DNA from: Porphyra umbilicalis
Taxonomy: Eukaryota > Rhodophyta > Bangiophyceae > Bangiales > Bangiaceae
DNA: 64,000 nt
Assembly (NCBI GenBank): GCA_002049455.2
Contig: KV918822.1
Location: forward strand, 124,001-188,000
Direction of reading: 5' to 3'
The translations under genes and the position numbers were made by a program. The notes beneath the pieces were generated by a model. That model saw only the letters and a list, made by a program, of their open reading frames with translations, was not told the DNA's origin and did not search any database. Below, one piece after another: positions 1-64,000 of the stretch; positions within the stretch are counted from its first letter, which is position 1; each line of letters opens with the position of its first letter.

Positions 1-1674
1 CTTGACGCGGCCCGCCCCCCCCGCCACGTACGCCTTGGTCGCCACCTCTAGCAGCTGCCGAAAGGCGGCCGCCACGTCCGTGTGCTCCCACGCGAGCAAG
101 CGTCGGGGGCCGCGCGCGGGCACGGGCGCGGGCGCGACGGGCCTGCCGGCGGCACGGGCGGCGGCGGGGGCCCGCGGCGGCCGCACCCCCGACGGGCTGT
201 CGAGCGACGCGCCGGCGGGCACAGCGGCCGCGTCGGCCGACGCGGAGCGGGGCGTCGGCGGCACCGCGCCGCCGCCGGCGCTGCTGCTACTGCTGTCGCC
301 GCCGCCGCCGCCACCACCGCCGCCGCCGCCGTCGCCGACCGGCGGCCACTCGCCCGACCGCCGACGCCCGCCGTCGAGCAGCGACGCGCGGACGGTTGGC
401 GACACCGAGTCGGCCACACGACGGAGGCGGCTGACGCCCGCCGCGAGCGCGTGCACCGCCCGCCGCGCGGTGCGCTCGTCGTCCCCCTCGAGGCGGCGAA
501 AGGTGGCGACGAGGCGGTCGACGTAGAATTCGTCGACGAGCTCCTCCTCGTCTGCGCTGCCCCCGCCGCCGGGCCCGAGGGCGGGGCCGAGGAGCGGGCC
601 GCCCCGCCCCACCAGCGCGCCGCCCACCCCCCCGCGGGCGAGGGACAGCGCGCCGCCGCCGCCGCCGCCGCCGCCGGGGCCCACCCCCGCGTCCGCGTCG
701 GCCGACAGGGCGGCGGCGGCGGTGGCGGCGGTGACGGCGGTGGCCGAGACGGCCGCCTCCTCCGTGGCCGCCGCCCAGCCGGCGCCCGACTCGAGGGCGG
801 GCAGCAGGACGACGCCCCCGGGGGGCCGCCCGCCCCCCCCCCGCACGTCGTCAAAGCCGTCGACCTCGGGGCGGGCGACAAAGCGCGCGCCGTGGAGCAC
901 CCCAAACGCAGAGCTAAACACCGCCGTCACGTCCGCGTCGGCAAACAGGTCGTCCTCCCCCGCGTCGCTGGTCGCGTCGAGGCAGACGGCCGCCGCGGCA
1001 ACGGCGCCGTCGCCGCCGCCGCCGCCCGCCCCGCCCACACCGACGACGGCGCCGCCACCGCTGCCGTTGCCGCCGCACGCACCGCCACCCGCCGCGGCCG
1101 TTGCCGCACCTGCGGCGGCCGTCGCTGCATCAGTGGGGGCGACGAGCTCGTCAAACGCGCGCCGCTCGGCGAGGGAAAAGTGGAGCCGCGTAAGCGTCGC
1201 CGCGCCCGCGCCGGGCCCCGCCCCGGCCGCCCGCGCGGCGGCGGCGGCGGTGGGGGTGGACCCACGCGCGGGCGCGCCGCCCGTCGTGGACCGCCGCCCG
1301 CCCGACCGTGCGGGGGCGCCCCGACCGCCCACCCCCCCGCTCCCCTCTGACGCGGCGCTCCGCCGCTCGTCGTCGGTGGTGGGCCCGTCGCCCGACTCGG
1401 CGCTGCCGATGGAGCTGCCGCGGCTGCTGCCGCCACCACCGTCGCCGCCGCCGTCCGTGTCCCCATCCTCCCCGCCGCTAATCCCAGAGAGGCTCGCCGC
1501 GTCGACCGGCCGCGCGTCTGCACCCCCGCCGCCGCCGGCAAGAACCGGCGGAAGCACCTTGACGCGGGGGATCACCGCAACCGCCGGCGGTGCGCGGCCG
1601 CCCAGCGGCGGCACCAGCGCAGCGACCACGTCGGCCGGCGGCACACGACCGCCGCCGCCGCCGCCGCTGCTGCC

Positions 1675-1705
<31 letters not shown>

Positions 1706-3744
1706 CCACCACCCCCACCCCCACCACCGCCGTCGCCATCATCCAACAGCGACGACGCGACGGACGGGGGTGAGCTCGGCCCCGGCGACTCGGCGCCAAA
1801 CGAGCGCGTACTACACGCCGACGATTCCGGGACCCCCCCCCCCCCCCCCCCCCCGCCGCCGCCATGGCCCGCCGCGCCGCTCCCGGCGCTGCCGCTCGGC
1901 GCCAAGCCCGGCGGGCGCCCGCCGCCCGCCGCCCGATCGGCCGCCTTGCCGCCCGCCGCCGCCCCAGTGGCGGCGGCTGCGTCGGTGGCGGCCGGCGGGG
2001 CCAGCCCCGCCGGCGGCGCCGGTGGGGGCGACCGCGACGGCGTGCGCAGCGGCGTGTGCGGCGGGGAGCCGGCGGCGGCGGGTGCCACCGCGGGCGCCGC
2101 GTCGACGCGGCGGGTGCGTTTGGGGTGCGCCGCCGGCGGGGGCGGGGGCGGCCGGGGGTGCGGGGGAGGGTCGCCACCGCCGGCGCGGGGGGCCGTTGTG
2201 GGGGCGCCCCCGCCGTTGCCAAAGTCGGCGCCGTCGCCGCTGCCGCTGCCGCTGCCGCAGACGGCGGGGCATGCACGGGGTGCGTGCCCGGCGTGGGGGA
2301 GGGGGCTGCGCGCAGTCGCCGCGGCGGCGTTGCGGGTGCCCCACCTCCCGGCGGCCGCGGGGACGCGGCCACTGCGGCGGCGGCCGATGTGGGCGGTGGT
2401 CGTCGCCGTGGGGACCCCACCACCGCCGCCGCGGCCGAGCCGGGCGGTGGTCCTGGCCGCGGGGACCCCACCACCGCCGCCGCCGCCCAACCGGGCGGTG
2501 GTCCTGGCCGCGGGGACCCCACCACCGCCGCCGCCGCCCAACCGGGCGGTGGTCCTGGCCGCGGGGACCCCACCACCGCCGCCGCCGCCCAACCGGGCGG
2601 TGGTCCTGCCCGCGGGGACCCCACCACCGCCGCCGCCGCCGCCGCCGCAAAACCGGGCGGCGGCCGTGGCCGCGGGGACGTGGCCACCGCCGCGGCGGCC
2701 GCACCGGCCTGCGCCCGTGGCCGCGGCGACGCCGGTGCCGCCGCCGCAGCGGCAGTCACTGGCGGCGGCGGCGGCGCGACGGGGGGCGGCGCCCCCCCCC
2801 CCCGCCCCCCCGCCGGCCGCACCTTGTGTGGGGAGTAGGCGAGGCTCGCCGCCCGCGCGGCGGCGCCCCACGCGGGGGGCGGGGCGGGCGGGGGGGCCCC
2901 GGGCGGGCGCCCGGGCGCCCCCCCCCCCCCCGCCCCCCCCCCCAACCACCATGGCCGCGACGAGCGCCTCCCACGCCCCCGTCGCCGCCTGCACCGACCC
3001 CGCGTCGCCGGCGAGGAGCACCTCCCGGCGGGACCGGTCGAGGAAACACCGGGCGCCCGTCTCGGCCCCGATGCGCGCCGCGGCGGCGGGCGGGTCGGGG
3101 CCAAAGGCGCGGAGGTCGAGGTGCGCCGGCAGCGACACGGACGTGCGCACCATGGAGCCGGGGGTGGGGGGGGGGGGGAGGGGGGGCGGGGGGGGGGGGT
3201 GGCCCCCACCCCCAACCCCACCACCCGCCGCAAAGGAGGGGGGGGGGGGGGGGGGGGTGCGCCTGGTGCGCGTGGTGCGCATACGCGCCGTGCGCGCCGT
3301 GCGCGTGGTGCGCGTGATGGGGATGATGGGGGTGGTGGGGGTGGTGGGGGTGGTGGGGGCCGCCATAAGAAGCCCCGTGGGCGTGGCCCCCGCCGGGGTG
3401 CCCGTGCGCGCCGGCGGCGGCACCGCCGCCGCCGTCGCGCCACGCGGGGACACCCGCAAAGCGTCCACGGCCCGCCGTCGCACCGCCGCCGCCGCCGCCG
3501 CCGCCGACGCCACCGCCGCCACCGGCGGCGGTGGCGGAGCCCCCGTTTGCGCCCCACCCCCCCCCCGCGGGCGGGCGGTGGCGACGCGCCAGCCGCCGCC
3601 GTCGCCGCCAACGGGCGCCACGGGCGGCGGCGGCGCGGCGGCGGGGGCAGACGCCGCCCCCGCCCCCGCCGTGGCGGCGGCCGTCACGGCGGCGCGGGAC
3701 GCCCACGAGCGGCCGCCGCCGCCGCCATACCCGTCCGACGTCAT
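1..3744 (-). CDS. KH-like domain, low-complexity protein (3' end off window)
   Basis: I translated the minus frame that runs off the left edge. It is open from about 3153 to base 1 with no stop. The best start is the ATG at 3742-3744. Residues encoded at about 2955-3150 look like a KH fold, with a helix (RIGAETGARCFLDR), a strand (REVLLAGD) and a final helix (VQAATGAWEALVAAM). The usual GXXG loop reads GPDP, so nucleic-acid binding is uncertain. Next come Gly/Pro/Ala-rich tracts, a PKRTRR basic cluster (near 2110), and structured-looking pieces such as LTRLHFSLAERRAFDELV (near 1170) and ELVDEFYVDRLVATFRRL (near 510). Between about 3560 and 3215 a His/Pro-rich reading (GHAHGASYGGPHHPHH) lies in a neighbouring frame, so at least two homopolymer indels separate the ATG from the KH frame. 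Function unknown; an RNA-associated role is only inferred. Confidence 0.55.
2388..2660. repeat. 51-bp in-frame minisatellite in the KH-like gene
   Basis: About five 51 bp units in tandem. The period is a multiple of three, so in the minus coding frame each unit encodes 17 residues (GVPAARTTARLGGGGGG) and copy-number change keeps the frame. Confidence 0.75.
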
Positions 3745-5033
3745 GTCGGGGGGGGGCGGCGGAGGGGGGTGGCCGCAACGACCGGGGGGGAAAGAAAAGG
3801 CGGGGGGGGGGGGGGGGGGAGGGCGCGGGGAGGGAGACGGGTAGCGGGGCGGCCGACGCGGCAACGACGCCGGCCGTGGAGGGTGCCCGTCCCACAAGAA
3901 TGGGGGCGGAGGGGGGGGGGGCACGGACGCCGACCCGCGCCGGCACCGACGGGCGGCGGCGGTGGGGGCGCGTCGACCCGCGCGGCGGCGGCGGCGGCGG
4001 CGGCGGACGCGGCGGCGACGGCGGCGGGCGGCGGACGCGGCGGCGGCGCTCGCGGTGGCGCCAGCGTCAGCGGCGCTGGCAGGGCAATCGCCCCCCCCCC
4101 CCCCCCCCCCCCCCTGTTTGCGGCGGGGGCCCGGAAAAGGATGGCGCGGCCACCGCACGCCCCCGCGCCCCGTGGTGTGACCTGCCTGGGCGGAGAGGCG
4201 CGCGCCCCGCGGCGGCGGGGGGTTCCCAGGGGGGGGCCACGTGGGCGCCCGACTTGCACCGCGCTCGACGGTCGACCCGGTCACGGGCCGTGACTCACGG
4301 CGGGCGCGGCGGTGGTCGGCCATATTTTGCCGCCCGCCGCCGGCCGTGGGGGTGGAATGACCGTGACCGCCCCGAATCCATTTCTTCGCGTCGCGCTGGA
4401 GAAAATACGGGGGGGGGGCGTGGCGGGAAAGAGGGCGCCGGCCCGCCAGACACGCGGACGCGGCCACGGCTGGAGGCCAAAAAGGTCAGACGCACGTCTT
4501 TTCCGCGCCGCTCGGCAGCTTGTGCGGGCCCAATTCCGACGATTCCGCCCGACGCATGCATCCGCGGTTGGAGCACGCCGCGTCACGGATCATCCGCAAC
4601 GCCACAGATGATGTGTGGCGTTGCCGCGTCACGGGTGTGGGGCGTTGCCGCGGCCGTGGCGACCTGCCACCCGCCCCCGACCGGCCGTTGCGGACAGCGT
4701 CAGGCGGCACGCCTGCGGCTGGAGGAAATGGCGGGCGCCGCCCTGTACAGGATGGCTGTCATCGGCGCGCCGTCAGTGTTGCCACCCCCGCCATCGGGTT
4801 GTCGTGTCGGGGGACAGCGCAGCAAGAGAACAAAAAAAAAAGAAGGGGGTGCGCGAGTTCGCGGTGGCTGCCGCCGACGCGCGTCGACGCGGCCGCCCCC
4901 TATACGCCTGCCGAGAGGACGTTGCCAAAAAAAAAAACGCGAAGCAGAAACAGCGCTCGCGCCACGACCGCGTCGTCGTCCGTCCCCCCCCCCTACCCCC
5001 CCCGCCGCCGCCGCCCCCCCCCCCATCCGGCCC
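3745..5033. other. Intergenic, no gene seen
   Basis: Between two minus-strand genes, so it should hold the promoter of the KH-like gene and the 3' end of the haloperoxidase-like gene. It contains long C, G and A runs (for example C runs near 4090 and 5020, A runs near 4830 and 4930). I see no convincing coding frame, TATA element or RNA gene. Confidence 0.5.
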
Positions 5034-6667
5034 TTATTCGTCACACGGAGGCAGCCCCGCGCCGGCGGCGCCCGCGAAACAGGCAATCCGCTGCATGACC
5101 TCCTGCGCGAGCCCCTCGCACGCGGCCTCCCCCGCCGGAATGGACGGCCGAAAGTGCACGCCCGTCCACAGGCGGCTCGCCGAACACGCTTCCGCAATTT
5201 CCGCCGGCCGCGCAAACGTCACCGTCAGGTCCGTCGCCGGCACGCCGCCGCCCGAAAAGCCGGCGGGGAACTCGCGGGTGACCGGCACCGCCGCGTCGAC
5301 GCCGCCAACGTACTGGCCAAACACCTCGGCGCCGACTTTGCAGAGGCAGGCGGACGCGGACGGGTACTCTGAGTGGGGCATGATGCGGAGGAAGGGCGCC
5401 CACTCCTTGAGCGGCATGGACGTCGGGCCGGGGGCCGTCGGACCCCCATCCGCCGTCACGACCGTGTCGCCCCCGAAGAGCGCGGCCATGACCGACGGCG
5501 GGCGGATGGCGTCGGCGTCGAGTTTGGCGCGCCACAGCAGGATCATGGCGTCGTAGAGGGCGCCGTTGGAGGCGTGCTCAAAGACCATGAGCTGGGGGAG
5601 GGTCAAGCCCGACACCACCGCCGCGTCCTGCACGAGCGGCCCGATGGAGAAGAGCTTGTTGTCAAACCACCGCCCGAGCGCCCGCCGCGTGTCGTTGAGC
5701 GCCGCCGACTGGTCGAGGACGGCCACCGACTCGGCGCACAGCAGGCGCAGCGTCGCCCGGTGCTTGGCGTTCATGCCAAAGGGCCAGCCGCCGGGCGGCG
5801 CGCCCGCCGGGTGGCCGGCGGGCGGGCAGCCGCGGGCGACCATGCGGCGCGTCAGCTTGGCCTCGTACGGCGCCGGCACGGCGGCGGCGCGGGCGGCGAG
5901 CGCCGCCGCGTCGAGCACCGCCGGCAGCGCGCGGGACGCTTGCGGCGCCGTAATGCGCTGCGCCACGTACGTGCCGCGGCCAACAAGGTCCTCGACGAGG
6001 GGCAACCAACGGGTAAACACCCGCGGCTTGTCGGGCTTGTTGATCGGCTTGTACCCGGTCACCACATCCGCAAAGGGCGCCGGGTTAAACGTCCGCCCGC
6101 CGTCGGTGCCCGCCTCGTTAAAGCCGTCGACGGCCAGCCGGTCGCGGATGATGCGGCGCGCGAGCACGTGGCCGTGGCACACCGCCTCGGCGGGCGGCGA
6201 CGAGTCGGCACACGTGGTGGAGAGGGGCAGGGTGATGCCGAGCACTGCCTGCGCGGCGCCCGCCACCTGCACCTCTGCGGTGGCGCCGTACAGGTGGTTG
6301 GCAATGGCGAGCATGGACCCCCCCGCCGCCAGCGCCAGCTGCTCGTCCGTGCGCAACGCCGGCGGCGCGCGGTCCCCGTCGGGCACGTCGTCCCCGTCGG
6401 CCGTCTTGGCGCTCGCATCGTCACTGTAGACGGGGATGGCGTTGAACCAGGCGCGGGAAAAGGCGGCGGTGGCGCGGAGCTGGAAGGGCACCTCGTCCCG
6501 CGCGACAAACGGGCCGAGGGCGCCGACGAGGAAGAAGGGGAGGGGGGGGATGGAGGGGGGGAGGGGTGGCACCCCGCCTTGCAGTTGCGCGCCGACGGGG
6601 GTGGGGGGGTGGCCGCCGCCGCCACCGCGGCGGCGGCGGCGGCGAGGAGCGCGCCACGGCGCGCCAT
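5034..6667 (-). CDS. Vanadium haloperoxidase / PAP2-fold related protein
   Basis: The frame is open from about 6530 to the TAA at 5034. Three elements match the vanadium haloperoxidase/PAP2 superfamily in order: a basic segment GYKPINKPDKPRVFTRW (about 6006-6056), MPHSEYPSASACLC (about 5346-5390) and SRLWTGVHF (about 5151-5178). The last fits the SRxxxGxH motif. In the middle motif the usual PSGH reads PSAS, so the histidine expected to act in catalysis is missing; activity is doubtful. The best N-terminus is the ATG at 6665-6667, whose frame gives a hydrophobic signal-like stretch (MARRGALLAAAAAAVAAAA). It must join the main frame across the G-rich runs at 6535-6600, so an indel or small intron is required there. 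Likely secreted or extracytoplasmic (inferred). Confidence 0.7.
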
Positions 6668-7382
6668 GGTGCGTGGGAGAGTGGGTGGGGGTTTGGTGGG
6701 GGGGGTGGGCGACCGCCCTGGAAGGGAGTGTCTGGCCGACGCGGCGACGGGTGGTGTGTGGCGCGCCCCGGCTCGGACGGTCCGCGGCGGCGGGCGGCGG
6801 CTCTTTATGCGCCGCCGGTGGGGCGGCGCGCGACGCAAACAGCATCTGCGGTGGCGTTGGGGGTCGCACGTGGGTGGTGGCGTTGGGGGTCGCACCGCAC
6901 CGGGCGCGCGCGGGGGCGGCGCCGCAAACACCCCCACCTGCGCACGCCCACAGGCGCCGCGCCGGTCGGCGAGCCCCACCCGCGCGCACATGCGACGGGC
7001 TCAGCACGGGCAGTGACCGGGAATGAGGCCAGGCTGCCCGCGGGGGCCTTGCACGGGCACGCCCCCAGGCGGGGCTGCCAACCGCGGCCGCTGCCCCCCC
7101 CAGCGCCGACAGACCCGTCGCGGACGGTGCCGTGGCGGTGCCGCCGTTGCCAGGGGAGCTCGCGGCGCCATCACCCCCTCTGGGGCACCCGGATGCCCCC
7201 CCACCGGTGGGTGGGGGGGCATCCGCGGCGGCGAGCGGTCCCTCCGCGGCGGTCGGCGCATCTGAGGGTGGACCGCCGTCGCGTTTCGGCGGACTGCACA
7301 CCGGCGGCCGGCGCCCCGCGTGGCGGTTGCGGCTGGGGAGTGCCCCCCAGCAGCCGAGACCCGCCGACCGTGGAAACGGGCC

Positions 7383-7452
7383 GCCTGTCAAAGACCGACT
7401 TGAAATCAGTGCGGTGTGGCCCAGTGGCTTCCTGACAGTCGGTGCGACAGGC
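7383..7452. other. Nested 70-nt hairpin, possible structured RNA
   Basis: An outer 7 bp stem (GCCTGTC at 7383-7389 with GACAGGC at 7446-7452) encloses a 6 bp stem (CCGACT at 7395-7400 with AGTCGG at 7437-7442), both perfect. The inside contains TGGCCCAGTGG, which fits a pol III A-box, but no B-box (GGTTCGA) follows, so it is not a normal tRNA. Confidence 0.35.
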
Positions 7453-7783
7453 AAAGCCGCCTCGGGACGCTCGTGCCAGACTCAGTCAGCCCGCCGCGGT
7501 CGGTCAGCCTAGGGCAGGCCGGCCGCAAGTCCACCAAACAGCACCTCGCGCGCGCGTGGGGCGCGCGCGCCGGTCATCCACCGACGCGCGCCGGACAGGC
7601 CCGGTGCCGCCTCCATGGCCACGGATACGCGGAATGTGTCCCGATTCTGGCCAATTGCGCGCGACCACCGGGCGGCGGACCTTGCAATGCGCACCAGTCC
7701 ACGTGAAGCGAGGTGTGGAGCAGGCAACCAGAGCCAGGCCCCGCCGATGGGCCGCCCAGTGGGCCCGCCCGAGATTCGCCAAA

Positions 7784-8581
7784 CTAAGGTTGGCATTTAC
7801 CGAACGTTGCGACTCTGGATACCGCTTCCCAATCGGTATACCGATTTACATATTTCGTACCGATGTATCGGTATGTTTAGTTTCATACTTAATCCAATTT
7901 TTGGGATGTGTAGTTGGAGCACCACTCGCGTTTGCACCCTCTCTGACAGACCACCACATGACCCGACCGTACCAACTGCTCGCCTCTGCACTCCACCCAA
8001 CCAGCGCCACGACCGCGACCGTGCCTAACCTGGGCTAGCTTAGACCCGTCCCTTCGCCCCCCGTCAATGAGTCTCTTGCATGCCAAGCCAAGCCAAGCCC
8101 TTTTTTCCTCATGCATCAATGCCCACATATCGATAGCAAACGCTCGGCCACTCTGCTGCCAACAGTATGACCCAAAGGAAGCTTGGTCACGCGGTAGTTG
8201 CGCAACCGCCACACTCCCTTTCAGAGATACCCAGGCACGTCACGAGATGGCAGTGCGCACCCTTGCTCGGGCAGAGCGGGCCACCTGGACTGGCGCGGGA
8301 GGGTCTGCTTGCCAGACACGGGTGCCTTGTGCGCTCACTATCGTATGTATCGCGGCTGGTTTTCTGGTCTGTCTTGTCGGTGACAAAGATATAGTGGGTG
8401 TATTAAGTGCCTCGCTCGTTGTGTGGCATCGGTCGAGTTCCTCCCATGCTTAAATATCAACTTAAGTACCATACCAATATATATCGACCGTTGAGCGAAT
8501 GGCCGGTACCGATTATCGATCGGGATACCGACCCTTGCCGATTTCGTTTATCGACCAGGTACACCGATATGCAAACCTTAG
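7784..8581. mobile_element. Degenerate inverted-repeat element, ~800 bp
   Basis: The left end reads CTAAGGTTGGCATTTACCG, and the reverse complement of the right end begins CTAAGGTTTGCATATCGG. Both flanks then carry ACCGAT-rich sequence, including a perfect palindrome at 7832-7845 (ATCGGTATACCGAT). No coding capacity seen. It could be an old MITE or a chance inverted pair; no clear target duplication was found. Confidence 0.35.
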
Positions 8582-9644
8582 CCAAACAGCGTGTGTTCCC
8601 GCTCGGCCAACGGATGCGTTGACGTATGGCCGCCGAGGCAGCGAGGCCGGGGGCCCTCTCCACGCTGTGCCGCATCCACTTTGATGTTGTCCGCTGCACG
8701 TGAGGGGTACGTACGCCCCGCACGAGTTTCCTGACAGTGGCCGACCGATTGCCGTTGTTAGTCAGCTCGACCCGCCGCCTTCGACAGTGGGATTGCGGGT
8801 CAGTCCCGCGGAGCCACGAGTACAGTACGTTGAAGCCGCTTCTTCAGTCTGTCGAGCACTTTACTGGCCGCGATGTGGAGCGCTGCTCCTATACGTTTGT
8901 ACCACCGCCTCGGTGTGTCTCGGCGGACGAGTTGACTGTGGTTGGCCATCGACAAGCAAACGTTGTGGCCGCTGCGTCACGGGCATGAGCTCGTCCTCAT
9001 TTCGCGGTTGGTCATACAACGGACATAAAGACGGCATTGTCACGTATGAGCAACGTATGGCCCGCTCCGCCGAGTAAGGTCAGCGGGAGAAGGAGTGATG
9101 CCCCATGTCAGCAGTGGTCCCTGTCGCGCGCTGCGTGCCACGCTTGTTTTCCTCTCGCAAGTGTCCCGGCGGCAGCAAGGTCCACTGCAGCCGCCAAGAT
9201 CCCAGGGCCGCCCGGCCTAAAGTGCGCATTACACCACTGTTTGGTAGCCGAGGCGCTCCCACGTGCAGGTGGTGCAGCATTTGCCACTGGGGGCGAGTGT
9301 CGTGACTCGTAACGAACCGTGGACTCGCGTGACCTCGTGTGCGAGTCGAAACGTACGTGAGGCCACGTTTTCGAGCTGTTGACACGGCAGCTCCATCCGG
9401 GTGAGTCAGCTCGGGGATAACTTGGAGAGCCAGAGAAGCTCCCACCCACTCTCTCTCAGTGTCTTGTCAGGACGTCAAGCAAGTCTGCCCACGTAGTCCC
9501 ATGAGGCAGCGGGTAACGGGCAGCGGGCGGTTTTCACTTTACGACAGGCAGACTGATATGATGCTTCGTCGCGCTGTCGAGAACCCGTTGCACTTGACCA
9601 TTTGGGGACCTGTCCCCGCCCTTTGTTATCCTCAGGGCCCGCCC

Positions 9645-9943
9645 CTAGTGTCTATTCTACCGCAAAATGGCATCAAATGATGCCCGGTGGTGCATCATTT
9701 GACCTCTCACAGGGCCAGATAACGACTGTTCGACCCCCCTTTTTTGGCGTCTGGAGCACCCCCCGTTTGTGTCCGTAGCACAATGGCTCCGAGTTCCCCC
9801 AAGAGTAACAAGACATCTCTGAGTCTGTTTCTGTTGTCAAAAGGAACGCGCGAGGCCGGGAAGCACGAAAAAAATGGTGCCTAAAAAGTGCATCAAATGA
9901 TGCCCAGGGCATCAAATGATGCACTCGGTAGAATAGACACTAG
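9645..9943. mobile_element. MITE with 18-bp inverted ends and likely TA target duplication
   Basis: The left end CTAGTGTCTATTCTACCG (9645-9662) is the exact reverse complement of CGGTAGAATAGACACTAG (9926-9943). If the terminal repeat starts at GTGTCT, a TA dinucleotide flanks both sides, as for Tc1/mariner or Stowaway-type insertions. Just inside each end are copies of the near-palindromic word GCATCAAATGATGC. At 299 bp with no ORF, the element must be non-autonomous. Confidence 0.8.
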
Positions 9944-10225
9944 AACTGATGCTGCCCCCGTCGTGTCAGCCCGCCAGAACTCACGTGCCCGGTACATGCG
10001 GTGAGAGCGAGGTGTGTCGCTCCCGCACAAGCCTTCCACACCACAGTTGCCTCCAAGCGTACGAGAGGACAACAATGGCAATGACGACAACGTTCTACCG
10101 AAATGAAGTACGCCGCAAGGAAGTCCCCGCCTTCCTGCGCGCCGGGCCCACGGCACCCCCGCACTCCCTTGCTCCATCCCCCAACTAGCCCGACTCCGGC
10201 CATCCCATCCCCCCAACCCCCCCCC

Positions 10226-11107
10226 TCAAGCCAACAACCGCTCCCTCACCACCGTCGCACCCGTTACCATAAACAGCGTTTGCCAAATGCCCAGCCCGAG
10301 GCGAGGCAACACACCCTGGAAGAGACCACGGGCGCCATTCTCCTTGACAATCATCCGCCACACGCCGACCATTCCCAGGGGCGTCTGCCCCGCCGCCGCC
10401 CGCGCCTGCCCCTCAATGCGGGCAACCTCAAACGGGTGGTTCCAACAGCTGAGCGTGCCGCCCATGACCCCACACGCCAGCTCCTCCCCCCCCGTTAGAC
10501 GCTCGCCCTCTGCCTTGCCCTTCCACACGCGCATCCGGTGGCGGACGCCGTCGGTGAAGCCCTGGCGGCTCGCCCAGTTGGTCGCCTGCCGAAACGCAAT
10601 CGCGGTACCGCCCGGGTAAAAGCCCTTGAGGCCTTTGGCGCGGAAGGTGTCCCGCACAATGGTCAACGCTGACCGGGAGCCGTCGCCCGTCACCGCCGCG
10701 GTGACGACAAACGTGCACGGGCCCATGACGACCGTTTGGCACACGCCGCCGCCGGCGCCCGCGAGGATGCCGGCGGCCATAGGGTGGAGGCCCGCCGACC
10801 GGCCAGCGTCGCCGAGGGCCTCCTTGGCAACCATCAGCACCGCGCCCTTGGAGGCTGACTCGACCATCTTGGGGGAAAAGCCCTGCCAAAAGGCGCCGAC
10901 GCCGCCGACCATGGGGGACTTTGGCGACGCCGCCGCGCCCGTTGCGTACACGGCGCGGAAGGCTGACACCGTGGATTCGGTGCGGTAGCGGCCCATGCGG
11001 GTCTTCCACACCTCAAAGGGCAGACCAAGGGTGGCCGCTTCGACCATCTGCAGCACTGCGCCGTTGCGGACGTCGGTGAGGGACTTAGTGGAGCCGCCGC
11101 CCGCCAT
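10226..11107 (-). CDS. YHM2: Mitochondrial carrier, YHM2 type (citrate/2-oxoglutarate)
   Basis: A 293-residue intact protein, the normal length for the mitochondrial carrier family. The ATG is at 11105-11107 and the stop is TGA. The three repeats carry PFEVWKTRM near residue 30, a non-canonical second signature (MGPCTFVVTA) and HPFEVARIEGQ near residue 223. The odd second repeat, the stretch ASKGAVLMVAKEAL and the later RQATNWASRQGF closely follow the yeast YHM2 pattern rather than ADP/ATP or phosphate carriers. YHM2 exchanges citrate for 2-oxoglutarate across the inner mitochondrial membrane; substrate transfer to this protein is inferred from motif similarity. It is divergent to RPS20, with 848 bp between the two starts. 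No frameshift or intron is needed. Confidence 0.85.
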   Translation of the reverse strand: MAGGGSTKSLTDVRNGAVLQMVEAATLGLPFEVWKTRMGRYRTESTVSAFRAVYATGAAASPKSPMVGGVGAFWQGFSPKMVESASKGAVLMVAKEALGDAGRSAGLHPMAAGILAGAGGGVCQTVVMGPCTFVVTAAVTGDGSRSALTIVRDTFRAKGLKGFYPGGTAIAFRQATNWASRQGFTDGVRHRMRVWKGKAEGERLTGGEELACGVMGGTLSCWNHPFEVARIEGQARAAAGQTPLGMVGVWRMIVKENGARGLFQGVLPRLGLGIWQTLFMVTGATVVRERLLA

Positions 11108-11955
11108 GGTGGGCAGCCGAGGGGGGGGAAGGCTGACGTAATCGGGGGGAGAAAGCCAGGAGTGCTCGACGGGGAGTAGGAAGGATAAGACAGGGGGTCA
11201 AGGCGGTGTGGGCAATAGACCTTCGTCTCAGAACAGGGAGTGTGGTCAACAGGCAAGCTGGGTAATAATTGAAGAGGATGAGCGCGGGGCGACGCCACGC
11301 AAGCAGCAGAAGAAGCGAAGGGACGGCCGCCGCCGGAAAGGGCCAATATCCAGGTTACCGCCGTCGCCAAAAAATGCAACAAGAGGTGATACGATGTGGT
11401 CGAATGGTCGGTGTCCCGTTCGACCACCAAGACGGGCGAGCGGGCAGTCACGGTTGCCGCGGGAAGACCCTGGCTCGTGGCGAAGACGAACAAGCACGCC
11501 GCTTGGAGTTGAGAGTGCCCCACTCACACAGCGATGGATCCACTCAGTCTGCCATTGGTTGGTGGTAAACGTGGAACTTGCGGATTTCCTGAACAACTCT
11601 TCTTCAGGGAACCTCTTTTGACGTGCATGAGACCACTGTGTCAGTGAGGGTTACTTCTTCAACTCTGGACAGCTGGCCACTGATCTGTCGCTCGTTGGAA
11701 GGTACTCCGAAAACGTGGATGCCTTTTTTGGTGCCACTCAAATTTTTTTCCTTGACAATTGTGCGGCGACCACCTTTTTGCAAGCTCGGCGTCGTGCTCA
11801 GCCCGCAGCCGTCCATCCCGCTCGCCACCGTCTTCCCCGTCATCCCCGCTGGTCACCGCTGTGGCATTCTTGTCCACAAGTCGCCAGCCCCTCTCCTCTC
11901 CCCCCCACCAACTCTCTTCCTCTTGATCTTCTCCTCCCTCCCCCCACCGTTCGCC
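11108..11955. promoter_or_regulatory. Divergent promoter region of the carrier and RPS20
   Basis: The two genes start on opposite strands with this 848 bp between them, so both promoters must lie here. A pyrimidine-rich stretch (about 11880-11955) precedes the RPS20 ATG, as is common for ribosomal protein genes. No TATA box is obvious. An open frame covers part of the region but has no conserved features. Confidence 0.55.
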
Positions 11956-12327
11956 ATGGCCGACATCGCGCCCATGAAGAAGGCCGCCTATGGCGCGCCG
12001 GCGCCGGCCGACTCGCAGCATCGCATCCGCATCACGCTGTCGTCGCGCCAGGTGCCCGCCCTGGAGAAAGTCTGCTCGGACCTCATCCGCGGTGCCAAGG
12101 ACAAGGAGCTCAAGGTGAAGGGCCCGGTCCGCATGCCGACCAAGACGCTCCGTGTGACGACCCGCAAGTCGCCGTGCGGGGAGGGCACCAACACTTGGGA
12201 CCGCTTTGAGATGCGCATCCACAAGCGTCTCATCGACCTTTACTCGTCGACGGACATTGTCAAGCAGATTACGTCCATCTCCATCGAGCCGGGGGTGATT
12301 GTGGAGGTGTCCATTATTGCGGCTTAA
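11956..12327 (+). CDS. RPS20: 40S ribosomal protein S20 (uS10)
   Basis: A 123-residue protein ending in TAA. The start is the ATG at 11956-11958; upstream in-frame codons belong to the leader. It has the eukaryotic uS10 pattern, with a short variable N-terminus, [19 protein letters not shown], the basic segment [40 protein letters not shown] and the C-terminal [16 protein letters not shown]. It is a component of the small cytosolic ribosomal subunit. The gene is intronless and undamaged and converges on the CLC gene. Confidence 0.97.
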
Positions 12328-12415
12328 GCGGGCCTGAGGAGCGTGCGGCATCGGAGCGGTCTGGTTTTGCAGCGGGCCTGAGGAGCGTGCGGCATCGGGG
12401 CGGTCTGGTTTTGCA
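12328..12415 (+). repeat. 44-bp tandem duplication in the RPS20 3' UTR
   Basis: Two consecutive 44 bp units begin immediately after the RPS20 stop codon (12328-12371 and 12372-12415) and differ at one base. The rest of the gap, to 12715, shows nothing recognisable. Confidence 0.85.
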
Positions 12416-12715
12416 TGTGCGGCCAGTGTCTTGGCGGGGTACGGACCCTATCACGGCACCGAGCGGCACATGTGCGAGACTGTAGGAATGATTGTACGGA
12501 GCGTCCCACTCTTCGGTTCCATGCGTGAAAGGGGATGAAATAGGGTGCAACGTTCTTCGCCATACCTAGGTTTTCTGCTCCATCATCGTACTCCTTTGCT
12601 CAGCCTTCTATTTTTTCTCGTGCTCCATGCTTCCTGTTGTGCTGCACTGCAGACCATCTCGTTCTCGTCGCCGGCCCACGTGAAGGAACTGGATCAACAG
12701 CGCGCATTCCTAGCC

Positions 12716-15607
12716 CTATCCCCGCCCTCGTCGGTTCCCCGCGTACTCCTCCACCCGCTGACGGAAGGACTCCATGTCGGCAGAAGTCCCCCCCCCGCCC
12801 AGCGGCGCCACCGGCGCACCCCCCCGCCCCGCCGCCGCGTGTGACTCGATGCCGTCGCCCATGGAAAAGGTGAAGTCGATAAACGACACGAGCGTCAGCT
12901 GCCCGATCAGCTGCCCCCCGGCCGTGACATACATGGACGTCACGCCAATCATCCGAAAGTAGTGTTGGATCTTCCAGTATGGCGTCGCCGCGGGAATGGC
13001 AAAGGGTGCGCCGTCAACGGCGGCGGAGCCAACCGCCGGGTCATAGTTGGCCAGCAGTGGCACGCCGCCTTCCACTTCCTCCGCCTCTGGGCCGCCGTTA
13101 CGTCGCCCAGCCGCGCCGTAGGAGGAGGAGGAGCCGGCGGGCGACGCGGCCGGCAGCGCCGCCTGCAAATCCCACCGGCTGATGGAGCCGAGGAGCTTGC
13201 GGCTGTCGGGCCCGTCAATGACCGCACACACGGGCCACTGGCCCGCCGCCAACAGCCGCCGCACGTCGGCCACGGAGGAGCCCGCCCAGACGGTTGGGAA
13301 GGTGCGGTCCATAACGTCCGCTGCCGTCATGCCCGCGACGGCGTCATGAAAGGCACGGTTCTCAGACGGGAACCGGTCACGGCCGCCGAGGAGAAAGGGC
13401 AGGCGGCGCTTCTTGATAATCTCTGAAAAGAGGTCGCATGTGAGGCTCTTGCTCACCGTGTACGCGACGATCGACACAGTCGCCAGTGGCAGGATGTTGA
13501 CAGAGCCGTTGGTCAGCTCAAGGAAAACGACCGCAACGCTCGCCAAGTGCAGCGCCCCGGTCGTCACGCCCGCGGCGCCGAGGATGGCCGTCGCACGGGG
13601 GTCCACAAAGCCCCACCCAAACGCCTGTCGCAGGAGCTCTCCGTACGCGCGGCCGACGAGGGCGCCGAGCTCAAAGATGGGCATGAAGGTGCCGACGGGG
13701 ATGGGCAGGATGAGGCACACGCCCGTGAGGAAGAACTTGAGCGCCACCGCGACTGTCAGGGAGACGGGCGAGAGCGCCCACAGGGGAAGGGGTAGCCACG
13801 ATGGGAGCGCCACAAAGGCAAAGGGCTTGGCCTCGTCGTTGAACATGCTCATGACGCCCGCCTTTTGAGTCTGCCACATGACGCCGCCGGCGAGGTAGCA
13901 CAGCACGGTGTGGAGCGTCGCCCAGCCGACCATGAGGGCGGTGCCCTTAGCGGGCGACGCGGCAGGAAAGGTGTTGACACGCCACGAGTAGGAGGCAGAG
14001 GTGTAGGTGATGAGGCGGGCCCCAAGCAACCCACACACTACGCCGAGCACCACGTAGGAGGCCATCTTGGGCAGCTGCGCCAGGTGCAAGTCCGTCGCAC
14101 CGTCAAAGTCGGCCTGGAAAAAGGTCACCGAGTCGGCCTGAAAGAAGAGAACGACCAGAAAGTACCCGCACAGCGAGCAGTAGAGTGCCATTGGCAGCCA
14201 GTGAGAGTAGTAAAACGTTGCCATCAACTCGATGGACATCAAGACCCCCCCTAAGGGCGCCCCAAATGTCGCCCCCACGCCCGCTGCCATCGCCGCGCTG
14301 ATCGCGCTCAGCTGCGCCGTCGCGCTGCGGGAGAGCGCGGAGAAGCGGCGGCAGCGACAGACGAGTGCGGCGATCATTCCGCTCATGTGCACAAACGGGC
14401 CGAGCTTCCCAATGCTCATCCCCGACGCGAGGGACAGTGCCAGCCCCGCGCACTTGGCGCCGAGCGTGCGGCCCGACAGGGCGGCGGGCATAAAGGCGCC
14501 CGACAGCACGCACTTCATCTCGGGGATGCCCGAGCCGGTCGCGCAGTGCGGCGCGAGCAGCCGCACCAACCAAAACGAGGCGACCGCAAACGCCACGCGC
14601 ACGGTGCAGGTGAGCGCAAACGACGCGGACGCGAGCGGCACGACGCCGTCGGTCGGCGCCAGCCCCGCCGCCGCCACCACCGCGGGCACCGCCGACGACA
14701 GCGCCGAGGCGGCATACGCAACGGCGTGGCAAACGCCAAACGTGAGCATGCCGATGAGGGCCAAGTAGGCCACCGCCCCCTTTGGCAGCAGCGTGTTTTC
14801 GTCTGCCGGCCGGTGCCACGACCAGTCCCCTGGGCTCGACTCGGCGGTCAGCGGCAGCCGCCCCGACGCGTCGGGCTCGTCGTCGGGCGTCGGCGTGTCG
14901 GCCTTTTTGCGCGCGCCGAGGAGCGGCGCGGCAGCGGCGGCGGTCGCCGCCGCCTCGGCGGGGCCGACGGGGCCGTCCCCCGCGCCGCCGTGGAGAAAGT
15001 AGTAGACGACGGTTCGGGCCCACCGGACGGGGGCGGGGCCGCCGTCGGGCGGCGGGGGCGGAGACGAGCGCCAGGCGGTCGCCACCCGCTCGCCCGGCAG
15101 GCCCGACGCAAAGGCCGCCACCCTGTCCGCGGCGGCGCCGCGCGACGACCCCGAGCCACCGCGCCGCGTGCGCGCCGTCGAGCCGCCGCCGCTGCCGCCC
15201 GCCTCCTCCGCGGTGGGCATGTCCCACAGCGAGGAGGAGGAGGAGCCCCCCTCGCGGTACGCATAGCTGCTGCTGCTGCCGCCCCCGACGCCCGCGTCGC
15301 CAAAGGCCGACGAAACGGGGGACCGCGGCGACGTTGCCGACGTGTTGCGCGACAGCGCCGACAGGGAGTGCGTTAGGTGTTTGCTGTCGAGGGTGTCGAG
15401 GAAGACCACCGCCGGCTCGCTGCGCTCCGCGGGGGGGAGGGGGGGACGGCGCCGCCGCCGCCGCCTCGGCCGCCGCCGCTGCACGGGCCGACGGGGAGCG
15501 GATGCCGAGCGGCGGCTGTCCAACGTCCATGGTGACGGCGGCCGAAACGCCGGGGCGGTGCGTTGGGGGGGGCTGGGGGGGGGGGGGGGGGGAGCAGATG
15601 CAGGCAA
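12716..15607 (-). CDS. CLC: CLC-family chloride channel/transporter with CBS domains
   Basis: A 963-residue open frame ending in TAG. Residues 1-270 are disordered (Pro, Arg, Ser and Gly rich). The membrane domain spans about 276-730 and carries all three CLC selectivity signatures: GSGIPEMK (358-365), GKLGPFVH (400-407) and PVGTFMP (637-643). Two CBS-like segments lie near 757-815 and 870-915. The gating glutamate of GKEGP is Leu, and the position equivalent to the proton glutamate of exchangers (second E of LEE) is also Leu in MSIELM, so an uncoupled anion channel is more likely than a Cl-/H+ exchanger. The true N-terminus may be the ATG at 15528-15530 in another frame, joining across the G runs at 15430-15447. 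Confidence 0.92.
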   Translation of the reverse strand: MPASAPPPPPPSPPQRTAPAFRPPSPWTLDSRRSASAPRRPVQRRRPRRRRRRRPPLPPAERSEPAVVFLDTLDSKHLTHSLSALSRNTSATSPRSPVSSAFGDAGVGGGSSSSYAYREGGSSSSSLWDMPTAEEAGGSGGGSTARTRRGGSGSSRGAAADRVAAFASGLPGERVATAWRSSPPPPPDGGPAPVRWARTVVYYFLHGGAGDGPVGPAEAAATAAAAAPLLGARKKADTPTPDDEPDASGRLPLTAESSPGDWSWHRPADENTLLPKGAVAYLALIGMLTFGVCHAVAYAASALSSAVPAVVAAAGLAPTDGVVPLASASFALTCTVRVAFAVASFWLVRLLAPHCATGSGIPEMKCVLSGAFMPAALSGRTLGAKCAGLALSLASGMSIGKLGPFVHMSGMIAALVCRCRRFSALSRSATAQLSAISAAMAAGVGATFGAPLGGVLMSIELMATFYYSHWLPMALYCSLCGYFLVVLFFQADSVTFFQADFDGATDLHLAQLPKMASYVVLGVVCGLLGARLITYTSASYSWRVNTFPAASPAKGTALMVGWATLHTVLCYLAGGVMWQTQKAGVMSMFNDEAKPFAFVALPSWLPLPLWALSPVSLTVAVALKFFLTGVCLILPIPVGTFMPIFELGALVGRAYGELLRQAFGWGFVDPRATAILGAAGVTTGALHLASVAVVFLELTNGSVNILPLATVSIVAYTVSKSLTCDLFSEIIKKRRLPFLLGGRDRFPSENRAFHDAVAGMTAADVMDRTFPTVWAGSSVADVRRLLAAGQWPVCAVIDGPDSRKLLGSISRWDLQAALPAASPAGSSSSYGAAGRRNGGPEAEEVEGGVPLLANYDPAVGSAAVDGAPFAIPAATPYWKIQHYFRMIGVTSMYVTAGGQLIGQLTLVSFIDFTFSMGDGIESHAAAGRGGAPVAPLGGGGTSADMESFRQRVEEYAGNRRGRG

Positions 15608-16118
15608 CGATGGGCGCGCCGCACCATACGCGACACCGTGCCGATTTCCCGCAGGGAGCTTGCCGCGCGGTCAAACAACCGCTCACCCCACCGTGCGGTG
15701 GCCGCCACAGCCACGCGCCGGCCAGCGCAAGCCGAGTCGATCGAACGTCACAGGAGTTCAAGAATCGGATGAGAATATCCGATCCAATCTCTCGGCCTCA
15801 AGCTCTGATCGTCTGCCAACCGCAATAAAAATATAGAACTTGCAGCACTGTACTCGGTTTCATATAGCTGACCGGATCTGTGGCTCGTGGCACACAGAGC
15901 TTGCCCACCAAATATTTCCAGAGACGTTCAGCGCAAGACAGCTGGACCTTGTCAGCAGAGGCCGTGCAAGCTTGCGACTCGACACGTCGCCGAGCTCGGG
16001 TGCCAAGCTCGACGAGAGATGGCGTGGCCGAGGCCTTAAAGGCTGGACACCAGAAGCAGTACTGAGCTTGATCGACAGAGCTCGTCACAGGTCGCAAACC
16101 ATACCTCGGCCGAGCTCG

Positions 16119-16960
16119 TCAACCAGACCTCTTTGGGGGTCGACCAGCAGACATATGGTCGGCCTTCTTGCCAGAGCCTTTGCGGGACTGGGCCAGAAAT
16201 TGGAACGAAGCTATGGATTGCGCTACGCTGCCGTTCGTGGCGCCCCCCCCCGCGGTCCTCCACGCCTCGCCCTCCCTCCACCCCGTGCCGCCCCCCCACG
16301 CCGCCACCGGTCTCCCCCACGCCGGCCTCTTCTGCCACCCACCGCAGCCACCGTGTGCTCCACTCGTTTCCGCGCGTCTTGCGTCCCCGTCCCCCCCGGC
16401 CCGCCGCCGCCGCCACCGCCGACGCGGCCCGGTCCAGCCGTGCCCAGTCATCCCACATCACTTCAGTGAGTGCCCGCCCAGCCGGGTGGCTGCCGCCCGC
16501 GAGCCGCACGTCGAGGGCGGCGTAAAAGGGGTTTTCCGCAGCCTCGGTGATCGCGTAGCAGCACCCTCGCCGCGTCTGCGTCGACGGTGCGGGCCGCACG
16601 GCCGGCCGAGTCGGTCGTTTTGCACACGGCGGCGGCGGCGGCGAGGTGCTCCGCCGCCTCGTCGATGACTGACGCTGCCACTGGGGTGGTACAGAGCCGC
16701 CGCCGAGAGGCGCTGTTGAGGCGCTGCCGGGCGGCGAGGAAGCCGAGGGGGGGGTTGCCGTCCGGAACGCCGGCGATCAGGGCCGAGGCGGCGATGCCTC
16801 CGGCCGCCACCGCTGCTCACGCCGCCCCCGTCGCCGACCGTTGGGGTCGCCCCAATTGTCATGGCGCGCCCTCCCCACCGTCGCACGCAGGACGGCGTTG
16901 GCCCGCCGCCGCGCCGTCGCGGTGTCGTCCCACAAGCGCCCGACCGTCACGGCCGGCCGA
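16119..16960 (-). pseudogene. Unrecognised coding remnant, frame-broken
   Basis: Protein-like pieces occur in successive minus frames: a Trp/Asp segment (LWDDTATARRRANAVL, near 16900), an alanine-rich helical segment (VIDEAAEHLAAAAAVCK, near 16640) and ENPFYAALDVRLAGG followed by VMWDDWARLD (near 16450-16530). No single frame joins them, and no ATG clearly starts the first. I do not recognise a family. It may be a decayed gene or one broken by homopolymer errors. Sequence from 15608 to 16118 shows no gene. Confidence 0.3.
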
Positions 16961-16963
16961 GGA

Positions 16964-17487
16964 GTACAGCTATTGACGTCTCAGACAGTCGGAGACAGGA
17001 TGCGTCTTCTTATTGCACACAGGAAGAAAACCCAGTAGCCAAAAAACAACAGGCAACCGAGGCACACCATCGCAAGACGGGGTACGAGACAGACCAGTTA
17101 GAACCGAACTGCGCCGCCGACACAGGGCGCCCCCTGCAACCATGGCGTCGGGCTCTCCGAGGAGGGCGGTGATTTGTACCCGCGAGCCCCTCTGTGTCTG
17201 CGCTCCCCGACAAGAGCACCCGCCTAGGCGTACAGCCATTGACGTCTCAGACAATCGGAGACAGGATGCGTCTGCTTATGTCAAACGGGAAGAAAAATCA
17301 GTAGCCAAAAAACAACAGGCAACCGAAGCACACCATCGCAAGACGATGTTCGAGACAGACCAGTTAGAACCGAACTGCGTCGCCGACACAGGGCGCCCCC
17401 TGCAACCGCGGCGTCGGGCTCTCCGAGGAGGGCGGAGATTTGTACCCGCGCGCCCCTCTGTGTCCGCGCTCACCGACAAGAGAACCC
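16964..17487. repeat. 266-bp tandem duplication
   Basis: Two direct copies beginning at 16964 and 17230, both starting GTACAGC(T/C)ATTGACGTCTC and sharing most of their length with scattered substitutions. No coding function seen. Confidence 0.8.
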
Positions 17488-18543
17488 CACACTCCCCAAG
17501 AAACCTCACCGCATTCAACAGACCGACCCGCACGTAGATCTGAGCACAGCGCGCAACAAATGACATGTATGGAAGGAGAGATATGTAAAGGGAAGAAGAA
17601 AAACAACAACTACAGCGAGTCACGGAGAGCGTCGCTGTCAGCGTCGTGTTCGCACCAGTCACATGCCCGCCCTGGGCCATGCCGACAAGGTCAAATGACC
17701 ACTATCCCCGCCAAGTTGACAGACAGGCATACGAGCCCGACACGCACACAAGAAAGTAAACAGGGGCGCACAGAGGCTCATCGAGAAATGTTTACCCAAG
17801 CCGTCCGAGGACGAAGATATGACAGCACCACGGGCGCTTTGCCGTCCACGAGTGGTCATCGAGGTAAAAAGGGCGGGCGGGCCGGTGGTGACGGCAACTG
17901 GCAGGATGCCGGTTGGCTGCTGGTGGCGGGGGGGGGCTGAGAAACTTCGATCGTCCGGCAAAAAGATACCATGGTAGGGCGTCGGCCACGGGGGTAGAAG
18001 CGAGCGTAGGAGGTATGGGACGAGCGTCGCACGGGTGCGGCAGAGACGGGAGAATGCAGATCCCGAACGGCACGTGACGGGGGCGAGCACAGGCAAAGGC
18101 ATCGGCGCCTTTGGCAAACGCGCGCGAGCGCGTTGCGCGCGATGTGGCCTGCGCGCCGCGTGCACTTGGAACCACTGACAACCGCCACCTTGGCACGAAG
18201 CCCAGTAAAACGGCGGGTGTCAGCCAAAATTCGAGCGGGGCTACAAGCCTAGTCTCACTGTAAAGGTAGTAGCCCCAGGCCCAGTCGTCCTCCCGCCGTC
18301 ACTTGGCCCCCGTCTTCATCGGACCGGACGTTGCCTCACGGACCATCGTCCGCGGAAGAGCTGTTCTCTCAGGCCTTGACTCGCCTTCACCGCCTGCGGT
18401 CTTCCACTGCCGCGTTTCTCCGAAGTCGCTCCTTTTGTACAGTTTGATGTTGTGCCGCTCTTCTTCTGCTGTATTGCTGCCGGGAGTCGCTAACGACGTC
18501 GCCCTGTGAGCCCACCGACCACTCCAGCGACGACAGGGACGCC
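17488..18543. other. Intergenic, no gene seen
   Basis: Short open frames on both strands have no recognisable features. The part after about 18300 is pyrimidine-rich and may be the 5' leader of the following hypothetical gene. Confidence 0.4.
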
Positions 18544-19601
18544 ATGGAGACTGCGCCTGCCGGTTCAGCCGCACCTGGAGCCGTGGCGCTCCCGCTCGAC
18601 ACCCCCCCCCCCCCGCCCCTCCAGCACAGCCTGCTCCCCCCGCTCCCCCGGCTCCACCCGCAGCGTCCTGCACGCGGCCCGCAGCAGCCATGGACCGCGT
18701 CAACAAGGAGTTGCAAGAGCTGGCGGCAAGAAGTGATGCGCTGGAGAAGAACATGGCTGCATGTAAAGAGCAGTTAGCGGCGTCGCGTCTATCTCTCAAT
18801 GGCATCCGGGCGCTGCAAGCCGTGGCACAGCAGGAGCACTACCCGCTGGGGCGCGCGCTGCAGCGTTGGCTGTCGTGTCGCCTAGTGGAGCGGCTCAAGA
18901 TGTGCCCTCCGTCCGAGCTGAACAAAGCGCGGGGATCGGCCAGCCAGGCCGAGAGCCGCACCAAGGTCACCCTCACCATTGACATGGTAACGGACAAGGG
19001 GGCCTTGGACGAGCTCGTCCAGATGCAGTCGTTGGCGTACGACGTTCCTGCAACCTCCAGTCGCGGAAAGGCGCTGCGTACAGTGCAGTTCCACTCCCCC
19101 GACCTCCTGCTTCAAGCGCTGGGAATGGCGGCTCCGCTTCGCAACTGGTGCTTGTCTCGTCGGTTTGCTCGCAAGGACGGGTCTACACCCGCGCGCGTCC
19201 TGCTTGAGTGGCTTTGCGACGACCAAGGCAGCACGTGGTACGTACTGAGACGCCACCCAACTGGCGAGCTCGTCGACGTGGCTGTGCGGGAGGATGAGGT
19301 GTTTGACCCCCTTTGCCATGCTTACGCACACCCGCTTGTACGCAAGACGATTCCTGTGGCCTCGTTGCTCCGCCTGATGCCCGCATGTCCGGCTTCGCTA
19401 CGATGGTGTCCGGCCGGCGTGACGGGCATTCTGGCATTTGACGAGCGCCATACGTGCGGCAAGCTCACACTCACCTTGCCGTGTTGTGTTGTTGAGCTTG
19501 CAACCAATGAAGTGCTTGGACTAGTAGAAGCGGCGGTTGACGGGCCCGTGGAGGGTGCCCCGGACTCTGGTGTGAGTGGAGTCGTGCGTGGTGGACAGTG
19601 A
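18544..19601 (+). CDS. Hypothetical protein with N-terminal coiled coil
   Basis: The main frame (about 18630-19601, ending TGA) encodes a Pro/Ala-rich leader, a probable coiled coil (MDRVNKELQELAARSDALEK and following) and about 240 further residues with several Cys and Trp, for example VLLEWLCDDQGSTWYVLRR. An ATG at 18544-18546 in a different frame gives METAPAGSAAPGAV and runs into a 14-C run at 18602-18615, after which the main frame reads naturally. A one-base length error or slippage there would make one continuous protein. The first ATG wholly within the main frame is at 18690. No family recognised. Confidence 0.5.
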
Positions 19602-20108
19602 CTTGTGGCACTCTGTGTGTGGGGTAGTCATAAAGATATGATCATGCTGATACAGCTCATTGCTCGCGGGTGTTGCCCGTCAGCAGACATGTTCATGCAC
19701 TTTCCCCCGCCTCCCTTCTCACTCAGACGTCGCAACGTTAGCCGCCGCCACGGCCTCCTGGTCCTTGAGTGCCGCCGAAATCCTGGCGGCGACGCTCGCG
19801 CGGCGGACAGTCGCCGGTGGCTGCCGGCGCCGCCACCGGCGCCACGCACGGCGACCGTCGGCGCCACGCACGCGGCCGCCGGCGCAATGCACGTCGGCCG
19901 CCGGCGAGACGCACGCCGGTCGTTGGCGCCACGCAGTAGGCATTAAGCAGGATGGCCGTCGGCGTCACAGGGTTTTATCGCAGGCTGGTGGGCAGGGTGG
20001 CGACGACAGCGAGTGAAGAGGCGCGGCGAGGGTGACGTGGCAGGACGCATTAAATTCAGTGAAAAAAGACGACATCTAGAAACATTTTACAAATTCGGCT
20101 TGAATTAC
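19602..20108. other. Intergenic with short GC-rich direct repeats
   Basis: Between 19800 and 19945 the words CGCCGGCGGCCG and GGCGCCACGCA recur irregularly with ~24 bp spacing. No gene supported. Confidence 0.4.
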
Positions 20109-23100
20109 AGTGCAGAAACGGGCTCAAAGACCCAACCTGACGCTGGGAGACATAGGGGGAGCTTCTGACTATGCGAGCTGAAGCGGTCTCACCGGCCGAC
20201 GGAGCACTTGTAGCCGGACGCTTCCCGTAAGCAGATGAAAATCGGACATAACTTTGGTCACACAAATGCGTTTGGACTGTTCTTGGGCGCGTTTGATAGG
20301 TCTCATTGAGAGCAACGTTTCGAGCATATCAGAGTTTGATGCCCCGTTTTCACAAAAGCAGCAGGTCGCCGTTTCAATGCTGTAGCGGTACACGAATGCA
20401 CATGGCCACTAGTGCTCCGGACGTGCTCGGATTCAGTTTTTGACTGCAGAAACGGGCTCAGGGACCACATGGCACCCTGGGAAACATAGGGGGAGCTTCT
20501 GACTATGCGAGCTGAAGCGGTCTCACCGGCCGCCGGAGCACTTGTAGCCGGACGCTTCCCGTAAGCAGATGAAAATCGGACATAACTTTGGTCACACAAA
20601 TGCGTTTGGACTGTCCTTGGGCGCGTTTGATAGGTCTCATTGAGAGCAACGTTTCGAGCATATCAGAGTTTGATGCCCCGTTTTCACAAAAGCAGCAGGT
20701 CGCCGTTTCAATGCTGTAGCGGTACACGAATGCACATGGCCACTAGTGCTCCGGACGTGCTCGGATTCAGTTTTTGACTGCAGAAACGGGCTCAGGGACC
20801 ACATGGCTCCCTGGGAAACATAGGGGGAGCTTCTGACTATGCGAGCTGAAGCGGTCTCACCGGCCGACGGAGCACTTGTAGCCGGACGCTTCCCGTAAGC
20901 AGATGAAAATCGGACATAACTTTGGTCACACAAATGCGTTTGGACTGTTCTTGGGCGCGTTTGATAGGTCTCATTGAGAGCAACGTTGCGGGCATGGCAG
21001 AGTTTGATGCCCCGTTTTCACAAAAGCAGCAGGTCGCCGTTTCAATGCTGTAGCGGTACACGAATGCACATGGCCACTAGTGCTCCGGACGTGCTCGGAT
21101 TCAGTTTTTGACTGCAGAAACGGGCTCAGGGACCACATGGCACCCTGGGAAACATAGGGGGAGCTTCTGACTATGCGAGCTGAAGCGGTCTCACCGGCCG
21201 CCGGAGCACTTGTAGCCGGACGCTTCCCGTAAGCAGATGAAAATCGGACATAACTTTGGTCACACAAATGCGTTTGGACTGTCCTTGGGCGCGTTTGATA
21301 GGTCTCATTGAGAGCAACGTTTCGAGCATATCAGAGTTTGATGCCCCGTTTTCACAAAAGCAGCAGGTCGCCGTTTCAATGCTGTAGCGGTACACGAATG
21401 CACATGGCCACTAGTGCTCCGGACGTGCTCGGATTCAGTTTTTGACTGCAGAAACGGGCTCAGGGACCACATGGCTCCCTGGGAAACATAGGGGGAGCTT
21501 CTGACTATGCGAGCTGAAGCGGTCTCACCGGCCGCCGGAGCACTTGTAGCCGGACGCTTCCCGTAAGCAGATGAAAATCGGACATAACTTTGGTCACACA
21601 AATGCGTTTGGACTGTTCTTGGGCGCGTTTGATAGGTCTCATTGAGAGCAACGTTGCGGGCATGGCAGAGTTTGATGCCCCGTTTTCACAAAAGCAGCAG
21701 GTCGCCGTTTCAATGCTGTAGCGGTACACGAATGCACATGGCCACTAGTGCTCCGGACGTGCTCGGATTCAGTTTTTGACTGCAGAAACGGGCTCAGGGA
21801 CCACATGGCTCCCTGGGAAACATAGGGGGAGCTTCTGACTATGCGAGCTGAAGCGGTCTCACCGGCCGACGGAGCACTTGTAGCCGGACGCTTCCCGTAA
21901 GCAGATGAAAATCGGACATAACTTTGGTCACACAAATGCGTTTGGACTGTTCTTGGGCGCGTTTGATAGGTCTCATTGAGAGCAACGTTGCGGGCATGGC
22001 AGAGTTTGATGCCCCGTTTTCACAAAAGCAGCAGGTCGCCGTTTCAATGCTGTAGCGGTACACGAATGCACATGGCCACTAGTGCTCCGGACGTGCTCGG
22101 ATTCAATTTTTGACTGCAGAAACGGGCTCAGGGACCACATGGCACCCTGGGAAACATAGGGGGAGCTTCTGACTATGCGAGCTGAAGCGGTCTCACCGGC
22201 CGACGGAGCACTTGTAGCCGGACGCTTCCCGTAAGCAGATGAAAATCGGACATAACTTTGGTCACACAAATGCGTTTGGACTGTTCTTGGGCGCGTTTGA
22301 TAGGTCTCATTGAGAGCAACGTTTCGAGCATATCAGAGTTTGATGCCCCGTTTTCACAAAAGCAGCAGGTCGCCGTTTCAATGCTGTAGCGGTACACGAA
22401 TGCACATGGCCACTAGTGCTCCGGACGTGCTCGGATTCAGTTTTTGACTGCAGAAGCGGGCTCAGGGACCACATGGCTCCCTGGGAAACATAGGGGGAGC
22501 TTCTGACTATGCGAGCTGAAGCGGTCTCACCGGCCGACGGAGCACTTGTAGCCGGACGCTTCCCGTAAGCAGATGAAAATCGGACATAACTTTGGTCACA
22601 CAAATGCGTTTGGACTGTTCTTGGGCGCGTTTGATAGGTCTCATTGAGAGCAACGTTTCGAGCATATCAGAGTTTGATGCCCCGTTTTCACAAAAGCAGC
22701 AGGTCGCCGTTTCAATGCTGTAGCGGTACACGAATGCACATGGCCACTAGTGCTCCGGACGTGCTCGGATTCAGTTTTTGACTGCAGAAACGGGCTCAGG
22801 GACCACATGGCACCCTGGGAAACATAGGGGGAGCTTCTGACTATGCGAGCTGAAGCGGTCTCACCGGCCGCCGGAGCACTTGTAGCCGGACGCTTCCCGT
22901 AAGCAGATGAAAATCGGACATAACTTTGGTCACACAAATGCGTTTGGACTGTTCTTGGGCGCGTTTAATAGGTCTCATTGAGAGCAACGTTGCGGGCATG
23001 GCAGAGTTTGATGCCCCGTTTTCACAAAAGCAGCAGGTCGCCGTTTCAATGCTGTAGCGGTACACGAATGCACATGGCCACTAGTGCTCCGGACGTGCTC

Positions 23101-24392
23101 GGATTCAGTTTTTGACTGCAGAAACGGGCTCAGGGACCACATGACACCCTGGGAAACATAGGGGGAGCTTCTGACTATGCGAGCTGAAGCGGTCTCACCG
23201 GCCGACGGAGCACTTGTAGCCGGACGCTTCCCGTAAGCAGATGAAAATCGGACATAACTTTGGTCACACAAATGCGTTTGGACTGTTCTTGGGCGCGTTT
23301 GATAGGTCTCATTGAGAGCAACGTTTCGAGCATATCAGAGTTTGATGCCCCGTTTTCACAAAAGCAGCAGGTCGCCGTTTCAATGCTGTAGCGGTACACG
23401 AATGCACATGGCCACTAGTGCTCCGGACGTGCTCGGATTCAGTTTTTGACTGCAGAAACGGGCTCAGGGACCACATGGCACCCTGGGAAACATAGGGGGA
23501 GCTTCTGACTATGCGAGCTGAAGCGGTCTCACCGGCCGACGGAGCACTTGTAGCCGGACGCTTCCCGTAAGCAGATGAAAATCGGACATAACTTTGGTCA
23601 CACAAATGCGTTTGGACTGTTCTTGGGCGCGTTTGATAGGTCTCATTGAGAGCAACGTTTCGAGCATATCAGAGTTTGATGCCCCGTTTTCACAAAAGCA
23701 GCAGGTCGCCGTTTCAATGCTGTAGCGGTACACGAATGCACATGGCCACTAGTGCTCCGGACGTGCTCGGATTCAGTTTTTGACTGCAGAAACGGGCTCA
23801 GGGACCACATGGCTCCCTGGGAAACATAGGGGGAGCTTCTGACTATGCGAGCTGAAGCGGTCTCACCGGCCGCCGGAGCACTTGTAGCCGGACGCTTCCC
23901 GTAAGCAGATGAAAATCGGACATAACTTTGGTCACACAAATGCGTTTGGACTGTTCTTGGGCGCGTTTGATAGGTCTCATTGAGAGCAACGTTTCGAGCA
24001 TATCAGAGTTTGATGCCCCGTTTTCACAAAAGCAGCAGGTCGCCGTTTCAATGCTGTAGCGGTACACGAATGCACATGGCCACTAGTGCTCCGGACGTGC
24101 TCGGATTCAGTTTTTGACTGCAGAAACGGGCTCAGGGACCACATGGCTCCCTGGGAAACATAGGGGGAGCTTCTGACTATGCGAGCTGAAGCGGTCTCAC
24201 CGGCCGCCGGAGCACTCGTAGCCGGACGCTTCCCGTAAGCAGATGAAAATCGGACATAACTTTGGTCACACAAATGCGTTTGGACTGTTCTTGGGCGCGT
24301 TTGATAGGTCTCATTGAGAGCAACGTTGCGGGCATGTCAAAGTTTAATTCCCTGTTTACAAAAGCAGCATGTCGCCGTTTCAATGATTCGCC
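20109..24392. repeat. 334-bp satellite array, about 12.8 copies
   Basis: Thirteen head-to-tail units at a strict 334 bp period (marker positions 20169, 20503, 20837 ... 24177). Copies differ by a few recurrent variants: GACGGA/GCCGGA, CACCCTGGG/CTCCCTGGG, TTCTTGGG/TCCTTGGG and TTCGAGCATATC/TGCGGGCATGGC. These are shuffled between units, as expected from unequal exchange or gene conversion. Each unit holds a 74- and a 98-codon minus ORF. The period is not a multiple of three and the main variant changes amino acids (DMLE to AMPA), so I treat it as non-coding. The last copy is the most diverged. GC content is clearly lower than in the flanks. Confidence 0.93.
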
Positions 24393-25022
24393 CACGCGGG
24401 GTGACCGCAGCGTCACCGCGCGATTGCCGTCGCCGCCGCCGCCGCCTTCGTCGCATGACAGCATCGGCTTGGCGGCGTCGACGCGGGCGGTTCGGCGGCA
24501 GCGACGACGGCGGTGACGACGGCGGCGGCAAGGGCGGAGAGTCTTCGGCCCAGTCGGCCCTGTCGGCGGCGGCGCGCGGCGGCCGCAAGGGTTCATCGCC
24601 GGCGTGGCGGGGGGGGGGGGCGATGGTGGCGTGTTTGGTGGCGGCATTGGCGGTTGTCGCTGGGAGTTGAGCACCCTCGCGGCCATCGCGCGGGGATGAC
24701 GACCCACGAGGTGGCGGGGCGCGGCGGACATGGCGCCGCCCGCGCGGGGCGAGCTGCCGTAAGGGTGGTGCGTCCCCGGGGGGGGGGGGGGGGGCGCGCG
24801 GTTCGCGGGTGGGGCGGCAGCACGGGCGGGGGCCGCTGGGGGTGGAGCACCCCCGCGGCCACCGCGGGGGGATGCCGACCCCCGCGGTGGTGCGGGGAGT
24901 CGGGATCGGCGCTGCGCCGGCAGCGGCCGCGCCGACAGCCGTGGCGCCGCCCGCGCGGCGTCAACGGCGGCGGCAAGGGCGGGGAGCAGTCGGCGCCCTC
25001 GGCGGCGCGGCGCGGCGGCGGC
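24393..25022. other. GC-rich low-complexity region
   Basis: Long open frames exist on both strands but with Arg/Gly/Ala-biased composition and no domain, so none is called. Hairpin-forming CCCCGCGG...CCGCGGGG words recur (near 24850-24890). Confidence 0.45.
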
Positions 25023-25790
25023 AAGGGTGGAGTGTCGGTGGGGGGGTGTGCGTGCGTGCGGTCGGTGGGTGGGTCGGTCGCACGGGCAGCGACCGCGGGG
25101 GTTGCATCACCCCCGCGGCCACGGCGGGGGGCTGACGACCCCCGCGGTGGCGGGGCGCGGCCGGAGCGGCGGCGCGCTCCTCGCCGCCGCGCCGGCACAC
25201 GCCGCGGCGCCCGCGTGGCGTCACCATGGTGCGGCCGCACGATGACCGCCGCCGCCGCCACCGCCACGGCCGCAGTGCGACAACACCGCGGCGGCGGCGA
25301 CGACGCCCGCGGCTCGGCGGTGGCGACAAGGGCGGCGGCAAGGGTGGGGAGCAGTCGGCGCCCTCGGCGGCGCGGCGCGGCGGCGGCAAGGGTGGAGTGT
25401 CGGTGGGGGGGTGTGCGTGCGTGCGGTCGGTGGGTGGGTCGGTCGCACGGGCAGCGACCGCGGGGGTTGCATCACCCCCGCGGCCACGGCGGGGGGCTGA
25501 CGACCCCCGCGGTGTCGGGGCGCGGCCGGAGCGGCGGCGCGCTCCTCGCCGCCGCGCCGGCACACGCCGCGGCGCCCGCGTGGCGTCACCATGGCGCGGC
25601 CGCACGATGACCGCCGCCGCCGCCACCGCCACGGCCGCAGTGCGACAACACCGCGGCGGCGGCGACGACGCCCGCGGCTCGGCGGTGGCGACAAGGGCGG
25701 CGGCAAGGGTGGGGAGCAGTCGGCGCCCTCGGCGGCGCGGCGCGGCGGCGGCAAGGGTGGAGTGTCGGTGGGGGGGGGTTGGTGCGCGCG
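25023..25790. repeat. 365-bp tandem duplication with GC hairpins
   Basis: Units start at 25023, 25388 and (partial) 25753 and are nearly identical. Each full unit contains a strong inverted repeat, CCGCGGGGGT, six bases, then ACCCCCGCGG, followed by a second similar stem. No coding call. Confidence 0.8.
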
Positions 25791-25924
25791 GTCGTTGGGT
25801 GGGTCGGTGGCACGTGCGGCAACGTCGGCGACGGCGGCAGTAGCAGGGCGTCGCTGGGCGTCCGTCGCGTATGAGTGTGGGCTCTGTGCGGGTGAACAAA
25901 CAACAGGTGTGTAAAAATCTATTT

Positions 25925-26932
25925 CTAGTCAATTATCTCCTTGGCCGGGTAGGTCTTGTCGCGCCACTCGGTGCTGATGGGCTCATCAGCCAGCCGTAAG
26001 TAGGCATGCACGCGGCGGTCGAGGTCGTCTGCGGACATGTTCTCCACGCCGCGGTGGATTGCGTCCCCTCGAAAAAGGATGATACACCCCTTCTTGACGT
26101 GCACACGCTCCACCTCAGACCGATACACAATAGACATGAGCTCCCCGTTAGTCGAATCATCACAAAACCTCCTCGGCCAGGTGTCTAGGAAGGCGGTGTC
26201 GTCAATCGCCATGACGACGCCCAGCGTGCGCGGGGGGGTACCGACATCCTTCTTTTCCGCATCGTCGCCATGCGGCATTTGCCGTTCCGCGCCTGGCAAT
26301 GAAACCAGAATCTTTGGCTCGGATGCGACATACCGCCGACCATACACGTAAAACATCAGGTCACACAGCCGCTCAAGACGGGCCACTACGACTCGTGTAG
26401 CCGCCCAGGTAGCCTTCATCACCGCCTGGCGCCGCTTGAGGTCTGCGCCTGGCCCCCGCATCTCGGATACGGGCTGGGTGTTGAAGATGGCCACTGTGTT
26501 CTCCTCGTTGAAGCGCTCAGCGGCCTTCTCCGTCAGGGCGGCATCATGGTCGTTGATGAAGTTGGCCAGCGTCAGGACGCCTGCGCCTCCCGGCCTGGCC
26601 AGGCTGGCCTCGACCTCCGAGTGGAGCACTCGTGCGGACGACCCAAGGAAGTCGATGTGCGGCACGCCGACACGCCCCTCCATCAATATCTCAACTTCCG
26701 TCTCGACCATCTCGGTCGCGTCCACGGGCGGCGGCGCAACCGGCGTCGTCGCGAAAGGCAAAGTAGCCTCCCCCTCCGGCATCGTATGTTGAGCGGCCAT
26801 GGCGACCGTGCCATCTGCCGGCGGCGACGCCGCTGCCGCCGCCGGCGCCCCCGCTGCCGCCTTTGCCGCTGCCACCTTCTTCCGCTGCAGGCTACGCAGC
26901 TTCTTGGAGCGTGTTCCCCGTTTGGAAGGCAT
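25925..26932 (-). CDS. Putative 2OG-Fe(II) dioxygenase-like protein
   Basis: A 335-residue intact frame from the ATG at 26930-26932 to a TAG. The N-terminus is lysine-rich (MPSKRGTRSKKLRSLQRKK, possible nuclear signal), followed by an Ala/Pro linker. The C-terminal third shows a double-stranded beta-helix oxygenase pattern: QMPHGDD (HxD at 221-223), then GCIILFRGDAIHRGVEN with a distal His at 293, then RRVHAYL (Arg 306/307). These fit the two His, one Asp and the 2-oxoglutarate-binding Arg. The substrate is unknown. It could belong to the algal/phage-type oxygenases or, less surely, to TET/JBP-like enzymes; no DNA-base specificity is visible. The gene is undamaged, with a 109 bp repeat array upstream of its start. 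Confidence 0.65.
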   Translation of the reverse strand: MPSKRGTRSKKLRSLQRKKVAAAKAAAGAPAAAAASPPADGTVAMAAQHTMPEGEATLPFATTPVAPPPVDATEMVETEVEILMEGRVGVPHIDFLGSSARVLHSEVEASLARPGGAGVLTLANFINDHDAALTEKAAERFNEENTVAIFNTQPVSEMRGPGADLKRRQAVMKATWAATRVVVARLERLCDLMFYVYGRRYVASEPKILVSLPGAERQMPHGDDAEKKDVGTPPRTLGVVMAIDDTAFLDTWPRRFCDDSTNGELMSIVYRSEVERVHVKKGCIILFRGDAIHRGVENMSADDLDRRVHAYLRLADEPISTEWRDKTYPAKEIID

Positions 26933-27352
26933 GGGGATGGGGTAGTGTGGTAACGGGGAAGGGAAGAGAAGGGTTGAGGGAGGACGGGATGGGGGACACC
27001 CGATCAACGGGGGGTGCGTTTGGGAGCATGCGACGAAGACGGTGGGGAAGAGGAACTGTGGCTCCGACGCGTCGACGGCGCCACCGTCTCAATCGGATCG
27101 GATCCATCCACAATTGCGCAATTGACAATGTGAAGAGCAGTTGAATGCAGGCGGATCCCAGTCATGTCGACACGCGTCAAAATCTGGGGAGGTTCGAATG
27201 CCGCCATTGGGACTTCAGGCCGTCTCTCCAATGTAGTTTGCCAAACAGTCGTGGATCTTCCAGCTCCGCGTTCTCGACGCGCAGTGTTCCAATGTGTCCG
27301 TCGTCGCAGCCTCATTGCTGCCATCACCGCGCTTGACGAGTTCGTTCGTGCG
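26933..27352. promoter_or_regulatory. Upstream region of the oxygenase-like gene
   Basis: Upstream of a minus-strand gene, so it likely contains its promoter. No convincing ORF or motif is seen. Confidence 0.35.
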
Positions 27353-27900
27353 CGGCTGCCGACTGCTCTGCGCGCCCGAAAGGGCGCTGGATGCGTACGC
27401 TGCCGCACACGACGGCAATGCTCTGCCTACTTGATTTGCACGGGAGGCGTTCGCTCGTGTGCGGCTGCCGACTGCTCTGCGCGCCCGAAAGGGCGCTGGA
27501 TGCGTACGCTGCCGCACACGACGGCAATGCTCTGCCTACTTGATTTGCACGGGAGGCGTTCGCTCGTGTGCGGCTGCCGACTGCTCTGCGCGCCCGAAAG
27601 GGCGCTGGATGCGTACGCTGCCGCACACGACGGCAATGCTCTGCCTACTTGATTTGCACGGGAGGCGTTCGCTCGTGTGCGGCTGCCGACTGCTCTGCGC
27701 GCCCGAAAGGGCGCTGGATGCGTACGCTGCCGCACACGACCGCACTGCTCTGCCTACTTGATTTGAGCAGGAGGCGTTCGCTCGTGTGCGGCTGCCGACT
27801 GCTCTGCGCGCCCGAAAGGGCGCTGGATGCGTACGCTGCCGCACACGACCGCACTGCTCTGCCTGACTGCGCTGCGAGCCGGAAAGGGCGCTGGATGAGT
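27353..27900. repeat. 109-bp tandem repeat, five copies, each with a GAAA hairpin
   Basis: Units begin CGGCTGCCGACTGCTCTG at 27353, 27462, 27571, 27680 and 27789; the last runs into divergent sequence. Each contains a perfect 6 bp stem GCGCCC-GAAA-GGGCGC. Variants (GGCAAT/CGCACT, TTGCACG/TTGAGCA) separate the first three copies from the last two. Confidence 0.9.
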
Positions 27901-28129
27901 AAGCTGTCGCATACGAGTGGATTTCTATGGGTCTCCCTAAGGTGCTGATGCGTACGTAGCTCACCGTGGTGGGGAGAGATGTGATGTGGACCATTTTGTT
28001 TTATGCTGACCTCACCACATGTTTCGCACCTGCTGCTCCACGAGCCCTCTTTTCTGCTGCTCTTTCCTTTTATTGTACTCGTACTTCCTCTACTCTTAAC
28101 CCGTTTTTACCCATCAGCACGCGGCCGAC

Positions 28130-28612
28130 GTGCACGCCGGCGGCGACGCGGCGTCCGACGTGGCGGAAGCAGCTGCAGCGGCGGTGGCGGCGGCGGCTGC
28201 CGCCGCCGCTGCCACCGCCGCGGCGGGCGGCGACGCGGCGGTGGCGTCGACGACGCAATCGGCGGCGGTCGCCGAGGCGGCGGCCGAGGCCGACGCGGAC
28301 GCGGCCGCGTTGGCGGCGGCAGCTTCGGCCGACGCGGCGACCGCCCACCGGGAGGTGCACGCGGCGGCGGCGGCGGCGGCGGCCGCTGCCGTCGTGTTGT
28401 TGCCCGTCGCGGCGGCGGCGGAGGCGCCCAAGATGGACACCCTCGGCGGCGGTCCAGAGGTGGAGGCTGCGGCGGGGGGGGAGGCGGAGCGAACGCCGGA
28501 GGGGGGGGGGATCGACGTGGAGAGCGAATCGGGGGTGACAAAGGTAGCGGTAGCCCACCGCCATCGATCAAGTCAGCCTCTGAGCCCCTGCCGCCGCCGT
28601 CGTAGTGTGTAG
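28130..28612 (+). CDS. Alanine-rich hypothetical protein
   Basis: A frame of about 160 codons. The first half is almost all Ala/Asp/Glu (ASDVAEAAAAAVAAAAAA), then EAPKMDTLGGGPEVEAA and a less biased end. Alternative frames give Arg- or Gly-rich products, so the Ala/acidic reading is the most protein-like, but composition alone supports it. It lies beside the split transposase and may belong to that element. Sequence from 27901 to 28129 and from 28613 to 29219 shows no gene. Confidence 0.3.
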   Translation: MHAGGDAASDVAEAAAAAVAAAAAAAAATAAAGGDAAVASTTQSAAVAEAAAEADADAAALAAAASADAATAHREVHAAAAAAAAAAVVLLPVAAAAEAPKMDTLGGGPEVEAAAGGEAERTPEGGGIDVESESGVTKVAVAHRHRSSQPLSPCRRRRSV

Positions 28613-29219
28613 CCGCTCCCCCCCCCGCCAGAAGAACCGTGGATAGTACACCACTGGAGGCGCGCCCAACTACTGGCAACGGCGTAGAACGATAAGCACG
28701 CCACGCCTCTCGCGCGATGCGCGCGTCGGCGCCCGTCGAGAGTGCCAGCCACCCTACCAACCGGCTACTTGTATTCGGCCGCGCGAGCCGCCCAGCGGCG
28801 CGGCCGCGCGGCGACCTCCCCGGCGGCCTTGCGGACCGCCACGATCTTGCCGCCATCACCAATCGCCCCTGCCGTTGGTCGCGTCAGGGCTGGGCCGCCA
28901 CCTCTGTCGGCCGACCCGACCACGTCACTGGCACGGGCGATGGCGACGGGCCACACGGCGGTTGAGCTGTGCCCACAGCGCCGGGGGTCTGGAGCGCACG
29001 CCGAAACAACCACCTGGTCAATCGCACCGTGAAGCAGCACTGGAGCTTCTGGCCGCCGTCGAGCGTCGCACCCAGAGGTCACAACGGGGGGTGCCTCTGA
29101 TAGACACCAGCGCCGTGCTTTCCGTACCACCTGGGCGGGAGGACGTTTACTGACTCGCCGCCTACGCATCTTACTGCATTGCATGTGGGTGCTGCCTGTA
29201 GCTCGTTGCCTACGCCACG

Positions 29220-29615
29220 GTGCACCGCCATCACACCCCAGGCGGGCCGCCACCTCGTCCGTTAGCAGCCATATTGGCCGACACACTGCGGCGCGCTGCT
29301 GAGGCAGCCTCGGCCGCGTCAGCCGAGATGGCCGCGCAGTCGCGGCCTCCCCTCTCAACTTTCGAGCATGGTGCAGACGCTGCAGGTGTAGGTAACCATC
29401 AAGGCGGCGGGCGGGGTGAGGGCCGCACTGAGGTCGTCGAGCTCAAGTCCGCTGCCGACACCTGCGGAGAGCTTGTGGAGAGAACCTAGAGCCGCGTGGA
29501 GATGGTCGTCGAGGTGGAGTACAAGAGGGTCTTCCCGGAGCTGACCAAGACTTCGACGGGCGGCCCGTCAGCCGTCGCCGGAGAGCGCGCCCGTCCTGGG
29601 GTAGGCATAGATTGA
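29220..29615 (+). pseudogene. Hypothetical coding remnant with in-frame TAG
   Basis: One frame encodes ADTLRRAAEAASAASAEMAA, a Gly-rich linker and TEVVELKSAADTCGELVERT. It then has a TAG at 29487-29489 and continues as SRVEMVVEVEYKRVFPELTK to a TGA at 29613-29615. The sequence is protein-like on both sides of the TAG. The first ATG in frame is at 29325. Family unknown. It lies just beyond the 3' end of the transposase N-terminal ORF, on the opposite strand. Confidence 0.3.
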
Positions 29616-29814
29616 TGCTGCAACTGCGTGAGGGTGCGCGGGAAGGGGATAATAGTGTCGGAGGTGGAATAGGGGACCGTGCTTTTCCGGGTAGTATTGG
29701 TGGTGGCGGTCTGCACGAGCATAGACAGGGGGCCTCGAGCAGTTTGGAGTGGCGATTCGGAGGGACGCTAAGGTCGCATTTGTGACTGTGCATGTTTCCA
29801 GCATTGGGGTCTCT

Positions 29815-31920
29815 TTATTGTTCACCCGCTGTAGCAGCCCGCTCAGCCACGGCCTTGCAGACGCTGCGGGTACGTGCAGTTGTACGTACAAGCTTCGCCA
29901 GGTTGCTGGCGCCCTCGAGACCGTAGCGACACCCAGGCGCACCAGAGAGACGATAAGCGCACATTGTACATGGGCTGTTGGCGCCGTGGCCCATGAGCTT
30001 GCTGGTCTTGGCCACCTGCAGGTAGTCACCCACGTAAAAGCAAACATCAGCAAACACCCGAATGTCTGTCCCGTCGGCACCCGTCATCAACCAGCCGTCT
30101 GTCGCCCCCGCGCGCAAGACGGGGGTAATGGCTTCCAAAACCACGTCCGAGTCGACGTCTGGTGGAGTGGCTGCCAACGTGCGCACGGAATGGCTACTGC
30201 GGCGGTGTCGGAAAAGCCACGACAGGTAACTCATATAGACACCACCCAAAGAGACCTCCTTCCCCAGCCGAGCACGGAGATCGTCGGAGAAGAAACACAG
30301 GCAGACAACGAGAAAAGCAACCCCATCACGTGTGCCCGACAGGAGGCGGCGCGGCCTACTTGGAAGAGCGCCAGCAGACTTTGACCCACCCACACCCGAG
30401 TCCTCCGCGTCTCCCGTACGCTTCTCCTCATTGGTTCCAGTCGGAGCGCGCTGTACACCTTCTCGGCAGCTTGTAGCACCAGCCGAAACGTCGTCCGCTC
30501 GAATTTGAAGAGCCGCCGCTCGCGCGTGAGCGTCATGCCCCCCACCGTTCGCCTGCCCACTGCCGTCCGTCGCCGCCTGCCCCATACTGCCGGCAGCCAC
30601 TTGGTCATCGCCACGTCCGTTGCGCTGCGGATGTACATCGTACTCGTGGTGGCGCAGTGAATGGATGGGGGCGGCCTCACCGTCGTCTGTCAACCAAGAC
30701 AACGGGTGGAGGGTGGCGGCGTGCCAGTGGCGGGCCACAATGTCGGCCGGACCCCCGTCTGCCACTCCACACCGCACCAAAAAGTCGCCAGCATGGTGGC
30801 CGTCGTCAGGCGCAAGCCCACTTGTCGAGCCGACGAAAAATGCATCGTCGACGACTACACCGTTCACGACGCGGCCGCCCCCCAGGTCGACGTCGAGCCG
30901 GTCACCCACAACAATGGAGACGCCGGCCAACACAAATCGGGGCACCGTTTGGCCGCCCAGTAGGACGGTGGAGCGATCTTGGAAGAGCGGCGAGTCGACA
31001 AACTCGGGGTGAAGCTCCCTGTCGAGGTCCGTCCGGGCGTCCGCCTCCTTGAACAACGCAAAGGTGCGCTCAAACTGCAAGTCGCGGCGGATGTGCTCGC
31101 TCGGCTTGACGTAGTTGACCTCCACCAGCCCGTCTTTGCCGTCCTGCGGCGCCCAACAGGTGCTCGTCTGCAGCATCCACTTGCGCTCAATGGTGGGGGA
31201 GATCTCGTAGCGGATGGTGTTGATGGACGGGAGCTTGACGGGGGACGCGATGTTAAACGCCGCGCGTGTCACCTCGTACTGCTGCTGCGTGATGTGATCC
31301 TGCCCGCGCAGCAGCAAGTAAGCGTACAGGTGCTCGACGCAGGTGAAAGGGTTGGTCACTGCGGCACTAACACCGGCTGGCACGTCGGATGGTGGGGGCA
31401 GGACGCCGTCGATGGTGTCCTCATCTCTCCCATCACCCGCAGCGATGACGCTATGGCCGAAGTTCGCCCCGTCGGCGTCCGCGGATTGACGGGAGGTCTC
31501 GTCCCCACCGGTCTCCTCATCCGACGTCATGGAGGTGATCATCTCCTCTTGCAGGACAAACTCCTCGTCGTCCGACGTGGGGCAGTCCGTTTGCTTCAGT
31601 CCCCGCCCATACAGGAATTCCGCGGCGGCAGCGTCCTCTGCTTGCCTGGCTGCCAGCTGCTCCAGGACGTCGCCATCCTCGCTGCCGTCCCGACATTGAA
31701 GAGGAAGGCCATCGACCACAGCCGCCCCAACCCCTTCACCGCCCCCAATGACGCCACCGTCCGTTGGCAGCACACCTCCGTCGACGGCCGCCGCCACATC
31801 GTCAGATGCTAGCTTAGCATCAGCATGTTGCTGCTCTGCGTCGTGCTGACCGGCTCCACCACCCGTCCCGCAGTGGAGCGCTATGGTAGAGTCCCCCACC
31901 AAAGCAGATCGTAGAGCCAC
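29815..31920 (-). CDS. Transposase N-terminal part, tnp2/EnSpm-CACTA-like
   Basis: A 701-residue frame. Residues about 200-420 are a mixed structured region beginning CVEHLYAYLLLRGQDHITQQ. The C-terminal 120 residues contain FADVCFYVGDYLQVAK, then SKLMGH, CTMCAY and RTTARTRSVCKAVAE. The D...GH...CxxC pattern is that of the central tnp2-type transposase domain of EnSpm/CACTA-related elements. The frame ends in TAA, which itself forms part of an AATAAA on the minus strand. In the family the protein normally continues into a C-terminal region, and here that part is a separate ORF at 34918-36387. The two pieces are in reverse order on the strand. DNA-transposition function is inferred; family assignment is by motif only. 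Confidence 0.6.
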   Translation of the reverse strand: MALRSALVGDSTIALHCGTGGGAGQHDAEQQHADAKLASDDVAAAVDGGVLPTDGGVIGGGEGVGAAVVDGLPLQCRDGSEDGDVLEQLAARQAEDAAAAEFLYGRGLKQTDCPTSDDEEFVLQEEMITSMTSDEETGGDETSRQSADADGANFGHSVIAAGDGRDEDTIDGVLPPPSDVPAGVSAAVTNPFTCVEHLYAYLLLRGQDHITQQQYEVTRAAFNIASPVKLPSINTIRYEISPTIERKWMLQTSTCWAPQDGKDGLVEVNYVKPSEHIRRDLQFERTFALFKEADARTDLDRELHPEFVDSPLFQDRSTVLLGGQTVPRFVLAGVSIVVGDRLDVDLGGGRVVNGVVVDDAFFVGSTSGLAPDDGHHAGDFLVRCGVADGGPADIVARHWHAATLHPLSWLTDDGEAAPIHSLRHHEYDVHPQRNGRGDDQVAAGSMGQAATDGSGQANGGGHDAHARAAALQIRADDVSAGATSCREGVQRAPTGTNEEKRTGDAEDSGVGGSKSAGALPSRPRRLLSGTRDGVAFLVVCLCFFSDDLRARLGKEVSLGGVYMSYLSWLFRHRRSSHSVRTLAATPPDVDSDVVLEAITPVLRAGATDGWLMTGADGTDIRVFADVCFYVGDYLQVAKTSKLMGHGANSPCTMCAYRLSGAPGCRYGLEGASNLAKLVRTTARTRSVCKAVAERAATAGEQ

Positions 31921-33312
31921 GGCAGGTTGTCCTCCATAGACGCCACTAAAAACGGCGCGCGCACCACTGCCACTTCGACGAACAGCAGCTCACTGTGACC
32001 GGCGAGAGGGAGTGGCGCGCTCTCCATCTCCACCAACAGCAAGGGCGCGACCCATGACCAAACTTGTCCAGGTGAGAGACACGGGGGGATCGGGTACACC
32101 CAGGACCGTCCCGCGTGGGAAACGGTGCCAGTGTGGCGGCAAGCCCCCCACGCTCGGCACAGCGTCCGCGCGCGTCTATAAGCTGATCTCGCCCGCGACG
32201 ACGACCGCCGCCGCGTCAGCCGCTTCCACTGCTGTCCCGCAGTCGCTGCGCGGGCCTCAATCCCACCCGGCGCTCGGGTCGGCGGCGAACGCCAAGAGCA
32301 GCGGTTGTGTCCGTGGGACCGCCGCAGGGTCGCCGCCACTTCCGCCGCCGCCCGCCCGCGACGAGCGCGTACGGTACGCCTTGGAACCCCCGCCCGCACT
32401 CCCACGCGTCTCCCGCAGCTGTTGCCCCGCCCCCCGTGCCCTCGAAGGGGTGCGACACCGCCGTCAACGTGGCGCCCCGACCGGGGCGTCTGTAGTAGCC
32501 CGCACGGTGGAAACGATGGTGGATGGTTTGAAGCGGTGCAACCAAATGCAGTGGCAGGCGACGGTCGGGCGGGCGATCCAAGAACGTCCTTGGTGGCCAG
32601 CCAGGTGGCCGGGTGGCCACCTCGAATCCGTCGGCTTGCGGCTGTTCGGGTGGGCAGCTGGGGCAGCGAGAGCGACACCGCGGCGAGCCGGCGAGCAGGT
32701 TCGGGCGACAGGCGCCTGAGCGTTCGCTGCTCGGGTGTGTAGAGGAGCGCGTGCCGCGGCGCTGCAAGCAGGCGCGCAGGGGGAGAGCCCCGTGACTGTA
32801 TCTACAGGCCGTCGGGCGTTGGCCGCGGGGAACAGTCGACCGGCGGGACGGTGTACAGGCCGGCTCCTTTGAATTTGAATGGGCACCTTATGCGACCTGG
32901 AAGCCCGCTTAGATTCCACCAATAGGCTGCGCTGGCTTCATTCGGGCATGCCTGCTCCGACGCCACTCAACGAGCGGCAGCGGCGAGCAGTCGCTCTCGA
33001 CGCCACATCCGCCGCCGCTGTCTTGGCGTGCAGGTACACCACCCCTACGGTCGGGCGCGACGCGGTGGTGGCGGCGAGGGCGCCTGCCGACACTACCTGC
33101 GGCCGGCCGTCTGCCGTGAGGAAGACGCCCAACGTCCGCCCCGCGGCGGGGGTGGGGGCACCTCGGTCGCGGCTTGGCGGAGCCAGCCGCGACCGCCGCC
33201 AGCAAGCCTCACTGTCGGCCACGACCATCGCCACGTCCGCGCTGCCGGAAAGGGCTTCGCGGAGGCGCCCGCGGCCTTCCGTCGGCCTGCCGCACCCCCC
33301 CCTACCGCTGAG
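31921..33312. promoter_or_regulatory. Divergent spacer between transposon ORFs
   Basis: Separates the minus-strand transposase N-part from the plus-strand ORF at 33313, so it probably holds both promoters. Frames exist on both strands but none is convincing. An in-frame upstream extension of the transposase could not be supported. Confidence 0.4.
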
Positions 33313-34827
33313 ATGCCGCCGGGAGGCAGCGGAAAGCGCTCTCGTGTGCCAACTGGCAGAGCAGCGCCATCCGCTCCGCCAAGCCCCGGGTCACCGACCG
33401 ACGCGTCACCTCCGAGTCGTCGCGGACGTACTACGCGCGCAATGCTGAGTCAACCTGAGATTGACGCCATCGCCAGGGCCATGCTGGCCGCCATGAAGCC
33501 GGATCTTGAGGAGATGTTCGCGCGTGCGCGGGTGGCGGCGGCGCCAGTCGACGGAAGTGCGGCCTCTTCGGGCGGTGGCTTGGCGGCACCGGCGGCGTTG
33601 GAGGCTCCCGCCAACGGCACCTCTGTGGAGGACGTGGAGACAGCCGTCAAGGGGTGCTTCCACGCCTTTGAGGAGCGCATTGTGAAGCTCGAGAAGATGG
33701 GCGACACCGTGATTGGCGAACTGACCAAGCACTTTGACGCTTCTCTCAAGAAGTTCCTGCATGAGCGGCCGGTGACGCAAATGACGGACAACGAGCTCAT
33801 CACGGCGCTAAAAAAGGCCTTCCCGACCCCCACCATCCGCAAGGAACACGCGCACGTGTTGAACAACATGATGCTGTCTTTCATTGAAGACGTTCCCAAC
33901 GACCAGGGCGACACCGTGACGGTATCGTTCCCGCCGGCGAGCATTTTGTTGCAGACCTTCCCCAATGTCAACTTCAAAAGACTGTGCCTCTGTGTCGCCG
34001 AGCGCTTGCTGCAGGCAAGCGCCAGGAGGCCCCTGCAGCAGCAGCCGCATGTTGTCCGCGGCAAGAGCGGCGTCGATCCCGAAGCCATGGATCGGGTTGA
34101 CCATGCCACCGACACCATCATCCGAGGCACCTTTCATGACCCGAGGTGCTGGGCGCGCAAGCTCTTCTACATCCTGTTCGCGTATTTCCTGATCAAGGAG
34201 TCGACCGCCATGGAGCTAACCGACCCTGAAGCCGCCAAGCCGTCTGCCCACGACGGCGCCGACGCCGACTACTTTGCCGTCACCTCTACGCTCACGGCAA
34301 CATGCTCGGGGTATATCGCGGTCGGTGACCTGCCGGCGCCCGTGCACAAGACCGACGCCGAGCCTGGGTCAGCGCTGGCAGGCGAGCACACTATCACCCG
34401 CACCGACAACCTGCACAATATTGCGCTGAGGATCCTGCAGGCCGTGGTGCGGACGGCCCACAAGTTTGACAACCGCGCCGTCTTCTCGTTTGCGATGACG
34501 TTGCGGGGGCTGCTCGTGTCGCCCGATCGCACGTGGCTGACCAAGCCCCACAGGGAGGCAGAGGAGGGGGTTGCGCCGGGCGAGTGGACGCTGCTGATGC
34601 CGCGGACAGACAGGAGGCAAGAGCTGGACCTGACAGCGCAGCGGCTGACCGCCGCCGAGAAGGACGTCATCCTGACCAAGTACCGCGCCGACAACAGCTC
34701 GAACGCCAGCGGCGACGCCACCTTTGGTGGTGGATCCTCCTCCGGGGGAAGCCAGGCGCCTTCGGGTGTAAGTGGATCGCAAACGCGGCCTTCCACGGCA
34801 CAGTGGCTCAGGAACCTGAGTCGGTAG
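33313..34827 (+). CDS. Transposon-associated hypothetical protein
   Basis: 504 residues from the ATG at 33313 to TAG, intact. Disordered Pro/Ser/Arg N-terminus (1-40), a helical region with many charged residues (EIDAIARAMLAAMKPDLEEM; ETAVKGCFHAFEERIVKLEK), and a globular-looking middle with WARKLFYILFAYFLIKES and HNIALRILQAVVRTAHKF. A Ser/Gly-rich tail follows. I recognise no domain. Its position between two pieces of one transposase on the opposite strand suggests an accessory protein of the same element, for example a DNA-binding partner like TnpA of CACTA elements; this is inference. Confidence 0.6.
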   Translation: MPPGGSGKRSRVPTGRAAPSAPPSPGSPTDASPPSRRGRTTRAMLSQPEIDAIARAMLAAMKPDLEEMFARARVAAAPVDGSAASSGGGLAAPAALEAPANGTSVEDVETAVKGCFHAFEERIVKLEKMGDTVIGELTKHFDASLKKFLHERPVTQMTDNELITALKKAFPTPTIRKEHAHVLNNMMLSFIEDVPNDQGDTVTVSFPPASILLQTFPNVNFKRLCLCVAERLLQASARRPLQQQPHVVRGKSGVDPEAMDRVDHATDTIIRGTFHDPRCWARKLFYILFAYFLIKESTAMELTDPEAAKPSAHDGADADYFAVTSTLTATCSGYIAVGDLPAPVHKTDAEPGSALAGEHTITRTDNLHNIALRILQAVVRTAHKFDNRAVFSFAMTLRGLLVSPDRTWLTKPHREAEEGVAPGEWTLLMPRTDRRQELDLTAQRLTAAEKDVILTKYRADNSSNASGDATFGGGSSSGGSQAPSGVSGSQTRPSTAQWLRNLSR

Positions 34828-34917
34828 TAGGGCGTGCATGAACATGAAAAAGAAAGAGCAAGTATTATCAATGATTCCCCTTTGCCCAGCCGTGTCTACT
34901 GCCCCAAACCTACCGTG

Positions 34918-36387
34918 TCACCCGCTCCGTGATGGAAATCCGTCTGGCCGACCAAACACTCTCCAACGGTTGACATACGAGTGGCCGCTTCCGGACGGCT
35001 GCAGGGAGCACGAGCAGCAGCAGCTGTGCAATAGCAACGCACGGCGCACACCAGGAACCAAAGGCAAATAAAGAAAGCGCTCAGAGTCGACACGCACGTC
35101 GTCCGAGTCTGGAATGGGGACGAACGGTTGGACTACAGCTGCGGGGAGCCCGCTGGGGTTGTGGAGGAAAGCAACAGTGCGAAAGTACGCCGTGCGGCAA
35201 AGGGGCCCGCGCACCTCCTCCCGGCGCGCAACGCACACCTCGCTTCGCGCGGCAGCCGGCACGACTAGAACACCCACACAATCGCCAACCACCAGCCGCC
35301 CGTCTTCACCGCGCGTGGCGCGGCCCTTCCACTTGGCAGCAAAGGATTGGTGCCAGCGGGCCTGAATGAGTGCGCGCGCAGCAATCGGTACTTGGCTGCC
35401 GAACATCCTGCCGCCAGAGCACCGCCAGTCCCCGCTTGGCTGGCTCCACAGCGGCTTCGAGGTGCGCAAGTGGGCCATCACCCCGGCGTGCTTCAGCCAC
35501 TCGGGGTCGATGCCAAAGTAGGCGGGTTGGAGGGCGATGCGGGACGCCAGTTCCCCCTGCTGCATGCGGCGCACGGCTCGCAACGCGTCATTGCGGCCGT
35601 TTCCCGTCGTGATAGCGCGCTTGAGCGGTTGGTGGGCGCTTTCAAAAAGAAGGTCCTGCAAATGCCGCACATGGAGGAGAAGGCGGATGACGGCGTGCAG
35701 CAGCTCCCGCAACCGATGCAGGTTGGGCACGTCGGTATTACGCCCAAAGGCCGCGGTGTCCCTGCGGAGGCAGGCGGCACACACGAGCCTAAAGAAGCCG
35801 TCGGCAAGCGCCAGCAGCTCGGCCGCGGTGTGTCGTGACCGGCAAGCCGCCTCGCCGTCGACGTCCGCCCGGGGAAAGTAGTACAGCGCGTTGATCAGCG
35901 CGGTGTACCCATCGACCACCTCAAGAGCCGCCTGCAGCGGCGTGAGGGTGGCGCCGGCGGTGGCCTTGGCGCTCTGTAGCACGCGACGGAACACGAAAGA
36001 GGCCACAGTCAGCGTCGCCGCCCACTCCGAGATGCCGACCGACACCACAGCGTCCGTCTTCACCTTGTAGATGGTCGTGCTGGAGTAGTGGCTGCGCGCC
36101 AGCGCGTCCTTGAGCGACAAGCCGACGCGCCGACGCTGGTCCTTGGCGAGAAGCGTAAACAAGCCCGTCACCAGTCGCTTGGTAAGGCCGTGGAAGGTCA
36201 GGTGATCCGGCGCGGGGAGCGCACTCTGGTGGCCGTCAAACATCCCGCGGGGTAGGCGCCGTGCCCACAAATGCAGGACGCTCTGGTGAGAGTCCGCGCG
36301 TAGCCCGAGCTCGACAAGGCCACGCTCGACATATCTGGCTTCGCTGAGCTTGGCGAGCGCCTCCACCGGTGTCGGCTCACCGGCCAT
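34918..36387 (-). CDS. Transposase C-terminal part, tnp2/EnSpm-CACTA-like
   Basis: 489 residues from the ATG at 36385-36387 to TGA. It starts EALAKLSEARYVERGLVELG and contains PAPDHLTFHGLTKRLVTGL near residue 65. Later it has PNLHRLRELLHAVI and HVRHLQDLLFESAHQPLKRA. These fit the region that follows the CxxC block in tnp2-type transposases of algae and early-diverging fungi, as I know the family. It therefore complements the ORF at 29815-31920, yet lies 5' of it on the same strand. A run of about 18 G at 36411-36428 precedes the ATG, so an upstream extension in another frame is possible. The C-terminus after residue 430 is less certain. Confidence 0.55.
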   Translation of the reverse strand: MAGEPTPVEALAKLSEARYVERGLVELGLRADSHQSVLHLWARRLPRGMFDGHQSALPAPDHLTFHGLTKRLVTGLFTLLAKDQRRRVGLSLKDALARSHYSSTTIYKVKTDAVVSVGISEWAATLTVASFVFRRVLQSAKATAGATLTPLQAALEVVDGYTALINALYYFPRADVDGEAACRSRHTAAELLALADGFFRLVCAACLRRDTAAFGRNTDVPNLHRLRELLHAVIRLLLHVRHLQDLLFESAHQPLKRAITTGNGRNDALRAVRRMQQGELASRIALQPAYFGIDPEWLKHAGVMAHLRTSKPLWSQPSGDWRCSGGRMFGSQVPIAARALIQARWHQSFAAKWKGRATRGEDGRLVVGDCVGVLVVPAAARSEVCVARREEVRGPLCRTAYFRTVAFLHNPSGLPAAVVQPFVPIPDSDDVRVDSERFLYLPLVPGVRRALLLHSCCCSCSLQPSGSGHSYVNRWRVFGRPDGFPSRSG

Positions 36388-37705
36388 GGGGGCTGCGACG
36401 CTCCTGGTCGGGGGGGGGGGGGGGGGGCGCCGAGAGGGGGGACGTGTCGTTGGTTGGGGGCACGCGAAGCGTCCACGGAGGGCAGCAGCCCACCGCCGAC
36501 GTGTCGACTGCGTCCGGCGTCGGCAACCAGCGACTGCCCGACTGCCCCCGACGGACACGGAGACGGCTCAGGCAAGCGAGAGCCACGGACCCGGACCCCT
36601 GGGCACGGGCGCTTGCGGGGCGCTAGCCGCAGCCGCGCCGGTCGACCTGGTCGGCTGGGGTGCGACGGCGGCAGCCACGGCGACGGCGCCGCGGCACCCG
36701 CCCGTGGCCGCGCCGGCGGGGTGGCCTTAGCGGCAGGACCGCCTCGGGCCGCGCCGACCCGGTGGGACGCCACAAGGGGGGGGAAACCCAGTCAGTGACG
36801 ACGGGGGAGGTGCGGGAGAGAGGCTCCGTAGCACGTGGGGGGGTGGTGGCGGTCGGTCGATGGGCGGTTGGCGTAGCGGGGGGGTGAAGTGGGCTCAGCA
36901 GAGGGCGCCCGACAGATCAGCGGCTTTGCGCCAGTCACGTGGCGGGCGCGACAGAGATCTGTCAGCCGAGCCTTCCTCGGATTGCCGATCCAACAAACTG
37001 ACCAGAGCCTGTCCACCAGAGATTGTTTGTCATTGGCGACTGCGTAGTCTGAAACAAGGCCTGACAAGATCTGACCCAGAGGCCATACAAGCTATTTTGG
37101 CCTCTGCTCCCAGAAATATCTTGTATCGGCTCTTTTGCCCGGAATTTGAACTGCTGTGCCTGGCGTCGGGGCGGAATTCCAGTGGGATACGGGGACGTCG
37201 CGGTGTGGGGGAAGAGGACCCTGAAAGAAGGGAAGTACGTTCAGAAGCCCAGTTTCAGTATCACCACCATATGTCGAAATGTTTGCATCGCCTTCGTTGG
37301 TGTGCGCTTAACATGCCTCCTCACCGCGCCGCCCGGCCGCATGACCACTCGACGCCCGCGAAAGCTCTCTGCCATGACCGCAGGCTCGCGTCGGCGGCGG
37401 CGGCGGTGGTGACGATGGCGGCAGCGGCAGCGGCGGCGGCGATGGTGGCGGCGGCCCCCTCCCCCCCCTCCCCCCTCCTTCTCCCCCCCCCTCCCCGGTT
37501 GGACGGCGCCGCCGGCGTACCGGCGACGTCATTTTTTTTGGGTGCGGAGCTGTGGACAGACTCCCCGCTCCGTTTCGGTCGTGTGCACACAATATCAAAT
37601 GCTTTGTTCGTTCCTGGGCAGCCCGAACAAGGAGAGCGGGCCCCTGTCGGAGAACGTCGCTAGCGACGCTTCCCCAAAGGGCTGACGGTGGCTCGGTGGA
37701 CCTCA
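36388..37705. other. Intergenic, no gene seen
   Basis: Contains a long G run near 36411, a GC-rich stretch to 36800, and a small inverted pair (CAGAGGCCA near 37078, TGGCCTCTG near 37098). No ORF with convincing features. Confidence 0.4.
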
Positions 37706-38317
37706 TTAAGTACGCCTCAGCGCGCACGAGCCACGCGGACGATCCCAGATGAACCGGAGGCCATTGCAGTTGACCAGTTCATGCGGCTCGCAGTTGGCCG
37801 CCAGCCCCCCGCCCGCGACGCTCATGGACGACCAGGTGGGGCGGCCTTCAAACGACATGTCCCACAAGACCGCCCACCTGTTGTGCCCTTCCTTGCGCCA
37901 CTTCCGCTTGTGGTAGCACCCGTACCGCACGTGCGATGAGGTCGTGCCCCCCTCCAGCCGCATGTGCTTGCATTCGTGGACCTCCGTCGCTTGGAGGGTA
38001 CCCGCATAGTACGCCTCTCGGTTGGCGCGCGTGTCGGGCGCGGTGCGAAGCCTGCCCCAATTGCTCCACTTGGTGTAGAGGTTGGAGGAGCAAAAGTGCC
38101 GGGCGCCCCACTGGCCGAGGATCCCATGTTCGCCCGTCCGTGAGGTAGGAGCCGACAGGGTGGGCGGCGCCAGCGGTGGCGGCGCCGCTTCCAGCTCGGC
38201 CCCCAACGCGGGGATGGGCGGCGCCGCACGAGCGCCCGAGGCTAGGGCGGTCACCACCGTGGCCACCAGCAGCACTCCGGTGGCCACGGGGGCCAACTTG
38301 GATCGACGCGGAGCCAT
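37706..38317 (-). CDS. Small secreted Cys-rich protein
   Basis: 203 residues from the ATG at 38315-38317. It has a clear signal peptide: basic start MAPRRSK, hydrophobic core VATGVLLVATVVTALA, then a small-residue cleavage region (SGARAAPP). After a Pro/Ala linker the mature part has about seven cysteines and many aromatics, for example HFCSSNLYTKWSNWGR, RYGCYHKRKW and ELVNCNGLRFIW, consistent with a disulfide-bonded extracellular domain. No known family recognised. Start choice rests on the signal peptide; in-frame upstream codons are low complexity. Confidence 0.65.
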   Translation of the reverse strand: MAPRRSKLAPVATGVLLVATVVTALASGARAAPPIPALGAELEAAPPPLAPPTLSAPTSRTGEHGILGQWGARHFCSSNLYTKWSNWGRLRTAPDTRANREAYYAGTLQATEVHECKHMRLEGGTTSSHVRYGCYHKRKWRKEGHNRWAVLWDMSFEGRPTWSSMSVAGGGLAANCEPHELVNCNGLRFIWDRPRGSCALRRT

Positions 38318-39914
38318 GGTGCGGGGGGGAGGGGGCCCCCTGGCCAGCCGCCTCTGTGGGGGTGGGCAGTCCTCCGTGGGACGCCGGGGAGGGGGGGGAG
38401 GGGGCACACCGGTGGTGGCTGCAGACGGTCACAGGCAATCTTTGGCGGCAGCCGCGGCGACGGCGGCGGTGGATGCGGTGGATGGGGCACGGTAGGAAGC
38501 AACAGCGGTGGGCACCCGCCGGCGAGGACCTTTTGAACCGGAGCGAGGCGGAGGGTGTCCCCCCGCCCTGGGGTGCTTCCTCCCACGCGCCACCATCGGT
38601 GTCCGCCCTCCCCCTCCGCTGCTCCTCTCGCCAGCGCGACGCGCGCGGCGGTGGTGGCATCCTCCCTGCGCGGGCGGTTGCCGACTGCGGGCGTGGAGAG
38701 GAGGAGGGCATGCGGCTGGGGGGGGGGGGGGGGGGGGGGCGCGCTGGGCCATTGCGGGCGCGGGCCACCGAGGCAGCCCGTCACCGCTGCCGGGGTGGCC
38801 ACGCCTCGCGGGCGCCACGGCGCCGCGACGCCAGCATGCGGCGTCGGCGACGCGAGCCGACGCGCGGCGTCGGTCGACGCGCACCCCACTCGACGGCGTC
38901 AGGCTCGAAGGGTGGGGGTACCCCATTGCTCCCCCCACTCCTCCCTGCCGCACTCTCCGTCGCCCCTCCCCCCTCCCCCGCTCTGTCACCCCCCGCCCCC
39001 CCGTGCTGCCGCCACTTCCCACACGGACCGCCACGTCGGCATAGCCCCGCCCCCCCCCGTGCTGCCGCCTTTTCCCACGCGGGCCGCCACGTCGGAAAAA
39101 CCCCGCCCCCCCCCGCGCAAGTAGTGCCGGCTCATCCCGCCCAGATGCGGCGGCGGCGGCGGCTCCCCCCCCGTCAGCGGGCGGCGGCGCTCCCCCCGAC
39201 AGCGGGGCACCCCCCTTCTCCCGCCTACGCCCCCCTGACAGCAGGGTGCTGCCCCACAACGGCACGCGCCGCGAGGTGACTGGGGGAGAGCGACTGACGA
39301 GGCGGCGGCAACACCACGCTGTCCACGGTCTGAGCACTACCAACAACGTTCCGTTCTGCAAATATTCGCGCCACGTGGCGAGACGATTCTAACGTGGCAC
39401 AGTGTGCGGAAAACCGGGCGACCAGCAATTTCGTGTATGCAGAAACGCCCGGACTTAGAATCACTACCTAAGTTCAACCGGATATCCTCACGGGTGGTTC
39501 GAATCTACGCTGGGCCTTTCTCCCAGCCATTTAGGCAGTCGCTTGAAACGTATTTTCCCGGATACGCGGTTGCTTGACCAAATCATGGTCGCTTGAAAGG
39601 TCCTGGTCGGTATCATCTCTCAGCCCTCTCATCCCTCTATTGACTGCCCTTGGTGTCTAGATGTATCAATATGCTGCGCAGCTGTTGGCGCGCTGAGCGA
39701 CGTTGGATTGATGTGGAGAGCATTGTGCGCTGACGTAGCGTTTTCTACCGGGATTTCGCGCCCTCCCGCCCCGTTCTGTATGTGTGGCTCATTACTATAG
39801 AATCCTCATTCTGTTTGTGCATCGCGGAACAAAGATAGCGGGGTTTGAAAAGAGTGCATTCGAATGTCACGCCGTCACCGACCGGACGACTGGGAGGCAT
39901 TCTCCGTTACTGAC
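38318..39914. other. GC-rich spacer, tandem pieces, no gene
   Basis: Between 38400 and 39250 there are Gly/Arg/Pro-biased frames on both strands and a ~58 bp duplicated motif near 38999-39115 (GTGCTGCCGCC...CCACGTCGG). From 39350 composition becomes balanced. A B-box-like GGTTCGAATC occurs near 39494 but no tRNA can be folded. Confidence 0.4.
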
Positions 39915-40053
39915 TGTACAGCCGTTCTCCCAAAATCCCGCACTCCAACAGTTGCAAAAGAGTTCCAAATCGGCCTCTACGACCCCGCAGAGGCCGATTT
40001 GGAACTCTTTTGCAACAGTTGGAGTGCGGGATTTTTGGGAGAACGGCTGTACA
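39915..40053. repeat. Long near-perfect hairpin, 64-bp arms
   Basis: Left arm 39915-39978 and right arm 39989-40053 are complementary except for one extra T on the right. The loop is ten bases. The ends are the palindrome TGTACA. No coding sense. Confidence 0.92.
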
Positions 40054-41059
40054 CTACGGGAAGATCGCAGGATATCGAGTCGTAACGACTGCCTGATCAG
40101 CCAGATTATTGCCTTGGCGCGTAGTGAGGTCGCAGGCGCCAGCATCCGAAAGGAGGGCATGGACCACGCAGAGGTGGGGAGGATTATCCTCGGAATGAGG
40201 GTAGATTACACTATATATTCTGAATTGGTGTGCCGCATCCTCTCTCAACGATGCATTTGGCCGGGGCTGTCGGGTCGAGGGGGGGACGGTCTGGCTGGGC
40301 GAGCCCAGAAGTACCTCTTGCCCTTCTGTCTGTCAGCACCTCTCTTCTCACACCTTCCACCGGTCCCCACGACGCCCTCACACGGCCTTGTCACTTTCCT
40401 CCCGGCTACCAACCCACCCCTGTCACCTCCCCACCTCCATCACCATCACCCCCCTCTGCCTCCCCCCGCTGCCTCCCTACCGCTGCCACTCCGCCGCTGC
40501 CTCCCCGCCGCTGCCTCATCCCGTTGCCTCCTCCCCCGCCACCGCGCCAGCCGGGCGTCACCCCACTCCGCCCTCCTCCCCCCCCTGCCATCACACTTGC
40601 TACACGCTGCCCCTTCCCCGCCACCCCTTGGGCCTGGCTTTACCCTCTCGCGTACGCTCTCGGCACCCATTTCTCTTGACCGCATGTGCATGTAGCTTGT
40701 GCATGCAGCTAGCCGTTGTCTTGCATGTCTTCTCCTGGGTGTCGTGGGGATTTACTCTGTCGATGCACAGTGAGGCGGGAGGGGGGCGAGGGTTCTGTCC
40801 TCGACTGGTTCAGGTGCGTGGTCGCAGGATGAGTTGTCTCTGAGGACCAGGCCACTGACGTTGTGCCCTTGTACCGTTTATTTACTGCTGTCCACTTGTA
40901 TATCCGCCTCCCCTTCCATGCTGCATTTCTTCTTCTTGCGTTCTGCTATGTTCATTTCCCTGCTACCCTTCCCTGTTTTGCGTCCCCTTTTGTTTTCTGC
41001 TTGGGATGCTGTGTCTTCCTAGTATCCCGCAGGTAGACAGACGTGGGAGAGCGTCTTTG

Positions 41060-41135
41060 CTTGGGAGTGGGGTAGGGGTGGTGTGGGAGTGGGGTAGGGG
41101 TGGTGTGGGAGTGGGGAGGGGGTGGTGCAGGAGTG
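41060..41135. repeat. Short GT-rich minisatellite
   Basis: About three copies of a ~23 bp unit based on GTGGGGTAGGGGTGGTGTGG. Confidence 0.7.
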
Positions 41136-41519
41136 TGCTGCGGGTGATGTGTCATGCGCTCGAGGCCATGCCGTGCTTAAAAACTTTAGGCTTCAGTAAC
41201 AGTTCATGCAAATGAATTTCATTAAAATATGAGAGTGACCCCTCTGTAAGCCATCCCCTGTTCTGTGTTTGAGATCATGCATGTGAGAGCCAATGGGATC
41301 GCTCGGTTGTCGCATTCTCAGCAGCACAAATCACTGCTCATCGAGTTGTGATGACTGCATGGACAGACTGGGCAACCTTACTATTCAGTCGCTGTGGCCC
41401 TGATAGACAGTCAAAATTTTCCCGTAGGGGTACCTGTTCGCGAGCAATGAGCTTTTTCCTTCTCGTGCCAGGCATGACGGTCAAGGGCAGATGCCAGAAG
41501 CCGCCCAGGGAACGCTATT

Positions 41520-41634
41520 GTCGTTGCGCCAAAAAGTGGAGAGTCCAGGACTGTCAAAGAGGCGCTTTTGTGCGTTTGATTGGCCCAAACGTCGATACGC
41601 CTGTCTGGGCCTGTCCAGCTTTTGGCGCAACGAC
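41520..41634. repeat. Inverted repeat, 17-20 bp arms
   Basis: GTCGTTGCGCCAAAAAG at the left pairs with CTTTTGGCGCAACGAC at the right (ending 41634), with one indel. The spacing resembles a tiny MITE or stem-loop. Confidence 0.6.
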
Positions 41635-42603
41635 GTAGTAGTTGCATGTAAAACCAGTAGCCCCCCATGGAAGTGGTCTGGTCTAAAGTCACAAAAATTG
41701 CACAAAAGTGTATTCAAAAGTATGCCGGCTGGAAATTGGGCCACAGTCACAGAAACAACGGCGTTGCAGAGATCTCGAAGCGGCCTCCTCGGCGCAGTGG
41801 TGACTAAACCGTGGGCGCACACAAGCGCGATTTTGCCCGATTTTCTTGTGCCACAGCTTGCGCAACGGCGTGTTTTCCACAAGAAGTTGTTGGGGGTGTT
41901 GTGCACACGCTCGTTGCAGCGCGATTTCTAGATGGTGGCTCGTGGCATGACATGAAATTCGCCTTATATCTCCCAGGCTTATAGCAAACAATGACCAATC
42001 AACATCCAGGATGCTGCCAGAATCCACCCAATGAGCACGCGTGACTCGCAGACGGATTGCACGGAACCGACGACTTGAAAGAGCACACGACGGGCGACCG
42101 GCCCGCACACGACGGGTGACCGGCGATCAAATGAGAGGGCTGGCGACTTGGTGAGCTGCTTTTGGCAGGTGAGAGCCCGCCCTCACAGAACGATGACCGT
42201 CAGGGACACTCATGCAGGCGCTTCAATTCTGAGCGATGTATGCTCATGCCGAGTCATGATTGCAGGTCAGTGCTCATGATTCGGCGATTTAGTCGATATA
42301 AGTACAAGCTCACGCTTCCGCAGCTCCGGAAGAGCTGAGAAGTGTGTTCGAAACGGCCGCAAAGATTGCCATCATGCCACGAACACCGCTTCAATGATAC
42401 CGAAGATGAAAATGATGCTAATGTTCCGTCGACGTGGCGCGATGTCCTTGGCGTACGCATGTCCGTTCTCCACCTTTTTTTGAAATTGAGCACAAGTGCC
42501 GATGGCGTAGCCCCCGTTGTTTATGCGTAGTTTCTTGAGTTCAGACAGAGGAGATCATCTGCCAATGGGGGCTATCTATCGCAGTTGATCTGCTCAGAGT
42601 TCT

Positions 42604-43138
42604 TCACCACGACACGAAAGCGGTATCCGAGTCCGCGTCGTCCCTGACAATGACACCGTCCCCGCCCTCGCTAGCAACGGCGTGAGAGTCAGCGGGCAAG
42701 CCTGTCGACAGACACCGGCGTCGTCGATCGATGCGGCGTGTACCGCTTGCGGCGGGGCGTCGCCGCGCCGCCGTCGAAGCCTCACCCGCGGACACGGCGG
42801 CGACCACGGTGCGGGACCCGGCGGGGCGGCGACGAAACCCGCCAGCTGCAGCGGTGACGGGGAGAGGCGGGGCAGCGCCTGACTGCCGACGTGCGTTGGG
42901 GAATCCCGGCCACCGGCGCCGCCCCCGCCGCGCTCCAGCCCCGCGCCGACGAGGGCGTGGGGGGGGGGGGGCGCGGCGTGGAGGGGGGGCGCGGCGACGC
43001 AGACAGAGGGGAAGGGGGAAGTGAGGGCGTGAGCGCCGTCCCCGTCTCTGCGAGGCTCGCTGCCGGGCGTCGACGCAAGACGCGTCGGCCGCGGGTCGGT
43101 GCCGTTCACCGAGGCGGGGCGGTGGCCGTCGCGGCGGC

Positions 43139-43169
<31 letters not shown>

Positions 43170-43171
43170 GT

Positions 43172-43202
<31 letters not shown>

Positions 43203-43529
43203 GCAGCAGCAGCAGTGGCGGCGGCGGGGCGATCGTCTTGTCTACTTTGGTGGTGGCGGGTCGTGGCCGACGCGGACCGCGGGCGCCAGCCACCACCACC
43301 CTGTCGCGGGACTGGGGGCGTGACGCGCGGCCGCCGGTACTTCTTCGACGCCGTTCCTCCGAGCACCAGGTAGGATGGCGCCGGCTGTCACTCTTGCGGC
43401 ACGACCGCCTGTGGCCGCGGACCGTGGCTGGCGCCTCGTTGGCGCGTCGCTCGTGGGCAGGGGTGCCCCCCCCCCGGCACACGGCGCCGTCGGTACCCTG
43501 CGCTCCTCCATTGCCACCCCACCGGCGCC
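42604..43529. other. Low-complexity region with trinucleotide runs
   Basis: Contains GGC/GCG runs and a short CAG run (43198-43215). Frames on both strands give Pro-, Arg-, Ala- or Gln-rich products. A minus frame ending near 42604 (ADSHAVASEGGDGVIVRDD...) is the most protein-like but too uncertain to call. Confidence 0.3.
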
Positions 43530-44844
43530 ATGGACGCGGGCGCCGCCGCCACGGCGGCGGACCCCCCCCCCCACCACTTATGGCATCACGGAGCCCATCT
43601 CGATGGCCCCCACCGAGCCCCTCGACGTGCAGCTGTCGGTCGACTTGGACGTGGCGCTCCCACGCCGAGTTAATACACTGTGGATCGGCTCTTAGAGCTC
43701 TTCTGGCTCTCCATTGGCAGAGGCCGTCAATTCGGATCATCCATTGGCTGCCATATGTTCTGTCAGATTAATGCAAAACACAAGGGCATTTTGGGCTAGA
43801 AGTGCCGTCAAAAACAACGTGGCTGCTCTGCAGCGCGCTCTTTTTGTCTTTCGGCCGATTCTCGTCGGCAAGATGCGCGCAGCAATGACTCGGCACAACC
43901 ACAGGGCTGCCGTGGTGGCGGTCGCCCACATGTATGCGCCTACCCCGCCACCCCGGCCCCGGGCATACGGATGTCTATGTATCAGCAAGGTATGCGCACC
44001 TTTATGACCTCCCCCTGAGTGAGTTTCCCGTCGGTTGTCCCAGCGCGTCCGCCCCCCCGCGAGATAATCACCCGGTGCACTCCTGTGTCTTTTCCTCCCT
44101 CGCACTGCATGTAACGACTTCTCACGCCTCCCCGTGCCCTTGTGTCATTGTCCCCCCCCCCCCCCCCCCCCCCCCCGCCTCCGCCATGTGCCCATCGCCT
44201 TGGTTGTGCCCGCTGCGTCTTTTCTTCTGCTCCGTCACTGCATTGCTCCTCGGTGCTAGGTATGTACTGCACCCCTCTCCCCCCCCCCGCACGCCCGTAC
44301 CCCACCACAGGCAGACGACAACGGCGCAGTGATTGCCCGAGGGCCCATAGAAAACCGGCCTTCAGGCGACGGTGCACGGGCCAGACGTGATCCGCGGATC
44401 AGTCAATGCCCGCAGCTCATCCTTGGATTGTCAGCAACCTCTCTCAGAGAGGCCATAGAGGCCAGATTTGGGACGCGTCCCACCCTTCTCACAGGGGCCA
44501 TAGAGGCAGAATCGGCGACGCGTCGCCAATTCGTCGTTTGCGGCCTCTCTGAGAGGGGAATTTTCTCTAGACCAATCACATTTTTGCACGTCGCGGCTTG
44601 GCTTTTCATACGTCCGATGTAAAGCTCAGAGCCGTAAGAGCCGGCTTTACTCGGCGTGCTCCACACCAACAAGCTGTACGAGTCGGCGGCGGAGGCGGCG
44701 CACCGGGACGCGGTCCTCGCCGACCTCTCCCACCTCGTCGTCGAGTGGGTGCGCCGCGTGTCGCTCGCGGCGGGCCTGCCGCCGGGGGCGGCGGCGGCGA
44801 CGGGCGCGCGCATCCTCACTTTTGGCTCCAACCGCCTCGGCGTC
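43530..44844 (+). pseudogene. PAP: Poly(A) polymerase N-terminal fragment, interrupted
   Basis: Two blocks match the start of eukaryotic nuclear poly(A) polymerase. Block 1, at about 43575-43660, has YGITEPISMAPTEPLDVQL; known PAPs have YGIT(P/E)PIS...PTE. Block 2, from 44660 to 44844, has NKLYESAAEAAHRDAVLADL, VVEWVRRVSLAAGLP and ILTFGSNRLGV; known PAPs have GLYES..., V..WV... and IFTFGSYRLGVHGPGADID. The catalytic Asp motif that should follow is absent, because the match ends at 44844 where the KDZ-like frame takes over. The probable start is the ATG at 43530-43532, joining block 1 across an 11-C run near 43562. Between the blocks sits a 998 bp inverted-repeat insertion. No remainder of the gene occurs in the window. 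Confidence 0.7.
43661..44658. mobile_element. 998-bp TIR element inside the poly(A) polymerase exon
   Basis: The left end begins CACGCCGAGTTAATAC and the right end finishes TTTACTCGGCGTG. Further in, CGGCTCTTA on the left pairs with TAAGAGCCG on the right. CTCC flanks both sides (43657-43660 and 44659-44662), a likely 4 bp target duplication. Counting one CTCC only, the polymerase frame continues without a shift across the site. No transposase inside. It holds a ~26-C run near 44150 and a smaller inverted pair around 44435-44560. Confidence 0.8.
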
Positions 44845-44867
44845 CCGACTTGTACGTACGGCCGGTC

Positions 44868-47405
44868 ATGGCGACGACTGAGTGTGGCGAGGGCGTGGTC
44901 AACGCGATTGTGGAGGTCTGGCGCTGCACCAAGTGCGGGATGCGGATCATCCCCGACGGTCGGAAGCGGGGCGTCGTCTTCTTGTCTGCGTCACTGCTTT
45001 ACTGCGAGGCGTTCCTGTTCGAGTTGGCGCTCGACTTGTGCCGCAACGGCTGCTCTTTGAGCTCGTCGGCGTACCCGCGCGAGGCCTACCGCGAGATGAG
45101 CGCCTCATTTAGTTCCCCGTTGTCCACCCTCCGGTTGAGCTCCGTCACTACGCTCCGCTCTGCGCTCGTGCTGTACCTTTCGCTGGTCATCGACGGCCTG
45201 CCGGCCACTGTGACAGAGTGCCTCAAGTGCCGTCGGGCGGACGGTAGCTACAAGACGACCGGCTTTGAAGGCCTACAAGTCGGCTATGGCATCCAGCACA
45301 TTCTCCCCTTTTTCCGCACGTCGGTACGGGTTCACGCGGTCGCGCGGGCGTCGCTCATCGCCCACGTGGTCACCGACGAGGCGATCTGCAAAGCGCTCGG
45401 CCGAGTGCTCGTCTCGAAGGCCGTTCCATCGTTGGAGGCCAACAAGGCCATCACCACCGTCGCGGCCATGCGCGGACACGTGATGGCCATCACGTTGATG
45501 GTCGGGTACCCGGTCGTTGACGGGCACGAGGTGGTCCTGGCGGGGCCAGAGCCGCATGGGAAGGGCGTGCCAAGGAAGCGCGGGTGGGACCCGGAGGTGG
45601 ATGGCGGCGTGCGCCAGGAATTGCTTGCTTTTTTCTCTGAGGTGTTTGACTGCGGACACGTGGCCCGCTCGCTCGCGTAGGCGGTAGTCGGCGCCCAGTA
45701 TGATCTCTGCCGCCGAGTTCCCGACGTGCTGATGCGGCGCATCGAGGCGCTGCTCAAGGACGGCGACGGCAAGGAGGCTACGGCAGCGGACGACAAGGAC
45801 GATGACGTTGACTACCAAGACGAGAACGCCGGGATTGAGGACACGCAAGGAGTGTTGGAATCTGTGGCGGGCGGTGATGCGCCGGCGGGCAACGGCAACG
45901 ACTGGGAGAGCGACGGGGGGGACGACCAAGTGGCGCACGACACCCTCCTTGACGAGGTGTTTGGCGATGAGTACACCCCGGCCGAGCCGCTGTACCCCAC
46001 CCAGGTCGAGTGGGACGACAGTGCCCCCCTGCGTATGTACGCAGATATTCTCGACGAGCCCGCATTGGTGGACAAGGGCGGCGCGCGGGCTGCCGCGCGT
46101 CTGCGCGGCCTCATCCTCCCGCCGCTCCCCCACATCCCCTCGACCGCGGCCTCAGGCATCAAGCTGGTGGATTTTGTGCGGGCGCTCGTGGTGGACCCGT
46201 TCACCGTGTGGGCGCCCGGCGTCCGGTGGGGCGCGGTGGACGCGCTCATCGAGGCGCTGTCGGCCAACGACTTCTCGCTGACCATATTGGCCGGCGCTCT
46301 CGGACGAGAAGATGTGACAGAGCAGCGCTTGCTCCGTGGTGCCGTCGCTTGTCTGGGGCCTGCCTTTTGCCTGTTTCCACGCGGGCGGGAGCTGTTTGTT
46401 GGCGTCCTTTCCTCCCTCAAGAAGACGTGCCAGGCGTATGACAAGCACGTCGCCGACGCGACAGAGGACGCTGACAACAAGACCAATGCCGCGGGTGACC
46501 GGGGCGTGCCCGACGAGGGCGGCGACGGCGGCGACAGCGACACGGGTGGCAACCGCGGCAGCTGTGGCTCGGGTATGGGAGGGGATGGCGACGATCACGA
46601 CAAGGGCGGCTGCATCGGCGAGCCCATCTCCCGCTTGGAGATGTCACTCGCCCACCCCAGCCACACCTTCACGCCGCAGCAGTAGACGGCAACTTGGTTG
46701 ACTGGGGAGGCCACCGAGGCCGGCTACCGCGCCGTTTACAACGACCCAACGGACCAGGGCAACGACTACTTGCGCACAGGCGTCTGGGCGCCGGGCCTTT
46801 CATGTGTGCGCGCCATGCCGGGCTTTGTCGGGGCGGCGAGCGCGCAGACGGACGCGCCTGACTGCCAGCACGAGATGGGCAATAAGAACAGGCGCACGGC
46901 GGGCACCTTCGGCGTTACCTGCAACTGCGCGCACCCCAAGTGCGTCGGGTTTTTCGTCCTCGACGGCGCCGAGGGGCAGCGCATGCCAATTGAGTTTGTC
47001 GTGCAGCGGTTTGCGACGCTCCCGGACGTCATTGTCTACGACTTTGCCTGCGCCAGCCTCAAGACCGCTCTCGTGCGGCTACCCTACGTTGCCAAGCGGG
47101 TGGCGTTGCGCGTTGACCGCTTCCACTGGCGGAAAAACCACAAGGACCTCACGAAGGCGATGTGCCCCGACTCCTATGTGACCATGGACGGGACCAACAC
47201 GTCATCGTCGGAAGAGCGCAACGCGCTCTCGCGGCGGCAGCAGCACCACCTGCGGCAGATGAACCAGAAGCACTTTATTATCTTCAGCGTGTACCAGCAG
47301 GCACTGTCCAACGTGATTGCGTTGTACCGTGACAACTTGGACAAGCACACGACACACAAGTGGCCAGAGTGGTTCCGTAGGGTGCACGTAGACAATGGAT
47401 GGTAA
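44868..47405 (+). pseudogene. KDZ-like transposase with two in-frame TAG codons
   Basis: One frame spans 846 codons to a TAA at 47403-47405, broken only by TAG at 45678-45680 and 46683-46685. N-terminal part: WRCTKCGMRI and a helical block. Middle: a long acidic linker. C-terminal part: VTCNCAHPKCVGFFVLDG, IVYDFACASLKTAL, VDRFHWRKNHKDLT and NTSSSEERNALSRRQQH. The CxC, YD..C, DRFH and N..S.E..N elements in this order match the Kyakuja-Dileera-Zisupton (KDZ) transposase superfamily, which uses an RNase H-fold DDE core. The second TAG follows two CAG codons, so CAG to TAG is plausible. The 5' side abuts the poly(A) polymerase fragment at about 44845 and probably lacks the natural N-terminus. Terminal repeats were not found. 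Confidence 0.7.
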
Positions 47406-48510
47406 ACAGGCCACGCTTTCTTTACATATAACTCCTTGCCCGCACAGAAGTATCACTAACGGACGCCATCGACACACATATATCAGAAAAGAGCCGGAAA
47501 GCCAAAGTGAGGGGCTGCGCGCTCTACTGGTGGGGGAAAAGTGCAGGCCTCCGCATGGCCGCGGCCCGTCGTGGTTCAGGGCATACGTGCTGAGAGAGGC
47601 AGAGGAGGCACTCGCGGCGCTGTGCAGAGTGGCTGTGTAAGAGCAAAAGACCAGCTTCTAGTAGAGGGGAGCTGGGGGCGGCGGCGGCGGTGGGGCCGGG
47701 AGGCTGCGGCCGGCCTGCAGGCGGTCCAGCCGGCAGCGGCGGCAGAGCAACGCCCCGTGGCCGTAGCGGTGGAGCTGCAACGGGCCCAGGGAACTCCGCA
47801 ACGCCGCAGTGCCCCCGCCCTCCGCGGCACCATAGGCATGCGTCCAGCGTTGTGTTTGACACTGCATTTACCTTTGCCTCACTCTGTGCCCCTCCAGCCA
47901 CCCACATCCCCACCCCCCGCTTCATTCGCCGCCCCGTTCTCATCTTCAGAGTCTGCCCCGACCAGTGGCACTAGCACAGGCATGTCGTGCGAAACCGTCA
48001 GCGGCGTGCGGCTCAAATCTTGCTGCCGCCGCTCCCAACTGGAACAGTGCCACGAACCACGGCTTGCGGCCGGGCAGGAGGAGCCACATTGACGACAAAG
48101 TGCAGCTGCCGCACCGCCCTGACATGAAACGCCGAGCCGATGCGGCTGTAGAGGGGAGGGGACAAGACGGGGCAGGCATGAGACTGCTGTTCGTCAAGGG
48201 TGCTCCAGCGGGAGGCTACAAACACATTTGTGGGGCACTGGTAAAGGACTTGTTGTGAACCTGCTAAAGAAAAGTAGGCCAGCTGGCTGCGGGTTTGGAG
48301 CCCAACGCCTTCTCGCACGCCAATCCTGCAAGAAGCCTGACCTAAGCGAGGCAGGATGTGCAGGACGGCCAATGAGGCTGAAGATGTGTGCGCATGAGGG
48401 TCCTCGGTGAATCCGATAACGGACAGACAATGTCGCGCCGCATGTGTCCAGACACCAGAGGCTTACACTGTGAGGCAGCATACACAACGCAAGAACAGTG
48501 CCCGGCGCCT
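47406..48510. other. Intergenic, no gene seen
   Basis: Short frames on both strands, none with recognisable features. It should contain the 3' end of the KDZ-like element. Confidence 0.4.
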
Positions 48511-49900
48511 CTATTTCGACTGTCCACCGGGCACGTGTTGTGATGCCTTGGTGCCCTTGGCCGCCCAGGCGGCCGCCACGCGCGCCGTGCGCGCCGCCTT
48601 GGCGGCTGCGTCGGCCGCACACATTTTCACATTGTGCCCCGTTGTCCCGCAGCCGCCGCATCGGCGCAAGCGGCCACGCGTGCCGCCGCCGCCGCTCGCC
48701 GGCGCGCCCCCTGCGCCGGCACCCGCGTCGTCGCCCGGATGGTCCCCCGCGTCGGGGGTTGCCATGGGGATCAAGCCCTTGGCCGCGGACAAGACGCTGC
48801 TTGCGGCGTGACGGGCTCGCGCGCACAGGCGCCGACAGGCGACCACCGTGGCATTGTCGGCACCTGTCGCAGCGCAGGCGGCAGCGTCTGCAGTGCCGCC
48901 GTCCCCAGGGACGGCAGCGGGTGGTCGGTGTGGCGGCATGGTCACCGCGTCGACGGCTCGCAGTACTGCGGTCGATTCCGACTCGGCGTCGCCAAGCGCT
49001 GCCGTCGCGTACGACGTGGTGCCCCGCGCGTGTACGGGGTTAGCTGCGAGCAGCTTGGCCAGCAGGGTGCTCGCGTCTCGCAAGGGGCCCACCGGCTCCG
49101 CGTCGCCGACCGCCTCGCTTGCGGCGGCGGCGACGGCGACTTCGACCGTCGCGGACCGCACGGCAGATGCGGCACTTTGTCGCGCGGCGTCCACGCGGCC
49201 GCCAGCCTTGATGGCCGCGTCCCCGCCGGTGGCACCCAGGAGCGCGACGGCGTCGTCACGGTCGAGGTTCTTGTCGACGGGTCCGTCGACGGGGCCGTCC
49301 CCGCTCCCGCCGTCCTCACAGCCGCTTCCACTAATGGTCTGTGCGGCGGGGTCGGTAGCTGCCGCTGACGGGGGGGGCACCCCGCCAGGCACACGCGGGC
49401 CGCTCGGGACACTTGTTGACGGCGCAAGGCGCGCGGGGACGCCCCCCGTTGAAGTGTGGGCGACTGTCGGGGGCACCCCTTCCCACCCGAGGAAGTAGAC
49501 CGCCGTGGTCGCCGGCAATCGCAGAGGCGCGAGTGTCGTCGCCGGGACCGCCCGCGGCACCGGCTCTGGTGGTCGCGGCCACGGCCCGCGCGCCGCCGCC
49601 TGCGGTGCCCCCACCCGCGGGCCCGTTGCCGCTTGTCACACCCGCCCGTGCGCCATTGCCGCTGCCGGCACCACCGCCCGCCATCATGGCCGACTGCCGC
49701 GTCGCGGTGCGGGCGCGACGCGCTCGCCTCGCCGTCGACGTGCCATGTGCCCCCCCCTCGTCCGTGGATGACCCGTCGTCTGCGTCGCCGCCGGGTTTCG
49801 CCCCAAAGCCTTCCAGCGGGACGGTGCCGCACGCATCGGTACCGCCTCCAGCCGCGGGAAGCGAGTGTACGCTGCTGGCGACGCTCGGCGGTGCGTCCGC
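48511..49900 (-). CDS. Disordered protein with C-terminal CCHC zinc knuckle
   Basis: The minus frame from about 49490 to the TAG at 48511 encodes an Ala/Gly/Asp-rich protein. It has a helical stretch LLAKLLAANPVHARG and a C-terminal RRCGGCGTTGHNVKMC, which fits CX2CX4HX4C exactly. Such knuckles close many MULE-type and retroelement proteins and also occur in RNA-binding proteins. Upstream, protein-like sequence continues in a neighbouring frame (KPGGDADDGSSTDEGGAHGT near 49790 and QSAMMAGGGAGSGNG near 49680), so one indel near 49500 separates the parts. No transposase core is visible, and the role is unknown. Confidence 0.45.
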
Positions 49901-52900
49901 CGCATGGCGTCGTTCAGGCGAGCACGGGCGTGCCCCCCGACACCCGCCGCGTCAGAGACGCGGGGATTCGGGCCCTGCCGAACAAACCCCCACACACCAG
50001 GGTGTGTCGCGTGCCCCAGAGGCATACGGGCACTGTCACCCACGTCGGCCATACCTCTACGTACCGCGCACCGTTCCGGCGGGGGGCACCACGGCGGGTG
50101 ACACCGTCTGCCGGCCGGGGTGGGGGAGGGGGGCAGCCGGGGGCGTACAGATGGAGCCGCTGTCGAAAAGGGGGCGGTGCGTACCAGACGCCCCGCGCCG
50201 CCGCCACGAGCGGCGGCGGGGGGCGTCGCACTGACAAGCGCCGTTGCGCGTACCGGGGCCGCCCATCAGAGCAGGCCAGTGTCGCTTTTTCAGGCGCTGG
50301 TACGGAAGCCGGCGGGTGGAGCAACATGACAGACACCGCCACACGGCACGACACTGTACGGTGGGGTGGGGCGCGGCGTCCCTCGTTGCGCGACGCTGTG
50401 AGAAGGTGTAGGCCCCAGACATCACGGCGATGCGGGAAGGCCCATACGGCGCGCCGCCCGAGCATGGAGAGCGTCGGAAGACTGACACACGCACAAGCAC
50501 GTATGCAAACGGGGCGCCACCGATGCCGGGCGCGCGGCTGCGATAGAGAGCATGTCCACATTCGACCGACGCCTGTGGCGCCGACGCACGCTGCTGAGCG
50601 GGGCCCTGGTACGCCCAAAGCACGTTGACAGACATGTGTGAATTCAAACCGCGCACGCAACCCTTGATCCAGGTCGGCCGTGTTTATGCTCGCACCTTCT
50701 CCCCGAGGTGCACACATGCAGGCGTATATCTCACACACATCCCCATTCTACATGCACGTGTTTGTGTGGTGGTGGTACCGTAGTGGTAAACCGCACCGGC
50801 GGGCGCCTACTTGTGACGCGGTAGATTGCCGACCATGTCCGGACCCGTCCCGTGCGCGTCGTGGGCGGCAGCTGCGTCCAGTCGTCCCCGGGCAGCCGCG
50901 CGTCCCCTGCGGCCACACAACGGGCCGCGCGCACCCGCCCACGTCGTACCCCAAACGGCCCCGTCGCCTGAGCGACAGACGGGGAGTCTGCCACCGCGCG
51001 GCTGCACGGGGCCGCGCGCCCCACGCACGGGGGCCCGGGCGGTGCCACCGCGCAAAGGGTGTGTCGCGGCCCACATGTGCGTCGTGTGCGCGACGGGCAG
51101 TCCCCCACCGCAGCCGGCCGCCTGACCTCATCAAGCCCCATTGCACGCGCCGGTTTGGGCGCATGACGGCAGGGGGCTTGGAAGGTGGCGGGAGGGTACA
51201 CCTCACCACGCCGACTCGACGAGCGTCGAGTCCTTCCTCGGCCAACCACAAGCCAACATTCGACCTCGGGCAGCAGCCACTGTCGATGGTCACACCCAGT
51301 ACAGTATTTGGGGAGGTGTCCGCCCCCCACCGGCCAACCGCTCCTGGTGCGCACATTCTAGGGCCATGTCGGCCTCCCTGGACGGTCCCGTCAGCAGCTG
51401 TCTCCTGCGATGAGATCCGAAAGCGCTATCCTCCAGAGGCGTGATCTTGGTCCAGAATTGCGCCAGGGACAGTGCCCGTGGCATGCGGCGCGCACCTGTA
51501 CCAGTGGGCGTGGGCGGCTGTGCGCCCCCGTGTCAGCAACGGCGAGGTCATGCGCGGCGGTCGCTTCCGACGACGTTGTCTCCAACGTGACAGGGTTGGA
51601 ATCTGGTCAGACGGTGGGGGGGGCACCATTGAGACAACCTATCATGTCAAGGATTCATCATTCGACCCCTTCGGCAGCGGCTCCGTCTCCCCGACGACGC
51701 GTGGACGCGTACATGTGGCGTGGGGGCACGACAGACGCGGGCCGCTGCGTCCCGCGCACACTCGAGAGCGCGTCGGGACGGATCGTAAGCGTCGGGTCGT
51801 TATCTGTGAAAACATCTTTTGAGAGCCACACACGTCGTGTCCCACACGAACTTTTGGAATTGGCGCACATCACTGTTTGTCCCCACGCGGCACGACAGCC
51901 GCGCACCCCATACGCGGTGTGCACTGGCCGATGCCCGTCCTCGCGCTCGGTTGGACCTCGCGTGGGACGCGGTCCGCGTGACCGACCGTGCCCCCAGGTG
52001 CGTCACTGGAGGAGGCACAAAACGCCACGAACTGCAAGGAAAGTCGCCTGTTCACACGCCTGAATGTGTGGTACAGACCAGTTCGCGCGTGACAGCAATG
52101 AAAAACAGAACACGAAAGCCCCGTACGACTGTCTGTTATGCGCAAATGGAGCGGGTGGGGGTGATCAGCACGAGGTGGTGCGTATGGCGTGTCGCCCTCC
52201 AACCTGGTTTCGACTTGGAATGGGGGCTGGGGCGAAGCGTGCGACTGTTTGAGCCCAACAGGCTGCGGTGTTTGCCCCCACCAGGCGCGCTCAGTCGTGT
52301 GCTGCAACCACGTTGTCGATTGCGAACGCGCAGGAGGTACCATTTGAGCGAGCAACACAATCAACGCAGTTTGGCTGAATCTTGAAAGGTAGCCCACCGT
52401 CACCCAAGCCTATGAAAGAAAAGCGCTGTGCGGGCGGATGTCTGGCGCGCCGCACGCGCAAGGTCCCATCACCGACACCCCCGGCGCGCACGCATCGACG
52501 ACGTAAACGTCGATCGGCGGCCACGCGTCGATCGACGACCTGGCGCCGGTGGGGGTAGGTGACGGACACACCTAGGTGATGTGGTCGGCTGGGGGTGCGA
52601 TGCCTCCGGTCGCGGGTCCTCGAGGTGGGTCACACGCCCGTCCTCAGCTGCGTCCCCCGCCCGCTGAGCGTGGGTGCCGAGCGTGCGTGCCGTCCGGGTG
52701 CCGGCAAGTCACCTCTTTGTCGCGTATATAAAAGAGCTGAATATGTGCCCGGTGGTGACGGGGTCAACCAACCAGACCGCCGGGCCACAAGGAAAAGAAA
52801 AACACGCACACGCTGCAGAGTCACGCCGACCTATACACGGCTGCAGCGGTGGCCAAGCAGAGATCGCCGACGCCAAGTAGAGATCCTTGTCACGCACGTC

Positions 52901-53358
52901 TTGCAGTCTCGGGAGGGGAATGGAAAAGATGCTGCTGCCATGGCCACCTCCCGACGGACCGTGCTCGCCGTACGGCTGAGGCAGCTGCAGGCAGGGCCGC
53001 TGCGCCCATAGAGGGTGCAGACAGTGTCGTCGGTCTCCCTGTCGACTCCTTAGTTACAATATTATGACAATACTTATGCATAGCGCGCAGCAAAGCGCCC
53101 AGAACACTGTCGGCGCTGTGCGCTGGAGAGCTCTCTGAGCGCCCATAGAGCGCGAACAATGCGCCCCAAAAAGTCGGCCTGGGCGCACTCAACAACCGTA
53201 CAACAACCCTACTCACACGCACGAGAAATGGGTGGTGGAGAGGCGGTTTCACACTGCCCAGCGCCCCAGGTCCAGGTCAATGGCTCAACGTCGCACGCGC
53301 GACAGCAGCAGCCAAACAGACCAAATACGTACTCACATGAGGCCGTCCAATGGCCCAC
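49901..53358. other. Gene-free region
   Basis: About 3.5 kb with only short or shadow-like frames on both strands. No domain, RNA gene or repeat array recognised. It may contain decayed element sequence. Confidence 0.4.
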
Positions 53359-53441
53359 CTTGTGTTGCCCCTCGTACTTTCATGTATTGATTTTGCTCAC
53401 CTTGCGTGGCCCCTCTTACTTCTGTGTATTTCTTTTCTCAG
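53359..53441 (+). repeat. Subterminal ~41-bp direct duplication outside the left TIR
   Basis: CTTGTGTTGCCCCTCGTACT (from 53359) and CTTGCGTGGCCCCTCTTACT (from 53401) begin two diverged tandem copies ending at the TIR. TTTCATGTATTGATTTTGC in the first resembles the outer flank of the right TIR read in reverse, so the terminal repeat may extend outward. Confidence 0.6.
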
Positions 53442-53491
53442 ATGACCGTGCACCTATTCTCACCGGATATTCCGAGAGCATTCCGACGGCG
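53439..53491 (+). repeat. Left terminal inverted repeat of the 10-kb element
   Basis: 53 bp beginning CAGATGACCGTGCACCTATT. It matches the reverse complement of 63413-63465 at 47 of 53 positions without gaps (counted by eye). Weaker similarity continues inward for about 45 bp. Confidence 0.85.
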
Positions 53492-53735
53492 GTGGAGGAC
53501 GACAAATCCATGGACATTTTTTGTATGCTCGCAGTATTCCGATGCATTGTTTTGCGCAGACGAGTCGATCTGCGTGTGTGTCTTTTACTGTTGTCCAACA
53601 GACGCATTGCGTCCGCCAAACCAACACAACGGGGGCCACAGGGGCCCGTCTGCGGTCGCGGTCACCGCCCCGTGGCTATGAGCCCACGTCATGAGCCCCA
53701 CCCGCCAGCATCCCGGGACAATGGCACCCCCCCCT

Positions 53736-54983
53736 CTAACCAGCCGCCCTATGAGTGTCACCACCGTCGACCCCACCATCCATATCGACGCCCTCCCATT
53801 CATCTTGATCGTCGCCACCCTTCCCGTCATCCTCCGCGACGCCGTTGGCAGAGCCTGCGATTGTGCCACCGCCAGTCGCGACGCCGTCCTCCCCGGGGTC
53901 CACCTGCATGGGATCGTTTGCCGTGGCGGCTCCCTCGTCCGCGTCTACCATGCTCGTAACATCCTCGTCCTCCTCGTAGAGGCCGTCACTGCCCTCCTTC
54001 TGGTCGTCCGCGTCGCCACTGCCCTCCTTCTTGTCGTCCGCGTCGCCACTGCCCTCCTTTGTGTCGTCCGCGTCGCCACTGCCCTCCTCGTCGTCGTCGT
54101 CCGCGTCGCCACTGCCCTCCTCATCGTCGACGTCCGCGTCGCCACTGCCCTCCTCGTCGTCGTCGCCCGCGTCGCCACTGCCCTTCTCGTCGTCGTCCTC
54201 GTCCATGGGCACATCCACCATCTCCATTTTTTGGTAGATCGTTTCAGTGCTGGGGGTCCCCTCCTCCCGCCCGCCGTTCGCGGCGGTCCCGTCCTCCTCC
54301 TGCCCACCGTCCACCACGGGGTGGCTTGCAGCGCCCGCGTCGTCCGTCGCCCCACCGTTCGCATCGGCGGGGACGGCTGAGAGTCGCGGCGGGGCGGGAA
54401 GTTCCCGCGACAGACCGACGACGGTTGGGTCGCCGTCGCCATTCCGGGATGTCACGGAAACCGACCAACCCGGCACACGAGACACGGGGTTGTGTTGGAC
54501 ACTGACAATGTTGGCCACAAACGAAGACCAGCCCCGGGTCTTGATAGAAATTTCGGCCACATTCAGGACGTCCAGGTTGGTCAGGTCTGCGAGCCCGACC
54601 GGGGGTGCCCGCAACCTGTTGCGTGCAAGACCCAACCACCGCACATGCAGGAGCCCCGTCACATCGGCAGAACGAAAGCGACAGTCGGTCGTGGTGAGGG
54701 AGCGCAGCGTCGCGGCAAGTGCGTTGAGGGGCCGTTTGGGCCACCTGCGCAGCGGGTTGAACGAAATGTCGAGCACACGCACACCCCAGTCCGCCGACCA
54801 TCCAAAGCAGCTTAGGTTCTCCAGCTGGTTGCGAGCGAGGTGGATGCACCAAAGCGGTCGTGTTTTAACCACGGCATTGATTCCCTCGACGATGGACGCA
54901 GAAACATCGTCCTGGGTAATACGTTGCGAAGAGGCAAACCAACAACCACTCACGCGGATCGTCCAACACCACGCCCTGGTCAT
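53736..54983 (-). CDS. Leucine-rich-repeat protein with acidic repeat tail
   Basis: 415 residues from the ATG at 54981-54983 to a TAG. Residues about 45-170 are leucine-rich repeats: WCIHLARNQLENL, VRVLDISFNPLRRWP, VRWLGLARNRLRAPP and LTNLDVLNVAEISIKTRG, with the LxLxxNxL spacing. A Pro/Ala linker follows. From about residue 270 an acidic tail is built of six units of EGSGDADDDD type, encoded by a 30/33 bp minisatellite (about 53985-54205). LRRs bind proteins; the partner is unknown. The first LRR is preceded by only ~45 residues, and an alternative upstream start in another frame (to about 55197) is possible through a GTGAGT...CAG pair, but no clean splice restores the frame. Last gene before the left TIR. 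Confidence 0.65.
   Translation of the reverse strand: MTRAWCWTIRVSGCWFASSQRITQDDVSASIVEGINAVVKTRPLWCIHLARNQLENLSCFGWSADWGVRVLDISFNPLRRWPKRPLNALAATLRSLTTTDCRFRSADVTGLLHVRWLGLARNRLRAPPVGLADLTNLDVLNVAEISIKTRGWSSFVANIVSVQHNPVSRVPGWSVSVTSRNGDGDPTVVGLSRELPAPPRLSAVPADANGGATDDAGAASHPVVDGGQEEDGTAANGGREEGTPSTETIYQKMEMVDVPMDEDDDEKGSGDAGDDDEEGSGDADVDDEEGSGDADDDDEEGSGDADDTKEGSGDADDKKEGSGDADDQKEGSDGLYEEDEDVTSMVDADEGAATANDPMQVDPGEDGVATGGGTIAGSANGVAEDDGKGGDDQDEWEGVDMDGGVDGGDTHRAAG
53985..54205 (-). repeat. 30/33-bp minisatellite encoding acidic repeats
   Basis: Six units, each encoding GSGDAD plus acidic or K/Q variants. Unit lengths are multiples of three, so the frame of the LRR gene is preserved. Confidence 0.85.
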
Positions 54984-55788
54984 TCATTGGTGAACACAGG
55001 TCGGGGGTAGAGACTGGGGGCGCCGAAGATGGTGGTGGCGGGTCCACGGGAACGACCCGACGGTGGCCGCGTCGGAAGTGAGCACGGCGGGAGGTGGCAC
55101 CCCGAGACGACCGTGTCCTCAAATTGGCCGCAGGGGCGCTCTTGACGTTCTTTCGCCCTGGCGGACATTGCGTCTCAACAGGGGGGCACGTGGACACGCT
55201 AAGCAGTCAAACAGCAAAGGCGCCCCTCACCAATTTTGGCTAGAGTACCCACTGCACATGTGGACCACACTGATGGGAAGACCACTCAGTGAATGTACTG
55301 GTGCCAGGGCTGTTGGTGTGGATGTTTTTCAGCATCCCACGTCGGTCCGTTTCCCATCGGATGCATTCCAGACGTTCCGTGCTGTTGCACAGTAGACCCC
55401 CCTGCCGCCGTCACGTTGCGTGGTGCTCGGTCGGGGTGCTCGGCGCGTCCCGTGGCGGGGAAGGGGCTGATAGCAGCAGCACCGTCTCGGATGGGAGGAG
55501 AGATGCAACAGACGGCAACAGTAGGATTGCTGAGGGTCTCAGATGCATTCAACTGGACGATGTGGACACAGTGGACCGTCTCGCGTCCGCGTCTCGTGGT
55601 GTTGTCCTAAAGGGCCTCTTTATCAATGCAAACAAAACAGACACACTCCCCATGCCGCACGAGCTGCTCCTGGTAGCGTACTCAACACAATGGTGCCCGC
55701 TGAGAGAGTCTGTACAAACTGAGCACACCGGCGTCGCTTTATAGGTCTTGAAACTCTGTTCCACGTCGCGACGGCCACGCATTTTGGC
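54984..55788. other. Spacer inside the 10-kb element
   Basis: Short frames only. It may hold the LRR gene promoter or a missed 5' exon. Confidence 0.35.
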
Positions 55789-56871
55789 TCACCTGCGACG
55801 GGTGCGCTTGGCAGACCCCCTGGATGCGGGCAAGTCGCCCGCTGCAGACCGCGCGCGCTTGGGATGAGACGGGGCATAGTCCACATCACCGTCATCATCC
55901 GGTTCGCTGCCGCTGCTGTCATGGCTGCCCTGGTCGACTGTGTCCGCCGCGGCAGTCCCCGGCGGACGACGCGCGACGACAGTACCGCTCCGCGTCGGCG
56001 TGCGCCGGGTGTCACGCAGCCGACGTCCGGTGCTGACGGAAGTGTCGACCCTCGCCGCCGACACCGCAGGGGTTGATCCCACGTCGACCGCCGCCGCTGC
56101 CGCCGCCGCCGCAGCAATACGCCAAGAGCGCTAGGGGGATGCGGGCCGGGCGTCAAAAGGGTCAGCCACACCAGCGTCCGGCGTGTCCCCGCCGCCTGTC
56201 CGCTTGCCGGCTGCAGCGGTCGGCTCGGGAGGGCGCTGCAGTCCGACCCCATGGGGAAACAAATGCGTCGGGCCAGCGTCGCGCTGCGCAGGTGTGGGGC
56301 GCCTGTCGGCAACCGACGCACCGGCAACCGGCGCAGTCGGCAGAGTGGATGTCGGCACCACCTGGGTCGGTGCAACAGCGCCCGTGGCGTCAGGTACGAC
56401 CGGTGCAACCGGCTTTGCCACCGACTTGGCCGCCACGTCGGGCGCTGCTACGGCAGCAGGCGCCCCATGTGACACGGCTGCAACAGGGGGAGACGATGTA
56501 GGACCACCAACGCCCGGCGCTGCCGGTACTGCGGGCGACAACGCCTCGTCGTCTCTGGTCGAAGCCGCGTCAAGGGGCGCCCCATGTTGACTGTGACGGG
56601 CGAGGCGCCGGGTGCGCTTGCCCGGCGGGTTGGCCCACGCGAGCGTCGCCATCTGACTGTCATTGACAATCGGCGTCGCCGCCTGGCCCGCATGGCGCCT
56701 CATCATCTCGCTCATCAGGGTGGACAGGAGGGACGCCTCCTTCAACACCTCCGTCCGCGTTGACTGCTTGCGGGGCGGGTCGAGGTCCCGGGCCAATGGT
56801 GGGAAGGCAGGGGGAGCTGGGGACAGACGGCGCCCGCGAGGTGGCGGCGGTGGCGGTGGAGCAGACGCCAT
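55789..56871 (-). CDS. Disordered Pro/Ala-rich protein with in-frame TAG
   Basis: The ATG at 56869-56871 starts MASAPPPPPPPRGRRLSPAP. A short helical segment follows (TRTEVLKEASLLSTLMSEMM), then a long Ala/Pro/Val region, to a TAG at 56131-56133. The same frame continues without another stop or any ATG for 114 codons: an alanine run, a Thr/Arg-rich part, an acidic block (GSEPDDDGDVDYAPSH) and a basic end PKRARS...AKRTRRR, then TGA. The nuclear-signal-like end suggests the second part is real coding. It is either two-part because of a nonsense change or expressed by readthrough. Function unknown. It lies downstream of the Ulp1-like gene in the same direction. Confidence 0.5.
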
Positions 56872-57425
56872 CTGGGGTGTGTGGGTGGGGTGTCGGGAGA
56901 GCGCCACCCCGACTCGGGGGTGGGTTCCACCAGAACCGGGTCGCGCGGGGGGGGCGCACGACACGAGACCGCCGACGCGCGGCCAGTGATGCACAGCCGG
57001 CGGCTGCCACCCGCCTTGACCACATCCGGCGCAGTTCCTGCGCAGCAGCCCTGCCTGCGTGAAAAGCAACGAATGGGACAGGTTGGACCGCGCGACGGGA
57101 CATCAACCCAACCGCACAGACTGTGTGAGGGGTGCCCAAACAACCGGTCCTGGGAGTGCAGGGATCTGAGGGGCCGCGCGCCTGACAATCAAATGTGGGG
57201 TTCCGCTGGCGCGGTGAATGACCAATGCGATGCGTCCCAAGAATGGAGGTGGAAAACAAAAATCAACCGCTACACCTCACCCCCATCGACCGTACGACTC
57301 GTCGACTCGGACGCCTCATCCAGAAACGAGGACATCCACTTCAAAAACCGTGGACCGGAATCCACGCCGAGCACCCAATCTCGACCGTCAGCTTTGCGCG
57401 AGGCAAACACCTCTCCCAACAATCA
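56872..57425. other. Spacer inside the 10-kb element
   Basis: Between the Ulp1-like stop and the next ATG. No supported gene; probable promoter of the disordered-protein gene. Confidence 0.35.
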
Positions 57426-58309
57426 TCAACGTTTGCCTGCGCTCGTGACCAGCCACGTGCGCAGCGCTTCCAAGGCATAGGCCCCACAAGTCAAGCTGCC
57501 CTCGACCTGAGGGCCGGTCGGCACGAGTGTCCAGCGGACGGTGCCACCAAGGAATCGTGCCAACATGGGCCGATTGGGTGGCACGTCCGTGTGACGCCAA
57601 CGGAACTCCTCCAAAAGCCACGCGCGCAGAGACGCGGCCACGTGCTCGTGGTCGCAGAGACCGATCGCCGAGTCAAACATCAGCAGTTGGCATTGGTGGA
57701 GCGTCTGCCGTTGGACGGCGGGCGCATCGAGCCGTCGGCGGCCGGTCACGACCTCGGTTATGGCGGCCTCCAGGTGCAAGTCCTTCAGCAGACCTGGGAA
57801 ACCACAGAGAACGGCCAGGATCCAATGCTGCCCCCCGTGACGATCGGGAGGAAGACCGTCTCCATCCTAAATAGTGACGTGCTCCGAGAGTGACGATGTA
57901 TCGTGGAGTGGAAGGCCTCTGACGGATCAGACGCCCACCGCGCGGGAGACGCGTGGCGCGCCCCGCTGCCGATAAAATCGGGGTTGGCAGAGTAGCCACC
58001 CAGAATCATTCCGACCGTGGCGGACGGCATGAGCGACGTGACGCCAGCTTCTCCCGCAGAACAGTAGAGAGAAATGAGGAGCTGGCCGATCGTGTCGACC
58101 GTCTCGTCCAGTAGCATGGTGCCACGGAGCAGCGCGACGCGCTCGTCCGTGCAAAAGGCGTACGCACGGGACGGCAGGACGAGGGTCACTGCAGGCAGGG
58201 GCTTGTAGGGCACGGGGGTGTCGGATGGAACCGCAGGGGCGACGGCACGATTGCGGCCTCGCACCAGCGTCTCGAACGTGAGCGGCGGGCGTGTCGGGGG
58301 CGTCGCCAT
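57426..58309 (-). CDS. Ulp1-like (C48) cysteine protease
   Basis: The ATG at 58307-58309 opens about 160 residues (MATPPTRPPLTFETLVRGRN...), including VDTIGQLLISLYCSAGEAGV and ETVFLPIVTGG. The next frame carries HWILAVLCGFPGLL, then LLMFDSAIGL, and near the end GPQVEGSLTCGAYALEAL. These supply the His (HW), Asp (FDS), oxyanion Gln and catalytic Cys in the order and spacing of Ulp1/SENP peptidases, which cleave SUMO-like or polyprotein substrates. The two frames are separated only by a 6-G run at 57831-57836, one base short of the continuous frame. About 294 residues, ending TGA. Ulp1-type proteases are known in Polintons and several DNA transposons. Assignment is strong in motifs, untested in activity. 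Confidence 0.7.
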
Positions 58310-58658
58310 TGTGCAGGGTCGCGGGGGGTGTCGACAAACAGGACAAGGACGCACCCTTGAGGGTCCCGGATGTAAGGTACCGGCTGTCGCGGGCACACCC
58401 TTGTAAGTAATGGGCGTGCAATGGATTCAGCTGATTGAAAACAACCACACCCGTGTCGCCCAACAGAATGAACGGCTGCCATGACGTGATTGACCAGCCA
58501 GAGTCTGAATAGCAATTGTGCTGCGCAACAACGCAGACAATGACAGCGGTTGTCCAAAAATACGTGGGAAGTGAAAACAAGACGTCGAGAAAGCAATTGC
58601 ATGCCTCACACGCAGCGGAGCGTACGACAGGTGCAAACGATTATGATCGGAGAAAATA

Positions 58659-60397
58659 CTACGCACCGTCGGCCGCGCTCCCGGCCTTCGTCGACGAGGA
58701 GGTCCACCCATTGCTGGACGCCGAGCTCGACCCACTCTCATCGTCCTTGTCCCCAAAACCGTCATCACCGGCCGTGTCAATGGGCGGCGGTGTAGCTTTG
58801 GCCATCCTCACTGACGGGGTCACCGATCGAAAATCGTTGAGCTGCAACGGCATCTGCCAATCGCGAAACAGCTGCTGTTCCTCTGCCACATCTCGCGGGT
58901 TCCACGAACGGCTCCCGGAAAAGGGCTGGGTGGAGACTGCATGTGGTAGGTCCTTGTCAAAATGGAGGCCATACACCTTGGCTTCGCCCGTGCGCAGCGG
59001 CGGCGCCGGGGCCAGGTCCGACAAAGCGTCCCGCATGGCCAGTTGCACAACATGAGAGGACGTGTCTGCTGCGAGTGCAATCGTCACGCGCGCAATCTGC
59101 TCCCACGACGGCCACGCACGCAAAACCGATTGCAACACCAACAAGATGGAAAAGGGAGGGATAGCAATCAGGCGGGGTCGATTCCCGTCACGGGGCCAAA
59201 CCCACAACGCGTGCGCATTGACGGACGTGACAATTGCCCGGACGCCTTCGCCAGTGTCGACACTGGACAGTCCGTCGCCACGGTCCGTGGCTGGTCCGCG
59301 CGCGGCGACACCAAAGCGCCACGGCTCACCAGCCGGGGCTCGCTCCCCCGTCACGTAGACCCGACCTCCACGGATGTCGGCTTTGCGTGACGAACCGAAC
59401 GTTGACGCATTCACGCGCACGTGGGCCCACGACATGTGCCCAAACAAGAAGGTCACAAACAGGTCGAGGTGGGCAACGAGCGGGCGCCAACGTTGGGGCT
59501 CGGTGGACGAAAACTCTTGGTCGATGTGTTCGGCCGCGCGAACATTTTCGGTTGCAGGGGACTGCTCATCCATGGTGCCGCACAGCAGGTTCCACAAAAT
59601 CACGGACACGCCGGTACCAACATCGCCCATCATCAGAGCGCTTGACGTGAGTGGCAGCACCGCGTTTCCACGGAGAAACAGGCCGCCAAACAGGGAGGCG
59701 AAACGTGCCTGGTACGCCGACTGACCCATCTGCGTCGTGTGCGTCGCCACGGTGGTGCGCGGGTGACGGCCGGCCACGTACGTCTGCACGTAATTGGCGT
59801 GAAGAAGGCCAGACCGGAGGATTGCAAACTCAGTGTCAACCCACACACCGACAGGTGGCTCAAACGCGTCGTGCATATCAGGGAAGAGACGTGCACGCGG
59901 CAGGGCAGCGACCGTAGCGAACCTTGCGCGGTTGTGGTCAGGCTCAGGTCGAACACGCGTCACATCATCCAGCAACGCCACAACCCGGGTCTTGACGCTG
60001 CCCAAGTCACGACAGGTAATCTGGTGATCTGTCCCGACTTGGGTCTTTACCGGTCGGACGGGCGTCGGTTTCAGCAAGGCCGAGCCGCGCAGAAGCGTGG
60101 ACGCCGACGGCGTGGCGTCCAGCGACTTGCGAGGTTGGGCGGACGGAGAGGGGGCCGCCCCCCGCTGAAGCGACCGCGCTGCCCTCGCGGGGTCCCGTCT
60201 TTTGGCGCCACATCGGGTCGTGTCGGGTTGGACGACAAGCCTCCCGACTTGGTGGGCGACCTGGGTGTGGGCGCGCGGCCACCACGTGACGACCCCGCAG
60301 ATCGCGTCGACGTACGCGGCTGGGCAGTGCCGCGATGGCCTGTCCCCTTGCTCGGTACGCCTCTGGAGCCCGCACCGGGTGGGACAGTACGCAACGG
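58659..60397 (-). CDS. Unknown protein, same frame after the repeat-protein TAG
   Basis: The last 470 codons (to a TAG at 58659) are clearly protein-like: PVGVWVDTEFAILRSGLLHA, a hydrophobic helix region (VSVILWNLLCGT; HLDLFVTFLFGHMSW), IPPFSILLVLQSVLRAW and an acidic Ser-rich tail. There is no ATG at its start. The first clear ATG is near 59870, after many well-formed residues. Reading upstream, one G missing from the 6-G run at 60158-60163 links it to a frame that is open to the TAG at 60398 ending the preceding gene. So this may be the C-terminal half of one long protein rather than a separate gene. No family recognised; not obviously DDE, recombinase or polymerase. Confidence 0.5.
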
Positions 60398-63029
60398 CTA
60401 AGACCGAGACATTGGCGTGGTTGCTGCGCCTGCCGCAGGTGCCGAACCGGGGCCAGATCCACGCGATTCGTCGCTGCCTGCAGGTGGCGCCTCTGCGGCA
60501 CCCGCAGGTCCGCTCCGGTCCCCCGCAGGGAACGCCTCGGGGACCACCGCAGGTCCTCTCCCGCCCCCGGCAGGGGGCGCCTCTCCAAAACGCGCAGGTC
60601 GGCTGCCGCCCCCGGCTGGGGGCGCCTCGGGGCCCACCGCAGGTCCGCTCCCGCCCCCGGCAGGGGGCGCCTCTCCGACACCCGCGGGTCCGGTGCCGCC
60701 GCCCGCAGGGGGCGCCTCGAGGTCCACCGCAGGTCCGCTGCCGCCCCCCGCAGGGGGCGCCTCGGGGTCCACCGCAGGTCCGGTTCCTCCCCCCGCAGGG
60801 GGCGCCTCGGGGTCCACCGCAGGTCCGGTGCCGCCCCCCGCAATGGGCGCCTCGAGGTCCACCGCAGGTCCGCTGCCGCCCCCCGCAGGGGGCGACTCGG
60901 GGTCCACCGCAGGTCCGGTGCCGCCTCCCGCAGGCGGCGCCTCAGGGTTCACCGCAGGTCCGCTGCCGCCCCCGGCAGGGGGCGCCCCTCCGACACCTGC
61001 AGGTCCGCTCCTGCTCCCGGCAGGGGGCGCGTCGGGGTCCACCAAAGGTCCGCTGCCGCCCCTCGAACGAGGCGCCTCGGGGTCCACCGCAGGTCCGCTG
61101 CCTCCCCCAGCAGGGGGCGCCTCGGGGTCCACCGCAGGTCCGGTGCCGCCCCCCGCAGGGGGCGCTTCGGGGTCCACCGCAGGTCGGCTCCCGCCCCCGG
61201 CAGGAGGCGCCTGTCCGACACCCGCAGGTGCGCAGCCGTCCTTCGCAGGGGGCGCCTCGGGGTCCACCGAATGTCCGCTCCCGCCCCCGGCAGGGGGCGC
61301 CTCGGGGACCACCGCAGGTCCGGTTCCGCCCCCCGCAGGGGGCGCCTCGGGGTCCACCGCAGGTCCGGTGCCGCCTTCCACAGGGAGCGCCTCGGGGTCC
61401 ACCGCAGGTCCGATCCCGCCCTCGGCAGGTGGCGCCTCTACGGCACCCGCAGGTCCGCTCCGGTCCCCCGCAGGGGGCGCCTCGGGGTCCGACGTAGGTC
61501 CGGTGCCGCCCCCCGCAGGGGGCGCCTCGGGGTCCACCGCAGGGCCGCTGCCGCCCCCGCGGGTGTCGCAGCGGGGTCAGCTCGAGGCGAATCACCACCA
61601 CCTACAGGAGCCGCAGTAGGCTCAGCCACGGGTGCGGTGTTGCCCGCCGCAGCAGTCGCGGGCGGGTCCCCAACAGTCGCAGCAGATTCCTGGCTCATGT
61701 CTGCAAAATAGTCCATCATGCCGCCGCCGGACTTGTTTGATTCGTCGTCTTCGGAAACGGCGGGACGTGTCGATGCCAACCGCCGCGCACCCGCTCCGTC
61801 GGACGAGCTCTCAGTCGGCAAAAGTTCCGACAACAGAGCGGGGTCGTCCTCGACGCCTGGAATGCACCACGGGACAGGCGCGCCCCCATCATCCAACGAC
61901 AAACGAATGAGTGCTCGCAGGCGCTTGGCCTTGTCAACAAACAACTCTGATGTGCTGCCAATAGGCGATGACGACGCAACGGCCGCCGACGTCTTTGGGA
62001 CACAAAAGAAGCGAAAGGCGTCGCAATCGCAGCCGACGGATGGACGACGACCCCACCGTACAGATCGAGGATGTCGTCGTCGAGGATGCTGAGTCGATCT
62101 TTGGCACACAAGACCATCCCACAGACGTGCAAAGACACGGCAGAGAACAGGTCAGAGGCGACCGGAACGGAGAGCTTGGGCGTCTTGTCCGCATCTCGCA
62201 ACTGCACATCTTCCTGATGGCCAGTGTGTAGATCAAGCCAGGCCTCCGCGGTTTGCAACGTGACGACGCGCACCGCGTCGGCGAGCGCCGGAGAGACGAG
62301 CGCCGGATTCAAGTCGGCCAGTGGCAATCGGAAAGACGGTTTGCCGAGCATGCTCATGGAGTACCGCTTGTGCGGGTAGCCACCGAGGAAGCGCCGCCCG
62401 TCGGTGATCCTGAGGAACTCAGCCCAGGCGCTTGGACTGTTTAGGAACGGCCACACCGCGAGGACGACCGTGCTCAGCCCCATGACGCGAGTTTGCTCAT
62501 CCCCCGGAACGGTGCCGTTGGTGTAGAGCGCGGCGACCGTCCGGGACGCCAGAAACTGCTGGGCAGCGGCGTGGGTAGGTGGTGGGTGGTCGCCCCACAC
62601 ACTGTCAAACAGGAGTTTGACGCTCGTGAGCGTGTCCGTCAGGGTCACACTGGCACGCTTGTCACCAACGTCGTTCAGCTGCATGGACAACCCGACCCAC
62701 TCGGTGGTGGTCAGATAGCGGGGGCGGCCATCGTCGTCTGTGAGCACATCGACGACAAACTCATAGTTTTGAGGGATGGCGCGTGCGTCGACCAACTGCT
62801 TCAAGGCGCTGCCACGGTGACAGCAGTCGACAGGACGGGACTTGGCCGCGTCCTCCGGTGCAACGCAGACAACCATGCGGAACACGTTGGTGGAAAAGTG
62901 CCCTTTTTGGACCTCGATCTTGATGCGATTGATGTGTTCGGGATCCACCGTCCGAGCAGACTCGGCCGGTAAACAAAGGTCCGCGACGGTGATACGACGG
63001 GACACCGTCTTGCCCACGGCGTGCGACAT
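60398..63029 (-). CDS. ParB-like domain protein with long EAPPAGGG repeat tail
   Basis: The ATG at 63027-63029 starts MSHAVGKTVSRRITVADLCL. Residues about 15-110 resemble a ParB/sulfiredoxin-like fold: VDPEHINRIKIEVQKGHFST, MVVCVAP, then DCCHRGSALKQLVD in place of the usual DG.HR..AL motif. Similarity is moderate. About 230 further residues look globular (WPFLNSPSAWAEFLR; GKPSFRLPLADLN). A Ser/Asp-rich linker precedes about 24 tandem 15-residue repeats (EAPPAGGGSGPAVDP type). The frame ends in TAG at 60398-60400. Two one-base gaps in G runs (62051-62054 and 61554-61558) separate its three frames. First gene next to the right TIR; a DNA-binding role is only inferred. Confidence 0.5.
60470..61560 (-). 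repeat. 45-bp coding minisatellite, about 24 copies
   Basis: Strict 45 bp period, a multiple of three, encoding (V/A)DPEAPPAGGG(S/T)GPA units in the minus frame. Many substitutions are conservative in that frame (S/T, V/A), while other frames give Arg/Trp-rich products, which supports the minus frame as coding. Confidence 0.9.
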
Positions 63030-63412
63030 GCCACCGCGTCGGGTGGGAGCAAACAACCAACACAACCACAGAGTGGGACCACGGAATGGGGGAGGGCGAG
63101 CGGGGGTGGGGGGGCACAGCGCATGAGCGCTGGGGTCGGCCCCTGGGAGGGACCAACGGTGCACACACCACAAGCAACCGCGTGCGCGCCGGGGGTGGCA
63201 AGAGCAGGACGACACCGGTCGATCGGCCGATGCACGGTGGAACCAAAGTTTCCGCGCTTATGTTGGTGCTGCATGTCTCGGCACCGACTCGACGGTCAGG
63301 ACGAGTCCGAAATTGACCAATCAGAGCGCCTGAAAAGTGTTCATGCATTGCACACGGGTGCGGCGTGGTGGGCTCGCACCACCAACAATTCCAAGTATTT
63401 GCTAGGAAGCAA
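63030..63412. promoter_or_regulatory. Promoter region of the first gene of the element
   Basis: 383 bp between the ParB-like gene start and the right TIR. No motif identified. Confidence 0.35.
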
Positions 63413-63465
63413 CGCCACTGGAACGCTCTCGGATTATCCGGTGAGAATATGTGCACGGTCATCTG
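63413..63465 (-). repeat. Right terminal inverted repeat of the 10-kb element
   Basis: Reverse complement begins CAGATGACCGTGCACATATT and aligns with 53439-53491 over 53 bp with six mismatches. Both arms incidentally encode MTVH(L/I)FSPD in opposite directions. Confidence 0.85.
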
Positions 63466-64000
63466 GCAAAAAAGTACATGAAATTACGTTTCATGACAAG
63501 AAGCGGCGCACTTCTACTGATGGGGCGACTGTGAATCGACAGATTCTAAACTGTCAGCCTTGGTGTCATCATCGCGCACGGCATGATGGGGGGCCCTTGG
63601 CAGTGGGCAATGACGGGCCGCGGCGGTGTGGTGGGACCGCGCGCGGCACCTGCTTGGCTGGATGGGCGCCGCGGTGGTGGATCGAGCGGCGCCACTTTGC
63701 GATTTTGACGTGTTCTTACGGGCCGACCTTCACTGGTAGGGGCCGCTTTCGTCTTGATGTTTGACCCCGCGCCTACGTATCGGCGCCGGAGGGCCCTAAC
63801 CGCTGTGAGAGCGGCGGGCCTTTGATTTGTTTTGGACCCCTGGGCGCGCGGACGCGTGCGCCCTGTGGGGGCCTGCGTGGGCACCTCTGCGTCCACTTTG
63901 AAAGCGCCTGGAGGCGTGGTGGGACCGTGTGGGTGGCCGCGCGAGGGTAGATAAGAAGGCCCGCCGGCACCGGCTAGCGGGCGGCGGACCCGGGTCATCA
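63466..64000. other. Right flank, no gene seen
   Basis: GC-rich from 63590. Frames reaching the right edge have no recognisable features, so a partial gene cannot be excluded or supported. Confidence 0.35.

What the first reader, a model, noticed from the sequence alone, without database searches (positions are those of the whole stretch)
53439..63465. TIR-bounded ~10-kb element with an unfamiliar gene set
Two 53 bp inverted repeats enclose at least five co-oriented coding regions (ParB-like with repeat tail, unknown, Ulp1-like protease, disordered, LRR). The genes fill the interval, with 384 and 245 bp left at the ends. This is the layout of a large DNA transposon or integrated element, yet no known mobility enzyme, polymerase or structural gene is recognisable. 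The unknown protein at 58659-60397 or the ParB-like protein could be a new type of mobility or maintenance protein.
Basis: partly seen in the sequence, partly recalled or inferred. Interest (0 to 1): 0.85.

Follow-up and report, generated by a model that had tools for sequence, protein, structure and literature searches.

The report
Middle of a giant Fanzor-bearing transposon
What looked like a 10-kb transposon bounded by inverted repeats is really the middle of a much larger, many-copy mobile element in a eukaryotic genome, with an RNA-guided-nuclease-like gene at one end and DNA- and chromatin-modifying genes as cargo; the inverted repeats are an internal motif, not the ends.

Summary
The inverted repeats exist (62 nt, 85%) but are not element ends. 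The motif has at least 47 genome matches, lies upstream of several genes in both orientations and forms arrays. Homology between copies runs past both repeats: left to 48550, where another repeat cuts this copy; right, through nested copia-like insertions, to C62:208469, with further matching sequence at C62:231673-234400. 'ParB-like' and 'unknown' are one protein. Pieced together from several copies, the order is: AAA+ ATPase, ParB-like/DNA-methylase/SET-like gene, DGxHR-unknown protein, Ulp1, disordered, LRR, TnpB/Fanzor-like gene, end; the most compact locus spans 26 kb. The Fanzor-side end is sharp: 64 pattern matches on 55 contigs, nine read with unrelated flanks, two hairpins, CTGG|T, no inverted partner. 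40 of those 55 contigs show no DGxHR gene, so Fanzor elements without this cargo probably exist. Best reading: a giant Helitron-like or Fanzor-assisted transposon; its transposase and other end were not found. The window copy is decayed: in-frame stops, a frameshift, no Fanzor catalytic part.

The parts
48550..50350 (-). Block at the 5' side of the TnpB/Fanzor-like gene (Ala-rich, zinc-knuckle-like reading by eye); cut at 48547/48550 by a neighbouring repeat, so the catalytic part and the element end are missing in this copy
   Evidence: 86% nt over 1808 bp to C232:111770-113536, which lies 5' of the TnpB-like catalytic region there; that region itself has no match in the held part of C62; many other copies begin at query 1850/1851
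52339..52725 (-). Conserved block (91-93% between copies) upstream of the Fanzor block
   Evidence: 12 genome matches: the window itself, 10 over nearly the whole block, 1 partial
53425..53494 (+).
   Evidence: 47 genome matches; homology continues outwards past it
53736..54983 (-). LRR protein, acidic repeat tail
   Evidence: 415-aa ORF; 57-78% aa to pieces on C3, C5, C33, C67, C99, C141, C274, C334; LRR Pfam over cut-off in the diverged copy
56131..57069 (-). Disordered Pro/Ala-rich protein
   Evidence: ORF; short relatives in C5 and C274
57426..58396 (-). Ulp1-like cysteine protease, frameshifted near 57830 in this copy
   Evidence: Peptidase_C48 over cut-off in the C232 copy
58659..63029 (-). 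One gene: N-terminal DGxHR (ParB/DndB-like) part, Pro/Gly-rich 45-bp repeat linker (60480-61558), C-terminal domain of unknown fold; 4 internal in-frame stops here
   Evidence: 29 and 23 matched pieces of the two parts in the genome
63383..63491 (-).
63492..64000 (.). Element continues to the right; a nested copia-like element begins at 64897 in window numbering, outside the window
   Evidence: LTRs at 64897-65265 and 75386-75755, 98.9% identical; element homology resumes at 76114-81365 and on to C62:208469

Best explanation
The interval is the central cargo section of a giant, multicopy DNA transposon. Shown: a repeated unit with parts in a fixed order, AAA+ ATPase - [ParB-like + N6/N4-type DNA methylase + SET-like] - DGxHR/unknown protein - Ulp1 protease - disordered - LRR - TnpB/Fanzor-like gene, and a sharp, single-sided terminus about 45 bp after the Fanzor stop; the 53-bp 'TIRs' are internal. 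Inferred: the motif is a 5'-regulatory or binding site; the element moves from the Fanzor-side end by a single-strand (Helitron-like) or other transposase not identified in cis. The hairpin end doubles as the 3' end of a guide (omega/re) RNA, so that Fanzor cuts the empty homologous site and promotes copying back. The methylase, SET-like, AAA+, Ulp1 and DGxHR proteins act on the element's own chromatin (anti-silencing or maintenance), possibly by binding the dyad-like motif.
For: AAA+, methylase/SET, DGxHR, unknown domain, Fanzor 5' block and terminus keep order and strand in six diverged loci (C25, C31, C60, C88, C272, C363), and AAA+, methylase/SET, DGxHR, unknown, Ulp1, Fanzor block and terminus in three near loci (C5, C8, C33) (positions); most compact is C272:42540-68519, 26.0 kb. 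Terminus: of 8 diverged places read, 6 show the sharp end with different flanks (C25, C60, C88, C232, C272, C363) and 2 fetches missed it (C31, C232:87200); 3 of 3 near copies show it. Nine flanks unrelated (mean identity 0.24 over 55 nt, best of 36 pairs 0.35). 64 pattern matches on 55 contigs, 0 for the reversed control. TnpB-type zinc ribbon PF07282 E 1.6e-4, C4 and RD, with a DPG upstream. Methylase PF01555 E 1.7e-12 and 4.3e-10, phrog_67 E 7.3e-18. AAA PF00004 E 8.5e-15. Terminal 48 nt form two hairpins, z -3.3, 2 of 200 shuffles as good. dN/dS 0.55-0.77 between the window and near copies: coding, weakly constrained.
Against: No transposase seen in the part read. 40 of the 55 terminus contigs have no DGxHR match, so the end is not tied to this cargo. 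On C3, C22, C82 and C94 an AAA+ block and a terminus lie on one contig but far apart. Between the located parts of the six diverged loci, stretches of up to about 25 kb were not read; in C232 no methylase gene lies between the DGxHR gene and the neighbouring unit. RepHel (PF14214): 27 matches over cut-off on 22 contigs, none of them among the 55. The 120-nt end as RNA is not unusually stable (z -1.2). TnpB similarity is below curated cut-offs, PDB gives no Fanzor match, and the gene of C232 is read in two frames. SET rests on E 0.24 (below cut-off) plus motif reading. No target-site duplication or clean empty site; the one candidate junction (C232) has extra bases and an N.
Confidence: 0.62

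Rival explanations
1. A discrete ~10-kb TIR transposon.
For: Inverted repeats of 62 nt flank the gene set; copies on C5, C8 and C33 also have the motif upstream of the DGxHR gene (C5 and C33 also after LRR); ~1.6-kb internally deleted forms on C3, C141, C274 keep motifs at both sides.
Against: Homology of these copies, including the deleted ones, continues past the motifs; in C5, C8, C33 and C274 a further motif lies between the unknown domain and Ulp1; arrays of the motif occur.
Confidence: 0.03
2. Modules rather than one element: a Fanzor element that also exists alone, an AAA+ element, and a middle gene set, living together and recombining.
For: 40 of 55 terminus contigs show no DGxHR match. 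AAA+ block and Fanzor 5' block are about 87% identical between families whose DGxHR proteins are only 27-30% identical.
Against: Order and strand of the located parts are kept in nine loci of two families; no sharp boundary was seen between modules.
Confidence: 0.3
3. A non-autonomous or cargo-loaded Helitron mobilised in trans by RepHel.
For: 3' hairpin then CTRR (CTGG), with T after it in 6 of 6 ends found by alignment (3 more were picked with a pattern that includes the T); single-sided end; RepHel genes in the same genome; Fanzor1 known in Helitrons (PMC3627910, sections read).
Against: No RepHel on any contig that carries the terminus; 5' TC end untested.
Confidence: 0.33
4. Remnants of a tandemly integrated large DNA virus.
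For: Many genes, methylase, Ulp1-type protease, neighbouring copies on C232 and C5.
Against: No capsid or polymerase noticed in the ORFs read (not searched for by profile); 0 relatives in IMG/VR for three queries (DGxHR, unknown domain, Fanzor C-terminus) and none in phages for the DGxHR part; the methylase was not tried there. The end is transposon-like.
Confidence: 0.06

Closest known systems
Fanzor1-bearing Helitron2 elements of Chlamydomonas (CRe-1,2,3; Bao and Jurka 2013, PMC3627910, abstract and sections 6, 8, 9, 12 read)
   Same: Fanzor-type gene, 3' hairpin end, no simple TIRs, no transposase of their own described
   Different: Here at least 26 kb with further conserved genes; RepHel linkage and 5' end not shown
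OMEGA/Fanzor systems (PMC10432273 and PMC10711439, passages read)
   Same: TnpB-like nuclease whose gene ends next to the transposon end, which would supply the guide RNA scaffold
   Different: Nuclease activity and RNA untested; zinc ribbon has a long insert; weak profile scores
Giant eukaryotic transposons (review PMC6431247, passages read; Starships, Terminons, Teratorn recalled)
   Same: Tens of kb, many cargo genes
   Different: No captain recombinase, piggyBac transposase or polymerase noticed in the part read
KDZ/Plavaka transposons (recalled)
   Same: Large DNA transposons, some with Ulp1-type proteases (recalled)
   Different: The CxC4-like zinc-domain gene of this window (44571-45677, E 0.004, below cut-off) lies left of 48547, outside this element

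Membership tests
TIR DNA transposon of ~10 kb | Inverted repeats are the outermost conserved bases, flanks unrelated between copies | tested here: not met
   homology continues past the repeats
TIR DNA transposon of ~10 kb | Target-site duplication outside the repeats | not tested
   dropped once the repeats proved internal
Fanzor/TnpB | C-terminal [TS][TS]xx-C4 zinc finger-X(5,50)-RD (PMC3627910 section 6) | tested here: met
   TSQT-C..C ... C....C-PATYVG-RD in C232:107781-110657, by eye
Fanzor/TnpB | D 125-275 residues before it; DPG signature (PMC10711439 figure legend) | tested here: inconclusive
   VGWDPG present but about 500 codons upstream and in another frame; an intron or frameshift is needed
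Fanzor/TnpB | Curated profile cut-off | tested here: not met
   PF07282 22.2 of 26.3 bits; NF040570 11.3 of 100 bits
Fanzor/TnpB | Gene end adjacent to transposon end | tested here: met
   last codon ends at C232:107781, terminus 107734
Helitron | 3' hairpin followed by CTRR and T | tested here: met
   9 of 9 ends read; for 3 of them the T was part of the search pattern
Helitron | RepHel protein in the autonomous element | tested here: not met
   0 of the 22 RepHel contigs are among the 55 terminus contigs, unread parts included
Helitron | 5' TC (or T with hairpin), insertion A^T without duplication | not tested
   5' end not reached
Starship | DUF3435 tyrosine recombinase as first gene (recalled) | not tested
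   5' end not reached
Polinton/Maverick | Long TIRs, protein-primed PolB, integrase, capsid (recalled) | tested here: inconclusive
   the terminus read has no inverted partner near these elements; marker genes not searched for by profile

The most novel reading that the evidence does not exclude
A new superfamily of giant eukaryotic transposon: a Fanzor-like nuclease at the end plus a long-conserved chromatin toolkit (DNA adenine-type methylase fused to ParB-like and SET-like parts, AAA+, Ulp1, DGxHR-unknown protein), in which one of the unclassified proteins, most likely the 1.1-1.4-kaa DGxHR protein, is the transposase or an element-partition/anti-silencing factor that binds the dispersed dyad motif as ParB binds parS.
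Probability: 0.25. Interest if true: 0.85.

Novelty: new variant of a known kind. Interest (0 to 1): 0.6.

Why it matters
Fanzor nucleases are known in varied transposons, but what their host elements do is poorly described. A multicopy element of tens of kilobases with a Fanzor-like gene at its very end, together with a DNA- and histone-modification set kept in two deeply split families, would make two questions testable: whether Fanzor drives copy-back of eukaryotic transposons, and whether transposons carry their own epigenetic writers to escape silencing. It also shows how a promoter-like dispersed motif can imitate terminal inverted repeats.

Tried and rejected
TIR transposon: rejected. 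Window 48550 as the element end: rejected. C18:399498-401345 matches the sequence left of it at 97% and stops at the same base, with unrelated sequence beyond, so an inserted or abutting repeat ends there. C113:166416 as the second end: I read the shared query start at position 3 as a terminus and wrote that in notebook entry 3; one search shows only a mismatch near the query start, with homology continuing. Withdrawn. ~1.6-kb forms as MITEs: rejected, they are internal deletions in larger copies. Viral relatives: none for the queries tried. Structure prediction of the two window domains from single sequences: useless, mean pLDDT 32; no fold search made. PDB profile searches: only chance matches for the DGxHR, unknown and Fanzor parts. 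Rfam on L080: one sub-threshold match, taken as chance. Literature searches for such an element (listings read) showed none; the library holds open papers only. On the final recount I found that 40 of 55 terminus contigs lack a DGxHR match; for that I lowered the best explanation from 0.70 to 0.62 and the Helitron rival from 0.35 to 0.33, and raised the module rival from 0.20 to 0.30.

Full report
Setting. The window is C62:124001-188000 of an unnamed 83.8-Mb, 665-contig genome. RepHel genes and copia-like retroelements (read by eye) mark it as eukaryotic. Copies of the same sequences in that genome were the main evidence; genome counts are lower bounds by the tool's own statement.

The repeats. 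The inverted pair is real. The left arm with its outer flank matches ten other loci at 90-95% over 187-201 bp, so the outer flank is shared too. The arms have 47 and 40 genome matches, self included. In the fetched segments 66 copies (59 distinct) align; those segments were fetched because they match, so this is not a density. The core is CCAGATGACCGTG...TTCTCACCGGATAATCCGA, partly dyad. In C5 and C113 it sits upstream of the methylase gene, pointing to it, with homologous positions in C8 and C33; in C5, C8, C33 and C113 upstream of the DGxHR gene, pointing to it; in C5, C8, C33 and C274 upstream of Ulp1, pointing away; in C5, C33, C274 and C334 after the LRR gene, before the Fanzor block, pointing away from the latter. 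On C3, C274 and C265 it forms arrays, of about 110-bp period on C3 and C274. A promoter-like or binding-site role is inferred.

Extent. To the left, other copies match down to 48550 and no further, because another repeat, also on C18 at 97%, ends at 48547. To the right, nested copia-like elements (LTR pairs 98.9% and 99.8% identical) occupy 64897-75755 in window numbering; element homology then resumes at 76114-81365 and runs to C62:208469. AAA+ homology lies at C62:231673-234400; C62:215001-231672 was not read. The window thus holds part of one end-truncated, transposon-riddled copy that may stretch over about 60 kb.

Genes. ParB-like and unknown are one protein; relatives fall into a near group (about 65% identical) and a diverged group (27-30%). 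Upstream and divergent lies a gene with a ParB-like motif (read by eye), an N6/N4 DNA methylase and a SET-like C-terminus (E 0.24, below cut-off; motif read by eye). Beyond it is an AAA+ ATPase, shared by both groups at about 87%. Downstream follow Ulp1 (Pfam over cut-off in C232), a disordered protein, LRR, and a TnpB/Fanzor-like gene. No single copy was read from end to end; the order is pieced together. C232 lacks a methylase gene between its DGxHR gene and the next unit, which seems to be inserted there. dN/dS spans 0.22-1.38, 26 of 33 pairs within 0.5-0.9, as for a transposon whose copies mostly decay.

The end. About 45 bp after the Fanzor stop, six diverged copies stop together against six different flanks; two further fetches (C31, C232:87200) missed the end. 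Three near copies, picked by pattern, have the same end. Flanks of the nine are no more alike than chance (BLAST at E 0.1 gave 13 lines including the 9 self matches). The pattern occurs at 64 places on 55 contigs and the reversed control at none. It has no inverted partner near these elements. Two adjacent hairpins precede ACTACTGG, then T. This matches the Helitron 3' end and equally the place of a guide RNA scaffold. 40 of the 55 contigs show no DGxHR match: either shorter Fanzor elements share this end, or cargo was lost, or contigs end early. In C232 one unit abuts another at such an end inside the upstream region of its neighbour; the junction has extra bases and an N, so no target rule can be drawn.

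Mechanism. Shown: a multigene repeat with parts in fixed order and one transposon-type end. Inferred: single-strand or Fanzor-assisted copying, and a chromatin role for the cargo. Against a classical Helitron: RepHel genes of this genome lie on other contigs. The transposase, the second end and target duplications are open.

Literature. The abstract and sections 6, 8, 9 and 12 of PMC3627910 and passages of PMC10432273, PMC10711439 and PMC6431247 were read; other papers only as search listings.

Noticed in passing
window 46700-48547: Repeat (97% on C18, 76-85% on C47) whose right edge ends at the same base on C18; it truncates the Fanzor block of this copy.
   Followed up: partly
window 44571-46685: ORFs with a weak CxC4 (KDZ-associated) zinc-domain match, E 0.004, below cut-off; possibly a KDZ-type transposon remnant. 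ORFs at 29815-36567 looked similar by eye, with no Pfam match.
   Followed up: partly
C62:188897-199755 (L009, L070, L071): Two nested copia-like elements (by eye) with 98.9% and 99.8% identical LTRs: young insertions.
   Followed up: partly
C232:105041-107402 (L062, L076): Array of roughly 220-bp repeats upstream of the diverged DGxHR gene, in place of the near family's motif.
   Followed up: no
C113:165903-166346 (L073): About 445-bp repeat with 43-bp inverted ends, 95% identical at eight other loci: a MITE-like element inserted in some near copies.
   Followed up: no
window 20111-24385: Tandem array of 12.8 copies of a 334-bp unit, 98% matches.
   Followed up: no
C62:209360-210310 (L072): Protein-kinase-like ORF (by eye) beside the element's right part, just before a further copia-like element.
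   Followed up: no
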